From Aurantimicrobium minutum (GTDB taxonomy: Bacteria; Actinomycetota; Actinomycetes; Actinomycetales; Microbacteriaceae): DNA of 64,000 nucleotides. The notes below the pieces were generated by a model that did no database searches, had not been told where the DNA came from, and saw nothing but the letters and a program-made list of their open reading frames with translations. Of this stretch, positions 1 to 64,000 are shown piece after piece. Each line of letters starts with the position of its first letter. Within the stretch, counting starts at the first letter, position 1. The stretch is taken from the NCBI RefSeq assembly GCF_002355535.1, contig NZ_AP017457.1, forward strand, positions 1,240,001-1,304,000, in the 5' to 3' direction. The translations under genes were made by a program, and so were the position numbers.

Positions 1-1133
1 TTACACACCGAAATGGTGCGGGCACCCTGTTCGCGGGCATATTTGACCGCCATCAGGGTGTCCATGGTTTCACCAGACTGGCTAATCGAAATGATGAGCG
101 TCTCTGGGGTGATCACGGGGTCGCGGTAACGGAACTCATGGGAGAGCTGAACTTCGACCGGAATGCGTGCCCACTGCTCGATGGCATAAGCGCCGACCAT
201 ACCGGCATAAGAAGCAGTGCCACAGGCAACCAGAATGATGCGGTTGATGCCGTTCAAGACATCATCACCGAGTTCGGTGAGCTCGGGAACCTCAACGAGT
301 CCGTCCACGACGCGTCCGCGAACGGTGTTCGCTACCGCGTCGGGGTTCTCGGTGATTTCTTTAGCCATGAAGGACGACCAGCCACCCTTATCGGAAGCCG
401 AGGCATCCCAGGCAATCTCGTACTCTTCGATCGCAACAGGGTTACCGTCGAAGTCGATGACCTCCACAGCGTGGGGGGTAATTCTGACAACCTGGTTCTG
501 ACCGACCGCGGCAGCGCGATGGGTGTATTCAACGAAGGCAGCCACGTCAGAGCCAAGGAAGTTTTCTCCCTCACCCAACCCAATCACCAGAGGTGAGTTG
601 TGGCGGGCAGCAACAATCTGGTGCGGAGCATCAGTGTGCACAGCCAGCAGAGTAAATGCACCCTCGAGACGGTTGACTACCAAGCGCATAGCTTCGCGCA
701 AGTCACCCACCTCGCGGTAAACATCTCCGAGCAAAACAGCCGCAACAGCGGTGTCAGTTTCTGAGACAAACTCATAGCCCTTAGCCAGGAGCTCGACTTT
801 GATCTCAGCAAAGTTTTCAATGATGCCGTTGTGAATGAGGGCAAGGTTGCCACCGTCACCTAGGTGTGGGTGTGCGTTTATATCGGTGGGTCCACCGTGG
901 GTCGCCCAGCGGGTGTGACCAATACCGGTGTGGCCAGGTGAGACAGGGCTGGTTTCTAACAGGTCAACCAGTGCCTGCAGCTTTCCTGCCTTCTTAGCCG
1001 TTTCGATTGCCCCCGATTCGGTGAGCACAGCAATACCGGCAGAGTCATATCCGCGGTACTCCTGACGCTTCAGACCGCCCAAAAGAACGGCAAGAGTGTC
1101 TTGCTGACCGACGTAACCCACGATTCCACACAT
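1..1133 (-). CDS. glmS: glutamine--fructose-6-phosphate aminotransferase (partial, C-terminus off window)
   Basis: This enzyme makes glucosamine-6-phosphate from fructose-6-phosphate and glutamine, the first committed step to UDP-GlcNAc and peptidoglycan. Reading the minus strand from an ATG at 1133 gives [20 protein letters not shown], the classic N-terminal glutamine amidotransferase start in which Cys2 becomes the catalytic nucleophile. [14 protein letters not shown] follows, another family signature. About 377 codons are present before the left edge, so the glutaminase domain and the first sugar-isomerase (SIS) part are here and the rest is missing; the family is usually about 610 residues. 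It is divergent from coaA. GlmM, which uses its product, is encoded 1 kb away. Confidence 0.95.
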
Positions 1134-1190
1134 AAGAGTTCTAGTTTAGTTCACGAGCGGCATTTGCCTGGTTTAGGGCAGAATAGGCAG

Positions 1191-2141
1191 GTGAGGCTAG
1201 AGCACACCGGCGCAATCAATACGCACACCACTCCCTTTGTGGAAATCTCCCGGGCAGAGTGGGCAGAGTTGGCGCCCACGACCAAATCTCCCCTCACCGA
1301 AGCAGATATTGAAAGCCTGCGTGGACTGGGAGATCGCCTCGATCTCAAAGAAGTTGAAGATGTTTATCTTCCGCTGAGCAGGTTGCTCTCGATCTATGCC
1401 ACCGGGGCACGCAAACTGCACCGGGACACCACCGATTTCCTCGGCGAGCGCGCCACGACGACTCCGTTTGTCATTGGTGTGGCCGGCTCGGTCGCCGTGG
1501 GGAAATCGACGGTGGCACGCCTGCTGCAAATGCTCATGGCTCGCTGGGAGGACACTCCTCGGGTAGAACTGGTCACCACCGATGGTTTCCTTTACCCCAA
1601 TGCGGAACTGTTCCGCCGCGGCATCCTGGATCGCAAGGGTTTCCCCGAAAGCTATGACCGCCGTGCTCTGCTACGTTTTGTGAGCAAAATCAAAAGCGGT
1701 GCAGAAGAAGCCACCGCTCCGGTGTATTCCCACCTGAGCTATGACATCCTCCCAGATGAAGAGATTGTGGTGCGCCAGCCAGACGTTCTTATTGTGGAGG
1801 GCCTCAACGTATTGCAGCCTCCCACTCGAGGTGGTTTAGCGGTGAGTGACCTCTTCGACTTCACGATCTATGTTGATGCCCGCACGGCAGATATTGCCTC
1901 CTGGTATCAGGAAAGATTTCTCAGCCTGCAACGTGGAGCCTTCACTGACCCAGACTCCTACTTCCACCGCTACTCACAGCTGACCGAAGAAGAAGCTCGG
2001 GCAACAGCCCAAGATTTCTGGGAGCGCATTAACCTTCCCAACTTGGAAGAAAACATTCGCCCCACGCGCTCACGGGCAACGTTGGTGCTACGCAAGTCAG
2101 CAAACCACGCAGTCTCTACCGTCTTGCTGCGCAAGATCTAA
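1191..2141 (+). CDS. coaA: type I pantothenate kinase
   Basis: Cytosolic kinase that phosphorylates pantothenate in the first step of coenzyme A synthesis. The Walker A loop [12 protein letters not shown] lies at residues 96-107, followed by family motifs [33 protein letters not shown] and EGLNVLQ. I chose the GTG at 1191 because it gives 316 residues, the usual CoaA length, and begins just before the conserved [11 protein letters not shown] block. The frame is open back to an ATG at 1101, but that start would overlap the glmS coding start and add 30 residues not seen in the family. It is the only plus-strand gene in the first 37 kb and is divergent from glmS. Confidence 0.93.
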
Positions 2142-2158
2142 GACGAAGCGGTTGAAAG

Positions 2159-3520
2159 TTAGAGCGAAAGCTCTGCCTTGACCACATCAGCGAGGCTGTG
2201 TGCCAGGCGGTCAGCAGTTGCCTGATCGGCTGCTTCGACCATGACGCGAACCATAGGTTCGGTTCCGGAAGGGCGCAGCAAAACCCGACCGGTGTCGGCC
2301 AGCTCTGCTTCAGCAGCCTTCACTGCGTCGTCGATGACCGTGTTGCCAGCAAGAGCGCGGTGGTCAACTCCGCGCACGTTCACGAGAATCTGAGGGTAGA
2401 CAGTCATCACTGAGGCGAGGTCAGCAATGGTCTTGCCAGTGCGGGCCATTTCTGCAACGAGGTGCAAACCGGTCAAAATTCCGTCACCAGTGGTGGCGTG
2501 TTCGGTCATGATGACATGGCCAGACTGTTCGCCACCTAAGGAAGCATCGTGTTCGGCAAGGCCCTCGAGAACGTAGCGGTCTCCCACAGCAGTCTGGATG
2601 ACTTTGATGCCGTGCTTCTCCATGGCTTTGTGTAGGCCAAGGTTACTCATCACCGTGGCAACGAGGGTGTCGTTTTTGAGGTGACCACGTTCTTTCATGG
2701 ACACCGCGAGGATCGCCATGATCTGGTCGCCATCAACAACGTTGCCCTGAGCATCGACAGCCAGGCAGCGATCGGCGTCACCATCGTGTGCAATACCAAT
2801 ATCGGCACCGTGAGCAACCACGGCAGCAGCGACCACGTCAAGGTGGGTGGAGCCCACACCGTCGTTGATGTTCAATCCATCGGGGTCTGCCGCGATGACG
2901 GTGACCTTGGCACCGGCATCGGTGAAGACCTCGGGAGAGATTGCCGAAGCTGCACCGTGAGCGCAGTCCAACACCACGTGTAGACCATTGAGTTTGTTGG
3001 GCAGCGTGCCCAGCAGGTGAATAACGTAACGGTCTTCAGCATCTGCGAAGCGACGAATACGACCAACCTCACCACCGGTGGGCAGCAGGTGATCGGCGTC
3101 TAACGCAGCTTCAATGCGGTCTTCGACCTCATCAGGAAGCTTCGTTCCGCCGAAAGCAAAGAACTTGATGCCGTTATCTGGTGCGGGGTTGTGTGAGGCA
3201 GAAACCATCACACCAAAGTCCGCACCGATTGAGCTGACTAGGTAAGCAGCTGCGGGGGTTGGGATAACACCCGCATCGAGCACGTCAATACCTGAGCTCG
3301 CTAACCCGGCAGATAACGCCGCGGTGAGGAATTCACCCGAGATACGAGGGTCACGTGCAATGACCGCTGTAGCACGACGTCCCTCAGCTCGTCTGGCCTC
3401 GGCTCTGCGACCGCTGGTGAGAACCACCGCAGCCGACTGGGCCAGTGCCAAGGTTAGATCTGCCGTGAGTTCACGGTTTGCTAAGCCTCGGACACCGTCC
3501 GTGCCGAATAGACGTGCCAA
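2159..3520 (-). CDS. glmM: phosphoglucosamine mutase
   Basis: Interconverts glucosamine-6-phosphate and glucosamine-1-phosphate on the way to UDP-GlcNAc. The 453-residue protein shows the four expected landmarks: N-terminal LFGTDGVRG, the phosphoserine loop MVSASHNP (the Ser carries the catalytic phosphate), the magnesium loop DGDADR, and the phosphate-binding loop RPSGTEP near the C-terminus. The start is a TTG at 3520 (TTG GCA CGT CTA TTC); no ATG or GTG gives the conserved N-terminus. It lies 28 bp downstream of rpsI, so it is probably the last gene of an rplM-rpsI-glmM operon. Confidence 0.95.
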
Positions 3521-3548
3521 GGGACAGTCGTTCAGTACAGAAGCGAGA

Positions 3549-4040
3549 TTAACGCTTCGAGAACTGTGAAGCCTTACGAGCCTTCTTCAGACCAGCCTTC
3601 TTGCGCTCGATGACGCGTGCGTCACGAGTCAAGAAGCCCGCCTTCTTGAGGGTCGCGCGGTTGTTGTCGCGGTCAATCTCGTTCAATGCGCGAGCAATAG
3701 CAAGACGCAGTGCGCCAGCCTGACCGGAAGGGCCACCACCGGTGATGCGTGCGACTACGTCGTATGCGCCACCAAGCTCAAGCACGGTGAAGGGGTCGTT
3801 GATGAGCTGCTGGTGCAGCTTGTTGGGGAAGTAGTTAGCAAGCTCACGGCCGTTGACCGTGATGGTGCCGGAACCGGGTACGAGGCGTACGCGAGCAATA
3901 GCCTGCTTGCGACGACCTACAGCTGCACCTGGAACGTTGAGAACTGCGCGAGGAGCCTTAGGAGCTGCTGCAACAGGAGTTTCGGTTGAGTACTCGGTGA
4001 CCTCTACGGCCTCGGTCTCGATTTCTGCGTTGTCCGCCAT
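3549..4040 (-). CDS. rpsI: 30S ribosomal protein S9
   Basis: Small-subunit protein whose C-terminal tail reaches the decoding P site. The S9 core begins near residue 40 ([15 protein letters not shown]), with the signature [19 protein letters not shown] in the middle and a basic tail ending SQFSKR. The first 40 residues are an acidic, Ala-rich extension typical of actinobacterial S9 proteins. It follows rplM by about 35 bp, the normal pairing. Confidence 0.97.
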
Positions 4041-4075
4041 GATTTTTCTAATCCTTTATCTAAATCTTCGAGGCT

Positions 4076-4522
4076 CTACTGAGCTACCTGAGTGAGGGTG
4101 TATACCTTGGGCTGCTGTGCAGCGTGAGGGTGCTCTGCGCCACGGTAGACCTTGAGCTTGCGGAACTGGTCACGTCCCAAAGAAGTCTTGGGGAGCATGC
4201 CACGGATAGCCTTCTCGACTGCGCGCTCAGGGTTCTTCTCGAGCAGATCGGTGTAGGTAGTAGCGGTCAAACCACCTGGGTAACCAGAGTGGCGGTAAGC
4301 CTTCTTCTGTGCAGCCTTGTTGCCGGTGAGGACAACCTTGTCTGCGTTGATGATGATGACGAAGTCACCCATGTCCATGTGAGGAGTGTAGGTGGGCTTG
4401 TTCTTGCCACGCAGGATGGTTGCTGCGTGAGAGGCGAGGCGTCCAAGAACAACGTCGGTTGCGTCAATGATGACCCAGCCGCGTGTAACTTCTCCAGCCT
4501 TAGGCGTAAAGGTACGAGTCAC
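4076..4522 (-). CDS. rplM: 50S ribosomal protein L13
   Basis: Early-assembly large-subunit protein. Diagnostic blocks are [35 protein letters not shown] and YRHSGYPGG; the 148-residue length is normal. The start is a GTG at 4522 (GTG ACT CGT ACC). It heads the rplM-rpsI(-glmM) operon. The leader just upstream contains an 11-bp inverted repeat that could enclose the translation start region, described separately. Confidence 0.97.
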
Positions 4523-4526
4523 AGTA

Positions 4527-4594
4527 ATACTGCTTTCTTGTCGAAATGAGTGGTCCGTGTATCCCGCTCAGTCGTCGCGTTCTGAAAGCAGTAT
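4527..4594 (-). promoter_or_regulatory. rplM leader with 11-bp inverted repeat
   Basis: On the plus strand ATACTGCTTTC (4527-4537) and GAAAGCAGTAT (4584-4594) are perfect reverse complements separated by 46 bases. The proximal arm ends five bases before the GTG start of rplM and covers the AAGAAAGC stretch that would serve as its ribosome binding region. The structure could mask translation initiation, as expected for autogenous control by L13. The pairing is seen directly; the role is inferred. Confidence 0.5.
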
Positions 4595-4640
4595 CTCGCT
4601 TGCAGAACCCGTCAGTCGAGGGCTCAACTTCGGCGGCCTG

Positions 4641-4669
4641 TCCATAGAGAACAAGCACCAAGGGTCTAA
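4641..4669 (-). promoter_or_regulatory. possible promoter of rplM-rpsI
   Basis: On the minus strand TTAGAC (4664-4669) is followed after exactly 17 bases by TATGGA (4641-4646). This fits a sigma-70-like promoter about 120 bp before rplM, at the 3' edge of truA. The match is moderate and untested. Confidence 0.35.
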
Positions 4670-4670
4670 T

Positions 4671-5663
4671 TTACGCTATGGGAGCGTCGTCGGTCAATTC
4701 GCGACGGCTGCGGGTAAGGTCTGCCCGCTGGCCCACCTCATCATCTGGGGGATAAATAATCTGGGTCAAGGTCAAACCGTGAGCAGGCATGACCTTAAAC
4801 ACGCTCGTGCGATCACCCTTATCGCGCAAATCCTCGATGGCATCAAGAGAGTGTGTCCCCGACCCTGCCGCCACACACGCCCCGACGAGGGACCTCACCA
4901 TGGAGTGACAGAACGCATCTGCTTGCAACTGTGCCACGATCACACCATGCTCATCGCGTTCCCAATGGAACTCCTGCAATTCACGAATCGTGGTGGCGCC
5001 AGGGCGGGGGCGACAAAACGCACTGAAATTGCGCAGCCCCAGCATCATCTCGGCGGCTTCGTTCAGGGCATCCACATCAAGCGGATAGAAGTGGAAGGCT
5101 GTTCTGCGGCGGTCAATCGGATTCACGTGCTCAAGGCCATCAGCCAAACGATATTCATACCGTCTGGCCAGAGGAGAAAAGCGGGCATCAAAACCTGCAG
5201 GCGCGACCGTGACCTTATTGATCACCACATCCGCATTGCGTCCCATTGATCCGTCCACGCGGCGCATCAAGGCATGCAGCATGGAGTGGGGAACCTGCGG
5301 CAGGCCATCCACGAAGGGAATGCCGCCTTGCTCTTGGAGTTCACGGCGTTCAACTCGGGAGAAAGAGACCCGAATGAGCTGCTCGAGGGGAACATCAATG
5401 TGAGCAACCTGGCCAGCAGCATGAACACCAGCATCGGTGCGACCGGCAACCACAATGCGTGGGGAAACATCCATGCGCAACACCTGCGCAAAGGCATGCT
5501 CCATGGTTTCTTCCACCGTGCGCAAACCTGGCTGTTTAGCCCAGCCAGCAAAATCTGTGCCGTCATAGCCGAAGTCCAGGCGGAGCCGAACAACACCATC
5601 AACGGGAATGAGGTCAGAAAAGTCGTCCTCTAGGACGTCGTTCTGCGTTACTTCCTCATTCAC
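4671..5663 (-). CDS. truA: tRNA pseudouridine(38-40) synthase
   Basis: Modifies uridines 38-40 in the anticodon arm of many tRNAs. The 330-residue protein contains the TruA start RLRLDFGYDGTDFAGWAKQ and the catalytic aspartate in GRTDAGVHA, then RRYEYRL and FCHSMVRSLVG. The reading frame starts with a GTG at 5663. The first 25 or so residues are acidic and not part of the conserved fold, so a start slightly downstream is possible. It lies after the rplQ terminator and before rplM, the usual actinobacterial position. Confidence 0.94.
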   Translation of the reverse strand: MNEEVTQNDVLEDDFSDLIPVDGVVRLRLDFGYDGTDFAGWAKQPGLRTVEETMEHAFAQVLRMDVSPRIVVAGRTDAGVHAAGQVAHIDVPLEQLIRVSFSRVERRELQEQGGIPFVDGLPQVPHSMLHALMRRVDGSMGRNADVVINKVTVAPAGFDARFSPLARRYEYRLADGLEHVNPIDRRRTAFHFYPLDVDALNEAAEMMLGLRNFSAFCRPRPGATTIRELQEFHWERDEHGVIVAQLQADAFCHSMVRSLVGACVAAGSGTHSLDAIEDLRDKGDRTSVFKVMPAHGLTLTQIIYPPDDEVGQRADLTRSRRELTDDAPIA

Positions 5664-5701
5664 GTCTATGAGTCTAAAGTCTTCAACACAGCAGAGTTAA
5701 C

Positions 5702-5738
5702 GTTCGAAGCCCCGGCGATCAACACCGGGGCTTCGAAC
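5702..5738 (-). terminator. hairpin terminator after rplQ
   Basis: GTTCGAAGCCCCGG (5702-5715) pairs perfectly with CCGGGGCTTCGAAC (5725-5738) around a 9-base loop, 16 bp downstream of the rplQ stop codon. The T-run after the stem on the minus strand is weak. Confidence 0.75.
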
Positions 5739-5754
5739 ATGTTCTGTGTGAAGA

Positions 5755-6357
5755 CTACTTAGCTTCCTCTTCAGGAGCCTCGTCAGCTGCAGGAGCTTCC
5801 TCTGCGGCAGGTGCTTCTTCAACAACCTCTGCAACGGTCTCTTCAACAACGGTTTCAACTTCTGCTTCACCGGCAGTGTCAACTGCGACCTCTTCGGTCA
5901 CCTCGTCAACAACAACCTCTTCAACAACCTCAGCTGCAGGAGCTGCTGCCTTAGGAGCCTCAGCCTTAGCAGGCTTTGCCTTGGCAGGCTTCTTGTTGAC
6001 TGGCTCGAGCACGAGCTCGATCTGTGCCAGAGGAGCGTTGTCACCCTTGCGGTAACCGAGCTTGGTGATGCGGGTGTAACCGCCCTCACGCTCAGCAACC
6101 AGTGGAGCGATTTCAGCGAAAAGGATGTGAACAGCTTCCTTGTTACGCAAGATCGACAGCGCGCGGCGACGTGCGTGAAGGTCTCCACGCTTTGCAAACG
6201 TGATGAGACGCTCAGCCACGGGACGCAGGCGCTTGGCCTTGGTCTCGGTGGTCTTGATCGACTTGTGGGTGAACAAGGAAACGGACATGTTCGCGAGCAT
6301 CAAGCGCTCGTGTGCAGGACCGCCTCCGAGGCGTGGACCCTTAGTTGGGGTTGGCAT
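5755..6357 (-). CDS. rplQ: 50S ribosomal protein L17 with long acidic C-terminal tail
   Basis: The L17 fold occupies roughly residues 1-118 ([20 protein letters not shown] start; [40 protein letters not shown]). The remaining 80 or so residues are a low-complexity tail, first Lys/Ala/Pro and then Glu/Val/Ala. L17 of most bacteria stops at about 120-130 residues. It is the last gene of the infA-rplQ cluster, 51 bp after rpoA, and is followed by a strong hairpin. Confidence 0.95.
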
Positions 6358-6408
6358 TTTCTATATCTCCGTAAATCAATACTGTGACGTGTCTAAAAGA
6401 GACGTCGC

Positions 6409-7401
6409 TTAGATGTTCTCGTCGTCGTCGAAGCCACCGTAGAAGTGTGCTCCGTCGAATCCGGGGACAGAATCCTTGAGAGACAGACCCATCTCGATGA
6501 GCTTGTCGCGAACCTCGTCGACCGACTTCTGACCGAAGTTGCGGATGTTCATCAACTGAGTTTCAGACAGAGCTACGAGCTCAGAAACGGTGTTGATGCC
6601 TTCGCGCTTGAGGCAGTTGTAGGAACGAACAGAGAGGTCGAGGTCTTCAACAGGAATCGACAGCTCAGAGCTGAGGACTGCGTCTACTGGTGCAGGACCG
6701 ATCTCGATACCTTCAGCAGCAGTGTTGAGCTCGCGTGCCAGACCGAACAGCTCGGTCAGGGTACGACCAGCAGAAGCCATAGCGTCACGAGGAGTGATAG
6801 CTGGCTTGGTCTCCACGTCAACAACCAGACGGTCGAAGTCAGTGCGCTCACCGGCACGAGTTGCCTCGACGCGGTAGGTCACCTTGAGTACGGGAGAGTA
6901 GATCGAGTCAACAGGAATCTGACCTGCCTCGGAGAACTCTGAACGGTTCTGAGCGCTGGAGACGTATCCACGTCCACGCTCAATGGTCAGTTCGAGTTCG
7001 AACTTTGCCTTGTCGTTAAGGGTTGCGATCACGAGCTCAGGGTTGTGGATCTCAACACCAGCAGGTGCGGAGATGTCTGCAGCGGTGACAACACCAGAAC
7101 CCTGCTTACGCAAGTAAGCGGTAATGGGCTCGTCGTGCTCGCTGGAAACAACCAGAGACTTGATGTTCAGGATGATTTCAGTTGCGTCTTCTTTAACACC
7201 GGGGATGGTGGAGAACTCGTGGAGTACGCCATCAAGACGGATGCTGGTTACTGCTGCACCAGGAATGCTGGAGAGCAGGGTACGACGTAAAGAGTTACCG
7301 AGGGTGTAACCGAAACCTGGTTCAAGCGGTTCAATGATGAAACGTGAACGGTATTCGGAGATGTTCTCTTCGGAAAGCGTGGGGCGCTGTGCAATGAGCA
7401 C
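6409..7401 (-). CDS. rpoA: DNA-directed RNA polymerase subunit alpha
   Basis: Scaffold subunit for polymerase assembly and contact point for activators and UP elements. The N-terminal domain has [30 protein letters not shown] split over residues 22-52; the C-terminal domain has [19 protein letters not shown] and [15 protein letters not shown]. It ends in an acidic DDDENI tail. The start is GTG at 7401 with GAAAGGAA six bases upstream. Length 330 is normal for actinobacteria. Confidence 0.97.
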
Positions 7402-7482
7402 TATGTATTCCTTTCGGCTAAGTGTCCGATATATGACACTTGCGTGAGCGATGAATTATTGAGTTATGAAAGAGGGGGAAAA

Positions 7483-7881
7483 CTAAACGCGACGACGCTT
7501 AGGTGGACGGCATCCGTTGTGAGCCTGTGGGGTCACATCGGAGATCGATCCAACCTCGAGGCCTGCGGCCTGAAGCGAACGGATTGCGGTTTCACGTCCA
7601 GAGCCGGGGCCCTTGACGAAGACGTCTACCTTCTTCATGCCGTGCTCTTGTGCCTGGCGTGCTGCAGACTCTGCTGCAAGCTGAGCGGCAAACGGGGTTG
7701 ACTTACGTGAACCCTTGAAGCCAACTCCACCGGACGATGCCCAGCTGATTACGGCACCAGTGGTGTCAGTGATTGACACGATGGTGTTGTTGAACGTGCT
7801 CTTGATGTGAGCCTGGCCCACAGCTACGTTCTTCTTGTCCTTTTTGCGCGGCTTGCGAACTGCCGACTTAGGTGCTGCCAT
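7483..7881 (-). CDS. rpsK: 30S ribosomal protein S11
   Basis: Platform protein of the small subunit. Recognised by [34 protein letters not shown] and the C-terminus [18 protein letters not shown]. The basic N-terminus ([11 protein letters not shown]) and 132-residue length are typical. It lies between rpsM and rpoA. Confidence 0.97.
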
Positions 7882-7925
7882 GATTTCTCCTAAAACCTTA
7901 TGGGGCTAGTACCCGCCTACGCGGA

Positions 7926-8300
7926 TTACTTAGCCTTCTTCTTGCCGGCGACGGTACGCTTTGGTCCCTTGCGGGTACGAGCGTTGGTCTTGGTGCGCTG
8001 ACCGCGAACCGGCAGACCCTTACGGTGGCGAAGACCTTCGTAGCTACCGATCTCAACCTTGCGGCGGATGTCAGCCTGAACTTCACGGCGGAGGTCACCC
8101 TCTACGCGGAAGTTGCCTTCGATGTAGTCACGCAGAGCGACCAGCTGGTCGTCGGTGAGGTCCTTGACGCGGATGTCTCCGCTGATTTTGGTGTCGGCGA
8201 GAGTCTTAAGAGCTCGCGTACGGCCAACACCGTAGATGTATGTCAGTGCAACTTCCACGCGCTTTTCGCGTGGAATGTCTACTCCGGCAAGACGTGCCAT
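7926..8300 (-). CDS. rpsM: 30S ribosomal protein S13
   Basis: Head protein that contacts P-site tRNA and L5. The start at 8300 gives [19 protein letters not shown] and 124 residues, the family length, and AAGGAG sits eight bases before this ATG. The frame is open further upstream to 8543, but that extension has no family resemblance and would overlap rpmJ. Key blocks are [11 protein letters not shown] and [20 protein letters not shown]. Confidence 0.96.
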
Positions 8301-8467
8301 GGTGGCATCTCCTTGTGTGTAGTGGAGGTGTGGAGCATTCCCGGTGCCACGGCCTCCAACCGTAGGTGTCCTCTCAATTTCTTGAGATTCATGGGAGTGC
8401 TTTTTTTCAGTTGTTGCGGTGAAACCGCGTCTCTCACTCTTGCGAGTGAAAATCTGTGGGGGTGTTA
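8301..8467 (-). other. rpmJ-rpsM spacer with small hairpins
   Basis: This 167-bp spacer is longer than the others in the cluster. On the minus strand it contains CACTCGCAAGAGTG, GCGGTTTCACCGC and CTCAAGAAATTGAG, three small stem-loops in a row before the rpsM ribosome binding site. They may tune rpsM expression. No open reading frame or RNA gene is recognised. Confidence 0.4.
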
Positions 8468-8581
8468 CTAGCCCTGGCGCTGCTTGTGACGTGGGTTTTC
8501 GCAGATCACCATGACGTTTCCGTGGCGGCGAATAACCTTGCACTTGTCGCAGATGGGCTTAACGCTGGGGTTAACCTTCAT
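8468..8581 (-). CDS. rpmJ: 50S ribosomal protein L36
   Basis: A 37-residue protein. The minus strand reads [20 protein letters not shown] and ends [11 protein letters not shown]. Cys11, Cys14, Cys27 and His32 form the zinc-binding set, so this is the zinc-ribbon type rather than the cysteine-free form. It sits between infA and rpsM, its standard place. Confidence 0.95.
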
Positions 8582-8641
8582 TTTTCTTACCTATTTCGCT
8601 GTCTTCGTACCTGCAGGCAGGCCGTTACTTCTCAGGAATCC

Positions 8642-8863
8642 TTATTTGTAGCGGTAAACGATACGGCCACGAGTGAGGTCGTATGGGCTCAGCTCTACGA
8701 TGACCTTGTCCTCGGGGAGGATTCGGATGTAGTGCTGGCGCATCTTGCCCGAAATGTGGGCAAGTACCTTGTGTCCGTTGGTTAGCTCAACGCGGAACAT
8801 GGCATTTGGCAACGCTTCTGTGATCGTTCCTTCGATCTCAATGACGCCGTCTTTTTTCGCCAT
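8642..8863 (-). CDS. infA: translation initiation factor IF-1
   Basis: Single S1-fold protein that binds the 30S A site during initiation. The 73-residue sequence begins [20 protein letters not shown] and contains [20 protein letters not shown] and the end [13 protein letters not shown], which is almost invariant. It is the first gene after a 134-bp gap holding a plausible promoter, so it likely starts the infA-rpmJ-rpsM-rpsK-rpoA-rplQ transcript. Confidence 0.97.
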
Positions 8864-8960
8864 ATACTCACTTATCGCTTAATTGGGGATTACTGGTCTT
8901 GCGGTTGCAATATGGTTTCTGACGACACGCCAAAGGCATGGCAACAGACACCAAAGTACA

Positions 8961-8990
8961 AGCTTATGCGATATCCGGGCAGAAAGCCAA
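8961..8990 (-). promoter_or_regulatory. promoter of the infA operon
   Basis: The minus strand has TTGGCT (8985-8990), an 18-base spacer and TAAGCT (8961-8966), about 100 bp before infA. The same TAAGCT -10 element is seen before rpsL. Confidence 0.55.
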
Positions 8991-8997
8991 CTCGGAT

Positions 8998-9843
8998 TTA
9001 GGCTATCGGGGTTGGAACAACACCGAAGGGCGCTAAACCTGCTGCCCCTCCATCATGCGCGGTGAGAACCCAGATGCCATCCTTGTGCACAGCAACCGAG
9101 TGTTCCCAGTGCGAGGCCATGCCTCCGTCTTCGGTGATGACGGTCCAGTCATCCTCGGCAACGTAGGTGTCAATCTTGCCGGTGACCACCATGGGTTCGA
9201 TAGCAACAACCAAACCCGGCTTAACTTCTGGCCCTTTTTGCTTCACGCGGTAGTTGAACACTGGAGGCGCTTCATGCATGTCGCGGCCGATACCGTGTCC
9301 AATGTAATCGGTGAGGATGCCGTAGCGGTGGCCAACCTTCATACCCTCAAGTTCGATATAGCCCTGGATGGCATCTCCCACCTCATTAAGGTGCTTAGCC
9401 TTGGCCAACCGAGCAATACCTGCCCAAAGTGATCCCTCAGTGATACGGGAGAGCTGTTCGCGCTCGGCAACAACCTCAGGACGGCTGGGGTCAGGAACAA
9501 CCACGGTAATAGCGGAGTCGCCATTCCATTCTTGATACTGCGCACCGGCATCGATGGAGACGATATCTCCGGGTTCAAGGATGCGACCACCTGGGATGCC
9601 GTGAACGACTTCGTCGTTCACCGAGGCACACACGGTGTGACGATATCCAGGAACTAACTTGAAGTTGGGTTCGCCGCCACGGTCACGAATCGCTTTCTCG
9701 GCTGCGGCATCAATTTCGAGTGTGGAGACTCCAGCACGAATGAGAGGACGTGCAGCATCGAGCGCGGCAGCGGTGATGAGTCCAGGTTCAACCATGAGCC
9801 TCAGCTGTGCTGGGGACTTATAAATGTTGGTGCGGAAACCCAT
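8998..9843 (-). CDS. map: type I methionine aminopeptidase
   Basis: Removes the N-terminal methionine from new proteins. The metal ligands of the pita-bread fold can be read in order: SIDAGAQYQEWNGDSAI (two Asp), GHGIGRDMHEAP (His), AIEPMV (Glu) and WEHSV (Glu). The substrate-side His is in RHTVCASVNDEVVHG. Length 281 is normal. It follows adk closely in the usual secY-adk-map order. Confidence 0.96.
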   Translation of the reverse strand: MGFRTNIYKSPAQLRLMVEPGLITAAALDAARPLIRAGVSTLEIDAAAEKAIRDRGGEPNFKLVPGYRHTVCASVNDEVVHGIPGGRILEPGDIVSIDAGAQYQEWNGDSAITVVVPDPSRPEVVAEREQLSRITEGSLWAGIARLAKAKHLNEVGDAIQGYIELEGMKVGHRYGILTDYIGHGIGRDMHEAPPVFNYRVKQKGPEVKPGLVVAIEPMVVTGKIDTYVAEDDWTVITEDGGMASHWEHSVAVHKDGIWVLTAHDGGAAGLAPFGVVPTPIA

Positions 9844-9851
9844 CTGAGGTT

Positions 9852-10439
9852 CTAGGCCTGAACGCCGGCAGCAGCGAGAGCGTCAACGATGCGACCGGTC
9901 ACTTCTTCGACTGCACCAAGACCGTCAACGGTGACAACAATGCCGCGAGCAGAGTAGGTGTCGATCAGTGGTGCGGTCTGCTCTTCATAGACAGACATGC
10001 GGTGACGGATGACCTCTTCAGTGTCGTCCGCGCGACCTTCAATTTCAGCACGCTTGAGCAAGCGCCCCACCACAACATCAGTGTCTGCGGTAATCAGAAC
10101 AACAGCATCGAGAGCCTTCCCGTCAGCGGAAAGCATCCGGTCGAGCTCATTCACCTGGTCAATGGTGCGAGGGTACCCGTCAAGGAGAAAACCATTCGCA
10201 GCGTCTGCTTCGTGCAGGCGGTCTTCGACGATGGAGTTCGTCAGCGAATCTGGAACGTACTCACCGCGAGCCAAGATGGCCTTCACCTCAAGACCCAACG
10301 GAGTCTCGTTCTTGACGTTGGCGCGGAAGATATCTCCCGTAGAAATAGCGGGAATACCGTATGTTTCGGCGAGGATTGCTGCCTGAGTACCCTTACCTGC
10401 TCCGGGTGGTCCAATCAGCAGCAGGCGAGTACCAGTCAT
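9852..10439 (-). CDS. adk: adenylate kinase, short-lid form
   Basis: Balances AMP, ADP and ATP. The P-loop is LLIGPPGAGKGTQA near the N-terminus, followed by STGDIFRANV and DGYPRTIDQV. The lid between GRLLKRAEIEGRADD and EEVIRHRM is short and has no cysteines, as in actinobacterial enzymes, which explains the 195-residue length. Its start overlaps the end of secY by one base. Confidence 0.96.
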   Translation of the reverse strand: MTGTRLLLIGPPGAGKGTQAAILAETYGIPAISTGDIFRANVKNETPLGLEVKAILARGEYVPDSLTNSIVEDRLHEADAANGFLLDGYPRTIDQVNELDRMLSADGKALDAVVLITADTDVVVGRLLKRAEIEGRADDTEEVIRHRMSVYEEQTAPLIDTYSARGIVVTVDGLGAVEEVTGRIVDALAAAGVQA

Positions 10440-11761
10440 TATCGCAATAGCCCTTCATAGTGGCGCTGTTGTAACTGTGAATCAATCTGCTTCACGGTCT
10501 CCAGCCCGACACCTACAACGATAAGTATAGATGTTCCACCAAAAGTGAAGGAGGTGCTGGCGCCTGCCAGAGCGAGCACGATAAGGGGCAAAATCGCGAC
10601 GAGACCCAGGTAGAGCGAACCAGGCAAGGTGATGCGAGTGAGCACGTAGTCGAGGTATTCGGCAGTGGGGCGACCGGCACGAATACCGGGGATGAAGCCA
10701 CCGTATTGCTTCATGTTGTCGGCGACCTCAACAGGGTTGAAGGTGATGGCGACATAGAAGTACGTGAAGCCCACAATCAGCAGGAAGAACATGAGCATGT
10801 AGACCGGGTGGTCACCCTGCGTGAGGTAGGTAGAAATCCAGGTCACCCATGCCGCAGGCTGCTGACCAGCTGCAGGCTGGTTGAACTGTGCAATCAGTGC
10901 GGGCAGGTACAACAGTGAGGAAGCGAAGATCACGGGGACCACACCAGCCATGTTCACCTTGATGGGGATGTACGTGTTGTTACCACCGTAGGTGCGACGT
11001 CCCACAACACGCTTGGCGTACTGAACAGGAATACGACGCTGAGACTGCTCCACGAAGACAACCGCGATGATGACCACCAAGATCAGTGCCAGAACAATCA
11101 GCAGAGTGTTCAGACCGCGTGCGCTGTAGACGTTTCCGAGAGAGCGAGGGAAACCAGCTGCGATAGAGGTGAAGATCAGCAAAGACATACCGTTACCGAT
11201 ACCGCGCTCGGTGACCAGTTCAGCCATCCACATGATCAGACCGGTACCAGCGGTAAGGGTGATGACCATGAGCAGGATTGCGTACCATGCGTCGTTGGTG
11301 AGCAACTGAGAACATTCAGGAGTCGAGTTGGTTCCAAAGAGTGCGCCCGAGCGAGCAACAGTGATCAGTGTGGTCGACTGGAGGACACCAAGTGCAATGG
11401 TGAGGTAACGGGTGTACTGAGTCAGCTTGGACTGGCCAGCCTGACCTTCCTTGTACAACGTTTCAAAGTGAGGGATAACCACGCGCAGCAGCTGCACGAT
11501 AATCGACGCCGTGATGTAGGGCATGATGCCCAGAGCAAAGATGCTCAACTGGAGGAGAGCTCCACCAGAGAAGAGGTTGACGAGCTCATAGAGGCCCGAG
11601 GTGTTTTGGTTGGCATTCAAACATGCCTGAACGTTGCCAAAATCAACGTAAGGTCCGGGGATGAACGATCCCAAACGGAACAGGGTGATAATTCCCAGCG
11701 TGAAGCCAATCTTGCGGCGCAAGTCTGGAGTGCGGAAAATTCGCACAATTGCACTAATCAC
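10439..11761 (-). CDS. secY: preprotein translocase subunit SecY
   Basis: Channel subunit of the Sec translocon, with ten predicted membrane segments over 440 residues. Signature regions include GSFIPGPYVDF near the plug, LGIMPYITASIIVQLL, the cytoplasmic loop QSQRRIPVQYAKR and DNMKQYGGFIPGIRAG. It exports the sortase-anchored proteins encoded later in the window, among many others. It follows rplO by about 90 bp, the usual end of the spc operon. Confidence 0.97.
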   Translation of the reverse strand: MISAIVRIFRTPDLRRKIGFTLGIITLFRLGSFIPGPYVDFGNVQACLNANQNTSGLYELVNLFSGGALLQLSIFALGIMPYITASIIVQLLRVVIPHFETLYKEGQAGQSKLTQYTRYLTIALGVLQSTTLITVARSGALFGTNSTPECSQLLTNDAWYAILLMVITLTAGTGLIMWMAELVTERGIGNGMSLLIFTSIAAGFPRSLGNVYSARGLNTLLIVLALILVVIIAVVFVEQSQRRIPVQYAKRVVGRRTYGGNNTYIPIKVNMAGVVPVIFASSLLYLPALIAQFNQPAAGQQPAAWVTWISTYLTQGDHPVYMLMFFLLIVGFTYFYVAITFNPVEVADNMKQYGGFIPGIRAGRPTAEYLDYVLTRITLPGSLYLGLVAILPLIVLALAGASTSFTFGGTSILIVVGVGLETVKQIDSQLQQRHYEGLLR

Positions 11762-11852
11762 AAATGACTCCTGTAAATCTTGGGGGTTGTAACGCGTACT
11801 GGCTCCCCCTGCGGGGAGCCAGTAACGCTACGTTTGCGCAACCAGCAGGTGG

Positions 11853-12557
11853 TTACTTGATCGAACCGCCTGCAGCCACGATCTTCTGCTCTGCTGAGCT
11901 CGAGACCTTGTCAACTGCAATGTTCAGCTTAACAGCGATGTCGCCGTTACCAAGAACCTTGACCTTTTCGTTCTTGCGAACCGCGCCCTTGGCTACGAGG
12001 TCAGCTACTGTGACATCTCCACCGTTGGGGTACAGCTCAGCGAGAGCATCCAGGTTCACAACCTGGTACTCAACACGGAAGGGGTTCTTGAAGCCGCGGA
12101 GCTTGGGGGTACGCATGTGCAGAGGCATCTGTCCACCCTCGAAGCCGATCTTGACCTGGTAACGAGCCTTCGTTCCCTTGGTACCACGACCTGCAGTCTT
12201 ACCCTTAGAACCTTCACCACGACCTACGCGGGTGCGAGCCTTCTTCGCGCCCTCAGCGGGACGAAGGTGGTGCACCTTAAGGACGTGCTCACGAGGTTCA
12301 GCAGCAGCCTTCTTCGCAGCAGGCTTCTTTGCGGCAGCAGCCTTGGGAGCCTCAGCCTGAGCTTCGGTCTTCTCAGCAGCTGGCTTAGCGGCAGCCTTGG
12401 GAGCAGCCTTTGCAGCAGGGGCCTTTTCTGCAGCTGGCTTTGCAGCAGCCTTAGGTGCAGCAGCTTTGGCAGCAGGTGCCTTCGCGGCGGCAGCCTTAGG
12501 AGCAGCAGCCTTTGCAGCTGGAGCCTTCTTTGCGGCTTCCTTCTTCTCTTCAGCCAT
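11853..12557 (-). CDS. rplO: 50S ribosomal protein L15 with a 90-residue Ala/Lys/Pro N-terminal extension
   Basis: The ribosomal part begins near residue 92 with [21 protein letters not shown] and [19 protein letters not shown], and runs to the C-terminus. Before it lie 90 residues of Ala, Lys, Pro and Glu only, like a histone H1 tail. The ATG at 12557 overlaps the stop codon of rpmD (TAATG), so translational coupling supports the long form. L15 proteins are usually about 145-150 residues. Confidence 0.93.
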
Positions 12558-12742
12558 TAGTCAATCTCCTCGACCTTGACGAGGTGAGCCACGGTGCGAA
12601 CGTATCCGCGAGTTACCGGGCTGTCCTCTTTGACGACGATGTCGCCAATGCGCTTGAGACCCAGGCTACGAAGAGTGTCGCGCTGGTTCTGCTTTTCGCT
12701 AATTACGGACTTGATCTGTGTGACCTTTAGACGAGCAGCCAT
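12557..12742 (-). CDS. rpmD: 50S ribosomal protein L30
   Basis: A 61-residue protein beginning [20 protein letters not shown] and continuing [20 protein letters not shown], the L30 signature. It overlaps rpsE upstream and rplO downstream by one base each, so translation of the three is probably coupled. Confidence 0.95.
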
Positions 12743-13422
12743 TAGGCACCTGCCTTTGCAGCCTCAGCTTCTGCGCGCACGAGGCGTGCAGGAGCAACCT
12801 GGTCAAAGTCCAGACCACGACGTGCAGCAACGGCGCGAGGCTCTTCGAGCTGCTTCAGTGCTTCCACGGTGGCGTGAACAATGTTGATGGTGTTGGACGA
12901 ACCGAGAGACTTGCTCAGTACGTCGTGGATACCTGCGCACTCGAGTACGGCACGCACTGGACCACCGGCGATAACACCGGTACCTGCAGCAGCGGGACGA
13001 AGGAGTACAACACCGGCAGCTGCCTCGCCCTGAACGGGGTGAGGAATGGTGTTACCGGTGCGTGGTACGCGGAAGAAAGCCTTCTTAGCTTCTTCAACAC
13101 CCTTGGAGATAGCGAGGGGAACTTCCTTCGCCTTACCGTAGCCAACGCCAACCATACCGTTACCGTCACCCACGACGACGAGAGCGGTGAAGCTAAAGCG
13201 ACGACCACCCTTGACCACCTTGGATACACGGTTGATGGTAACGACGCGCTCGAGGAACTGGCTCTTCTCAGCGTCGCGATCGCGGTTGCGATCCTTGTTG
13301 GGGTTGCGCTCACGGCCACCACGGCGAGCCTCACGAGGCTCGTTGGTGGTGTCTACGAGTGCAGTCTCCACAGCTGCTGCTTCTGCAACAACTTCAGTTT
13401 CGTTAACAGTGTTCTCGCTCAC
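12742..13422 (-). CDS. rpsE: 30S ribosomal protein S5
   Basis: Accuracy protein of the small subunit. The double-stranded-RNA-binding fold starts near residue 56 ([20 protein letters not shown]), followed by [20 protein letters not shown] and [16 protein letters not shown]-like sequence. The first 55 residues are an acidic then Arg/Asn/Asp-rich extension. It overlaps rplR by four bases. Confidence 0.96.
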
Positions 13423-13790
13423 AGGCTCAATCCACCCTCTCGAGCTCCATCGGCGATCGCGGCAACGCGACCGGCGTACTTGTTTCCACCGCGGTCAAAG
13501 ACAACAGCTTCAATTCCAACCTTCTTTGCACGCTCAGCGACGAGTTCGCCAACCTTGCGAGCCTTAGCGGTCTTGTCACCAGCGAATGTGCGCATGTCGG
13601 ACTCGAGGGTCGATGCCGAAGCAACGGTGACACCCTGTGAGTCGTCGACGAGCTGAACAAATACGTGGCGTGCGGAACGGGTGACGACCAGACGTGGACG
13701 TGCAGCAGTTCCTTCGATCTTCTTGCGAAGACGTGCGTGACGGCGGTCGCGTGCGGCCGACTTGGACTTTCCTCGGGTTCCGAGTGCCAT
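13419..13790 (-). CDS. rplR: 50S ribosomal protein L18
   Basis: 5S rRNA-binding protein of 123 residues. Shows [40 protein letters not shown] and the C-terminal [20 protein letters not shown]. Two bases separate it from rplF and four bases overlap rpsE. Confidence 0.96.
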
Positions 13791-13792
13791 GG

Positions 13793-14329
13793 CTACTTAC
13801 CAGCCTTTCCAGCCTTGCGGCGAACAACTTCGCCGGCGTAACGCACACCCTTGCCCTTGTATGGCTCTGGCTTGCGCAGCTTACGAATGTTGGCAGCAAC
13901 TTCACCGACGGCTTGCTTGTCGATGCCGCTCACGATGAGCTTGTTGTTGCCCTCAACAGTGAAGGTGATGCCTGCAGGAGGCTCCACGGTGATGGGGTGC
14001 GAGTAGCCGAGTGCGAACTCAACACCAGCGCCCTTAGAAGCAACACGGTAACCGGTACCGACTACTTCGAGGCCCTTTTCGTAGCCCTGGGTTACGCCAA
14101 CAATCTGGTTAGCGATGAGGGTACGGGTCAAACCGTGCAGCGAACGCGAGTTGCGCTCGTCATCGGGACGGCTCACAACTACCTGGTTCTCCTCAATCAC
14201 AGCAGTGATTGGAGCAGAAATGGTGAGCTTGAGTTCGCCCTTAGGACCCTTGGTAGTAACGTCCTGACCATCAATGGTCACGGTTACACCACCAGGGATG
14301 TCAATAGGAAGACGACCAATACGTGACAT
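13793..14329 (-). CDS. rplF: 50S ribosomal protein L6
   Basis: 178-residue protein near the factor-binding site of the large subunit. Start [21 protein letters not shown]-terminal signature [20 protein letters not shown]. It follows rpsH by six bases in the spc operon. Confidence 0.96.
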
Positions 14330-14335
14330 TCTCGG

Positions 14336-14734
14336 TTACCACACGTAGGCGAGGACTTCCCCACCTACGCCCTTCTTCTCAGCCTGACGGTCAGTGAGAA
14401 GACCGCTAGAGGTGGACAGAATGGCGATACCGAGGCCACCGAGGACCTTGGGGATTTCGTTCGACTTTGCGTAGACACGAAGACCAGGCTTCGATACACG
14501 CTTGATACCGACGATAGAAGCGTGGCGGTCTGCACTGTACTTGAGGTTCAGTGTCAGGGTCTTGCCTACGCGTGCATCTGCAACTTCCCAACCAGCGATG
14601 TAACCCTCAGATTTGAGGATTTCGGCAATGCCGGTCTTGAGCTTGCTGTTCGGCATGGACACGGAGTCGTGGTGTGCCGAGTTAGCGTTGCGCAGTCTGG
14701 TCAGCATATCTGCGACCGGATCTGTCATTGTCAT
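14336..14734 (-). CDS. rpsH: 30S ribosomal protein S8
   Basis: Assembly protein that binds helix 21 of 16S rRNA and, in some bacteria, its own operon m[23 protein letters not shown] opens the protein and [20 protein letters not shown] closes it. AAGGA lies seven bases before the ATG at 14734, favouring this start over the ATG two codons later. No S14 gene lies between it and rplE. Confidence 0.96.
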
Positions 14735-14794
14735 GTGTTTATCCTTTTTTCACCAGGTTTCGCCATCCGTTACGCGGGTGGCGACCTGTGGTGC

Positions 14795-15382
14795 TTAGTT
14801 GGTAGAGGTGTCTACCGACTTGAATGGGAAGCCCAGTGCACGAAGCAATGCGCGTCCCTCGGTGTCGTTCTTGGCAGTCGTCACAACAGTGATGTCCATA
14901 CCGCGAGGACGGTCGATTTTGTCCTGGTTGATCTCGTGGAACATTGTCTGCTCGGTGAGACCAAAGGTGTAGTTTCCGTGTCCGTCGAACTGGCGGTCGG
15001 AAAGACCACGGAAGTCACGGATACGAGGAAGAGCCAGCGACAGTGTGCGGTCCAGGAATTCCCACATGCGGTCACCACGGAGGGTAACGTGTGCACCAAT
15101 GGGCTGACCTTCACGCAGCTTGAACTGTGCGATTGACTTGCGAGCCTTGGTAACCGAAGGCTTCTGGCCAGTGATAGCGGTCAGGTCAGCGACGGCGAAG
15201 TCGATGAGCTTTCCATCCTTGGCTGCTTCACCAACACCCATGTTCACCACGATCTTGGTGAGGGTTGGGATCTCGTGAACGTTCTTCAGGCCGAGTTCAG
15301 TGGCCAGAGCCTGCTGAAGTTCTGCCTTGTACTTTGCCTTGAGACGTGGCTGGATTTTGCCAGCTACTGCGGTGTTCGTCAT
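14795..15382 (-). CDS. rplE: 50S ribosomal protein L5
   Basis: 5S rRNA-binding protein at the central protuberance. Signatures are [37 protein letters not shown] and [20 protein letters not shown]. 195 residues. Its start overlaps the rplX stop by one base. Confidence 0.96.
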
Positions 15383-15741
15383 TACAGGTCCTTACCTGAC
15401 TTCTTGGCGTAACGGACGCGCACGGTCTTGCTTGCGCCGTTCTTGGTGACAGTCTCGGTGCGGAAACCAACGCGAGTTGGCTTCTTGGTCGAGGGGTCAA
15501 CAATTGCCACGTTTGAAATGTGGATCGAAGCCTCAACGGTCTCGATACCACCGGTCTTGGTGCCGCGGTCGGACTGACCAACGCGGCTGTGCTTGGTTAC
15601 GTAGTTGACACCCTCAACGATGACGCGGTTGCGATCGGTGAGAACCTCAATTACCTTGCCCTGCTTGCCACGGTCTCCGCCGCGAGCCTGGCTACGACCA
15701 GTGATGACCTGTACGAGGTCACCCTTCTTGATGTTTGCCAT
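15382..15741 (-). CDS. rplX: 50S ribosomal protein L24
   Basis: Assembly initiator with an N-terminal KOW motif: [20 protein letters not shown] then [19 protein letters not shown]. 119 residues. Two bases separate it from rplN. Confidence 0.96.
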
Positions 15742-15743
15742 GA

Positions 15744-16112
15744 CTAGATAACCTCCGGAGCCAATGAAACAATCTTCATGAACTTCTTGTCGCGCAGTTC
15801 GCGACCGACAGGACCGAAGATACGAGTACCGCGAGGCTCGCCATCCGACTTGAGGATGACAGCTGCGTTCTCATCGAACTTGATGTAGGAACCGTCGGGA
15901 CGACGGGTCGACTTGACGGTACGAACGACGACAGCCTTAACGACGTCACCCTTCTTCACGTTTCCGCCGGGGATAGCGTCCTTGACGGTTGCCACGATAA
16001 CGTCACCGAGACCGGCGTAACGACGACCGGAACCACCGAGAACACGAATCGTGAGCAGCTCCTTGGCGCCGGTGTTGTCGGCAACCTTGACGCGTGATTC
16101 TTGCTGAAGCAC
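15744..16112 (-). CDS. rplN: 50S ribosomal protein L14
   Basis: 122-residue protein at the subunit interface. Starts [20 protein letters not shown]; contains [19 protein letters not shown] and ends [12 protein letters not shown]. All are near-invariant features. Confidence 0.97.
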
Positions 16113-16143
16113 TTCTAACTCCTTTTACGAAGTAGGCCAGGGC

Positions 16144-16440
16144 CTACTTAGCCTTCTCGACGATTTCGACCAGGCGCCAGCGCTTGGAAGCGCTGAGCGG
16201 ACGGGTCTCGCTGATAACAACCAGGTCACCGATGCCGGCAGTGTTGAGCTCATCGTGAGCCTTCACCTTCGAGCTGCGGCGAATAACCTTGCCGTAGAGA
16301 GGGTGCTTCACGCGGTCTTCAACCTCAACAACGATGGTCTTGTCCATCTTGTCGCTGGTGACGTAGCCACGACGAACCTTGCGGTAACCGCGAACGATTG
16401 CCTCAGTCTCTTCGGCCTTCTTAGCCTTTGCGGTAGCCAT
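16144..16440 (-). CDS. rpsQ: 30S ribosomal protein S17
   Basis: Primary 16S rRNA-binding protein with an OB fold: [20 protein letters not shown] then [19 protein letters not shown] and [20 protein letters not shown]. 98 residues. One-base overlap with rpmC. Confidence 0.96.
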
Positions 16441-16742
16441 TATTCGGTCTCCTCCGCGGTCTCGGCCTTAGCGGCCTTGGTCTTCTTCTCAGCCTTAGCT
16501 GGAGCAGCAGCTACAGCAGGCGTTGCACGAATACCGAGCTCGCGCTCACGGAGAACCGTGTAGATGCGTGCGATATCGCGCTTGACAGCACGGAGGCGTC
16601 CGTGGCTCTCGAGCTGACCGGTAGCAGACTGGAAGCGCAGGTTGAACAGCTCTTCCTTTGCCTTACGGAGCTCTTCTACGAGGCGCTCGTTGTCAAAAGT
16701 GTCGAGTTCGTTGGGACGAAGCTCCTTGGATCCGACAGCCAT
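16440..16742 (-). CDS. rpmC: 50S ribosomal protein L29
   Basis: Exit-tunnel protein. The L29 part covers residues 1-75 ([20 protein letters not shown], then [14 protein letters not shown]). A tail of about 25 Ala, Lys and Glu residues follows, one of several low-complexity extensions in this cluster. It overlaps its neighbours rplP and rpsQ by one base each. Confidence 0.95.
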
Positions 16743-17161
16743 TATGCGTCTCCCTCCTCGCGCTTGATGATGCGTGCCTTGAGGGGCAGCTTGTGGATTG
16801 CACGAGTCATTGCTTCACGAGCAATGGTCTCGTTCACACCGCTGAGCTCAAAGAGGACGCGGCCTGGCTTGACGTTAGCCACCCACCACTCTGGTGAACC
16901 CTTACCGGAACCCATACGAGTTTCAGCTGGCTTCTTGGTCAGAGGACGGTCAGGGTAGATGTTGATCCAAACCTTTCCACCACGCTTGATGTGACGGGTC
17001 ATCGCGATACGAGCAGACTCGATCTGACGGTTGGTCACATACGCGGGGGTCAGTGCCTGGATACCGAATTCACCGAAGGAAACCTTGGTGCCACCAGTTG
17101 CCTGGCCGGAACGGCCGGGGTGGTGCTGCTTACGGTGCTTTACACGACGTGGAATCAACAT
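16742..17161 (-). CDS. rplP: 50S ribosomal protein L16
   Basis: 139-residue protein near the A-site tRNA elbow. [19 protein letters not shown] start, [40 protein letters not shown]. It follows rpsC by two bases. Confidence 0.97.
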
Positions 17162-17163
17162 GG

Positions 17164-17919
17164 TTATGCCTCAACTCCTGCTGGAACCGCTGCAGCCTCT
17201 GCCTTAGGGGCACGGCGTGGACGGTCGCTACGCTCGGGACGGACACTCTTCTGGTTTGCCTGCTCGCGAGCAAGCTCCTTGTTGGTGATGTCGCCCTTGT
17301 AAATCCATACCTTCACACCAATGCGGCCGAAGGTGGTCTTGGCCTCGTAGAAGCCGTAGTCGATGTTCGCGCGGAGGGTGTGCAGTGGCACACGGCCTTC
17401 ACGGTAGAACTCGGAGCGGCTCATTTCAGCGCCACCCAGACGACCGGACACCTGGATACGAATACCCTTGGCGCCAGCGCGCTGAGCGCCCTGAAGGCCC
17501 TTACGCATTGCGCGACGGAAAGCCACACGACCTGCAAGCTGCTCAGCAATACCCTGAGCTACCAGCTGAGCTTCAGCCTCAGGGTTCTTCACCTCGAGAA
17601 TGTTGAGCTGGATCTGCTTACCAGTGAGCTTTTCGAGGTCAGCGCGAATGCGCTCTGCCTCGGCGCCACGGCGACCGATCACAATGCCGGGACGGGCAGT
17701 GTGAATGTCGACGCGTACGCGGTCACGGGTGCGCTCGATCTCGATACGTGCAACACCTGCACGGTCGAGGGTCTCGCTGAGCATGTGACGGATCTTGACA
17801 TCCTCAGTCACGAAGTCGGCGTAACGCTGACCCTTCTTCGTGCTGTCGGAGAACCAACGTGACACGTGGTCAGTGGTGATTCCCAGACGGAAGCCGTAGG
17901 GGTTTACTTTTTGGCCCAT
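17164..17919 (-). CDS. rpsC: 30S ribosomal protein S3
   Basis: mRNA-entry protein. [20 protein letters not shown] start; type II KH domain with the GxxG-type loop [17 protein letters not shown]-terminal domain signature [19 protein letters not shown]. 251 residues with a short Ala/Arg-rich tail. Overlaps rplV by one base. Confidence 0.97.
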
Positions 17920-18314
17920 TACTTGGCCTCCTTCTTCGCAGCCTTGCCAGCAACCTCGAGCTCGTCGGGGGTAGCAAGTACGACAGTGATGTGGCTGGTG
18001 CGCTTCAAGATCTTGAATGCGCGACCCTGTGCACGGGGACGGAAACGCTTCAGGGTTGCACCCTCGTCAACAAAAGCTGCTGAAACGAAGAGGTCCTGCT
18101 CGTCGAGGAATGCGTTAGACGCATCTGCCTTGACGCGAGCGTTAGCGATTGCCGAAGCAACAAGCTTGTATACGGGCTCGGAAGCGGTCTGAGGTGCGAA
18201 CCTCAGAATCGCGAGAGCTTCGTGAGCCTGCTTTCCACGGATGAGGTTAACAACGCGTCGGGCCTTCATCGGGGTAACGCGGATGTGACGCACGCGTGCG
18301 ACTGACTCCACCAT
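17919..18314 (-). CDS. rplV: 50S ribosomal protein L22
   Basis: Lines the peptide exit tunnel. [20 protein letters not shown] start and the beta-hairpin region [15 protein letters not shown]-like sequence near residue 90. 131 residues. It lies between rpsS and rpsC. Confidence 0.96.
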
Positions 18315-18339
18315 TTTCTACTCCTTCTCGTCACCGCGA

Positions 18340-18621
18340 TTAACGGCGACGGCCCTTCTTGTCATCCTTCACGTGGCCACGGAAGGTACGAGTTGGTGCA
18401 AATTCACCAAGCTTGTGGCCGACCATGGTTTCGGTAACGAACACAGGAATGTGCTTGCGACCGTCGTGAACTGCAATCGTGTGACCGAGCATCGCGGGGA
18501 TGATCATCGATCGACGCGACCAGGTCTTGATTACGTTCTTTGTGTTGGCCTCGTTCTGGCGAACAACCTTGCGAAGCAGGTGCTCGTCAACGAAGGGGCC
18601 CTTCTTAAGACTGCGTGGCAT
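18340..18621 (-). CDS. rpsS: 30S ribosomal protein S19
   Basis: Head protein of 93 residues: [19 protein letters not shown] start, [19 protein letters not shown] and [20 protein letters not shown]. Confidence 0.97.
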
Positions 18622-18636
18622 CTTCTTAAACTCCTA

Positions 18637-19473
18637 CTAGCGCTTCTTGCCGACGGTACGACGACGGACGATGAGCTTGTCGCTTTCCTGGTTAGGACGG
18701 CGTGTGCGGCCTTCCTTCTGACCCCAGGGGCTGACAGGGTGACGACCACCGGAGGTCTTACCCTCACCACCACCGTGTGGGTGGTCGACTGGGTTCATAG
18801 CAACACCACGAACGGTTGGGCGAACGCCCTTCCAACGCATACGTCCTGCTTTACCCCAGTTGATGTTGGACTGCTCTGCGTTACCAACTTCACCAATGGT
18901 GGCGCGGCAACGAGCATCAACGTTGCGGATTTCTCCCGAAGGCAGACGAAGCTGCGCGTAGGGGCCATCCTTAGCAACGAGACGAACAGATGCACCAGCC
19001 GAACGCGCCATCTTTGCGCCGCCACCGGGCTTGAGCTCGATCGCGTGGATAACGGTACCGGTAGGGATGTTCTTCAAAGGCAGGTTGTTACCTGGCTTGA
19101 TGTCGGCGCTGGGGCCGGACTCAACGAAGTCACCCTGGCTCAGCTTGTTGGGAGCCAAGATGTAGCGCTTGGTGCCGTCAACGAAGTGGAGCAGTGCAAT
19201 ACGTGCGGTGCGGTTGGGGTCGTACTCAATGTGAGCGACCTTGGCCAATACGCCGTCCTTGTCGTTACGACGGAAGTCGATAACGCGGTACTGGCGCTTG
19301 TGGCCACCACCGATGTGACGGGTAGTGATGCGACCCTGGTTGTTACGGCCACCGGTCTTGGACAGGGGGCGAAGCAACGACTTTTCAGGAGTCGAACGGG
19401 TAATTTCAGCGAAGTCCGCAACGCTCGAGCCACGACGGCCCGGGGTTGTGGGCTTGTACTTACGAATAGCCAT
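18637..19473 (-). CDS. rplB: 50S ribosomal protein L2
   Basis: Core protein next to the peptidyl transferase centre, 278 residues. [20 protein letters not shown] start, [20 protein letters not shown], and the conserved [20 protein letters not shown] loop whose His residue is functionally important in other bacteria. Confidence 0.97.
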
Positions 19474-19498
19474 GATTAATCCTCTTTATCCGTTCCGC

Positions 19499-19804
19499 TT
19501 AGCCAACGGCCGTAAAGATGTCGATGGAACCGGACTTCAGAGTGACAATGGCGCGCTTGGTGTCCTTGCGCTTACCCATTCCAAACTTGGTACGGCGGGT
19601 CTTACCCTGACGGTTCAGGGTGTTGATCGAAGCAACCTCAACCGAGAAGATCTTCTCGATAGCGAGCTTGATCTCGGTCTTGTTGGAGCGAGGGTCAACC
19701 AGGAAGGTGTACTTACCTTCGTCGATCAGACCGTAGCTCTTTTCGGAGACAACCGGAGCGATGACAACATCGCGTGGGTCTTTGTTCCAAGCTGCGTTAG
19801 TCAT
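19499..19804 (-). CDS. rplW: 50S ribosomal protein L23
   Basis: Docking site for trigger factor and SRP at the tunnel exit. [20 protein letters not shown] and [20 protein letters not shown] identify it. 101 residues, one-base overlap with rplD. Confidence 0.96.
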
Positions 19805-20451
19805 TACTTGGCCTCTTCCTTCTTCTTGCTGTTCACGAAGGAAGTAATTGCTTCCTGAGTGAACACGATGTCGTCAGAGACGAGCACGTCGTAAGCGTTC
19901 AGCTGGTCTGAGTTCAGAACGTGAACGTTAGGCAGGTTGCGAACGCTCTTGAGCGACAGGTCATCGTTGCGGTCAAGAACGATGAGTACGTTCTTGCTCG
20001 AAGCGATGGTGTTCAAGAACTCAGCAGCGACCTTGGTGGAAGGAGCCTTCTCACCGAATGCGGTCACAGCGTGAATACGTCCACCGCGAGCGCGGTCAGA
20101 GAGAGCACCGAGCAGAGCTGCAGCGATCATCTTCTTGGGGGTGCGCTGTGCGTAGCTACGTGGCACGGGTCCGTGCACGATGCCACCACCGGTCATGTGA
20201 GGAGCACGGATTGAACCCTGACGAGCGCGACCGGTTCCCTTCTGCTTGAAAGGCTTGCGACCTGCACCAGAAACTTCGCCACGGCCCTTGACCTTGTGCG
20301 TACCCTGACGGGCGGCAGCAAGCTGAGCGACGACAACCTGGTGGATCAGTGGGACGTTGACAGTGACATCGAACAGCTCGGCAGGAAGCTCAACAGAGCC
20401 TGCCTTCTTGCCCTTGAGGTCAACGACGTCGAGAGTGGTAACGGTAGCCAT
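19804..20451 (-). CDS. rplD: 50S ribosomal protein L4
   Basis: Assembly protein that lines the tunnel; in Escherichia coli it also represses the S10 operon. [20 protein letters not shown] followed by [20 protein letters not shown] is the family loop. 215 residues, three bases after rplC. Confidence 0.96.
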
Positions 20452-20454
20452 GGA

Positions 20455-21111
20455 CTACGCCCCCTTCACTGCGTTGCGAACGAATACGAGGCGGCCACGT
20501 GCACCAGGAACAGCTCCCTTGACGAGCAAGAGACCCTTCTCTGCGTCTACTGCGTGAACCTTGAGGTTGAGCACGGTGACGCGCTCTCCACCCATACGAC
20601 CGGCCATGCGCATGCCCTTGAAAACACGGCTGGGGGTCGAAGAAGCACCGATAGAACCGGGCTTACGGTGGTTACGGTGTGCACCGTGAGATGCAGATAC
20701 ACCCTTGAAGTTGTGACGCTTCATAACACCGGCGAAACCCTTACCCTTGCTGGTTCCGACGACGTCGACCTTCTGGCCGGCTTCGAAGGTGGAGTCAACG
20801 GTGAGTTCCTGACCTACGGAGTAGGAGGATGCGTCGGGGGTGCGAACTTCAGTCACGTGACGGCGAGGAGTAACTCCAGCCTTCTCAAAGTGACCGGTTG
20901 CAGGCTTGTTAACCTTGCGTGGGTCAATAGCGCCACCGGCGATCTGAACAGCTTCGTAGCCGTCCTTCTCAGTGGTGCGCAGCTGAGTAACCACGTTAGG
21001 GGTGATTTCGATAACGGTGACAGGAACAAGCTTGTTGTTCTCGTCCCATACCTGGGTCATGCCAAGCTTCTTGCCCAGCAGACCTTTAACAGTCTTAGTT
21101 GCGTTTGCCAT
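20455..21111 (-). CDS. rplC: 50S ribosomal protein L3
   Basis: Reaches the peptidyl transferase centre. [20 protein letters not shown] start region and [20 protein letters not shown] with [20 protein letters not shown], the methylated-Gln loop region. 218 residues. Eight bases after rpsJ. Confidence 0.97.
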
Positions 21112-21119
21112 GTCGTCCC

Positions 21120-21428
21120 CTAGAGCTTGATCTCAATGTTGACGTCAGCAGGAAGGTCAAGGCGCATGAGCGAGTCAACAGCCTTGGGCGTGGGGTCGAC
21201 GATGTCGATCAAACGCTTGTGGGTGCGCATCTCAAAGTGCTCGCGGCTGTCCTTGTACTTGTGAGGAGAACGGATTACACAAACTACGTTCTTCTCGGTA
21301 GGAAGGGGCACAGGGCCGACAACAGTTGCACCCGCACGGGTTACTGTGTCAACAATCTTGCGCGCCGAGGAGTCAATGACCTCGTGGTCATATGACTTAA
21401 GTCGAATGCGGATCTTTTGTCCCGCCAT
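21120..21428 (-). CDS. rpsJ: 30S ribosomal protein S10
   Basis: 102-residue head protein, also the NusE partner in antitermination. [20 protein letters not shown] start, [20 protein letters not shown], and the end [11 protein letters not shown]. First gene of the S10 operon, preceded by a 361-bp gap. Confidence 0.97.
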
Positions 21429-21789
21429 GTGACTCTCTCTTTCATTCAGTGCGTCGTACAGCCTCGGGACCGCATTGGACGCATCGCGTTAAAACGCTGG
21501 CACTCTACTTTTAGGTGTCGCACCACTGTTTACATGTCAATGTGCTTGGGCTCTCTCCCGCGCGAACACGGCAAAGTCTGGGTTACCCCAGGCTCAGCTG
21601 AGAGCTTTGGCGATGTTCTCTACCTGCGGCCTAACGTGATCGGAATCTCTCCGCCGTTATGCACTGCCAGGGTAGTGATTTCTGCACAAAGGCAGAAAAT
21701 GTCGAACTTGAAGAGTCTGCCACACTTTATAACCGGAGTGCAACCCGGGCGTGTCGAGCAGTTTGCCCACTAAAGACGCCACAGTTGCC
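21429..21789. other. intergenic leader region of the S10 operon
   Basis: No supported gene in these 361 bp. On the minus strand there is a perfect TTGACA (21535-21540) 107 bp before rpsJ, but no good -10 at normal spacing; the nearest AT-rich hexamer TAAAAG (21508-21513) is 21 bases away. A stem CTGGG-TTAC-CCCAG lies near 21579-21592. The long leader may host regulation of the operon. An open frame at 21417-21773 has no protein-like features. Confidence 0.45.
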
Positions 21790-23457
21790 TCAACTAAAGA
21801 AGGGCCGTGGACGACCTTCCGCCGCAGCAGCATCTTCGCGTGTTATATGCGAACGAGCGTGGGCGATAGCAAGCTCTAAATTATCAAAGAGATGGTTGGG
21901 GTGGCGCAGCTCTCCCAGCACACCCACGCGAGTAATCAGCTCACGGTGTTGCTGTGGAATTCCCTTGATAATCGCTGTTTTACCGTCACGTTCGAGTTGA
22001 GTAACGATCTCTGCCAATATCTGTGCACCGGTGGCATCAAGGAACTGCACGCCCGAGAGCTGAATAATCACCACGGTCACGTCAGGAAGAGAAGTGACTT
22101 CCTCATGAATCTTCTCGGCAACCCCAAAGAAGAGGGCTCCCTCAATCCGAAACAAAGCGATGCGCTCATCTGAGGGCTGTGCCGATCCCGGCAAAGCCAC
22201 GCGGTGCACTTTTCCGCGCATGAACAGAGCGCGAACTGAAAACAGCACCGTCACCAGGATGCCCACCACCACTGCTTCCACCAGATCTAGGGTGACGGTG
22301 ATCACCGCGGTGATGACAAAAATGAGCGCATCATGTTTGGTGCTGCGCAGAATCCTCCACGCGGCACGGCTGGGAACCATCCGCACCGCGGTGACCATGA
22401 GCACCCCGGCAAGCGCCGCAAGCGGAATCCTGGAAACGGGACCGGTCGCGATGTAGACCACGGCTAACAACACCACCGAGTGCACGATGGCTGCCATGCG
22501 TGTCTGCGCACCTGAACGAACATTCACGGCGGTGCGAGCAATCGCTCCGGTGGCAGGCATGCCACCAAAGAGCGCTGACCCGACCGAGGCTAAGCCTTGA
22601 CCGATGAGTTCCCGGTTGGGATTAAAGAGTCCGGTATTCGCCATCGAGGCAGCTACGCGTGCAGAGAGCAAAGACTCTATTGCCGCTAGAGCTGCCACGG
22701 CGAGCGCAGGAACAATCAACTCCCCCACCGAGATGCCTGCGAAGTCCGGCAGGGCCGGAAGCGGCAGGGAACTGGGGAGTTCACCAATGCGTTGCAGCGG
22801 TGAGCCGGTGAGTTCGGCCAGGAGGGTGACCACCACTATCGCCACGATGGAACCGGGAACTAGAGGCAGCACTTGGGGAATCGCAACCATCATGAGGGCA
22901 ACCAACAAGACCACACCTAACGACCACAGCGCGAGATTGAGGTTAGTAGCCGCGATGGCATTCCACGCAGAAATCAGTGCACTTGGTGATTCCGCGAATT
23001 CAGGAGAGCCCACCGCTGCAGGAATTTGCTGCAAGAAAATAATGACCGCAATTCCCAGGGTGAAGCCTTCAATGACCGGCCATGGAATAAAACTGATGGC
23101 CCGGCCGAGCCGGAAGATTCCCATCACAAGAACAAACACCCCAGCCAGCAAGCCGACAATAACGACCGAGGCAACCCCGTGATTGGCCACAATGGGAGCC
23201 AGCACCACCACCATGGCTCCGGTAGGACCCGAGACTTGAACATTGGAGCCGCCAAAGACGGCGGCAATAAACCCTGCGACAACTGCCGTAATGAGACCAG
23301 CTTCGGCCCCCACACCTGAGCTCACTCCGAAAGCGAGAGCTAACGGCAGGGCGACGATACCGACGGTGAGTCCGGCAAGCAGATCTGATTTCCAGGTACG
23401 AGGCAAGGCGGCATAGTCTGCGCGGTTCGGCAGTAGAGACATCAATGTCGCCCACAT
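21790..23457 (-). CDS. SulP family inorganic anion transporter with STAS domain
   Basis: A 555-residue membrane protein with about ten to twelve hydrophobic segments followed by a cytosolic STAS domain (from roughly residue 425: FRIEGALFFGVAEKIHEEV, and the loop IIQLSGVQFLDATGAQIL). The N-terminal SulP motif LAGLTVGIVALPLALAFGVS and GGSNVQVSGPTGAMVVVLAP identify the family, which moves sulfate, bicarbonate or related anions. No carbonic anhydrase or sulfate-assimilation gene is beside it, so the substrate cannot be told. It lies in an unusual place between the str and S10 ribosomal operons. Confidence 0.9.
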   Translation of the reverse strand: MWATLMSLLPNRADYAALPRTWKSDLLAGLTVGIVALPLALAFGVSSGVGAEAGLITAVVAGFIAAVFGGSNVQVSGPTGAMVVVLAPIVANHGVASVVIVGLLAGVFVLVMGIFRLGRAISFIPWPVIEGFTLGIAVIIFLQQIPAAVGSPEFAESPSALISAWNAIAATNLNLALWSLGVVLLVALMMVAIPQVLPLVPGSIVAIVVVTLLAELTGSPLQRIGELPSSLPLPALPDFAGISVGELIVPALAVAALAAIESLLSARVAASMANTGLFNPNRELIGQGLASVGSALFGGMPATGAIARTAVNVRSGAQTRMAAIVHSVVLLAVVYIATGPVSRIPLAALAGVLMVTAVRMVPSRAAWRILRSTKHDALIFVITAVITVTLDLVEAVVVGILVTVLFSVRALFMRGKVHRVALPGSAQPSDERIALFRIEGALFFGVAEKIHEEVTSLPDVTVVIIQLSGVQFLDATGAQILAEIVTQLERDGKTAIIKGIPQQHRELITRVGVLGELRHPNHLFDNLELAIAHARSHITREDAAAAEGRPRPFFS

Positions 23458-23522
23458 GCCAGAAAGACTATTCCTGTTGTTGCGTTTTCACCGCACACCC
23501 TCTTCCGCTGAGGGGGAAGGGC

Positions 23523-24419
23523 CTAGCCTTGGACTTTTCCAGAAAATGCGGCAATGGGTTTGAGAATGCTGGGGCGCATCAGCAGCCAGCCAATGACCAT
23601 GGCCACAACCGACAGCGCGAACATACCTGCGCCCAGCCAAGAAGTTCCATCATTGCCGGCAAACATGATGTTGAGATTACGCAAAGCACCTGTGGTGAAG
23701 ACGAGGGTGACGTGCACGACGATAAAGACAAAGAAGTAGAACAACACGATCACGTGCAAAGACCTAGCGAGCTTCTCAGGGAACACGCGGTGCATCCAGC
23801 CCTCTTTCGGCCACAGCGGCGACAGCCGCAGGCCGGTCTTAATTGCAATCGGTGCGGCAATAAAGACAGTGAGGAAATAGGCCAACACTTGCAGGCTGTT
23901 GTAATTCACCCACGCGTTATCGCTGGGCCAATCTAGAGACGCATATTGCAGCCCTGCTGAGAGAGCGTTTGGGAAGACATCCCACGAAGTGGGAACGATA
24001 CGCATCCACTGCCCGGTGACAAAGAGCAACACGATGAAGATCACACCGTTGAGGACCCACAAGAAATCCATCTGGATGTGGAACCAGTGATACAACCCAA
24101 TGCGCTGAGCTGGTGCGTTCTTATTCAGGCGAAATTTTGTGGGGGTCCAAAACGCAGGTGGGCGTTTCTTGGAGCGAATAATCCAGCCCGTGCGAATGAC
24201 AAACAAGAGAAAAAAGAAATTCAGAAAGTGTTGCCAGGCCAACCAGGCAGGAATCCCCACCGGGGCATTCTCCGGAAGTGGTGTCGTTCCCGGATAGGTG
24301 GTGATAAAACGTTCCACCTCAGGAAGTGTGCGCAGCCACTGCGCGATCAAGATGAGGGCAGCAAGTACAACCAGAGCAATGGCACTGTAGCCGACTAGCT
24401 GTTTGCGTTGCACACTCAC
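23523..24419 (-). CDS. cytochrome b561-like integral membrane protein
   Basis: 298 residues with four or five membrane helices. Paired histidines sit in helices as in b-type cytochromes of dehydrogenase gamma subunits: WQHFLNFFFLLFVIRTG, GLYHWFHIQMDFLWVLNG, and RSLHVIVLFYFFVFIVVHV. Such proteins usually carry electrons between quinones and a periplasmic oxidoreductase, often a molybdopterin enzyme. No partner is encoded in the window. It starts with GTG at 24419 and is co-oriented with the SulP gene 65 bp downstream. Function is inferred from helix and histidine pattern only. Confidence 0.72.
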   Translation of the reverse strand: MSVQRKQLVGYSAIALVVLAALILIAQWLRTLPEVERFITTYPGTTPLPENAPVGIPAWLAWQHFLNFFFLLFVIRTGWIIRSKKRPPAFWTPTKFRLNKNAPAQRIGLYHWFHIQMDFLWVLNGVIFIVLLFVTGQWMRIVPTSWDVFPNALSAGLQYASLDWPSDNAWVNYNSLQVLAYFLTVFIAAPIAIKTGLRLSPLWPKEGWMHRVFPEKLARSLHVIVLFYFFVFIVVHVTLVFTTGALRNLNIMFAGNDGTSWLGAGMFALSVVAMVIGWLLMRPSILKPIAAFSGKVQG

Positions 24420-24446
24420 ACCCTCAAATCTATCGAAGTTAACGAA

Positions 24447-24476
24447 GAAAGCCCCGGCCGTGAGGCCGGGGCTTTC
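24447..24476 (-). terminator. terminator after tuf
   Basis: GAAAGCCCCGGCC (24447-24459) pairs perfectly with GGCCGGGGCTTTC (24464-24476) around a four-base loop, 16 bp past the tuf stop. The minus strand continues with TTCGTT. It insulates tuf from the cytochrome gene. Confidence 0.88.
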
Positions 24477-24492
24477 CGATCAGTAATCGAAA

Positions 24493-25686
24493 TTACTTGA
24501 TGATCTTGGTTACGGTACCAGCACCTACGGTACGACCACCCTCACGGATAGCGAAGCCGAGGCCCTCTTCCATAGCGATGGGCTGAATCAGCTCAACGGT
24601 CATGTCAGTGGTGTCACCAGGCATAACCATTTCCTTGCCAGCTGGCAGGGTGATTACACCGGTTACGTCGGTGGTACGGAAGTAGAACTGTGGACGGTAG
24701 TTACCGAAGAATGGGTTGTGACGCCCACCCTCATCCTTGGAAAGGATGTAAGCAGTTCCTTCGAAGTTGGTGTGAGGAGTAACCGAACCAGGCTTTACAA
24801 CAACCTGGCCACGCTCAACCTCTTCGCGCTTGGTACCGCGAAGAAGAAGACCACAGTTCTCGCCAGCCCATGCTTCGTCGAGCTGCTTGTGGAACATTTC
24901 GATACCAGTAACAGTGGTCTTCTGAGTTGGGCGGATACCAACGATTTCAACTTCAGAGTTGATCTGGAGGGTACCGCGCTCGGCGCGACCGGTTACAACG
25001 GTTCCACGACCGGTGATTGTGAAGACGTCCTCAACAGGCATGAGGAATGGCTTGTCCTTGTCACGTACTGGGTCTGGAACAGAGGTGTCTACTGCTTCCA
25101 TGAGGTCCAGGATGGACTGAGTCCACTTGGGGTCACCCTCGAGAGCCTTAAGACCAGATACGCGAACAACAGGAGCGTTGTCGCCGTCGAAGCCCTGGCT
25201 GGAGAGGAGTTCACGAACCTCGAGCTCTACGAGCTCCAGGATTTCTTCGTCGTCAACCATGTCGGACTTGTTCAGAGCTACGAGGAGGTAAGGAACACCA
25301 ACCTGCTTTGCGAGCAGAACGTGCTCGCGAGTCTGAGCCATAGGACCGTCGGTAGCAGCAACAACGAGGATTGCGCCATCCATCTGAGCAGCACCGGTGA
25401 TCATGTTCTTGATGTAGTCGGCGTGACCAGGAGCGTCAACGTGTGCGTAGTGACGCTTTGGGGTCTCGTACTCAACGTGCGAGATGTTGATGGTAATACC
25501 GCGCTGACGCTCTTCAGGAGCGGAGTCGATCGACGCGAAGTCGCGCTGAACGTTGGTTGCGGATGGGTAGGTGTCAGCGAGAACCTTGGAGATAGCTGCG
25601 GTAAGAGTGGTCTTACCGTGGTCAACGTGACCAATGGTTCCGATGTTTACGTGAGGCTTGTTGCGCTCGAATTTGGCCTTAGCCAC
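24493..25686 (-). CDS. tuf: translation elongation factor Tu
   Basis: GTPase that brings aminoacyl-tRNA to the ribosome. G1 [10 protein letters not shown]2 region [13 protein letters not shown]3 DAPGHADY, G4 NKSDMVD are all intact in 397 residues. The start is GTG with AGGAGG five bases upstream. Last gene of the str cluster. Confidence 0.98.
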
Positions 25687-25769
25687 GGGGTCCTCCTAGG
25701 ACATTCGAGTAGCTTCCGGTTGGAAACTACAGGGTTTGATTTATTTTACTGAACTCACAAGGAGCGAAA

Positions 25770-27887
25770 TTACTCGCCCTTGTTTTTCTGGACGATCTCG
25801 TCGGCGACAGCCTTCGGGACCTCGGCGTAGCTGTCGAAGGTCATCGAGTACACCGCACGACCTGAGGTCTTCGACCGCAGATCACCGACGTATCCGAACA
25901 TTTCCGACAGTGGGACAAGGGCGCTAACGACCTTGACGCCTGTTGCATCTTCCATGGACTGAATCTGTCCACGGCGAGAGTTGAGGTCACCGATAACGTC
26001 ACCCATGTACTCCTCAGGAGTACGAACTTCAACAGCCATCAATGGCTCGAGAAGTACGGGGTCAGCCTTTCGGGCCGCCTCCTTGAAGGCCATAGAGCCT
26101 GCAAGCTTGAAGGCCATTTCCGATGAGTCAACGTCGTGGTAGGCACCATCAACGAGGATGCCCTTGACGCCGACCATGGGGTAGCCGGCGAGAACACCGA
26201 CTGCCATAGCGGCCTGGAAACCAGCGTCCACAGATGGAATGTATTCACGAGGAACACGTCCACCAGTGACCTGGTTATCGAATTCGTAGATCTTGTCGCC
26301 CTCAACGGTAAGAGGCTCGAGAGAGATCTGAACTTTAGCAAACTGACCAGAACCACCGGTCTGCTTCTTGTGGGTGTAGTCGTGCTTGTCTACCTTGCGA
26401 CGGATGGTCTCGCGGTAGGCAACCTGTGGCTTACCCACGTTTGCCTCAACGTTGAACTCGCGACGCATACGGTCAACGAGGATGTCGAGGTGAAGCTCAC
26501 CCATACCGGAGATCACAGTCTGACCAGTTTCCTGGTCCTGCTCAACACGGAAGGTGGGGTCTTCTTCAGCTAGCTTCTGGATAGCAGTACCCAGCTTCTC
26601 CTGGTCAGCCTTGGTCTTGGGCTCAATAGCAACCGAGATAACAGGCTCGGGGAAGCTCATTGATTCAAGAACAATGGGGTTTGCAGGATCGCAGAGAGTG
26701 TCACCAGTGGTGGTGTCCTTCAGACCGATCACAGCGTAGATGTGACCAGCAGACATCGACTCAACAGGGTTTTCCTTGTTGGCGTGCATCTGGAAGATCT
26801 TGCCGATACGTTCCTTCTTGTCCTTGGTTGCGTTGAGCACCTGAGCACCGGAGTCAGCTGCACCCGAGTAAACGCGGGTGTAGGTCAGACGACCGAAGAA
26901 GGGGTGAACAGCAACCTTGAAGGCCAGAGCCGAGAAAGGCTCCTTTGCATCTGGCTTACGCTCGAGGATCTTTTCCTCATCGCGCACGTCGTGACCCTGA
27001 GTTGCAGGGACGTCGAGCGGGCTGGGGAGGTAGTCCACAACAGCGTCGAGCATGGGCTGAACACCACGGTTCTTGAAGGCAGAGCCACATAGAACGGGGT
27101 AGATCTCAGAAGCGATAACCATCTTGCGGATGGCCTTCTTGATCTCAGCAACAGTGAACTGGTCGTCACCGTTGAGGTAACGCTCGAGCAGTTCGTCGTC
27201 ACCTTCAGCAACAGCTTCGATGAGCTTGGCGCGGTATTCGTTTGCCTTGTCAACGAGATCAGCAGGGATCTCTTCGATGTCGTACTTGGCACCCATTTCC
27301 ACGTCACCCTTAGCGTCTCCACGCCAGGTGAGTGCACGCATCTCTACCAGGTCAACAACACCTTCGAAGGTGTTCTCGAAACCGATAGGAAGCTGGATAA
27401 CAAGTGGCTTAGCGCCCAGACGCTTGATGATGGTGTCTACGGTGAAGTAGAAGTCAGCACCCAGCTTGTCCATCTTGTTGACGAAGCAGATACGAGGAAC
27501 GTCGTACTTGTCAGCCTGGCGCCATACGGTCTCAGACTGAGGCTCAACACCTTCCTTACCATCGAACACTGCAACAGCACCGTCGAGAACGCGGAGCGAA
27601 CGCTCCACCTCCACGGTGAAGTCAACGTGACCGGGGGTGTCAATGATGTTGATCTGGTTCTTGTTCCAGAAACAGGTGGTCGCAGCAGAAGTAATCGTGA
27701 TACCACGCTCCTGCTCCTGGGCCATCCAGTCCATGGTTGACGCACCATCGTGAGTTTCACCGATCTTGTGGTTAACACCGGTGTAGAACAGGATTCGCTC
27801 AGTGGTGGTGGTCTTTCCAGCATCGATGTGAGCCATGATGCCAATGTTGCGGACCTTGTTTAGGTCAGTAAGCACGTCTTGTGCCAC
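25770..27887 (-). CDS. fusA: translation elongation factor G
   Basis: Translocase GTPase of 705 residues. G1 [35 protein letters not shown] and NKMDKLGAD are intact, with domain IV near residues 480-600. Start is GTG with GGAGG six bases before it. Lies between rpsG and tuf. Confidence 0.98.
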
Positions 27888-27929
27888 AGGATTCCTCCGA
27901 AATTAGGGGTGAACAGGGACTGGCTCGGT

Positions 27930-28400
27930 CTACCAGCGGTAGTGAGCGAAGGCCTTGTTCGACTCGGCCATCTTGTGGGTGTCTTCGCGACGCTTGACTG
28001 CTGCGCCCAGACCGTTTGATGCATCGAGAATCTCGTTCATGAGACGCTCGGTCATGGTCTTTTCGCGGCGAGCCTTGGCGTAGCTGGTCAACCAACGCAG
28101 TGCGAGGGTGTTTGCACGGTGAGGCTTAACCTCAACGGGGACCTGGTAGGTCGAACCACCAACGCGGCGAGAGCGAACCTCAAGGGTGGGGCGCACGTTG
28201 TCGAGTGCCTTCTTGAGAGTGACGACTGCATCTGCACCGGTCTTAGCGGTTACACCTTCGAGTGCACCGTAAACGATGCGCTCTGCGAGACCCTTCTTGC
28301 CATCAAGAAGAATCTTGTTGACGAGCTGGGTAACAATGGGGGCGCCGTATACGGGATCGGCGACAACGGGACGCTTAGGAGCGGGACCTTTACGAGGCAT
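27930..28400 (-). CDS. rpsG: 30S ribosomal protein S7
   Basis: Head assembly protein, 156 residues. [20 protein letters not shown] start, [20 protein letters not shown] signature. Start overlaps the rpsL stop by one base. Confidence 0.97.
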
Positions 28401-28774
28401 TACTTCTTCTCCATCTTCGCTCCGTAGCGGCTACGAGCCTGCTTACGGTTCTTCACGGCCTGGGTGTCGAGTGCACCACGAACGATCTTGTAACGAACAC
28501 CGGGGAGGTCCTTTACACGACCACCACGAACGAGCACCATCGAGTGCTCCTGGAGGTTGTGACCTTCACCGGGAATGTAGGCGGTTACTTCGGTTCCGTT
28601 GCTGAGCTTGACACGAGCAACCTTACGAAGAGCCGAGTTTGGCTTCTTAGGGGTGGTGGTGTACACACGGGTGCATACGCCACGCTGCTGTGGGTTCGAC
28701 TTCAGGGCTGGAGCCTTGGTCTTGGTGACCTTAGGCGTACGTCCCTTACGAACCAACTGGTTAATAGTTGGCAC
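28400..28774 (-). CDS. rpsL: 30S ribosomal protein S12
   Basis: Decoding-centre protein, 124 residues. Contains [15 protein letters not shown] and the [13 protein letters not shown] region; the lysines altered in streptomycin-resistant strains of other species appear as wild type. Start is GTG with AAGGAG upstream. First gene of the str operon. Confidence 0.97.
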
Positions 28775-28947
28775 TATTTCTCCTTATTAAAACTGCACGG
28801 TGACAGCCGCTAAACGATTTAGCTAAACATCTGCCGCGACGCCACGAGTGTGGAGTCATTGATGACAGATATGCCGTGGGGGTTCGCCACCGGAATAGTG
28901 GGTTGACCCTTAAGGTGTTTCTGGCGCGCAAAACGCACCAATTGAAG

Positions 28948-28977
28948 AGCTTATCCCAGCAGATGGCACCGGGTCAA
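28948..28977 (-). promoter_or_regulatory. promoter of the str operon
   Basis: The minus strand has TTGACC (28972-28977), an 18-base spacer and TAAGCT (28948-28953), 174 bp before rpsL. The -35 element overlaps the stop codon of the upstream membrane-protein gene. This is one of the best promoter matches in the window. Confidence 0.65.
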
Positions 28978-29627
28978 ACGGCAATTTCCTCGGTAGCGCT
29001 GGCCTGATCCGCGTCACGATACTTGCGTGCCTTCAAAGCAATCCAGCCACCGAGCCAGATAGGAATTTCTCGAGAGAGCACTACGGCAACCAAAACCAAC
29101 GGGTTGAAGGCGATTCCGCGCCACATAAACTCAATAGCTTCACTGTAGGTCAGGGTCCACGCGCGAACAGTGAGCAGTCCCGCCCCAATTGCGGTGGCAT
29201 AGGTCAACACCGCAACCAGCAAGCCCCACAGCACAAAAGAGCGCCAGTGGCCAGTGTTTACCAGGATGGCCAGCAGGACAAAGTAGAGCGTGAAGGCAAA
29301 GACGGTCAACCAATACACCGGGGTCAGCAGGAAGCTCACACTGCGTTCTTGAATGAACGCAGCAGCCTCCGTGCCTTCGGATGATGAACCATACAGCCAG
29401 GCAACTGCCGAATAACCCCATGCAGCTAAAGCGTAGAGAACAGCAAAGATCGCACCCCCGAGCAGTGCCACGAGCGCTGCCGTGGTGCGGTTGCTGGGCT
29501 TGGTGTCTACTGCGGGAGAATCTTCACTCGTGCCAGCTGCCACCGAAGCAAAACCAGCACCGCGAGCGGCCTCCTCTTCGGGAGTTGGCTTGAAAAACTC
29601 GGGGTGTTCCTGTGCAACATCACTCAT
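28974..29627 (-). CDS. membrane protein of unknown function
   Basis: 217 residues from the ATG at 29627 (MSDVAQEHPEFFKPTPEEEA). A soluble Ala/Glu-rich N-terminal stretch of about 60 residues is followed by four hydrophobic segments: LVALLGGAIFAVLYALAAWG, FLLTPVYWLTVFAFTLYFV, FVLWGLLVAVLTYATAIGAG, and FNPLVLVAVVLSREIPIWLG. The C-terminal tail is charged. An in-frame start 20 codons earlier would run into the rpoC terminator and is rejected. I do not recognise the family; its position between rpoC and rpsL is the only context. Confidence 0.8.
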   Translation of the reverse strand: MSDVAQEHPEFFKPTPEEEAARGAGFASVAAGTSEDSPAVDTKPSNRTTAALVALLGGAIFAVLYALAAWGYSAVAWLYGSSSEGTEAAAFIQERSVSFLLTPVYWLTVFAFTLYFVLLAILVNTGHWRSFVLWGLLVAVLTYATAIGAGLLTVRAWTLTYSEAIEFMWRGIAFNPLVLVAVVLSREIPIWLGGWIALKARKYRDADQASATEEIAV

Positions 29628-29648
29628 GATGCGCCCAGCGTACAACGA

Positions 29649-29678
29649 CGAAAGCCCCGCCTCGTGGCGGGGCTTTCG
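29649..29678 (-). terminator. terminator after rpoC
   Basis: CGAAAGCCCCGCC (29649-29661) pairs with GGCGGGGCTTTCG (29666-29678) around TCGT, 36 bp past the rpoC stop. Confidence 0.85.
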
Positions 29679-29714
29679 GTAAGTCACAAACTCAGTACTG
29701 AGTGTGTTTCCTAC

Positions 29715-33590
<3,876 letters not shown>

Positions 33591-33630
33591 TTTAACTCTT
33601 TCCTTAGATTCTTACTTGTCTGACTGTCGT

Positions 33631-36600
33631 TTAGATCTCGTCGATGGACGAAGACTCGAAACGGGTAGAGATGTTGATACCGAGCTCTTCAGCTGCGCGG
33701 TATGCCTCATCGTCGGCGTCGCGGAGGCTGACGACATCGCCAGCTTCGTTGAGAACCTCAACGTTGAGACCGAGGGACTGCATTTCCTTCATGAGAACGC
33801 GGAACGACTCGGGGATACCGGGCTCCTGGATGTTCTCGCCCTTGACGATCGCTTCGTAAACCTTGACACGGCCCACGATGTCGTCGGACTTGATGGTGAG
33901 AAGTTCCTGAAGTGCGTAAGCGGCACCATAAGCTTCCAGTGCCCACACCTCCATCTCACCAAAGCGCTGTCCACCGAACTGTGCCTTTCCACCAAGAGGC
34001 TGCTGCGTGATCATCGAGTAAGGACCCGTTGAACGTGCGTGAATCTTGTCATCAACAAGGTGGTGCAGCTTCAGGATGTACATGTAACCCACAGAGATGG
34101 GCTCAGGGAATGGCTCACCGGAACGACCGTCGAACAGACGTGCCTTACCGGAAGCACCGATGAGGCGGTCACCGTCACGAGTAGGTGTGGTCACATCGAG
34201 CAGACCAGCAATTTCCTCCTCGAGAGCACCGTCGAACACGGGGGTCGCAACCTTGGTGCCAGGGGCAGCCTCGAATGCCTCTGCAGGAAGGTTTGCAGCC
34301 CATTCTGGGTTGCCTTCAACCTTCCAACCCTGCTTCGCAATCCACCCGAGGTGAGTTTCCAAAACCTGACCGAAGTTCATTCGACCGGGGATACCCAGTG
34401 GGTTGAGTACGACGTCGACAGGAGTTCCGTCTTCGAGGAATGGCATGTCTTCAACAGGGAGAATCTTGGCGATAACACCCTTGTTTCCGTGACGACCAGC
34501 AAGCTTGTCACCCTCGGTGATCTTACGCTTCTGAGCGATGTAGACAACAACGCGCTGGTTGACGCCCGAGCCGAGCTCGTCTTCGTCGTTCTCTGCGTCG
34601 AATACCTTCACACCAATGATGGTTCCGGCTTCACCGTGAGGAACCTTCAAGGAAGTGTCGCGAACTTCGCGGCTCTTCTCGTTGAAGATGGCACGCAGCA
34701 GGCGCTCTTCAGCAGAAAGCTCGGTCTCACCCTTAGGAGTGACCTTACCGACGAGAATGTCGCCGGGGCGAACCTCTGCACCGATACGGATGATGCCGCG
34801 CTCATCGAGGTTAGCGATGAGTTCAGGGGACACGTTGGGAAGGTCGCGAGTGATCTCTTCCTTACCCAGCTTGGTGTCACGAGCATCAACGTCGTATTCC
34901 TCGATGTGAATCGAAGAAAGAACGTCGTCCTGAACCAGACGCTGGGAGAGGATGATCGCGTCCTCGAAGTTGTGACCTTCCCAAGGCATGAATGCCACGA
35001 GCAGGTTCTTACCCAGAGCCAGTTCACCGTTTTCGGTGGCAGGACCATCAGCGATGACCTGACCTACCTCAACACGCTCACCAGCGGTCACGATGACACG
35101 GTGGTTGTAGCTGGTGCCCTGGTTCGAGCGGTCGAACTTGCGCAGGAAGTAGTCCTCGGTTCCACCAGCGTCGAGCTGAACGGTGACGACATCAGCCGAC
35201 ACCTCAGAGACAACACCAGCAGCGTTTGCGAGGATAACGTCACCAGCATCGATTGCGGCGAAGTTTTCCATACCGGTACCAACCAGCGGGCTTTCGCTGC
35301 GCAGCAGTGGCACAGCCTGACGCTGCATGTTGGCACCCATGAGTGCGCGGTTAGCATCGTCGTGCTCGAGGAATGGAATGAGCGAGGTACCAACAGACAC
35401 CATCTGACGTGGGGACACGTCCATGTAGTCCACCTCAGCCGCAGGAACGAGTTCAACCTCGCCACCCTTACGACGAACCAGAACACGCTCTTCAGCGAAG
35501 TGGCTGTCCTTGGTAAGTGGAGCGTTTGCCTGCGCCACAACGAAGTCATCTTCTTCCGAAGCGGTGAGGTAATCGATGTGCTCGGTTACCTTGCCCTTGA
35601 CCACGCGGCGGTAGGGGGTCTCAATGAAACCAAAGGCGTTGATCCGCGCGAAGGATGCGAGCGAACCAATCAGACCAATGTTCGGACCTTCAGGAGTTTC
35701 AATAGGACACATACGTCCGTAGTGAGAGGAGTGAACGTCACGAACCTCAACACCTGCGCGCTCACGAGAAAGACCACCGGGGCCCAGAGCGGACAGACGA
35801 CGCTTGTGGGTCAAACCAGCAAGCGGGTTGTTCTGGTCCATGAACTGTGACAGCTGTGAGGTTCCGAAGAACTCCTTGATTGCTGCCACGACGGGACGTA
35901 CGTTGATCAGGGTCTGAGGAGTAATTGCCTCAATGTCCTGAGTGGTCATGCGCTCGCGGACGACGCGCTCCATACGGGACAGACCGGTACGAACCTGGTT
36001 CTGGATGAGTTCACCGACGGCGCGGATACGACGGTTACCGAAGTGGTCGATGTCGTCTACATCGAGACGAATGTCTACCTTTTTACCATCGCGAACACCA
36101 GGGAAGGTCTTCTCGTCGTTGTGCAATGCAACCAGGTACTTGATGGTTGCAATGATGTCTTCAACGCGAAGAACAGAGTCAGTCAGCGGAGCTTCAAGAC
36201 CGAGCTTGCGGTTGATCTTGTAACGACCAACCTTGGCCAGGTCATAGCGCTTGGGGCTGAAGTAGAAGTTGTCCAGAAGCGCGCGTGCAGCTTCAGCAGC
36301 AACCTGCTCGCCTGGACGGAGCTTGCGGTAGATGTCGCGCAGTGCGTCTTCCTTGGTGAGGATGGTGTCCTTTTCCAGGGTCTGCAGGATGGAGTCGTAA
36401 CCGGCAAATTCGGTTGCGATTTCTTCACTGGTCAGACCGAGGGCCTTGAGGAAGACGGTGACAGACTGCTTACGCTTACGGTCGATACGAACACCAACAG
36501 CGTCACGCTTGTCGATTTCGAATTCGAGCCATGCGCCACGGCTAGGAATGATGCGTGCGGAGTAGACGTCCTTGTCGGAGGTCTTTTCCTGTGCACGCTC

Positions 36601-37125
36601 GAAGTACACACCGGGTGAACGAACCAGCTGAGACACAACAACACGCTCGGTGCCGTTAATGATGAAGGTTCCCTTTTCGGTCATGAGCGGGAAGTCACCC
36701 ATGAACACGGTCTGGGTCTTGATTTCACCCGTGACGTGGTTCATGAACTCAGCCTCGACATAGAGAGGCGCAGCGTAGGTCTTGCCACGCTCCTTGCACT
36801 CGAAGATCGAGTACTTCTCAGGCTCGAGGTAGGGGTTGGTGAAAGAGAGCTGCATGGTCTCATCGAGGTTCTCGATGGGAGAGATCTCTTCAAAGATCTC
36901 TTCAAGACCAGTGCGTGAAGGCAGGTCCTGGCGACCTTCCTTCTTTGCTTCCTCCACACGCTTCTGCCAGTGTTCATTTCCGACGAGCCAGTCAAAGCTC
37001 TCGGTCTGAAGTGCCAGAAGATCGGGAACAGTCAGAGTGTCCGTAATCTTCGCGAACGACAAGCGCGATGCACTACGGCCGTTCTTGATGGACTTGGTGT
37101 CTTTTGCGTTGCGCGCAGCAGCCAA
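33631..37125 (-). CDS. rpoB: DNA-directed RNA polymerase subunit beta
   Basis: 1164 residues from a TTG at 37125 ([12 protein letters not shown]). This start is preferred because GGAGG (37134-37138 on the complement) lies eight bases upstream and LAAARN is the usual beginning in relatives. In-frame ATGs upstream lack a ribosome binding site. The rifampicin-pocket region [20 protein letters not shown] and [13 protein letters not shown] has wild-type residues. Catalytic-face sequences such as [18 protein letters not shown] and [13 protein letters not shown] are intact. Confidence 0.97.
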
Positions 37126-37359
37126 GGAAATAACCTCCGTGGGTCCGTCATGGACCATCATGGTTGTGGTTGGTGTGGGATAAATTGCAAACCCGATGAA
37201 ACCCGCTAAAGTGGGGCCACTCGTGGAGTTATCCACGAGATTGTTGAACTGTCACCCCGACCGCAATATGAGGGCATGACAAAACATCGAGCGCAAATTA
37301 CAACTCTATAACGGTTTGCGGGCCAATGTCTAGTTGGATTTTTCTGGTGGTGTAAGCAC
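37126..37359. promoter_or_regulatory. divergent rpoB / spermidine synthase-like intergenic region
   Basis: 234 bp between divergent genes. On the rpoB side CTCGTGG (37220-37226) and CCACGAG (37233-37239) form a perfect stem with a six-base loop, about 100 bp before the rpoB start. A second small stem GGTCC-GTCAT-GGACC lies near 37142-37156. No promoter matches well enough to call on either strand. Confidence 0.4.
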
Positions 37360-38220
37360 ATGGCGAACAACCCAACCATCACCCTCAAGTCTTCCGGCCT
37401 GCGCGCAACCATTGAACCTGACCCCTATCAAGACGGCGCCTACGTTCTTGATATCGATGGAACCCCTCAATCTCACGTCTTTATTGACGATCCCAGCGAG
37501 CTCTTTTTTGAGTACATTCGTCGCATTGGCCATGTGCTCGACCAGGTTGGGGAACCCGGGGCACCGATTACTGCAGTTCATTTAGGCGGTGGCGCTCTCA
37601 CGCTCCCCCGCTACATCGAGGCAACAAGGCCCGGTTCCAGGCAACAGGTCATCGAACTCGAGCAAGACCTCATTGACTTTGTCCGGGAACACCTCCCCCT
37701 GCAAAAAAATGCAAACATTCGTATTCGTTATGGCGATGCTCGTGAAGTCCTGGGCAAATTGCCCAGTGGACTTCACGGCAACGTCGATGTTGTCATCGTG
37801 GATGTCTTTAGTGGCGCCCGCACTCCCGCTCACGTCACCAGCGTTGAGTTCTACACCGAGGCAGCAAAACTCCTTGCCCCCTCCGGTGTGCTCATTGTTA
37901 ATGTGGCCGACGGTCCAGGCTTGGCTTTTGCCCGTGGACAGGCAGCAACATTGAACGCTGTCCTTCCTCATGTGATTGCTCTGGCAGAAACCCAGGTTCT
38001 CAAAGGACGGCGCTTTGGCAATGTGGTTCTGGTGGGAACCCAGGATGCTGCCATTGGTCACTGGCTGCCCCGCCTGCTTGCTGGTGGACCACATCCTGCA
38101 AAAGCTGTTGAAGGTGCGGAGATGAAGCAGTTCATTGGTAGCGCCCCTATTGTGTTGGACACAACTGCAATAGCCTCCCCCACCCCGAATAAAACCATCT
38201 TCCAGATTTCGAAGAAGTAG
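37360..38220 (+). CDS. spermidine synthase-like methyltransferase-fold protein
   Basis: 286 residues with the Rossmann core of the spermidine synthase family: AVHLGGGALTLPRYIEATRP (nucleotide-binding glycine loop), VIELEQDLIDFVREHLPL, IRIRYGDAREVL, and VDVVIVDVFSGARTPAHVTS. The aspartate-rich active site of true spermidine synthases is only partly visible, so aminopropyl transfer is uncertain. Related actinobacterial proteins are annotated as spermidine synthase or fused-MFS/spermidine synthase. It is followed after two bases by the SprT-like gene, so the two are likely co-transcribed. Confidence 0.8.
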   Translation: MANNPTITLKSSGLRATIEPDPYQDGAYVLDIDGTPQSHVFIDDPSELFFEYIRRIGHVLDQVGEPGAPITAVHLGGGALTLPRYIEATRPGSRQQVIELEQDLIDFVREHLPLQKNANIRIRYGDAREVLGKLPSGLHGNVDVVIVDVFSGARTPAHVTSVEFYTEAAKLLAPSGVLIVNVADGPGLAFARGQAATLNAVLPHVIALAETQVLKGRRFGNVVLVGTQDAAIGHWLPRLLAGGPHPAKAVEGAEMKQFIGSAPIVLDTTAIASPTPNKTIFQISKK

Positions 38221-38222
38221 CC

Positions 38223-38681
38223 ATGGCCGATCTGGACCGGGTAACAAAATGGGCGGATGCCCTCATCCGCCTGCATCTTGACCCCGCAGTGTGGAGTTTC
38301 GGGTTTGACCATGCTCGCACGCGTGCAGGTTTGTGTAATTTCACGGAGAAAAAGATCTCTGTCTCCAGACACCTGGCTGCCAAATATGAGGATGATGAAG
38401 TGCATCAGATTCTCTTGCACGAAGTTGCTCACGCGATAGCGGGACCTCGGGCAGGGCACGGCCCAACCTGGAAAAAGATTGCCTACGACCTGGGATATGA
38501 CGGCAAGCGCACGCATGACGGAAGTGCGGCACATGAGCTTGCCCCCTGGCTGGGCACCTGCCCAGCAGGGCATGAACACTACCGGTTCCGTCAGCCCAAA
38601 AAAGTATTGAGCTGCGGTGAATGCGGCCGCGGATTTAATCGTGCCAATTTAATTCACTGGGAAAAGCGAGAAATCAGCTAG
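38223..38681 (+). CDS. SprT-like metalloprotein
   Basis: 152 residues. The zinc-metallopeptidase motif is HEVAHAIAG (HExxH) near residue 65, followed by HGPTWKKIAYDLGY with the third ligand His. Cys-rich C-terminus with CPAGHEHYRFR and CGECGRGFNRANLIHW resembles the zinc ribbon that closes SprT-domain proteins. Eukaryotic relatives (SPRTN) cut DNA-protein crosslinks; the bacterial role is not established. It begins two bases after the preceding gene. Confidence 0.87.
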   Translation: MADLDRVTKWADALIRLHLDPAVWSFGFDHARTRAGLCNFTEKKISVSRHLAAKYEDDEVHQILLHEVAHAIAGPRAGHGPTWKKIAYDLGYDGKRTHDGSAAHELAPWLGTCPAGHEHYRFRQPKKVLSCGECGRGFNRANLIHWEKREIS

Positions 38682-38726
38682 CGTGTGAAGTGAGGGGGAA
38701 TACCCCGCGAAACTCCAGGGGCACCC

Positions 38727-39197
38727 ATGAACGTCTTTCTTCGACTCACACTCGATTGCGAACCTGATGTTGCCTGGCGAGCCATTGCCAACCCGAAGGT
38801 GTTCACGGCGGTCTCCTCTCCATGGCTGAAGATTGTTTCCAAGGAACAGGGCGGCTTTCCTCAGGCGTGGATAGGTGATGGCCCCCACGAAGTATCCATG
38901 CGTTTATTCGGGGTAATCCCGATGGGCCACCAAACCATCGACGTCAGTTTCACCCAACGTCCCGGCGGCGTTCGAATGATGATTGACTCAGGTAAAGCTC
39001 TCAGTGGTCCCATGAAAATGGTCAAGAACTGGGATCACCGCATGGCAATCTCACCCACAGATAACAACCAGACTCTCTATCGCGATCGCTTGGTCGTCAA
39101 AGCTGGACTGCTCACGCCCTTTGTCTTTATAGGACTGTGGACGTTCTGGCAGATTCGCGGAGCAAAGCTGAAGAAGCTTGCCCCAACCTGGAGCTAG
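38727..39197 (+). CDS. SRPBCC-like protein
   Basis: 156 residues that read like a START/SRPBCC helix-grip fold: MNVFLRLTLDCEPDVAWRAI start, a central beta region (HEVSMRLFGVIPMGHQTIDV), and a C-terminal helix with hydrophobic PFVFIGLWTFWQIRGAKLKK. Such proteins bind hydrophobic ligands or act as cyclases; no ligand can be named. AGGGG lies before the ATG. It ends three bases from the convergent coiled-coil gene. Confidence 0.65.
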   Translation: MNVFLRLTLDCEPDVAWRAIANPKVFTAVSSPWLKIVSKEQGGFPQAWIGDGPHEVSMRLFGVIPMGHQTIDVSFTQRPGGVRMMIDSGKALSGPMKMVKNWDHRMAISPTDNNQTLYRDRLVVKAGLLTPFVFIGLWTFWQIRGAKLKKLAPTWS

Positions 39198-39200
39198 AAC

Positions 39201-40259
39201 TTAGTCGCGCTGCGATTCAGACTCGTCGAGCGAAACCATGGCATCCGCCGAAGCCAGTGCCTTGAGCTCGAGTGAGAATTCACGCATTGCCTCACGCTGA
39301 CGCTCGAGGCTGTCACGACGACGCTCTGCTTTTTCCATCATTTCGAGAGCGTGCTCATCAAAGAGGATGGCCAACGTTTCAGCACGTGAACGAGCGCGGC
39401 TGATCACGTTGGTTGCACTCTCGCGTGCAGCGTTGAGGAGAGCTTCAGCATCTGCGCGGGTGGTTGCAGCAAAGTCATCCATCTGCTGGTTGAGGCTTTG
39501 TGCTTCTTCTTCCGCAGCGCGAAGAAGTTCATTGGCTTCCTGCGTTTGTGCTTCGACAAAAGAGACAGCTTCTTCGTGACGGGCAAGACGCTCGCGCTCA
39601 GACTCTTCGAGAGCCAGCTTGATTTCACGCTCAATACGAAGCTGTTCACGCTCTGCAATCTGGCGCAGGGTTTCCATCTCGGTCTTGGCATCTTCAATTT
39701 CTTGGTGCAGACGCGCACGAACATCGGCAGCATCACGCTCTGCTTCAGCAAGCAGGGCAGCGTCACGACGCTGCGCGGTTTCTTTCGCGGTGTTGCCCTG
39801 AAGAATGAGTGACTCTGCCTTCATGTTCAGCTGAGCAATTTCACGCTCAACCTCAAGGCGCTTATCTTCAATTGACTCTTCGGTCTCTGATAGCAATGTT
39901 GATGCTTTGTTTTTGGCTGCGCGCGTGACTGTTTCAGCCTCAGCGCGAGCAGACTCGCGAACAACTTTGGCATCGGCTTCGGCATCAGCTACAAGCTTGT
40001 CGGCCTGCTCTTCAGCGACACGAAGGGTTTGCTCGAAGGCCGAACCCAAGTCGGCAAAAGTGGGCTTGGCGTTAGAGCGACGAAGCGCATCACGGAAGTC
40101 TGCAAGCTCGCGTTCAAGCTTTTCGACGGTGGCAATGCCCGAGCGTGTGCTTTGGCGAAGTTCTTCCATACGTGCTTCAGCATCGCGGAATACACGCTTG
40201 ACGTCGTTGGGGTCGTAGCCGTTACGACGAACAGTTTTGAATGATCGAGTCAGATCCAT
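39201..40259 (-). CDS. coiled-coil protein of DivIVA/Scy type (copy 1)
   Basis: 352 residues, almost entirely charged heptad coiled coil rich in Glu, Ala, Arg and Lys. The N-terminus MDLTRSFKTVRRNGYDPNDV recalls the DivIVA membrane-binding start, where an RxGYdxxxV motif is typical. A block KPTFADLGSAFEQTLRVAEE at about residue 65 is shared with the next gene. In actinobacteria this kind of protein organises polar growth or forms cytoskeletal filaments. The exact role here is inferred. Nine bases separate it from the upstream paralog, suggesting an operon. Confidence 0.75.
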   Translation of the reverse strand: MDLTRSFKTVRRNGYDPNDVKRVFRDAEARMEELRQSTRSGIATVEKLERELADFRDALRRSNAKPTFADLGSAFEQTLRVAEEQADKLVADAEADAKVVRESARAEAETVTRAAKNKASTLLSETEESIEDKRLEVEREIAQLNMKAESLILQGNTAKETAQRRDAALLAEAERDAADVRARLHQEIEDAKTEMETLRQIAEREQLRIEREIKLALEESERERLARHEEAVSFVEAQTQEANELLRAAEEEAQSLNQQMDDFAATTRADAEALLNAARESATNVISRARSRAETLAILFDEHALEMMEKAERRRDSLERQREAMREFSLELKALASADAMVSLDESESQRD

Positions 40260-40268
40260 GTTTCAGCC

Positions 40269-41408
40269 CTACCGTTTCGTCTCATCGGTTAGGGAATCAT
40301 CATTCATGTCCAAAGCTTCGACAGTCAATTCTTCCGCCAGCTGGTCATCTGCAACGGAGACATAGTTCAAGAGATTGTCGTCGTCTTTGCTCTGCTCAGA
40401 CAAAGCAATGATGCGCAATTCTGAATTGAAAGCTTCGACAGCCTCGCGTTCAGTGTTAATGCCATCGAGAAGGTTTTCACCGTTTTCCAGCAGAATTGCT
40501 GAACGCTCTTCGAGGCGCTCAGTCAACGTGTTGGCACGAGCACGAGCACGGCGAATAATTCCTGCCGCAGTTTCGCGAGCCTCGCGAACCAAGGCCACAC
40601 CCTCTTGGCGTGAAGCTGCAAAGTTCTTTTGTGATTCGACAAGAATCTCGCGAGCACGTTCACGAGCAATGTCCAGATTCTTTTGGGACTCTTCGAGAAG
40701 CTTGGCGATGTAGGTTTCGTTTTCAGCAATGAGGCGACCGTTGTCACGCTCGGCCTTAGCGCGCAGAACCTCTATCTCTTCTTCAATGCGGCGCTTGTCG
40801 CGCTCGTGAACCTGGCGCAGAGTTGCAATCTCATTACGTGACTGTTCAATTTCTTGAGCGAGCTCTGTTTCGAGAGTTTCACGCTTTTGAGCGCCCTCAA
40901 TAGTGATTGCTTCTGCAATCTTCATGGCTTCTTCGTGCTGAATTTCTGCGTTGGCGAGAGTAGAACGAGCAGTGCTCAGGGCTTCACTCAGTTTTTTCTC
41001 TGATTCCTTAATCAGGCGTTCAACACGAGCCTCAGTTTCCGAAATAAGTTTGGCCGCCTGCTTGTTGGCATTCTCAGTAACAGCTATTGCTTCTTCTTCT
41101 GCAGAACGTCGAGTCAGAGCGCTTGTTGTTTGCGCATCAGCGATTAGCTTGCCGGCTTGTTCTTCAGCTACGCGAAGAGTCTGTTCAAATGCAGCACCAA
41201 GGTCAGAGAAGGAAGGCTTTGCGCTGGCACGCTTGAGTGCGCTGCGAACCTCGGCAACCTCACGAGTGAGGGCGTCGATACGCTTATCAATTTCTGCGCG
41301 CTCTGATTCCAGGCGTGAGACCTCAATCTGCACGTCAGTAAGCGCTACATTGACCTGCTGGGGATCTAGTCCTTTTTTGTCAGGCACAACGGGAAGTTCG
41401 ATATCCAC
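40269..41408 (-). CDS. coiled-coil protein of DivIVA/Scy type (copy 2)
   Basis: 379 residues of continuous coiled coil with an acidic C-terminal tail (NDDSLTDETKR end). It shares the block KPSFSDLGAAFEQTLRVAEE with copy 1 and has the same downstream pattern (EEQAGKLIADAQ against EEQADKLVADAE), so the two are tandem paralogs. It lacks the RNGYDPNDV motif of copy 1, so the two probably differ in membrane binding. Start is GTG at 41408 with AAAGGA upstream. Its promoter region contains a palindrome, listed separately. Confidence 0.72.
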   Translation of the reverse strand: MDIELPVVPDKKGLDPQQVNVALTDVQIEVSRLESERAEIDKRIDALTREVAEVRSALKRASAKPSFSDLGAAFEQTLRVAEEQAGKLIADAQTTSALTRRSAEEEAIAVTENANKQAAKLISETEARVERLIKESEKKLSEALSTARSTLANAEIQHEEAMKIAEAITIEGAQKRETLETELAQEIEQSRNEIATLRQVHERDKRRIEEEIEVLRAKAERDNGRLIAENETYIAKLLEESQKNLDIARERAREILVESQKNFAASRQEGVALVREARETAAGIIRRARARANTLTERLEERSAILLENGENLLDGINTEREAVEAFNSELRIIALSEQSKDDDNLLNYVSVADDQLAEELTVEALDMNDDSLTDETKR

Positions 41409-41452
41409 GATGTCCTTTCACCTCGACAAACCTGGAATAAACAGTCTGTATC

Positions 41453-41481
41453 AGTATACGGGCAGATTTTTGCCCGAAATC
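41453..41481 (-). promoter_or_regulatory. promoter of the coiled-coil operon with palindromic spacer
   Basis: On the minus strand TATACT (41453-41458) is a good -10. The 17-base spacer before it is largely CGGGCA-AAAATC-TGCCCG (41459-41476), a palindrome with six-base arms; the -35 candidate GATTTC (41476-41481) is weak. A palindrome that fills a promoter spacer is a typical repressor site. Confidence 0.45.
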
Positions 41482-41531
41482 AGGCCAAAAGTCCAACAAT
41501 AGGGGTTTATCCCTAAAGATGCAGGAGCTGA

Positions 41532-42071
41532 TTAGTTCAGCGCACCGACTGAAGCCAAGGCAGCGCGAAGTAATGCTCCTCGACCACCCTCCATTTCCGA
41601 GGTGACTGCATCGCTTGCTGCCTCACGAGGTGTGAGCCACGTGATTTCCAGTGCGTCTTGGCGAGGATCACACGTTCCCGTCACGGGGACCACGTATGCG
41701 AGGGACACTGCGTGCTGTCGCTCATCCGTGAACTGCGAGATGCCTGGAAGCGGGAAGTACTCAGCAACGTGGAAAGGATTGGGATTAGCAGGCAGCAGCG
41801 GGAAAGCCATGGGGCCTAAGTCTTTTTCAAGGTGGCGAAACAGCGCTTCGCGCAGTGTCTCGCCATACATCACACGGCCAGAGACGATGGTGCGGGTCAT
41901 TTCTCCGGTCGAATTAGCGCGCAGCAACAAACCAACTTCGGTAACAACACCGAGACCGTCAACCCGTACAGGCACTGCCTCAACGTAAAGAAGGGGAAGT
42001 CGGCGGCGGATCGAGGAAAGCTCGTCGTCGCCTAGCCAGCCGCCGTTGGGATCAGGAGTTCGCACGCTCAT
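41532..42071 (-). CDS. NUDIX-like DUF4916 protein
   Basis: 179 residues resembling actinobacterial NUDIX-fold DUF4916 proteins: MSVRTPDPNGGWLGDDELSS start, VGLLLRANSTGEMTRTIVSG, RVMYGETLREALFRHLEKDL and YFPLPGISQFTDERQHAVSL. The canonical NUDIX box GX5EX7REUXEEXGU is degenerate (GETLREALFRHLEKDLG), so hydrolase activity is uncertain. It stands alone between the coiled-coil pair and the serine-triplet gene. Confidence 0.75.
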   Translation of the reverse strand: MSVRTPDPNGGWLGDDELSSIRRRLPLLYVEAVPVRVDGLGVVTEVGLLLRANSTGEMTRTIVSGRVMYGETLREALFRHLEKDLGPMAFPLLPANPNPFHVAEYFPLPGISQFTDERQHAVSLAYVVPVTGTCDPRQDALEITWLTPREAASDAVTSEMEGGRGALLRAALASVGALN

Positions 42072-42135
42072 GACCTATTTCTACCGGAACACTGCCCGGC
42101 GAGGGGGATTTATCCACCTACTGCCCGAAAAAACT

Positions 42136-42375
42136 TCAGCGTCGAGAAAGCTTGGCCCGCTTCTTGGAGGCCATCAAACCCAGAAATGCGAGGCTCGACA
42201 TAATGCTCAGCACGCTCAGAAATGAGCCAATAGAGAGAATGCTGCCGAAAGATCCAATCGAGCCGATAGAGAAAGCTGAGCCTCGAGAACCGATGGACAT
42301 AAACGAATTTGTTGACCACAAACTCAGCACCGAGTTCTTCGATCCCACACTCATGACCGAGTTTTCGTTTTCCAT
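42136..42375 (-). CDS. small serine-triplet repeat protein
   Basis: 79 residues. From residue 6 to about 62 every third residue is serine without a break: 19 Sxx triplets, with the other positions mostly Val, Ile, Leu, Phe, Gly or Met (for example SIGSRGSAFSIGSIGS). The second half becomes hydrophobic enough for a membrane helix and ends in a basic tail KKRAKLSRR. A promoter-like TTGTCT-17-AATATA lies upstream. I recall short actinobacterial hypothetical proteins with similar SIGS repeats, but no function is known to me. It is divergent from the LAQTG surface protein. Confidence 0.7.
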   Translation of the reverse strand: MENENSVMSVGSKNSVLSLWSTNSFMSIGSRGSAFSIGSIGSFGSILSIGSFLSVLSIMSSLAFLGLMASKKRAKLSRR

Positions 42376-42402
42376 GGCTTCAAACTATCTGATGTGGTGG
42401 CC

Positions 42403-42431
42403 TATATTCTCAACAATCCGAAAATAGACAA
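42403..42431 (-). promoter_or_regulatory. possible promoter of the serine-triplet gene
   Basis: Minus strand TTGTCT (42426-42431), 17-base spacer, AATATA (42403-42408), 28 bp before the ATG at 42375. Confidence 0.45.
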
Positions 42432-42463
42432 CTGGTTTAGACTGAACGTAGTTTCCATCCCAA

Positions 42464-44695
42464 ATGGGTGTTCCGAAGATGAGGTACGAGTTGTTCACTT
42501 GGACTAAGCGCATGCTCAAGCGCATTACAACTGCGTTGTCTTTTACGACTATTTTCGTCCTCCTCGGCACATCGGCTGTTCATGCTGTTTCGTCTTCTGA
42601 TCTCTACTTCAACTTGGTCGCATCAGATTCTGGGTCGTATAACCCTTCCTCCCCTGGAACTTGGCGTGACCTCTCATCTTTCGGGAGAAATGGCTCCATC
42701 ATTGGCGCGCTCAACTACAACAATGCGACCGGAGCTCTTGAGTTTCCAAATAGTGGTGCAAGCAATCTGGGAAGCAATTCCTATGTAGATATGGGGTCGG
42801 GCTTCAACAATTTTGGTAGCGGAATCACCATTGAATTTGAAGGCCATTTCGGCGCTTCCAATCAAGCTTGGGAACGAATTTTTGACTTTGGTAATGGAGA
42901 CGCAGCAGACAATATTTGGGTTGGCGTGCTGGGAGAGTCAAGTAATCCGAACGAACTTGCCATAGAAATCTTCCATGGCGCAACTGGTAAATCCCGCTGC
43001 ATCAGCACAAACCAAGCACTTCTAAATAACGGGCAAGCCGGTGTTTTTGCCAAATTCGTTATCACACTAGATGGCTCTAAGTGCCGAATGTACAAAAATG
43101 GAGCTGAGATAGATACAGCTGTTGGCCAGGTTAGCTTCTTCAACGATTCGAATGATTTAGGAAGTACCTACACTTCCTTGCCGCTCAACGTGACCCGAAC
43201 TAAAAATTACATAGGTAAGAGCAACTGGGGTACAGATGCTTCCTTCAACGGAGCTATCAAATACGTTCGCATTTACACATCTGCAATTTCTTCAGCAGAT
43301 GTTTCGAATAACTCCACAACCTATACGCTCACATACTCTTCCTCCGGATCAGATTCAGGTACAGTGCCAGCGGCGAAATCCGGTAACGGTCTCATCACAC
43401 TCGACGGCAACACAGGTTCACTTGTGAAGGCAGGCCACACGTTTGCTGGCTGGGCAAGCAGTGCCAATCAATCAACCGGTTCAACTGGCTCCTACAACCT
43501 CACGGCAAACACAACGCTCTATCCCGCTTTTGCTATCAACACATACAACGTGACATATGACGAGCAGGGTGGAAGTTCAGTCACCGATGGAACGTTCACA
43601 CACGGTGGTTCATTGACTTATCCCGCCAACCCCACCAAAAACGGCTACACATTCCAGGGCTGGTTTGATGCAAGCTCAGGCGGAAACCTCAAGACAGCAA
43701 GCGCAGTGGCCGCCTCAAATGCGAACGTCACCTTATACGCCCAATGGAGTGCTAATACCTACAACGTCACCTACGACGAACACGGCGGAAGCACCGTCAG
43801 CGACGGAAGCTATGTCTTCGGCAACACGTTGGTATTTCCTTCTGCACCGACACGTTCCGGTTATAGCTTCGCGGGATGGTTTGCTGCTGCCTCTGGTGGC
43901 CAGCCACTCACTGCATCAGGAGTTTCTAGTGGAACCTCGAACGTAACTTTGCATGCACAATGGACCCCACTCCCTGCTCAGACTGTTTCGTGGGCGCCGA
44001 CAAACACTTCGATCGCACGAAACCTGGCTTCAATCACCCCCTCGAGCTTGGCAACCACAAGCGGAGATGGACAGATCTCATACAGTGTGCTCGATGCGCG
44101 AACAACTGGTTGCTCTGTTGATAGCTCAACTGGCGTCGTTACCTTTACTGGCGTTGGTATATGTTCGGTTCGTGCAACTGCAGCATCCACAGCGAACTAT
44201 CTGGCTGACACACACGACGTGGACTTCACCATCACCTCATCTACGCCTGCTGTTTCCTTGGCGCTAGATATGACGACAGGCTCAACCGTTGCAAACTCGA
44301 CCGTCGACTATGCAGCTTCCGGACTTCAAAGCAACTCATCCTGGACCCTTGTTGTGCGTTCCAACCCGCAAACAATAGCGTCGGGTACTTTTAGCAGCAG
44401 CTTGCTATCAGGTTCGGCACAAATACCTTCAGGCCTCTCAGCAGGGTGGCACAGTATTACTTTGACTGGAACTGGCGCGAATGGTGAAACCATTTCCCAC
44501 GCAGTCTGGTTCGAAGTTAGTAACAGCGGTACATTGTTGCAAACTTCAGGAACAGGACCTTCCTCAGCCATATCGAGTCCGGCAAGTCTCGCTCAAACCG
44601 GAGCAAACACTAATTCTCTCTGGATGGGAGCGGCACTTCTCCTTACCGGAGCAACATTCCTCCTGCTCAGAAGATCTACCGCTGTCAACAAGTAG
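42464..44695 (+). CDS. LamG/InlB-repeat surface protein with LAQTG sorting signal
   Basis: 743 residues, exported and predicted to be sortase-anchored. A signal peptide ends near AVHA (residue 41). Residues 45-285 read as a LamG/concanavalin-like beta sandwich (YVDMGSGFNNFGSGITIEFE; NYIGKSNWGTDASFNGAIKY). Three InlB B-type repeats follow at about 290-361, 363-434 and 435-505 (TYNVTYDEQGGSSVTDG; GYTFQGWFD; VTLYAQW). Then come an Ig-like repeat with a Cys pair (510-595), a membrane-proximal domain (596-695) and LAQTG at 709-713 before a hydrophobic helix and RRSTAVNK. The start is uncertain: ATGs at 42464, 42479 and 42512 all lack a clear ribosome binding site. Confidence 0.85.
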   Translation: MGVPKMRYELFTWTKRMLKRITTALSFTTIFVLLGTSAVHAVSSSDLYFNLVASDSGSYNPSSPGTWRDLSSFGRNGSIIGALNYNNATGALEFPNSGASNLGSNSYVDMGSGFNNFGSGITIEFEGHFGASNQAWERIFDFGNGDAADNIWVGVLGESSNPNELAIEIFHGATGKSRCISTNQALLNNGQAGVFAKFVITLDGSKCRMYKNGAEIDTAVGQVSFFNDSNDLGSTYTSLPLNVTRTKNYIGKSNWGTDASFNGAIKYVRIYTSAISSADVSNNSTTYTLTYSSSGSDSGTVPAAKSGNGLITLDGNTGSLVKAGHTFAGWASSANQSTGSTGSYNLTANTTLYPAFAINTYNVTYDEQGGSSVTDGTFTHGGSLTYPANPTKNGYTFQGWFDASSGGNLKTASAVAASNANVTLYAQWSANTYNVTYDEHGGSTVSDGSYVFGNTLVFPSAPTRSGYSFAGWFAAASGGQPLTASGVSSGTSNVTLHAQWTPLPAQTVSWAPTNTSIARNLASITPSSLATTSGDGQISYSVLDARTTGCSVDSSTGVVTFTGVGICSVRATAASTANYLADTHDVDFTITSSTPAVSLALDMTTGSTVANSTVDYAASGLQSNSSWTLVVRSNPQTIASGTFSSSLLSGSAQIPSGLSAGWHSITLTGTGANGETISHAVWFEVSNSGTLLQTSGTGPSSAISSPASLAQTGANTNSLWMGAALLLTGATFLLLRRSTAVNK

Positions 44696-44715
44696 TTTTT
44701 GCGTCGGCTCTCTAG

Positions 44716-45063
44716 CTAAACAGACTCTGCTGGTTCGTTTTCCAACAAAGTCTTCTTGGCTAGCTGGCGTTCACGCATGGCCATGAACAGGGGGAACGTG
44801 AAGGCCATCGCGGTCACACCTGAGAGCAGGATATACAGCCACACACGCTTCATTCCAATACGTCGAGATTCGGTGATCATGAACACCACGACAGCGATGG
44901 CAACGATAGTGAGATCGGCCGAGAGGACCCAGTCAACTGCAGACCCGAACCAGGCACCCAGGTAGTCTTCCTGATTCATCACAGCTATGCCGTTGAAAAT
45001 CCAAGCAGTGATCAGTCCCGCAATGGAGAGCACGAGATAAACCCAGAACAGCTTCTTATGCAT
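44716..45063 (-). CDS. small DUF2834-like membrane protein
   Basis: 115 residues with three hydrophobic segments (LFWVYLVLSIAGLITAWIFN, LTIVAIAVVVFMI, WLYILLSGVTAMAFTFPLFM), the pattern of DUF2834 proteins. Ends with a charged tail. Convergent with the LAQTG gene and divergent from the CPBP-like gene. Function unknown. Confidence 0.7.
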   Translation of the reverse strand: MHKKLFWVYLVLSIAGLITAWIFNGIAVMNQEDYLGAWFGSAVDWVLSADLTIVAIAVVVFMITESRRIGMKRVWLYILLSGVTAMAFTFPLFMAMRERQLAKKTLLENEPAESV

Positions 45064-45170
45064 GATGTATTGCCCCTCAGTCGTGACTTCACCCTAGCGC
45101 GTGAGCACTCAAACTAAATGCTTGAAATTTGCTGTGAGTACACCGAACCATCGTCACCTACTCTTGAGGC

Positions 45171-46007
45171 ATGACTGCCAGTGCGCCCAGTTTTACCCTG
45201 CCCGCAACTCAGTGGACCCAGGCTCGGATGTTTCTCTCCGCGCTGTTAGTTGTCAGTTCTGCTCCGCTGTTTTTTGTTTTCCACACCTCGTGGGGATACC
45301 TCACCGTTGTTGCAGGACTCGCTCTCGCGTTCTCGATCTCATGGCGCTTTGCTAGGGACCTTCTGCTCATCGCCATTCCCCTGGTGGGAATCGAACAGAT
45401 CTCTCTCAAAGCCAATCTTGAATGGGGCAACATCGCCCTCATGGGAACAGTGCTGGTTCTGGCTGTTGCTGTGCCCTACTCACTGAGTAGGTGGGTATTC
45501 AAAGACCATGCGATTACGTTCCCGGGTAGACCCGGACAACCGTGGACCAGGCTGGAGTGGATCTGGCTTGGATTAGTTCTCATCTTGGGATGGCTCATCC
45601 TGCCGGTGTATTTCATTGGCTCGGGAAGTTACCTCAACTGGCCCGCAGTGGCCGAGCCGTCCGAAATTGCTCGACTTTTTGTCGGCGTTGGCTTTGTTGG
45701 CATCTGGGATGAACTCTTCTTCATCTGCACCATCTTCGCGCTGCTCAGGCGACACTTCCCGTTGTGGGTTGCCAACGGTTTGCAAGCCATCGTTTTTGTC
45801 TCGTTTCTGTGGGAACTCGGGTACCGCTCGTGGGGGCCGCTACTCACTATTCCGTTCGCGCTTATTCAGGCGTGGATTTTTGAGAAGAGTAAATCGGTCT
45901 ACTACGTGATTACCGTGCACTTACTCTTTGACGTTGTTGTCTTCTTGGTACTGATTTATGCCTACCACCCTCAGTGGGCTCCCATCTTCTTGTTCCCAGC
46001 ACCCTAA
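45171..46007 (+). CDS. CPBP-family-like membrane protein with degenerate active site
   Basis: 278 residues with about eight membrane segments. The region VGIWDELFFICTIFALLRRH corresponds to the EExxxR motif of CAAX/CPBP intramembrane proteases, and VITVHLLFDVVVFLV to the HxxxN/D motif. The first Glu is Asp, the Arg position is not matched, and the middle FxxxH motif reads FVSFLWELG without the His. It may be inactive as a protease or belong to a divergent subfamily. No bacteriocin genes are nearby. Confidence 0.7.
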   Translation: MTASAPSFTLPATQWTQARMFLSALLVVSSAPLFFVFHTSWGYLTVVAGLALAFSISWRFARDLLLIAIPLVGIEQISLKANLEWGNIALMGTVLVLAVAVPYSLSRWVFKDHAITFPGRPGQPWTRLEWIWLGLVLILGWLILPVYFIGSGSYLNWPAVAEPSEIARLFVGVGFVGIWDELFFICTIFALLRRHFPLWVANGLQAIVFVSFLWELGYRSWGPLLTIPFALIQAWIFEKSKSVYYVITVHLLFDVVVFLVLIYAYHPQWAPIFLFPAP

Positions 46008-46107
46008 GTTCAACCTGCCATTGGCTTGCAAGTTGAGCAGTTATCCACAGTTTGCACATCACTATCTCGTTACGGCAGGCAGGCCGATATGCGATATACA
46101 AATCGCC

Positions 46108-48867
46108 TTAGGAAACATGCTTTCTCCGGAGACCAAACAAGTAGAGCCCCATCAGTAACAGAGTTATTGCCACCACAGCAGAATTAACCACGGTTAGGCC
46201 TGTCTTGGGCAATCCGGCTGGAGTTATTGCATCCTGTGAAGGCTCTGTTGTTTGAGATGCGAGCAATGTACCAGTAGGGCTGACTTCAAACCAGATAGCA
46301 GTAGAAACCAGGCCCCCGTTAATGCTGGTTCCAGAAAGCGTCAAAGAATGCCAGCCCTCTGGGAGACCAGCAGGTAGCGACGTAGAGCCAGTTACTGCAC
46401 CAAGCGAACCAATGTTTCCGCTTGCAAGTGTCTGTGGTGTTGATCGTAAGACGAGATTCCAGGAAGCACCCGGTTGTAATCCAGTAGTTGCGTAGTCCAC
46501 GGGTGCCTGAGACACCGAGTTACCTACTGCAACATCCAGGGTCAGCGACATAGTTGTGGTGGTGCTTCCAATAGTAAAAGTGACGTCCTTATATGCGGAG
46601 CTATACGTTGCATTTGCATTTGCCGTAGCACGGATGACACAGACACCTGCTGAGGTGAAACTCACAACCCCCGACGCATTCCCAACCGTGCATTGTGAGG
46701 TGGTGTCGGATTGAACACTGTATGTGATGTTTCCCGTTCCACTAGTTGTGGCAAGGGCAGAGGGGGTCAGTGGTGAAGCGTTTGCCAGAACCTGTGTATT
46801 GCTTGGTGCCCATGTGACGGTTTGGCTCTGCGGGACTGTGATGGTGAACACAACATCCTTATATGCCATTGCCTCAGTTGCTGTTCCAGCAGCAGTTGCA
46901 CGAACAACACAGTCCCCTGCGGATGCAAACGAAATCACTGGAGGGTTTGAGCCAGAAATGGTGCAACCTGTAGTACCCGCATTGTTCGCTGAGTAGCTGA
47001 TTGCTCCCGTACCAGAGGATGTAGCTGAAGAATTTGGTGTGAGTTGACCAGCACTCGATGCTGCGGATGTATTACTAGGAGACCAAGTCACTGTTTGTGC
47101 AGTCAGCGCTGACGTAATCGTGACTGAGGTAGGAGTAGTAAATGGGGCCAAGTAGTAGTTGTTTGCATTAGCACCATTCAAGGTGAGGCCAGATACATAG
47201 GAGACAGAATATGTCCCCGTTCCTACTGACGGCGGAATCGAATACTGAGCAGTGCCGGTGGGGGAAGCTAAACCTAGAGAACTCAGGTTTTGTGTTGTTC
47301 CTGCAGCATCGACTATCACGTAAGTCATTGTGCTGTAGGTGCCGTCTGTCGGAGCAATAACCTTCACATATAAGGGGATTTGCGGTAACGCTTGTCCCAA
47401 AAGAATAGGCATAGCACCTTGAGGGAGTGTCCACACTGTAGGACTAAACCCCGTTGGCAATGAAGTGTATGTAGAGTTTGTGACTCCGGCGTAACTGTTT
47501 ACCGTATTTTGAGGCGGAGTTGTAATCGTTGCCCCCAAGGTCCGATACGTCGTATAGCTAGAAAAAACGCCGCCCGTGGGTTGAACAGGTACCCATTGCC
47601 TCCATCCTGCGATTCCTCCGCTTGAGGTGCTAGACGCACTGATGCTACTCCAAGAGAAGGAGTCCGTTACCGATGAAGTTTCGTCTCCAATCAATACACC
47701 CACGATTCCACCTGAGCCGTAGTAGGTGCCCTGACGCAAACCTTCAACAATTGCTCCTGTTGTATATGTTCGAGCAATTTCGACGTGCACAGAACCAGAA
47801 CCTGGTTGATTGTTGTACACATCACCGATCAGTCCACCGATGGCAACAATTTGAGTAGTAGTGCCTGCGGCACTCACACTTGCCGAGGAATGTGAGTCAC
47901 TGACGTAGAGGCTTCCGTTATTCAAGCTGCCAATGAGGCCACCGGCGAAATATATTCGTTGCTGATCATTGCCGGCCGTCTCTTGTGCTACTACAGAACC
48001 GGAGCTCCACACGTTTGAAATTGACGTTGAATACGCTGCAGGATTTGAAACGCTAACTGAAGAATCTCCGACGCTACCAACCAAAATTCCGACACGTATA
48101 TTGTTGGAAAAACTTGTAGAGGTCGTTTGAACAAAGGCGTTAGTGACACCCAAGTTTCGAATGGTTGCGCCTCGAAGCTCAGAAAAAAATCCAAGATTCG
48201 TCGCAGGGCCCGCAGCAGCTGTAATTCGTAAACCCGAAACTTCATTACCAAGACCGTCAAAAACCGAGGCGAAGGCTCCTGATACTAATGAATTTGTATA
48301 GGTATCAGTAAGCGAAATTGATCGACCAAGGGCAATGTTGGTTGATGACGAAGTCAAAGCAATTAACTGAGCTTTGGTGTTCACCACGTTAAACGTTTGT
48401 GAATTAATTTTAAGGTTGGGTGTAGCACCCGTGAGTTGAATACTCGCGCCCAAATCGGATGCCAATTTGTAGAGCGGTGTGGAAGTTAGTTCTACACCGG
48501 CACTTGCTCCTGAGGCTTTGATTGAAGCATTGATGTTTAGAGTGCCCGAAGAGGTGAGAGTGAGCTTTGAGGATGAAGTCCACGCTATTTCTGAATTGAT
48601 AACAATCTTTGTCGATGAAATTTCAGTATTGCCCGAGGCTAAAGAAGCAACCACATCCGAAGCGTTAATGTTGACTGGCCCGGTTGAGGATATGACTCCG
48701 TTGGCTTTCGTCCAGCCGTTACCCTCTGCAGCACCTCCGGCAGCGACGATAGTAATCTCAGAAACACTCGCCTGTGCTGGTGTTGTTTGAAAACTTACGA
48801 AAAACCCAACCACAAACACCATCGCCTGCAATAGACGAAGTTGTTTATGAATCGACTTAATCGACAT
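46108..48867 (-). CDS. large repetitive surface protein with LPKTG sorting signal
   Basis: 919 residues from the ATG at 48867, chosen because GGAGG (complement of 48876-48880) lies eight bases upstream; the frame is open 15 codons further. A signal peptide ends near PAQA. The N-terminal half is beta-rich and resembles adhesin solenoids (KLTLTSSGTLNINASIKASG), with GLUG-like GNEVSGLRI and RGATIRNLGVTNAFV. Two Ig-like Cys-pair repeats begin at SALTAQTVTWSPSNT and VPQSQTVTWAPSNT. The shared membrane-proximal domain starts near residue 770. LPKTG is at 886-890, followed by a hydrophobic helix and RRKHVS. It is the only LP-type signal among five. Confidence 0.85.
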   Translation of the reverse strand: MSIKSIHKQLRLLQAMVFVVGFFVSFQTTPAQASVSEITIVAAGGAAEGNGWTKANGVISSTGPVNINASDVVASLASGNTEISSTKIVINSEIAWTSSSKLTLTSSGTLNINASIKASGASAGVELTSTPLYKLASDLGASIQLTGATPNLKINSQTFNVVNTKAQLIALTSSSTNIALGRSISLTDTYTNSLVSGAFASVFDGLGNEVSGLRITAAAGPATNLGFFSELRGATIRNLGVTNAFVQTTSTSFSNNIRVGILVGSVGDSSVSVSNPAAYSTSISNVWSSGSVVAQETAGNDQQRIYFAGGLIGSLNNGSLYVSDSHSSASVSAAGTTTQIVAIGGLIGDVYNNQPGSGSVHVEIARTYTTGAIVEGLRQGTYYGSGGIVGVLIGDETSSVTDSFSWSSISASSTSSGGIAGWRQWVPVQPTGGVFSSYTTYRTLGATITTPPQNTVNSYAGVTNSTYTSLPTGFSPTVWTLPQGAMPILLGQALPQIPLYVKVIAPTDGTYSTMTYVIVDAAGTTQNLSSLGLASPTGTAQYSIPPSVGTGTYSVSYVSGLTLNGANANNYYLAPFTTPTSVTITSALTAQTVTWSPSNTSAASSAGQLTPNSSATSSGTGAISYSANNAGTTGCTISGSNPPVISFASAGDCVVRATAAGTATEAMAYKDVVFTITVPQSQTVTWAPSNTQVLANASPLTPSALATTSGTGNITYSVQSDTTSQCTVGNASGVVSFTSAGVCVIRATANANATYSSAYKDVTFTIGSTTTTMSLTLDVAVGNSVSQAPVDYATTGLQPGASWNLVLRSTPQTLASGNIGSLGAVTGSTSLPAGLPEGWHSLTLSGTSINGGLVSTAIWFEVSPTGTLLASQTTEPSQDAITPAGLPKTGLTVVNSAVVAITLLLMGLYLFGLRRKHVS

Positions 48868-48913
48868 ACAAAATGCCTCCAACGAAATGGTAGAAAACGC
48901 CTCGAAAACCAAC

Positions 48914-48947
48914 AGGCAGATTCAGTGGTACACCACTGAATCTGCCT
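48914..48947 (-). terminator. terminator after the delta-60 gene
   Basis: AGGCAGATTCAGTGGT (48914-48929) is the perfect reverse complement of ACCACTGAATCTGCCT (48932-48947). The minus strand continues GTTGGTTTTCG. It lies 14 bp past the stop of the LAETG gene. Confidence 0.8.
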
Positions 48948-48961
48948 CACTCGGACCGGCT

Positions 48962-50443
48962 CTAGCCTTGCTGTCCTCGGTGTAGCGAGTACGCCAGCAA
49001 TAGAAGTCCAGATACCGTCGAAACTCCAAAGGTGCCTAAGAGCATCCAGTTGAATGACCCAGTTTCTGCCAATGCGGGAGAGCTAGTTATTGTTACGCCA
49101 TTCGAAGACTGACTGTTGTTTGCGGAATTAGCGTTGTTTACCGCAGCGCGAACGGCAGCATCAGCAGGAACATTTGTAAGCTTGGCAAAATTACCAATTG
49201 CTGTTCCGTTATAAGAACTAAATGCTCCACCAATCAGTACATCACCATTTGAAATCTCAGTTATTGGGACAATGTAGGGATTAGCACTAAAGCCAGTTCC
49301 TGCAGAGAAATTGGGATCAAGCGTACCGGTCGATGATAGTCGAACCATGCTCTTTACAGCCGAACCATTGTAAGTAGTAAACGACCCCGCCACGTAGATG
49401 CTTCCGTCAGAAGCCACAGTGACTCCAGTTGCGCGTTGGCCACCAGCAAATCCAGCCCCACCAGAATTAAATGAACTGTCAAGGGTTCCTGAGGAGCTTA
49501 ATTTGATGAGATAGCCCTGAGGGGTAGAGTTCACACCGGTGAAAAATCCGGCAACGAATATTTGATTTCCTGAAAGAGAGAAATCCATTACAAACTTCAT
49601 TGCCCCAGTAAGTTGGGGCGTGAATGTTGTGTCGGGAGAGCCGTCGGCATTCAAACGTGCAATACCTATTGGAACTGGTTTACTCGCCGCAGTATAAATA
49701 CTTGAACTCAGAGTCGTAAATGTTCCACCAACGAGTATCTTTCCATCAGGTTGAACTTCTAAGGCTACGACTGTCCCGTCGCCTGAACCAGGAACACCAG
49801 CACCAAGATTTGAATTGAAGGTCGTGTCGAGTGTGCCGGTTGAAGATAATTTTGCGATTCGTCCCACTGGGGTTCCAGGGCTTGTCTGACCTGTAACCAT
49901 AAATTCGCCAACGACCAAAATGCTTCCGTCGCTCAGAACGCTAACCCGCTGTCCATATGGATTAGTGTTCCACGCAGCAAAGGGTGCAAATGGAGAGACG
50001 AAGGAGCTGTCAAATGATCCATTTGAATTAAGACGAACAATCCCTTGAGAGGTATTGCCGTTGAAAGACCTAAATGAGCCAGTAACAACAATTTTGCCAT
50101 CCGGCTGAAGCGCCAAGCCCTTTGGGCAAAGAGAAAGACTGACTGTTGGAAATCCCGTTCCGACGTTAAGAGTTTGGTCAATTGAACCGTCAGCGTTCAG
50201 CCGGACAATCATTGGCGCATTTATGCCGTTGTATTGGGTGAAATTCCCAACAGCAACTATTTTCCCGTCTGGCTGAACGACAAACTCATTAACAGTTCCA
50301 TTGAATCCGCTTCCAGAGCCTCCGAACGTGCTACTCAAAGTTCCATCACTAGCTGTGACGACTGCAAAAGCAGTCTGAGAACCAGCCGATGCGAATACGA
50401 TTGCGGCAATCGTGATGAGAATAGTCACCAATTTACGCTTCAT
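48962..50443 (-). CDS. delta-60 repeat surface protein with LAETG sorting signal
   Basis: 493 residues from the ATG at 50443, which has AAGG six bases upstream. Signal peptide ending near TAFA. About seven delta-60 (DUF5122) repeats of the form VxxxxDGKIxVxGxFxxxNG...RLxxDGxxDxxF, for example QPDGKIVAVGNFTQYNG and QPDGKILVGGTFTTL, which usually fold as beta-propeller blades. LAETG is at residues 458-462, followed by a hydrophobic helix and a short basic tail. Neighbour of the LPKTG gene but separated by a strong terminator. Confidence 0.88.
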   Translation of the reverse strand: MKRKLVTILITIAAIVFASAGSQTAFAVVTASDGTLSSTFGGSGSGFNGTVNEFVVQPDGKIVAVGNFTQYNGINAPMIVRLNADGSIDQTLNVGTGFPTVSLSLCPKGLALQPDGKIVVTGSFRSFNGNTSQGIVRLNSNGSFDSSFVSPFAPFAAWNTNPYGQRVSVLSDGSILVVGEFMVTGQTSPGTPVGRIAKLSSTGTLDTTFNSNLGAGVPGSGDGTVVALEVQPDGKILVGGTFTTLSSSIYTAASKPVPIGIARLNADGSPDTTFTPQLTGAMKFVMDFSLSGNQIFVAGFFTGVNSTPQGYLIKLSSSGTLDSSFNSGGAGFAGGQRATGVTVASDGSIYVAGSFTTYNGSAVKSMVRLSSTGTLDPNFSAGTGFSANPYIVPITEISNGDVLIGGAFSSYNGTAIGNFAKLTNVPADAAVRAAVNNANSANNSQSSNGVTITSSPALAETGSFNWMLLGTFGVSTVSGLLLLAYSLHRGQQG

Positions 50444-50672
50444 AACCATCCTTCACCTGAGGGCATATCGGCAACAACGAGACGGAAAGTTGCCTCTCGA
50501 AAAACTACAAACCCAAAAAGCAGAACTCATTGCATTTCAGGGGCTGGCTATTGAAATTGTGGCTTTTGCCCAGTAAAGAGCGAGAAGAGTGAATCAGGTG
50601 TACACCCCTGAATTCGAGGTCAGGTAAGACTCAAAGGATGAGAAACTGGCAACACCTCGAAAGGTTGTTTTG
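50444..50672. other. intergenic region before the two-component operon
   Basis: 229 bp between divergent genes. Contains the 10-bp palindrome GGTGTACACC (50597-50606), 67 bp before the response regulator, as a possible operator. Otherwise nothing recognised. Confidence 0.35.
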
Positions 50673-51323
50673 ATGTTTCAGCGTCGAATTCTCGTTGTCG
50701 AAGATGACGAGTTCACTGGCTCGCTTATCACCACTGCTCTAACCAGCGCTGGCTTTCAAGCTCAGCTAGCGACCTCTGCCCTCTCAGCGAAACGCGCTCT
50801 GCGTGAATTCGATCCAGACGCTGTGCTCGTCGATATCGATTTAGGTATTGGTCCCAACGGAATTGAATTTGTTCAATTGGTGAGAAAGATCAGACCTGAC
50901 ATCACACCCATTCTTCTCAGCAGACACGGCGACACGGTCAGCGCGGGCATGAAAGATGCCCGCATCCCCGATGGCGTTGCATATTTGCGTAAGAGCATTA
51001 TCAAGTCAACAGAAAGTTTGGTGAATGCGGTTCAAGACGCAATGCGCGGGCGAACTGAATCTCTCAGGCATGACAGGCAGCGGGCTGGGGGCCTCGGAAT
51101 GCTAACGAAAACCCAACGCGAGATTCTGCAAATGATGTCCCAAGGACTTTCGAATAAAGAAATTGCTCGGCAAAGAGGTGTAACCCTGTCTTCTGTCGAA
51201 CAAGTTATTCGAAGTATTTTTAAGGTCTTTGGCTTATCTCAAGACGATCTCATTTCTCCCCGAGTTGAGGCAGTAAGAATTTTTGTCGCCGAAAGTGGTC
51301 TTCCTAAGCGCCCATCATCATGA
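50673..51323 (+). CDS. LuxR-family response regulator
   Basis: 216 residues from the ATG at 50673 (AAAGG eight bases upstream). Receiver domain with acidic pocket EDDE at residues 10-13 and phospho-acceptor Asp54 in VLVDIDLG. C-terminal LuxR helix-turn-helix LTKTQREILQMMSQGLSNKE then IARQRGVTLSSVEQVIRSIF. Overlaps the sensor kinase by four bases (ATGA), so the pair is translationally coupled. Targets are unknown; the flanking surface-protein genes are obvious candidates by position only. Confidence 0.9.
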   Translation: MFQRRILVVEDDEFTGSLITTALTSAGFQAQLATSALSAKRALREFDPDAVLVDIDLGIGPNGIEFVQLVRKIRPDITPILLSRHGDTVSAGMKDARIPDGVAYLRKSIIKSTESLVNAVQDAMRGRTESLRHDRQRAGGLGMLTKTQREILQMMSQGLSNKEIARQRGVTLSSVEQVIRSIFKVFGLSQDDLISPRVEAVRIFVAESGLPKRPSS

Positions 51324-53056
51324 TTGATTTCTGGAGAAACCTCGGCCGAAAAGAGGCAATCAACTGGATAGCAGTGGTTCTTCTCCTGTTGATTCAACTC
51401 AACGGTGCGCTCTTAGTAGACTTCGATCTCAACCTCTCCGGAAAGATGCCCCTGTTTTGGCTAGCAAATGCGCTGCCTTTTGTTCCCATGGCGTTGGTTC
51501 TAGCTTTGGGAAGATTCGTGATTATTCCGCGCTTCCCATTGTCGGTGAGGCCGACGATGACACTAATCATTTTTGAAATATCTATTTTCCTCAGGCTTTT
51601 TACTTACGACTTACTACTTCAGGCATTTGGCATAACCGAAGCAAGTCAGTTTTGGGCACGCTTTGGATCAGCTCAGGCAAACCAACTCATCGTCCTTGTT
51701 GTGATCGGATATCTGGTTGCATCAGCGCAAGACTACGCACGTCAAAATGCAGAATTAGCGAGTCTGCTCGCCGTCACCAAAAGTTCTCAGCAAGAGGTTC
51801 AGAACAGACTTCTCAAACGTAAACAAGCTCTCATCAAAAACATTGAAACACAGCTCAATTCTGCACTCAACACCGTGAAGGAAACAGACTCCCTCCAAAT
51901 TGCAGAACAACTCAAGTTCGTTATTGACAGTGTGGTACGCCCCCTCAGTCACCAACTAGGTAGAGGGCAAAAAAGCGAACCTTCCACCTTTGAATATGTC
52001 CCAAAGAGCCGGATAGACATTCGCTCTTTATTGGTGCGTTCCTTCACAGACAACCCCTTCTACCCAGTGTTGTCCGTGTTGTGGATGTTCTTTCCTGTTA
52101 TGACAACGATTGCAAGCTATGGCAGTAGAAATACATTGTTGTTGTCTCTCTTGTTTTCAGGGTTGCTCTTGGGGGCACTGTTTATTGCGCGTCTGTTGTG
52201 GATGTTGCTTGTACAAAAGTTGGTGCTTCCAGCCCGAGTTGTGTGTTTCACCAGTGTTCCCCTCGTATTATCAGTGCTGATTGTGTGGTTCTTCTCTCTC
52301 ACTGCTGGGATCAACACCCTCGATAAAATCGGGATGTTGTTTTTGTACTTCTTTGCAATCGTGACAACAATCACTTTGGTTGGTACATCGCGTCGGATGC
52401 TTCGGGAAAAAAATTCAGAACTCAAAGAAGCCAACGCTGAAGTAAAGCGTGAGCTTGTAAATGAACAATCCGAAGCGCGAAGCTTTGAAGAAACAGTTTC
52501 ACGTGTTTTACACGGCCCCATTCAGGATGCAATATGGGCATCCCTGAGGCGCATTGAACAGATGGGCCCAGCGTCGAAACTCAGTTCGCGAGATCTCGAA
52601 TTCGTGCGTCAGCCAATTACCGACGCGTTGTTGCTGTTGCGGGAACCGGTATCAGAAACTCAAAACATTGAGGATTCGCTACAAGAACTTATTGAACTCT
52701 GGGGTGGCGCTGTCGACATCACCTTGAGTATTCCCCCTTCCCTGTCTCACGAAATTGAATGTTCTCCCACAACAAGTAGGGCACTTGCAGAATTACTACG
52801 CGAAGCTATTTCAAACGCCATCAGACATGGGGATGCGACAGAAGTTGTCGTTGAACTGAGATCAACTGCTGACGGCCAGGACATCCACGTCAAGGTTGTC
52901 AATAATGGGGCACCCATACCGATGACTGCAACCCCTGGACTCGGTACACAACTCCTTGATGACCTCACCCTCTCGTGGAGCAGATCGAATCACAAAAACA
53001 GCGTGATTCTCGAAGCGGTAGTGCCCTTACAAAACAACACATATCTAAACCAGTAA
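51320..53056 (+). CDS. membrane sensor histidine kinase with two membrane blocks
   Basis: 578 residues. Four or five helices (about 15-140) are followed by a cytosolic coiled coil (about 140-230), a second block of four helices (about 250-360) and another coiled coil. The phospho-acceptor is probably His398 in SRVLHGPIQDAIWASLRRIE, an HGxxQ version of the HDxxQ motif of HisKA_3 kinases. The ATPase domain has the N box LLREAISNAIRHG, VNNGAPIP and GLGTQLLDDL. The two separated membrane blocks are unusual. It ends just before a hairpin and the tRNA-end repeat. Confidence 0.85.
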   Translation: MIDFWRNLGRKEAINWIAVVLLLLIQLNGALLVDFDLNLSGKMPLFWLANALPFVPMALVLALGRFVIIPRFPLSVRPTMTLIIFEISIFLRLFTYDLLLQAFGITEASQFWARFGSAQANQLIVLVVIGYLVASAQDYARQNAELASLLAVTKSSQQEVQNRLLKRKQALIKNIETQLNSALNTVKETDSLQIAEQLKFVIDSVVRPLSHQLGRGQKSEPSTFEYVPKSRIDIRSLLVRSFTDNPFYPVLSVLWMFFPVMTTIASYGSRNTLLLSLLFSGLLLGALFIARLLWMLLVQKLVLPARVVCFTSVPLVLSVLIVWFFSLTAGINTLDKIGMLFLYFFAIVTTITLVGTSRRMLREKNSELKEANAEVKRELVNEQSEARSFEETVSRVLHGPIQDAIWASLRRIEQMGPASKLSSRDLEFVRQPITDALLLLREPVSETQNIEDSLQELIELWGGAVDITLSIPPSLSHEIECSPTTSRALAELLREAISNAIRHGDATEVVVELRSTADGQDIHVKVVNNGAPIPMTATPGLGTQLLDDLTLSWSRSNHKNSVILEAVVPLQNNTYLNQ

Positions 53057-53070
53057 GTATGGGCAAAAGA

Positions 53071-53100
53071 AAACACCTGAACAAAAGAGTTCAGGTGTTT
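53071..53100 (-). terminator. terminator beyond the tRNA-end repeat
   Basis: AAACACCTGAAC (53071-53082) pairs perfectly with GTTCAGGTGTTT (53089-53100). On the minus strand the stem is followed by TCTTTTG, a better T-tract than on the plus strand, so it reads best as a terminator for minus-strand transcription, the direction of tRNA-Ser. It can also end the kinase operon. Confidence 0.75.
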
Positions 53101-53102
53101 TC

Positions 53103-53116
53103 ATGTCAGCTGACAT
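53103..53116. repeat. 14-bp perfect palindrome
   Basis: ATGTCAGCTGACAT, three bases before the tRNA-end repeat and two bases after the terminator stem. Possible recombinase or repressor site at the islet edge. Confidence 0.45.
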
Positions 53117-53119
53117 CAC

Positions 53120-53143
53120 ATGGCGGTCCCGGTGGGATTTGAA
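53120..53143 (-). repeat. 24-bp copy of the tRNA-Ser 3' end (putative distal attachment site)
   Basis: This stretch is identical to 58526-58549, which is the 3' end of tRNA-Ser (T arm, acceptor strand, CCA). It is in the same orientation. The bases beyond it (TTCTCTTCACC) do not continue as a tRNA, so it is a detached end, not a gene. Confidence 0.8.
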
Positions 53144-53319
53144 TTCTCTTCACCCTCCAGAACAAGATTGGGCATATGTTAAGAATTGACAGGAATACAG
53201 TGTTTTTGGCGCCTTACAGCAATTTATATTCATGCAGGACCACGGTGAGACGTGCTAAGTAGCTCGTGAGCACCTTCTGAATCTTGGGCAACAATTATGG
53301 TTCCAATTTGCAGAGGCAT
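53144..53319. other. left end of the islet, no gene
   Basis: 176 AT-rich bases between the tRNA-end repeat and the first islet gene; no ORF, hairpin or RNA recognised. Confidence 0.5.
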
Positions 53320-53760
53320 TCAAGCACGTTCTGTAAACCGATTGCGGCGCGGGTGTGGATCCAAATCTGGTGCGCCCGTCATCACTTGACGAACCCCAGG
53401 GTAGTGTGGCGAAGTCTTCTGCAGCACATCCGCAAAATGCGCGTCTGAGAGTTGCTCTCTCATCGCATCGCGCCAAGCTTCCCACGTCTGGCGCGGTAAC
53501 TTGCCTTGACGTCGATGGTCAAACTCGTCTTCGCAGAGCCTGAGGTATTGCAAAATAATGAGTTCGTCTTCTGGGGTCGGCTTGCCGTCAATCACCAGCT
53601 GAGGTGACCGTCGGTCCATGATCTCCCAGTACCTCTGAACAAATGTCATCTCCATGTCGCGGTGCATTGCCGTGCTTCGCAAGAACAACTGCCACACAGC
53701 AGCAAAAACTGCGAGCAGTGTTATCGATTGAAAGATGATGCTGATGGTTTCGTTACTCAT
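53320..53760 (-). CDS. hypothetical protein with N-terminal membrane anchor
   Basis: 146 residues. One N-terminal hydrophobic helix (IIFQSITLLAVFAAVWQLFL) then a soluble helical domain with MTFVQRYWEIMDRRSPQL and CEDEFDHRRQGKLPRQTWEA. AAAGGGG lies four bases before the ATG. I do not recognise a family. It is the first gene inside the islet on the distal side. Confidence 0.7.
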   Translation of the reverse strand: MSNETISIIFQSITLLAVFAAVWQLFLRSTAMHRDMEMTFVQRYWEIMDRRSPQLVIDGKPTPEDELIILQYLRLCEDEFDHRRQGKLPRQTWEAWRDAMREQLSDAHFADVLQKTSPHYPGVRQVMTGAPDLDPHPRRNRFTERA

Positions 53761-53812
53761 GTTCCCCTTTACTTTTCGTTCTGAGTTATTGCGTACTCAA
53801 CAGTTAAGACAA

Positions 53813-53856
53813 ATATGCCCCCCATCCCGAACTTCGTTGAGAGACAGGGGGCATAT
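53813..53856. terminator. terminator between LAKTG gene and hypothetical gene
   Basis: ATATGCCCCC (53813-53822) and GGGGGCATAT (53847-53856) form a stem with a 24-base loop, 10 bp past the LAKTG stop. The plus strand continues ATTTTTATTT, the minus strand TTGTCTT. Confidence 0.65.
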
Positions 53857-53866
53857 ATTTTTATTT

Positions 53867-54742
53867 CTAGCTATTCAGAGCTTTCTTTCGGCTCAGAGCA
53901 CGAAGGACAACAAGTCCCGCGCCGAACGCAAGTAACACCGCAGAACTAACCAGGTATCCAGACGAGTCAGTTCCCGTCTTAGCGAGGACAGAAGTCCACT
54001 GTGCATAAAGCGTGGTGCTACTTCCAAATGGGTAGGAAGCGCCATCAGCATAGGCAGTTCCGGTGCCATCGGCTGCTGTGTTCCACCCGGTAAAGGTATA
54101 ACCACTGCGGGTAAACGCATTCGTACTGAGGTTTGTTGCAGTCGAAGCGGACTGAACAGCCATCGCACCACTACCACCATTGGCGTTGAAAATAACTGTG
54201 CTTGCAGGAGCTACATATCCTGTAAGCGCAACCGGATTAGAACCATTGTCGTATTGAGCAACTGGCTGAGCAGCAACGAATGTTCCTGTTACGACGTTGA
54301 GAGATGGTGCATTCGGCAAAATGACAGAGTTAGCAGCAAATGTGAACGTCCAAGTAACGTTGGCAGGCCAGTTATTTGCGTTTGAAGCAAACCCCTGGGC
54401 ATAAACATCAGAAGATCCTGAAGGAACACAGTTTGGGTTGATGCCTTGGTCCGCCGAGACGCTGACAATGCTTCCGCATTGATAATTAGTCGGTGCGGTA
54501 ACCCACGTTGCACCCATCAAGCGAACTTGGGAAGAGTTATTCGAATTACCGGCCATAGCTGTAGGTGCTGTGAAGGTCACAACAATGGGAGCCGAATTCG
54601 GCTGCCCTGCAGTGAGGGCGCCTGTGCTGGTGACCGTCACATTGGAAGTAGTCGCTGCTTGAGCCGGCGACGTGACCCCCAAGGTTGCCAATCCAGCAAC
54701 GAGGCCTGCAGCGAGTACACGAAAAATAGAGGAAGCATTCAT
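53867..54742 (-). CDS. secreted surface protein with LAKTG sorting signal
   Basis: 291 residues from the ATG at 54742, which starts a clean signal peptide (MNASSIFRVLAAGLVAGLAT, cleavage near PAQA). The frame is open 21 codons further upstream, but that would run through the operator palindrome. The body is a beta-rich domain with two cysteines, then one InlB B-repeat (VIFNANGGSGAMAV; GYTFTGWNTAADGTGTAY; STTLYAQW). LAKTG is at 253-257, then a hydrophobic helix and RALSRKKALNS. No ribosome binding site precedes the ATG, so the mRNA may be leaderless. Confidence 0.83.
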   Translation of the reverse strand: MNASSIFRVLAAGLVAGLATLGVTSPAQAATTSNVTVTSTGALTAGQPNSAPIVVTFTAPTAMAGNSNNSSQVRLMGATWVTAPTNYQCGSIVSVSADQGINPNCVPSGSSDVYAQGFASNANNWPANVTWTFTFAANSVILPNAPSLNVVTGTFVAAQPVAQYDNGSNPVALTGYVAPASTVIFNANGGSGAMAVQSASTATNLSTNAFTRSGYTFTGWNTAADGTGTAYADGASYPFGSSTTLYAQWTSVLAKTGTDSSGYLVSSAVLLAFGAGLVVLRALSRKKALNS

Positions 54743-54756
54743 GAACCAAAGATTAC

Positions 54757-54771
54757 TAGATAAATTATCTA
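54757..54771. promoter_or_regulatory. palindromic operator before the LAKTG gene
   Basis: TAGATAAATTATCTA, a perfect palindrome with a central A, 15-29 bp before the LAKTG start. Its core GATAAATTATC is identical to the palindrome at 55476-55492 on the other side of the TetR gene. Confidence 0.65.
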
Positions 54772-54801
54772 TTCTCGGTTCCTGATATTGCATTTCTTTT
54801 C

Positions 54802-55404
54802 TCAATCAGACTGGAGTGAGTTGATTACAGTTTCGACGAGTGCGATCCAGTCTTCATTCGGCACATGCTTGACCGAAATATCGTCAATAGCCCGACCGAG
54901 TGAATACGCCTGTAAGAAGACTGCAATTGCTTGAGGGCTCAACTGGGCGTTCACAAAACCTTTGGCCTGGGCGATTGCAATCGCTTCTGCCATGGCGTCG
55001 GTGACCCTCTGCTGCTCTTCCGCAAGCGCGACAGCAAATTCCTCATCTGCGGAAGCAGTACTCATTATGCGAGCTCGTTCTGCTCGTATAGGCGCGCGGC
55101 TCGGAAGCTGCGTGTATGCACTCAACTCTTTGATACGAGTCCAGTATTCATCTTTCGATTTCGCAGAGTTGGCAACTTCCATCATTGCTTGGCCGTCGGT
55201 AGCAACGTTTGCCGAAAAGCGTTGAAGCAACGTGGCCCGGATGAGACCAGAAAAGTCGCCGAAATGGTGATACAGAGAACTGCGCGCTACACCAGAAATC
55301 TTGAGGACATCGTCAACCAAGATGCCATGTGGATTAGAGCTATCCAGCATTGCAGAGACAGTGTCCATCAGCTTTTTCGCCGTGGGATGTAACTGCTGTG
55401 TCAT
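54802..55404 (-). CDS. TetR-family transcriptional regulator
   Basis: 200 residues. N-terminal helix-turn-helix VLKISGVARSSLYHHFGDFS (about residues 28-48) has the SLYHHFGD recognition pattern of TetR proteins; the rest is the helical ligand/dimer domain, with AIAVFLQAYSLGRAIDDISV near the C-terminus. It lies between two surface-protein genes and is flanked by matching palindromes, so it probably represses both. The ligand is unknown. No ribosome binding site is obvious before the ATG. Confidence 0.9.
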   Translation of the reverse strand: MTQQLHPTAKKLMDTVSAMLDSSNPHGILVDDVLKISGVARSSLYHHFGDFSGLIRATLLQRFSANVATDGQAMMEVANSAKSKDEYWTRIKELSAYTQLPSRAPIRAERARIMSTASADEEFAVALAEEQQRVTDAMAEAIAIAQAKGFVNAQLSPQAIAVFLQAYSLGRAIDDISVKHVPNEDWIALVETVINSLQSD

Positions 55405-55475
55405 GAAGAAAGCTTACGCGCTCAGCAACTAAACCTAAATAAAACGATTTTCTCCTGTAATACAAAAAGAAGAGA

Positions 55476-55492
55476 TTGGATAAATTATCCAA
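55476..55492. promoter_or_regulatory. palindromic operator before the LALTG gene
   Basis: TTGGATAAATTATCCAA, a perfect 17-bp palindrome 21-37 bp before the LALTG start, in the region divergent from tetR. TTGGAT (55476-55481) could itself be a -35, with GATATT (55499-55504) as -10 after 17 bases; that promoter would start transcription at or next to the ATG, giving a leaderless mRNA. Confidence 0.65.
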
Positions 55493-55512
55493 CTCCCAGA
55501 TATTCTGCTCGT

Positions 55513-58392
55513 ATGAGCTGGAAAAAATTTCTCACCGTCTTTGTCGCTGCCACAGTCGGGTGCATGACAGCGGTTCTTCCGATTACCGCAGCAAATGCAG
55601 CCACTTTGAGTGTCGATCCAGTAAATATGGTTCAGCCAGGTTCGACTAATACCAAACCTTTGTGGATCAGCATTAACAATCCGACGAACCCCGTTTCGAA
55701 AATCGAATTGATTTTTACTGGGGGACAAGTGCTCAACTCTGGCGCATCCGCTTCAATTGTTACTGACCTCAACGGAGCAAACTGCGGTAGCTCAGCTATC
55801 TACATGTGGTCGGGTAATGCCGTTGGAAGTGGCATTACAGGAACATGCAACAACACAACTGCAAGCCAAATAATCTGGACCTCGGGTGGAACAGCTAAAA
55901 ATGTTGGCGACAGGTTTGGATTTAACTTACCTATTGGATCACTGACGTTCGCTAGCTCTGGCCCGTACACAGTTGATATTAAGATTGACAACGTTTTGCT
56001 TCAAACATTGACCCTGACTCTTGCGACACAGTCGCAAAGCGCACTCAACGTGACGAGCACATCGGGGACCTTTGGTACACCACTAACTCTCACGACTTCG
56101 GGTGGCTCTGGAACCGGAGCGATCTCCTACTCCGTCACGAACGGCGCATCGACAACAGGCTGTGCCGTGAGTAGTGGCGTGTTGACGTCCACCTCGGCTG
56201 GAACATGCTTGGTGACGGCTACTAAGGCAGCCGACTCGTCATACTCAGCAATTTCTTCCTCCCAGACAACCGTTACCCTCGGGAAAGCGTCACGAACACT
56301 CAGTTTTGGATCCACGACAACGTACACGCTTGCTTACGGCGCAACGCAAACAGTCGTGGCCACTCCCGACAAAGGCGCTGGCGATGGCGCGGTAACCTAT
56401 TCGGTCAGTGCAGGAACAGCCTGCACGGTAGATTCATCAACCGGCCTCATTAGGGTGACTGCATCTACAGGTTCGTGTTCCGTTTCCGCATCTATAGCGC
56501 AGGGGTCCAATTACCTCGCCGCGACGACTACGACGCAAGTTATTGTCAACGGCTCGGTCAAGGCCATCACCATCACAGGAGGAAGCCCTACTGTCAATTA
56601 CGGAAGCTCCTTCAGCCCGACTGCTCTTGACATTAGCCAAGCACTTGTTGGAACTCAGGTGCTCGATTATTCTGCAGCTACCTTCACCTACACAGGGTTC
56701 AATGGTACGTCGTATGGGCCTTCAACCACGCGGCCAACCGAAGCTGGTTGGTACAAAGTATTACCTTCCAATGTGATCATCGAGACGCCTGCCAATGTCG
56801 ATACGACAGCAAACTACAACATCACGTATGCACCTGGGTCTCTCGAAATCAGGAGAGTAAGTCGCTCGCTCACATTCAACACGACTAGCGCCACTCTGTC
56901 CTACGGTGATACGCAAAGGTTTACCGCGACTGCCTCTGCGGGAGACGGCACAGTGACATATTCAACGGGTTCATCTACGGCTTGCTCAGTGGACCCTACC
57001 TCGGGTGTTGTTTCCATCACCGCTGGAACGGGAACATGCGATCTTTCTGCGTCAATAACTCAAGGAACCAATCACCTCAGCGCAACTGCACTCCCCGTAT
57101 CACTAACTGTTACCAAACGCGCATTGACAATTACCTCAAGTAGTCCCACTACGACTGTGGGTCACACCTTTACACCGTCCTTCTCAGTGACCACCGGCAC
57201 GCTCGTGAGTTCTGAGGAAATTTCGGGTGTGACGTATAACTATGAGGGAAGCGGTGGCACCACCTACGCAAATTCAACAACCGCCCCGACTGCAGTGGGC
57301 ACCTACTCAGTCACTCCCTCAAGTCCGGTATTCGCTGCGGGCTCTGCGGCAAACTATGCAGTTACCTTCACTGCGGGAACTTTAACAATCAACAACAAGT
57401 TGTCTCGAACACTTTCCTTCTCGAACACCAGCTACACCCTTGAATATGGGGATTCGCTAATTGTGGTAGCGGCTGTTTCTGGTGGCCCTTTTGATGGAAC
57501 GGTAACCTATGCGGCAGGTGCTTCTACAGCGTGCAACGTTGATCCCGCTTCTGGAAAAATCGAAGTGACTGCAGGCTCAGGATCTTGTGTCGTAACAGCA
57601 GAAATTTCTGAGGGAGTTGATTACCTCGGAGCAGCAACAAACATTCCCGTCACGGTCAGCGTTATACCTCGAGCCATCACTATTACAGCTAAAGATGAAG
57701 TTATTGACTTCGGAAATGGCATCACCCCAGGGTATGAAATTACTCGGGGGACGCTTCAGAACTCGGATGCCATTTCGGGAATGAGCTACAACTATGCCGG
57801 TGCAGGTTCGACCACTTATGCGAATTCCAGTTCAGTCCCGACTGAGGGCGGTACATATTCAGTGATTCCCTCGGCGGCAGTCTTCTCGTCAGGTTCAGCA
57901 TCAAATTATTCGCTTACCTACACCCCTGGACTGATTACTTTCAACCAATCTCGTGAAGCTGCTGCCTCTATGGACATGGCGGCATCCGTAGGAATGTATA
58001 TCGCAGGGACCGCTCTGACCTTCAATGCGAGCGGATTGCAAACTACGGCCGCTTACGATGTTGTCGTTCGTTCAACACCGCAAACTCTCGCGCGAGGGAA
58101 TGCCGTTGGTGGTTCAGTCAGTAGCACCGCCATCATTCCTGCAGGTCTTGAAGCTGGCTGGCACACAGTCACCTTTACCTCAACTGCTGCTGACGGAACA
58201 AAGGTAACTGATTCTATTTATTTCAAGCTCTCAGCCTCGGGAATTTTGCTATCAGAATCGAAGGTGATGCCGACTGAGCTCGCTCTCACCGGTTCCAACA
58301 TGACTCCAATCGTAATCTCGGGGAACGTAATCATCCTGCTTGGAGTAGCCCTAATGGCTTTCAGCCTTCACAGAAGAAGAAAGATGGCATAA
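55513..58392 (+). CDS. MBG-domain surface protein with LALTG sorting signal
   Basis: 959 residues. Signal peptide ending near ANAA, then a beta-rich N-terminal domain (about 35-175). After that, Ig-like Cys-pair repeats alternate with MBG-type repeats: SRTLSFGSTTTYTLAYG, KAITITGGSPTVNYGSSFSP, SRSLTFNTTSATLSYGDTQ, RALTITSSSPTTTVGHTFTP, SRTLSFSNTSYTLEYGDSL, RAITITAKDEVIDFGNGITP. The shared membrane-proximal domain (about 818-915) precedes LALTG at 923-927, a hydrophobic helix and RRRKMA. No ribosome binding site precedes the ATG. Likely an adhesin or matrix-binding stalk; the ligand is unknown. Confidence 0.85.
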   Translation: MSWKKFLTVFVAATVGCMTAVLPITAANAATLSVDPVNMVQPGSTNTKPLWISINNPTNPVSKIELIFTGGQVLNSGASASIVTDLNGANCGSSAIYMWSGNAVGSGITGTCNNTTASQIIWTSGGTAKNVGDRFGFNLPIGSLTFASSGPYTVDIKIDNVLLQTLTLTLATQSQSALNVTSTSGTFGTPLTLTTSGGSGTGAISYSVTNGASTTGCAVSSGVLTSTSAGTCLVTATKAADSSYSAISSSQTTVTLGKASRTLSFGSTTTYTLAYGATQTVVATPDKGAGDGAVTYSVSAGTACTVDSSTGLIRVTASTGSCSVSASIAQGSNYLAATTTTQVIVNGSVKAITITGGSPTVNYGSSFSPTALDISQALVGTQVLDYSAATFTYTGFNGTSYGPSTTRPTEAGWYKVLPSNVIIETPANVDTTANYNITYAPGSLEIRRVSRSLTFNTTSATLSYGDTQRFTATASAGDGTVTYSTGSSTACSVDPTSGVVSITAGTGTCDLSASITQGTNHLSATALPVSLTVTKRALTITSSSPTTTVGHTFTPSFSVTTGTLVSSEEISGVTYNYEGSGGTTYANSTTAPTAVGTYSVTPSSPVFAAGSAANYAVTFTAGTLTINNKLSRTLSFSNTSYTLEYGDSLIVVAAVSGGPFDGTVTYAAGASTACNVDPASGKIEVTAGSGSCVVTAEISEGVDYLGAATNIPVTVSVIPRAITITAKDEVIDFGNGITPGYEITRGTLQNSDAISGMSYNYAGAGSTTYANSSSVPTEGGTYSVIPSAAVFSSGSASNYSLTYTPGLITFNQSREAAASMDMAASVGMYIAGTALTFNASGLQTTAAYDVVVRSTPQTLARGNAVGGSVSSTAIIPAGLEAGWHTVTFTSTAADGTKVTDSIYFKLSASGILLSESKVMPTELALTGSNMTPIVISGNVIILLGVALMAFSLHRRRKMA

Positions 58393-58489
58393 AGCCTCGA
58401 TTTGAAGGAGCATTGCAAAAGGCTGACTTCCACACGACGGTCGCATTATTTCTACACAAGAGATTAATGACGCTTTAGTCCAGGCATGG

Positions 58490-58523
58490 AAAAAGACCTC
58501 CCTCGAAATGGGGAGGTCTTTTT
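58490..58523 (-). terminator. terminator of tRNA-Ser and the LALTG gene
   Basis: AAAAAGACCTCCC (58490-58502) pairs perfectly with GGGAGGTCTTTTT (58511-58523). It sits three bases from the tRNA CCA end and works in both directions. Confidence 0.88.
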
Positions 58524-58526
58524 CAA

Positions 58527-58616
58527 TGGCGGTCCCGGTGGGATTTGAACCCACGGTACGCTTTCACGTACACAACTTTTCGAGAGTTGCACCTTCGGCC
58601 GCTCGGACACGGAACC
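58527..58616 (-). tRNA. tRNA-Ser (anticodon CGA)
   Basis: The minus strand folds as a 90-nt class II tRNA. The acceptor stem GGTTCCG/CGGGACC has discriminator G and encoded CCA. The anticodon stem CAACT/AGTTG encloses CTCGAAA, giving CGA, which reads UCG serine codons. The long variable arm GTACGTGAAAGCGTAC is the serine hallmark, and the T arm has GTTCAAATC. Its 3' end is duplicated at 53120-53143. Confidence 0.96.
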
Positions 58617-58689
58617 AGTAGTAAAGAGTTTACGCACAGCTTGCGCACGCCACCAATCCACTGTCCGCCGCCACAGCTAGGCTGTCCGC

Positions 58690-60054
58690 ATGGCCAAAGC
58701 AACTCCTGGATACACCTGCACAGAATGTGGCTGGACCACAGTTAAGTGGGTTGGTCGTTGTGGTGAATGCCAGGCGTGGGGGACCGTCGTTGAGGAGTCA
58801 ACAAAGACCGGCATCCAAGTCAAGATGACCCCGGTTTTTGTCAGCGAAGACAATGCCGCCAGGCCTATCACGGAGGTTCCCGTCGATGGTGAACTCACTC
58901 ACTGGGCTAGTGGTATCAACGAGTTTGACCGTGTGCTCGGCGGAGGAATTGTTCCCGGTGCTGCCATCCTGCTTTCTGGTGAACCCGGTGTGGGAAAGTC
59001 CACGCTGCTGCTCGAGGTGGCATCCCGCGCTGCCAAGACCGGCATCAAGGTTCTCTATGTCAGCGCGGAAGAGTCAGTGAGTCAGGTGCGCTTGCGTGCG
59101 TCCCGCACGGGCGCACTGACCGACAACCTCTATCTCGCAGCTGAGACAGATCTCTCCACCATCATCGGCCAGATTGATGCGGTGCAACCTGCCTTGCTCA
59201 TCGTTGACTCTGTGCAGACTGTTGCCAGTTCTGCTGTGGATGGTCTGGCCGGTGGCCCCAGCCAAGTGCGCGAGGTTGCCAGCGTTCTCATTCGCGTAGC
59301 GAAGGAACGCAACCTCCCCATTCTTCTTGTTGGCCACGTCACCAAAGACGGCACTATTGCCGGACCTCGCCTTCTCGAACACTTAGTTGATGTTGTCTGC
59401 CACTTCGAAGGCGACCGTCAAACCGCCTTGCGGTTTGTCCGCGCACTGAAGAACCGGTTCGGTCCCACCGATGAAGTGGGCTGCTTCGAAATGACCGGAG
59501 ATGGCATTGCTGAAGTTCCAGACCCCAGTGGTCTGTTCTTGAGTAGATCTTCAGTTGCCGTTTCGGGAACGTGTGCAACGGTTGCCCTGGAAGGAAAGCG
59601 GCCACTGCCTGTGGAGATTCAGGCGCTGGTGGTTCCCACCAGTGCACCCAATCCTCGCCGGGTCACCAACGGGTTGGACAGCTCACGTGTTGCCATGTTG
59701 CTGGCTGTGTTGGAGCGCCGAGCTGGACTCAAACTCAGCGACAAAGATGTCTACGTCTCCACTGTGGGAGGTGTTCGTCTGAACGAGCCTGGTGCTGACC
59801 TGGCCATCGCCATTGCCGTGGCGAGTGCATTCCATGACAAGCCAATCGCTCACACTGTTGCTGCGTTTGGTGAAATCTCTCTGGCCGGAGAAATCCGCCC
59901 CGTCAATGGCGGTAAGCAACGTGATGCCGAGGCGACCCGCTTGGGCTTTAGTACCCGTATCGATCACAATGTGGGAACACTGCGCTCAGCACTCAAAGAC
60001 GCCTTCGACACAGCCAAAGACGCCCGCGAGCGCGAAATCGACGCTGCGTTCTAA
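58690..60054 (+). CDS. radA: DNA repair protein RadA (Sms)
   Basis: 454 residues. Zinc finger Cys10, Cys13, Cys24, Cys27 (YTCTECGWTTVKWVGRCGEC), RecA-like ATPase with Walker A GEPGVGKST, the RadA motif LKNRFGPTDEVG, and a C-terminal Lon-protease-like domain (DVYVSTVGGVRLNEPGADLA). Helps process branched recombination intermediates. No ribosome binding site is clear before the ATG. Its end overlaps the convergent DUF779 gene by four bases. Confidence 0.96.
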   Translation: MAKATPGYTCTECGWTTVKWVGRCGECQAWGTVVEESTKTGIQVKMTPVFVSEDNAARPITEVPVDGELTHWASGINEFDRVLGGGIVPGAAILLSGEPGVGKSTLLLEVASRAAKTGIKVLYVSAEESVSQVRLRASRTGALTDNLYLAAETDLSTIIGQIDAVQPALLIVDSVQTVASSAVDGLAGGPSQVREVASVLIRVAKERNLPILLVGHVTKDGTIAGPRLLEHLVDVVCHFEGDRQTALRFVRALKNRFGPTDEVGCFEMTGDGIAEVPDPSGLFLSRSSVAVSGTCATVALEGKRPLPVEIQALVVPTSAPNPRRVTNGLDSSRVAMLLAVLERRAGLKLSDKDVYVSTVGGVRLNEPGADLAIAIAVASAFHDKPIAHTVAAFGEISLAGEIRPVNGGKQRDAEATRLGFSTRIDHNVGTLRSALKDAFDTAKDAREREIDAAF

Positions 60055-60443
60055 ACAGCCTCTGCTTTGAGGAGGCCGAAGTGTTCGATCTCCTCGTCGG
60101 TCAGCATGCGAGAGCGAATCATGAAACGGACTCCCTCGGGAGCTTCAACCGAGAATCCGCTACCTCGACCCTTCACCACATCAACGGTGAGGTGGGTGTA
60201 TTTCCAATACTCATACTGCGATGCCGACATATAAAACTCGATGGGGTCTAAGCCGTCAACTTCGAGCTTTTGTAACAGGACGTCGGATCCCCCGACCCGA
60301 AACATCCCGACGGGGTAACACATCGGGGAGCTGCCATCACAGCAGCCCCCCGACTGGTGAAACATCAACGGACCGTGCTTGAGAGTCATCTTGCGCAGAA
60401 GCTCAGCGGCTTCTGGTGTGTAATCAACTCTGGTGAGGTCCAT
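60051..60443 (-). CDS. DUF779 protein of the aldehyde dehydrogenase operon
   Basis: 130 residues with the conserved MFHQSGGCCDGSSPMCYPVG, which looks like a Cys-based metal or redox site, then DVLLQKLEVDGLDPIEFYMS and VKGRGSGFSVEAPEGVRFMI. DUF779 genes commonly follow aldehyde dehydrogenases. It is 43 bp downstream of the dehydrogenase in the same direction. Role not established. Confidence 0.88.
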   Translation of the reverse strand: MDLTRVDYTPEAAELLRKMTLKHGPLMFHQSGGCCDGSSPMCYPVGMFRVGGSDVLLQKLEVDGLDPIEFYMSASQYEYWKYTHLTVDVVKGRGSGFSVEAPEGVRFMIRSRMLTDEEIEHFGLLKAEAV

Positions 60444-60486
60444 GTAATGATTCTCCCGTGTTTGTTACCTGTTTGATAGTGCCGAT

Positions 60487-62010
60487 TTAGAAGAAGCCCA
60501 TGGGTCCTTCTGCGTAGGAGACCAGGAGGTTCTTGGTCTGCTGATAGTGATCGAGCATCATCTTGTGGTTCTCGCGACCGATACCAGACTGCTTGTAACC
60601 ACCGAAGGCGGCGTGAGCAGGGTACTGGTGGTAGGTGTTGGTCCACACACGACCTGCCTCGATGGCACGGCCAGCGCGGTAAGCGATGTCGCCAGTACGG
60701 CTCCACACACCTGCGCCAAGACCATAGAGGGTGTCGTTGGCGATGCTGATGGCGTCGTCGTAGTCCTTGAAGGAGGTGACAGACACCACGGGGCCAAAGA
60801 TTTCTTCTTGGAAGATACGCATAGAGTTCTTACCTTCGAAGACAGTGGGCTGGACGTAGTAACCACCGGAGAGTTCACCACCGAGGTCAGCACGTTCACC
60901 ACCGATAAGAACCTTGGCGCCTTCAGCCTTACCAATGTCGATGTAGCTGAGGATCTTCTCCAGTTGGTCGTTGGATGCCTGTGCACCAATCATGGTGTTG
61001 GTGTCCAGAGGGTTGCCCTGGATGATTTTGCCTACACGAGGCAGAGCGTCAGCCATGAACCCGTCATAGATGGAGCCCTGGATCAGTGCACGGGAAGGAC
61101 AGGTGCACACTTCACCCTGGTTCAGGGCGAACATGGTGAAACCTTCCTGAGCCTTCTCGTAGTAGGCGTCCTTCTGAGCTGCAACGTCTTCGAAGAAGAT
61201 GTTGGGGCTCTTGCCACCGAGTTCGAGGGTGACAGGAATCAGGTTCTCACTTGCGTATTGCATGATGAGGCGACCAGTGGTGGTTTCACCAGTGAACGCA
61301 ATCTTGCGAATGTTGTTGTGAGAAGCAAGAGGTGCACCAGCTTCGATACCGAAACCGTTAACAATGTTGAGCACACCATCTGGAATGAGGTCATTGATCA
61401 GATCCAGCAGTACGTGGATTGATGCAGGGGTCTGCTCGGCTGGCTTGAGTACGATGCAGTTACCTGCAGCCAGTGCTGGAGCAAGCTTCCAAACAGCCAT
61501 CAAAATGGGGAAGTTCCAGGGGATGATCTGGCCAACAACACCCAGTGGCTCGTGGAAGTGGTAGGCCACAGTGTTGTGGTCTAGTTCGGAGATGCCACCT
61601 TCTTGAGCACGGATGGCACCAGCGAAGTAGCGGAAATGGTCAATGGCCAGAGGAATATCTGCGGCCATGGTTTCACGAACAGGCTTACCGTTGTCCCAAG
61701 TCTCCGCAACAGCGAGGAGCTCAAGGTTTGCTTCCATACGGTCAGCAATCTTGTTCAGAATGATGGCACGTTCGGTGGCACTGGTCTTGCCCCAGGTTTC
61801 GAAGGCCTTCCACCCGGCCGCTACAGCCATGTCAACATCTTTGGCGTTACCGCGGGCGATCTCGCAGAACACCTGGCCGGTTACCGGCGTGATGTTCTCG
61901 AAGTATTCACCTGACGACGGTGCAACATACTTGCCACCAATGAAGTTGTCGTATTTGTGGTTGAACGTGATGACGGCATTAGGTGTGCCGGGGTTTGCAT
62001 AGACAGTCAT
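60487..62010 (-). CDS. NAD-dependent aldehyde dehydrogenase (acetaldehyde type)
   Basis: 507 residues. Catalytic Cys in [15 protein letters not shown], general-base Glu in [15 protein letters not shown], cofactor-binding [20 protein letters not shown] and [11 protein letters not shown]. The CTC sequence and the DUF779 neighbour point to the ExaC-type acetaldehyde dehydrogenases. GAAAGG lies seven bases before the ATG. Probably regulated by the GAF protein encoded 89 bp upstream. Confidence 0.92.
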
Positions 62011-62099
62011 TTATGTACCTTTCGACGTCTTTGTCGTAGTGCCGGATATGGCACTCCAACATTAGGGAGCGAAAGGTTGCAGAAAGTTGCGAAGGGAAA

Positions 62100-63401
62100 C
62101 TATTGCCCATGCAGTTCCACGAGGTTTTCCACGTGAGCAACCACATGTGCACGCTTGGGGGATTTTGCCGGCAGCATTTTGAGCACCTGGTGCCACACAT
62201 CCAGATCTTCTAAGCCTTGCTCGGAGTTGGCATAGTCCATCAGGACATCCACGGAGGCATCACTGAGTAGTGACTCTCGCAGGTGTGAACACACTTCGGT
62301 GCGGATGTCTTCAATACCCGGTGAGACCGAGTCCGGAAGCAGCGTCCCGCGGAACGCGGACAACGCTGCCCGGTGTGCTCCACGATCGAGCAATGCCACG
62401 ACGTGCTGGGCATCTATCTCAACCTGCTCGGTCAGACGATACGGCTTGGACTCTGGCGCAATCCCGGGATGGAATTTGTCTAGGAGCTTGCGCAAGCGCA
62501 CCAGCTCTGGCCGCAAGCGTGAGGTTGCATGAGGGTCACCCCACAACAGTTCCGACAAACGTTCAGCAGATAACCCCGAGCGGTTCCAGGCCAGCAGGGT
62601 CATAATCTCGGCATGACGCTGGGTGAGTTCGATGGAACGATCACCAATGCTGAGAAGTGCGGTGTCACGGCCAAGGATGTGAAGTGTTGCCCGGGCTGAC
62701 TTGTTCTTCACCGAAGAAGGCAAGTTATTAAACAGAACAAATTTAGAGCTAGCAGCTGACCTCGAGGAGGCAGCATCACGACTGCGAAGCCTGCTCACCA
62801 TGAGCTCTGTCTCGACAGCGTGAGCCGTTGCCTCCACCAAGGGCATGGTGTGGCGATCCACCGCTTGGTCTCCCCCGGTGATATCAATAACACCAATAAT
62901 GGCTTTGGTCTCTGGGTCGTGAACAGGAACAGCCGTGCAACTCCAGGCGTGAACGAGACGGTTGTAATGCTCATCCCTACGAATTTGGATGGCGTGGTCT
63001 AAAGCCAGCGCTGTTCCCGGTGCCGAAGTTCCAGCCACGGATTCACTCCAGTCAGAGCCTTCAACAAACATCATCGACTCGGCACGAGACTTGAGCCCCT
63101 GGTCACCTTCGACCCAGAGCAGGCGTCCCATTGCATCACCGACGGCAACAAGCATTCCTGAATCGTTGTCTGCATCGCGCACGAGAAGCTTGCGAATAAC
63201 CGGCATCATTTCTGCCAGCGGGTGCGCTTCGCGGTATTCGTGAAGTTCACTGCTTTCAAACAGCAGTGGAGAAAGCATCCGATCAGGATCAAGTTGGCTT
63301 TGTTCCGCGCGCGACCATGAGTCTCGCACGACTGCGCGAACAGTGCCGGGAACCACAACGTCGGGGTCGGCAAGCCAAGGACTTGTCACGTGCTTGAGCA
63401 T
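62100..63401 (-). CDS. GAF-domain regulator with winged-helix/BTAD-like C-terminus
   Basis: 433 residues. An N-terminal VVRDSWSRAEQSQLDPDRML leads into a GAF domain (about 85-190: GRLLWVEGDQGLKSRAESMM, AWSCTAVPVHDPETKAIIGV) as in AcoR-type acetoin/aldehyde regulators. There is no AAA+ or Fis domain. Instead the C-terminus has a winged helix (RSIELTQRHAEIMTLLAWNR, SELLWGDPHATSRLRPELVR) and a BTAD-like helical end (ALLDRGAHRAALSAFRGTLL). It likely senses a ligand and controls the aldehyde dehydrogenase operon. Confidence 0.78.
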   Translation of the reverse strand: MLKHVTSPWLADPDVVVPGTVRAVVRDSWSRAEQSQLDPDRMLSPLLFESSELHEYREAHPLAEMMPVIRKLLVRDADNDSGMLVAVGDAMGRLLWVEGDQGLKSRAESMMFVEGSDWSESVAGTSAPGTALALDHAIQIRRDEHYNRLVHAWSCTAVPVHDPETKAIIGVIDITGGDQAVDRHTMPLVEATAHAVETELMVSRLRSRDAASSRSAASSKFVLFNNLPSSVKNKSARATLHILGRDTALLSIGDRSIELTQRHAEIMTLLAWNRSGLSAERLSELLWGDPHATSRLRPELVRLRKLLDKFHPGIAPESKPYRLTEQVEIDAQHVVALLDRGAHRAALSAFRGTLLPDSVSPGIEDIRTEVCSHLRESLLSDASVDVLMDYANSEQGLEDLDVWHQVLKMLPAKSPKRAHVVAHVENLVELHGQ

Positions 63402-63429
63402 ACGCCTCTCAGGCGTTCAAAGAAAAGAG

Positions 63430-64000
63430 CTAGTACAGAAGGAACTGACTCGAGGTCTTTGAGGTTGCTTCGCCGACCTTGGCAGTGAGGTAGTACGAAG
63501 CACCACCGGCAGGAACCTGATCGCGCACGCCACCACAGGTGTCGGGTGCGCTGCGCTCACGAGGCCAGGCAACTGGAGCTGATGGGTAGACAACACCGGG
63601 CTCCAATATGGCGACCGTGTCTGATCTTTCTGTTTGGCAGTCAGTAGAAACCCAGTAGGTTTCTGCACCAGAAGTAATGGTGAGTTGCTGGGCAGCTGTT
63701 CCCACGTTGTAGTAGCAGGCTGTGCTTCCTGTGTTCTGAATGGTCAAAGACAGATTAGGCAGAACACCTGCTTGGTAGTCGACCGCATCGGTGACTGGAG
63801 TGACCACGAGGTTCTTCACAGCACATTCTTTATAGGACGACACATCAACTGTGGGAGTGGGCGTAGGGGTGGGAGTCTCTGAGGCAACCGCGGTAGGTGT
63901 GGGTTTCGCTGTTGCGGTCGGTGTGGGCTCTGGCGTTGCCTGTCCAGGTCGAACAATGATGAGCACAACCGCAGTAACGACAGCAATAAGTGCGAGAAGA
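63430..64000 (-). CDS. membrane-anchored Thr/Pro-rich protein (partial, N-terminus off window)
   Basis: The frame is open to the right edge, so the N-terminus is missing. The visible part starts in a membrane helix (LLALIAVVTAVVLIIV), then a linker of Thr-Pro repeats (TPTPTPTPTV), then a domain of about 135 residues with paired cysteines (KECAVKNLVV; GSTACYYNVG; WVSTDCQTER; PDTCGGVRDQ). LSLTIQNTGSTACYYNVGTA resembles actinobacterial extracellular DUF4232-like domains. Function unknown. Confidence 0.72.
   Translation of the reverse strand, partial: LLALIAVVTAVVLIIVRPGQATPEPTPTATAKPTPTAVASETPTPTPTPTVDVSSYKECAVKNLVVTPVTDAVDYQAGVLPNLSLTIQNTGSTACYYNVGTAAQQLTITSGAETYWVSTDCQTERSDTVAILEPGVVYPSAPVAWPRERSAPDTCGGVRDQVPAGGASYYLTAKVGEATSKTSSQFLLY

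Follow-up and report, generated by a model that had tools for sequence, protein, structure and literature searches.

Cis-mobilizable elements (CIMEs) and their tandem accretion have been defined in an account that, in the part drawn on here, gives ICEs or IMEs as the parents of CIMEs (PMC5704250). Additive flexible genomic islands targeted to tRNA genes are described, in the excerpts considered, for "Candidatus Actinomarinales" (PMC7771536), for Methylophilaceae (fGI-2; PMC10872708), and for Alteromonas (fGI1; PMC4119200), and the ssrA islands of Dehalococcoides are presented as tandem units bounded by repeats at the end of a tRNA-like gene, 15 of them without an integration module (PMC3146451). 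By analogy, the islet analyzed here, islet B of Aurantimicrobium minutum, resembles CIMEs and tRNA-targeted additive islands, a general kind already known. As in the excerpted description of CIMEs, islet B has a core at both ends, no integrase was found in it, it is stacked with other DNA at one target gene, and one relative (islet 2 of genome G006) keeps the stump of a lost integrase (PMC5704250). With the additive islands, as far as they are described in those excerpts, it shares an aquatic bacterial host, cassettes added at a tRNA gene, a stretch of the tRNA that recurs next to the cassettes, and content that varies between strains; with the Dehalococcoides islands, on the same footing, it shares a tandem arrangement bounded by gene-end repeats and a missing integration module (PMC3146451).

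The window is a 64,000-nucleotide stretch of the genome of A. minutum, a very small bacterium of fresh water (G000; other G numbers denote comparison genomes). Its relevant features, in window positions, are as follows.

46008-53119, no strand: islet A, most likely an older islet, no left att found; its relative in G003 has a degenerate left core and arms, and the block is absent at the locus in G002
46108-48912 and 48962-50449, minus strand: anchored surface proteins of islet A (ORFs, Pfam, anchors)
50670-51323: response regulator of islet A
51320-53056: histidine kinase of islet A
53069-53102, no strand: hairpin at the right end of islet A, presumed former tRNA-downstream hairpin (reading, fold), like the hairpin beside tRNA-Ser in G003
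53103-53116, no strand: palindrome ATGTCAGCTGACAT, lying between the hairpin and the core, with similar sequences in G006 and G007
53120-58525: islet B, 5.4 kb, surface-protein genes beside tRNA-Ser
53120-53143, plus strand: distal att core, a copy of the 3' end of tRNA-Ser, marking where islet B begins on the left (repeat; the left homology block of G003 ends here)
53144-53151, plus strand: TTCTCTTC, islet-side extension of the core, also present at one distal copy in G001 and at three in G006
53144-53248, plus strand: conserved internal left end, in which the GTGTCC(A) pair known from its relatives is unrecognizable
53320-53760, minus strand: small protein, membrane type by eye, 146 aa, no Pfam match (ORF list, Pfam)
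53867-54742, minus strand: surface protein with List_Bact_rpt domain and LAKTG anchor (ORF, Pfam, anchor reading); a longer start at 54805 is possible
54802-55404, minus strand: TetR-like regulator (Pfam; relatives in G001 and G007)
55513-58392, plus strand: repeat surface protein, 959 aa, with MBG_2 and LALTG anchor (ORF, Pfam, anchor reading)
58489-58524, no strand: hairpin at the right end of islet B, now terminator-like downstream of tRNA-Ser (reading, fold)
58526-58549, plus strand: proximal att core and right edge of islet B, lying within tRNA-Ser for 23 of its 24 nt (repeat; the right homology block of G003 starts here)
58527-58616, minus strand: tRNA-Ser(CGA), integration target (ARAGORN)
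58690-60054, plus strand: gene that we take to be radA-like, conserved right flank (ORF; homology to G003)

A sequence-only reading of this DNA had reported an exact 24-nt direct repeat of the tRNA-Ser end, with no tRNA continuing at the distal copy, and both observations hold. The copies at 53120-53143 and 58526-58549 are identical, a third match is missing from the window at up to three mismatches (0.00 expected from 100 shuffles), and the inner 22 nt occur genome-wide only in these two copies at up to two mismatches. ARAGORN places tRNA-Ser(CGA) at 58527-58616 on the minus strand, so that 23 of the 24 bases of the proximal core lie inside the predicted tRNA, and tRNA gene prediction gives none at the distal copy. 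The locus thus has the direct repeat of a tRNA 3' end at both sides that characterizes tRNA-integrated genomic islands. The att sites at both ends that characterize CIMEs are represented by the 24-nt core, although the left arms have decayed.

The empty site predicted by the same reading was found on alignment to relatives. In G003, homology to the window ends at 53143 and restarts at 58526, giving a 24-nt overlap, and the two-component genes (68.6% identical in DNA to those of the window) are followed by a like hairpin and then directly by tRNA-Ser. This exact empty site belongs to another species of the genus, the window's own species being represented by one genome. In the sister strain G002, islet B and the neighboring islet A are both absent at the locus, the gap from flanking gene to core is ~76 bp, against ~12.5 kb in the window, and the flanks are 93.5 and 94.1% identical. 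Across the 8 genomes of the genus, the core is present once in 4, twice in 3, and four times in 1, the pattern of cassette presence and absence at one conserved locus expected of additive flexible genomic islands. The sequence-only reading had set against itself a repeat left by a decayed second tRNA-Ser in all relatives. That explanation is ruled out by the empty sites and by a core number of 1, 2, or 4; taken together with a chance origin it is extremely improbable, since the conserved islet-side extension and the expectation of 0.00 matches also contradict it. Because relatives carry either no block or different blocks at tRNA-Ser, islet B is most likely what remains of a mobile DNA element after the loss of its integrase.

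The cargo proposed from sequence alone was recovered in full: the 146-aa ORF, two anchored proteins, and a TetR-like protein. The List_Bact_rpt domain and the MBG_2 repeats score above the Pfam cutoff and the TetR models below theirs; three of the four cargo ORFs match other families and the 146-aa ORF matches none in Pfam. Two of the proteins end in C-terminal LAXTG-type anchors; the single sortase match in the genome (1421103-1421501, genome coordinates) lies outside islet B. The TetR-like protein has relatives in the same scpB-radA interval of G001 (71%) and G007 (61%). No transfer genes appeared among those window proteins that a general Pfam scan covered, and islet B had no match in plasmids.

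The hairpin said to lie beyond the distal copy was found at 53069-53102 by reading and folding, and the adjoining palindrome at 53103-53116 is present as ATGTCAGCTGACAT. The suggestion that a second terminator came with the islet gains support from the folding of 17 core sites, all of which (17/17) have a hairpin of their own, these folds being without shuffle control. A simple terminator scan picked up part of the right hairpin but missed the left, and the 13 terminators that it listed in all are inside the shuffled range (mean, 10.7; standard deviation, 3.8).

On sequence comparison, islet B falls in a family whose internal left end is conserved. The core plus TTCTCTTC is common to five left ends (G000, G001, and three in G006), and a model of the left end from which the window had been excluded matches the window stretch at an E value of 6.6e-6. 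Paired GTGTCC(A) sites lie 132 to 133 nt in at six of the seven left ends, those of G003 and of another genus among them, and this arm pair is not recognizable at the window's left end. Mean pairwise identity is 0.89 in the arms versus 0.53 in the spacer with the window and G001 left out (the islet of G001 nearly duplicating G006 islet 3), and 0.74 versus 0.52 with the window included. Among 398 genomes of the bacterial family, the core-plus-extension pattern has a match at up to three mismatches in 16, namely, G000, G001, G006 (with one extra 3-mismatch site), G076, and 12 genomes with 2 to 3 mismatches; these further 2- to 3-mismatch sites, two of which were inspected (L107 and L116), were treated as chance. 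The arm pattern gave 7 matches in 5 of the same 398 genomes and 1 in a reversed control. Its match in G257, inside an ORF of a genome without a core-plus-extension match, and that in G311, adjoining a different integrase near tRNA-Phe, were set aside. A scan of genome contigs returned five stretches, one on an Aurantimicrobium contig (G001) and four in other taxa; the latter, of which the one in Humibacter was inspected, were also set aside.

No integrase or integrase remnant was found in islet B, so the own integrase expected of a tRNA-integrated island is missing from it, and the case for its having come from an integrase-bearing element depends on the decayed left end. The window's genome has four PF00589 loci, all away from islet B. 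Two are presumably XerC and XerD, and two strong Xer-like loci occur in each of the 8 genus genomes; the integrase at 1145522 is only weakly like that of G005 (22%), and the G076 integrase piece found no match in G000 at an E value of 1e-40. A helper integrase in this genome was rejected on these grounds. The integrase search proposed by the sequence-only reading was thus negative in the window's genome and turned up a probable family in others. G005 has an integrase with an open frame at tRNA-Ser(CGA), G014 has one at this tRNA too, likewise between two core copies, G076 has a broken integrase at the same tRNA with arm pairs at both ends, and G006 islet 2 keeps a stump of ~40 to 47 aa. In the 29 genomes that scored best once the query's genome is set aside, with one best locus taken from each, the gene beside the integrase is tRNA-Ser(CGA) in 12 and tRNA-Leu(TAA) in 9. 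The relatives known so far are elements with a phage-type integrase, and one of them carries a tape-measure gene; the islets likely stem from a family of phage-type tyrosine integrases that target tRNA-Ser(CGA) in Microbacteriaceae. Viral contigs gave 0 matches for the core, with or without its extension, or for the left-end pattern, and 7 stretches resembling the G076 integrase piece, none of them confirmed.

G006 stacks three islets, the third of which is 98.3% identical over 4,316 nt to the islet of G001, with an integrase detected in neither. Since the left flank (88.6%), the tRNA plus radA (91.3%), and the region beyond radA (88.1%) are far less alike, this integrase-less islet probably moved between the two species as one unit, as judged from these identities. 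On the left, where the neighbors differ, its similarity starts precisely at the core; a sharp end at both edges is weakened by a right side that continues ~300 nt past the core. The islets may still be mobile, through composite excision after accretion (cis-mobilization) or through action in trans, a reading that we consider possible though short of probable. In the accretion route, an integrase-bearing element that has joined the array at the tRNA would excise a composite by way of the islet's left arms and its own right arms, carry it to a new place, and then depart without the islet. Left arms are retained in five of six left ends of integrase-less islets, with a right-arm pair (3 mismatches) in one of seven right ends of such islets scanned, that of G006 islet 2, 88 nt from the core compared with 89 nt in G076. 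That right-arm match is equaled in 51 of 2,000 random 250-nt stretches and so rests mainly on position; neither composite nor excised circle was seen, viral contigs yielded no core or left-end match, the G001 assembly is a MAG broken into 190 contigs with 6% contamination, and the window's copy is without arms. The right-hand continuation also tells against this reading and suggests another, that cargo is swapped by homologous recombination between islets that already have the left core and the tRNA-radA right flank in common, site-specific integration being ancient only. From the core to ~305 nt beyond it, G001, G006, and G007 are nearly identical (2 to 4 mismatches per pair), and the next 444 nt are 11 to 14% diverged; as G007 has this stretch without islet 3, the stretch is not tied to that islet. 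The exactly shared left anchor for such exchange would be only the 32-nt core plus extension, and we regard this explanation as rather unlikely.

We consider it very probable that islet B arose by site-specific insertion at tRNA-Ser(CGA), followed by loss of integrase and arms, and that the arrays grew by successive insertions. The incoming DNA would have carried an att core that recombined with the tRNA 3' end, the right junction restoring the tRNA end and bringing a new downstream hairpin and the left junction retaining the 24-nt fragment. Islet B would descend from phage-type tyrosine integrase elements and have lost the integrase and recognizable arm sites, and repeated insertions, each then losing its integrase end, would have built the arrays of surface proteins and sensors between scpB and radA. 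The histidine-kinase block upstream of islet B is, from its sequence, most likely an older islet. We infer this insertion order, the integrase loss, and the present immobility of islet B from the locus: with neither integrase nor recognizable arms, the window's copy is probably fixed. The sequence-only reading of a mobile or once-mobile cassette without an integrase thus stands as to the missing integrase and fits "once-mobile" better than "mobile," the left arms being unrecognizable.

Unlike with CIMEs as excerpted (PMC5704250), the relatives here are phage-type integrase elements, and mobilization is putative. Compared with the additive islands by their partial descriptions, the Aurantimicrobium islets have an internal left end that is conserved and bears arm-like sites, and candidates for the integrases of their parent elements can be named. 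The Dehalococcoides islands, in the part of the report considered, involve a serine recombinase and a tmRNA target, as opposed to a tyrosine integrase and tRNA-Ser here, and their cargo differs (PMC3146451). Unlike in a tycheposon, a recombinase was not found inside islet B, and in contrast to integron cassette arrays, with their attC sites and integron integrase, the islet repeats are tRNA ends. We tentatively suggest an Aurantimicrobium cassette system at tRNA-Ser(CGA), in which small integrase-less units would have their att site completed by phage-type integrase elements, move between species, and vary the cell surface; each unit would comprise a conserved left att half and its own terminator-like hairpin, many with surface proteins and dedicated sensor pairs.

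Overall, a hotspot at tRNA-Ser has been mapped with empty, single, and triple-islet states inside one small genus, a likely integrase family can be named, and in one case an islet in which no integrase was detected has probably passed from one species to another. In fresh water, streamlined actinobacteria often dominate by number (PMC4929513), and the variable surface proteins of such bacteria may bear on phage attack and attachment.

The 24-nt repeat at 53120-53143 is identical to 58526-58549, the 3' end of the tRNA gene beside which the surface-protein islet (islet B, 53120-58525) lies:

58527-58616, minus strand, tRNA-Ser(CGA)

No further match with up to 3 mismatches occurs in the window (expected, 0), and across the whole genome (one contig of 1,622,386 bp, with the window at C1:1240001-1304000) the inner 22 nt match, at up to 2 mismatches, these two window copies and nothing else. 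When a 22-mer of this core was counted at up to one mismatch in the eight genomes of the genus (the window's genome, G000, and its relatives G001 to G007), the tRNA copy was among the matches in every genome; one copy was present in G002, G003, G004, and G007, two in G000, G001, and G005, and four in G006. In comparison with G003, the left homology block stops at 53143 and the right block begins at 58526, and in converted coordinates the two overlap in G003 by 24 nt; there the tRNA is followed by a hairpin resembling window 53069-53102. In the sister strain G002 (1,581,031 bp), which is 93.5 and 94.1% identical to the window in the flanks of the locus, the gene ending at window position 46007 lies ~76 bp from the core, compared with ~12.5 kb in the window.

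The distal core copies, those away from the tRNA, in G000, G001, and G006 (three) all run on into TTCTCTTC. A 21-nt pattern of core plus this extension, searched in 398 genomes of the family, was found exactly only in G000, G001, and G006; G076, from another genus, has one site with a single mismatch, and 12 further genomes have sites with 2 to 3 mismatches, while the reversed pattern, used as a control, gave no match in the 398 genomes. Six of the seven aligned left ends carry a pair of GTGTCC(A) sites (arms) 132 to 133 nt from where the core starts, and in G003 the second of the two sites is GTGTCCT; unlike these six, the left end in the window has no recognisable pair. For the arms, the spacer, and the sequence beyond the arms, mean pairwise identity (G001 left out as a near copy) is 0.89, 0.53, and 0.24, respectively, without the window, and 0.74, 0.52, and 0.25 with it. 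A model built from the other six left ends matches that of the window (E = 6.6e-6; 106 of 177 positions). In G006, three consecutive islets lie at the tRNA-Ser (L068, reverse complement 2193-18060), each with core, extension, arm pair, and hairpin. The two-component block of G003 is most likely an older islet, because its left side shows, after a hairpin similar to that of G002, a core degraded by 6 substitutions in 32 nt together with arm sites. No recognisable left end was found for the window's version of this block (islet A, 46008-53119).

The sequences of the G001 islet and islet 3 of G006, neither with a detected integrase, support movement between genomes as a unit. They agree at 4243 of 4316 positions (98.3%), compared with 88.6% in the flanking dbpA-like gene, 91.3% across the tRNA plus radA, and 88.1% beyond. 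Whole copies occur only in G001 and G006 among the eight genomes; the matches in G002 and G000 are short and partial. On the left the similarity starts at the core; on the right it extends ~300 nt beyond the core, through a stretch equally common to G007, which is free of islet 3. Over the interval from 0 to 305 nt to the right of the core, which holds the tRNA, the spacer, and the beginning of radA, the three species G001, G006, and G007 are nearly identical, and they are 11 to 14% diverged just beyond. G001 is a fragmented metagenome-assembled genome, in which a mis-assembly at the 32-nt repeat is possible; transfer as a unit is the reading supported by the comparison.

At the same tRNA, G076 has a 16.3-kb element that ends, on the side of the tRNA, in a broken tyrosine integrase and then an arm pair; by eye, its open reading frames (ORFs) are mostly metabolic-looking (L129, 63-16492). 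Islet 2 of G006 retains an integrase stump of ~40 to 47 aa and an arm pair with 3 mismatches, at a distance within 1 nt of that in G076. A relative with an intact reading frame lies at this tRNA in G005, in a 7.9-kb element that also has a tape-measure gene and a replication-type gene; this integrase is 45% identical to one from Gordonia phage Finkle, and the left end of the element is of a different type. At E 1e-40, the integrase family was detected in 67 of the 398 genomes. With the query genome set aside, the 29 genomes scoring highest were each represented by their best locus; the tRNA beside the integrase was Ser(CGA) in 12, Leu(TAA) in 9, and another tRNA in 3, one of them not adjacent to the integrase; the other 5 had no tRNA within the fetched stretch. 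On a tree of 30 rows, the Ser label (13 rows) required 4 changes, compared with 7.3 on shuffling; 2 of 500 shuffles gave a value this low, so integrase targets cluster yet switch. A phage-like element at tRNA-Leu(TAA) in G003 (L094) has an integrase ~62% identical to that of G005, and an additional integrase gene of the window's genome adjoins tRNA-Arg(ACG) (L092, G000:1485627).

Folding of 17 core sites, 15 from the genus and 2 from G076, gave a hairpin on the tRNA-downstream side in every case (without a shuffle control). We read this as replacement of the tRNA terminator at each insertion. A palindrome, ATGTC-N4-GACAT, stands between hairpin and core in one class of right ends, in the window (53103-53116), G006, and G007. 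G007 (L070, 16684-18008) and G006 (L068, reverse complement 7974-8336) have a right end in common, with a transposase-like ORF (by eye); in G006 this right end is internally deleted. It is joined to different cargo in the two genomes, and the islets look chimeric.

CIMEs and accretion (PMC5704250), additive islands with tRNA repeats (PMC7771536, PMC10872708, and PMC4119200), and Dehalococcoides islands that lack integration modules (PMC3146451) have already been described and cover the general kind. The genome announcements for A. minutum KNC-T (PMC4929513) and strain INA4 (PMC10019192) do not mention the locus, and no account of it was seen among the papers listed in searches of mainly freely accessible literature.

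A toxin-antitoxin-like gene pair was seen by eye at the left of the hotspot in G001 (L063, reverse complement 5084-5887) and G006 (L068, reverse complement 1541-2134). By eye, two-component genes are a recurring content of the G001 islet and of islets in G000, G003, and G006; kinase relatives were also identified, and the window pair was assigned by Pfam. In eight oriented 20-kb stretches, LAXTG/LPXTG anchors (motif in the last 60 residues of ORFs of >150 aa) were found in 12 complete ORFs and one cut by a stretch edge; four of these ORFs belong to the window's islets A and B, and the window's genome has one sortase match. The islet cargo may act in surface variation.
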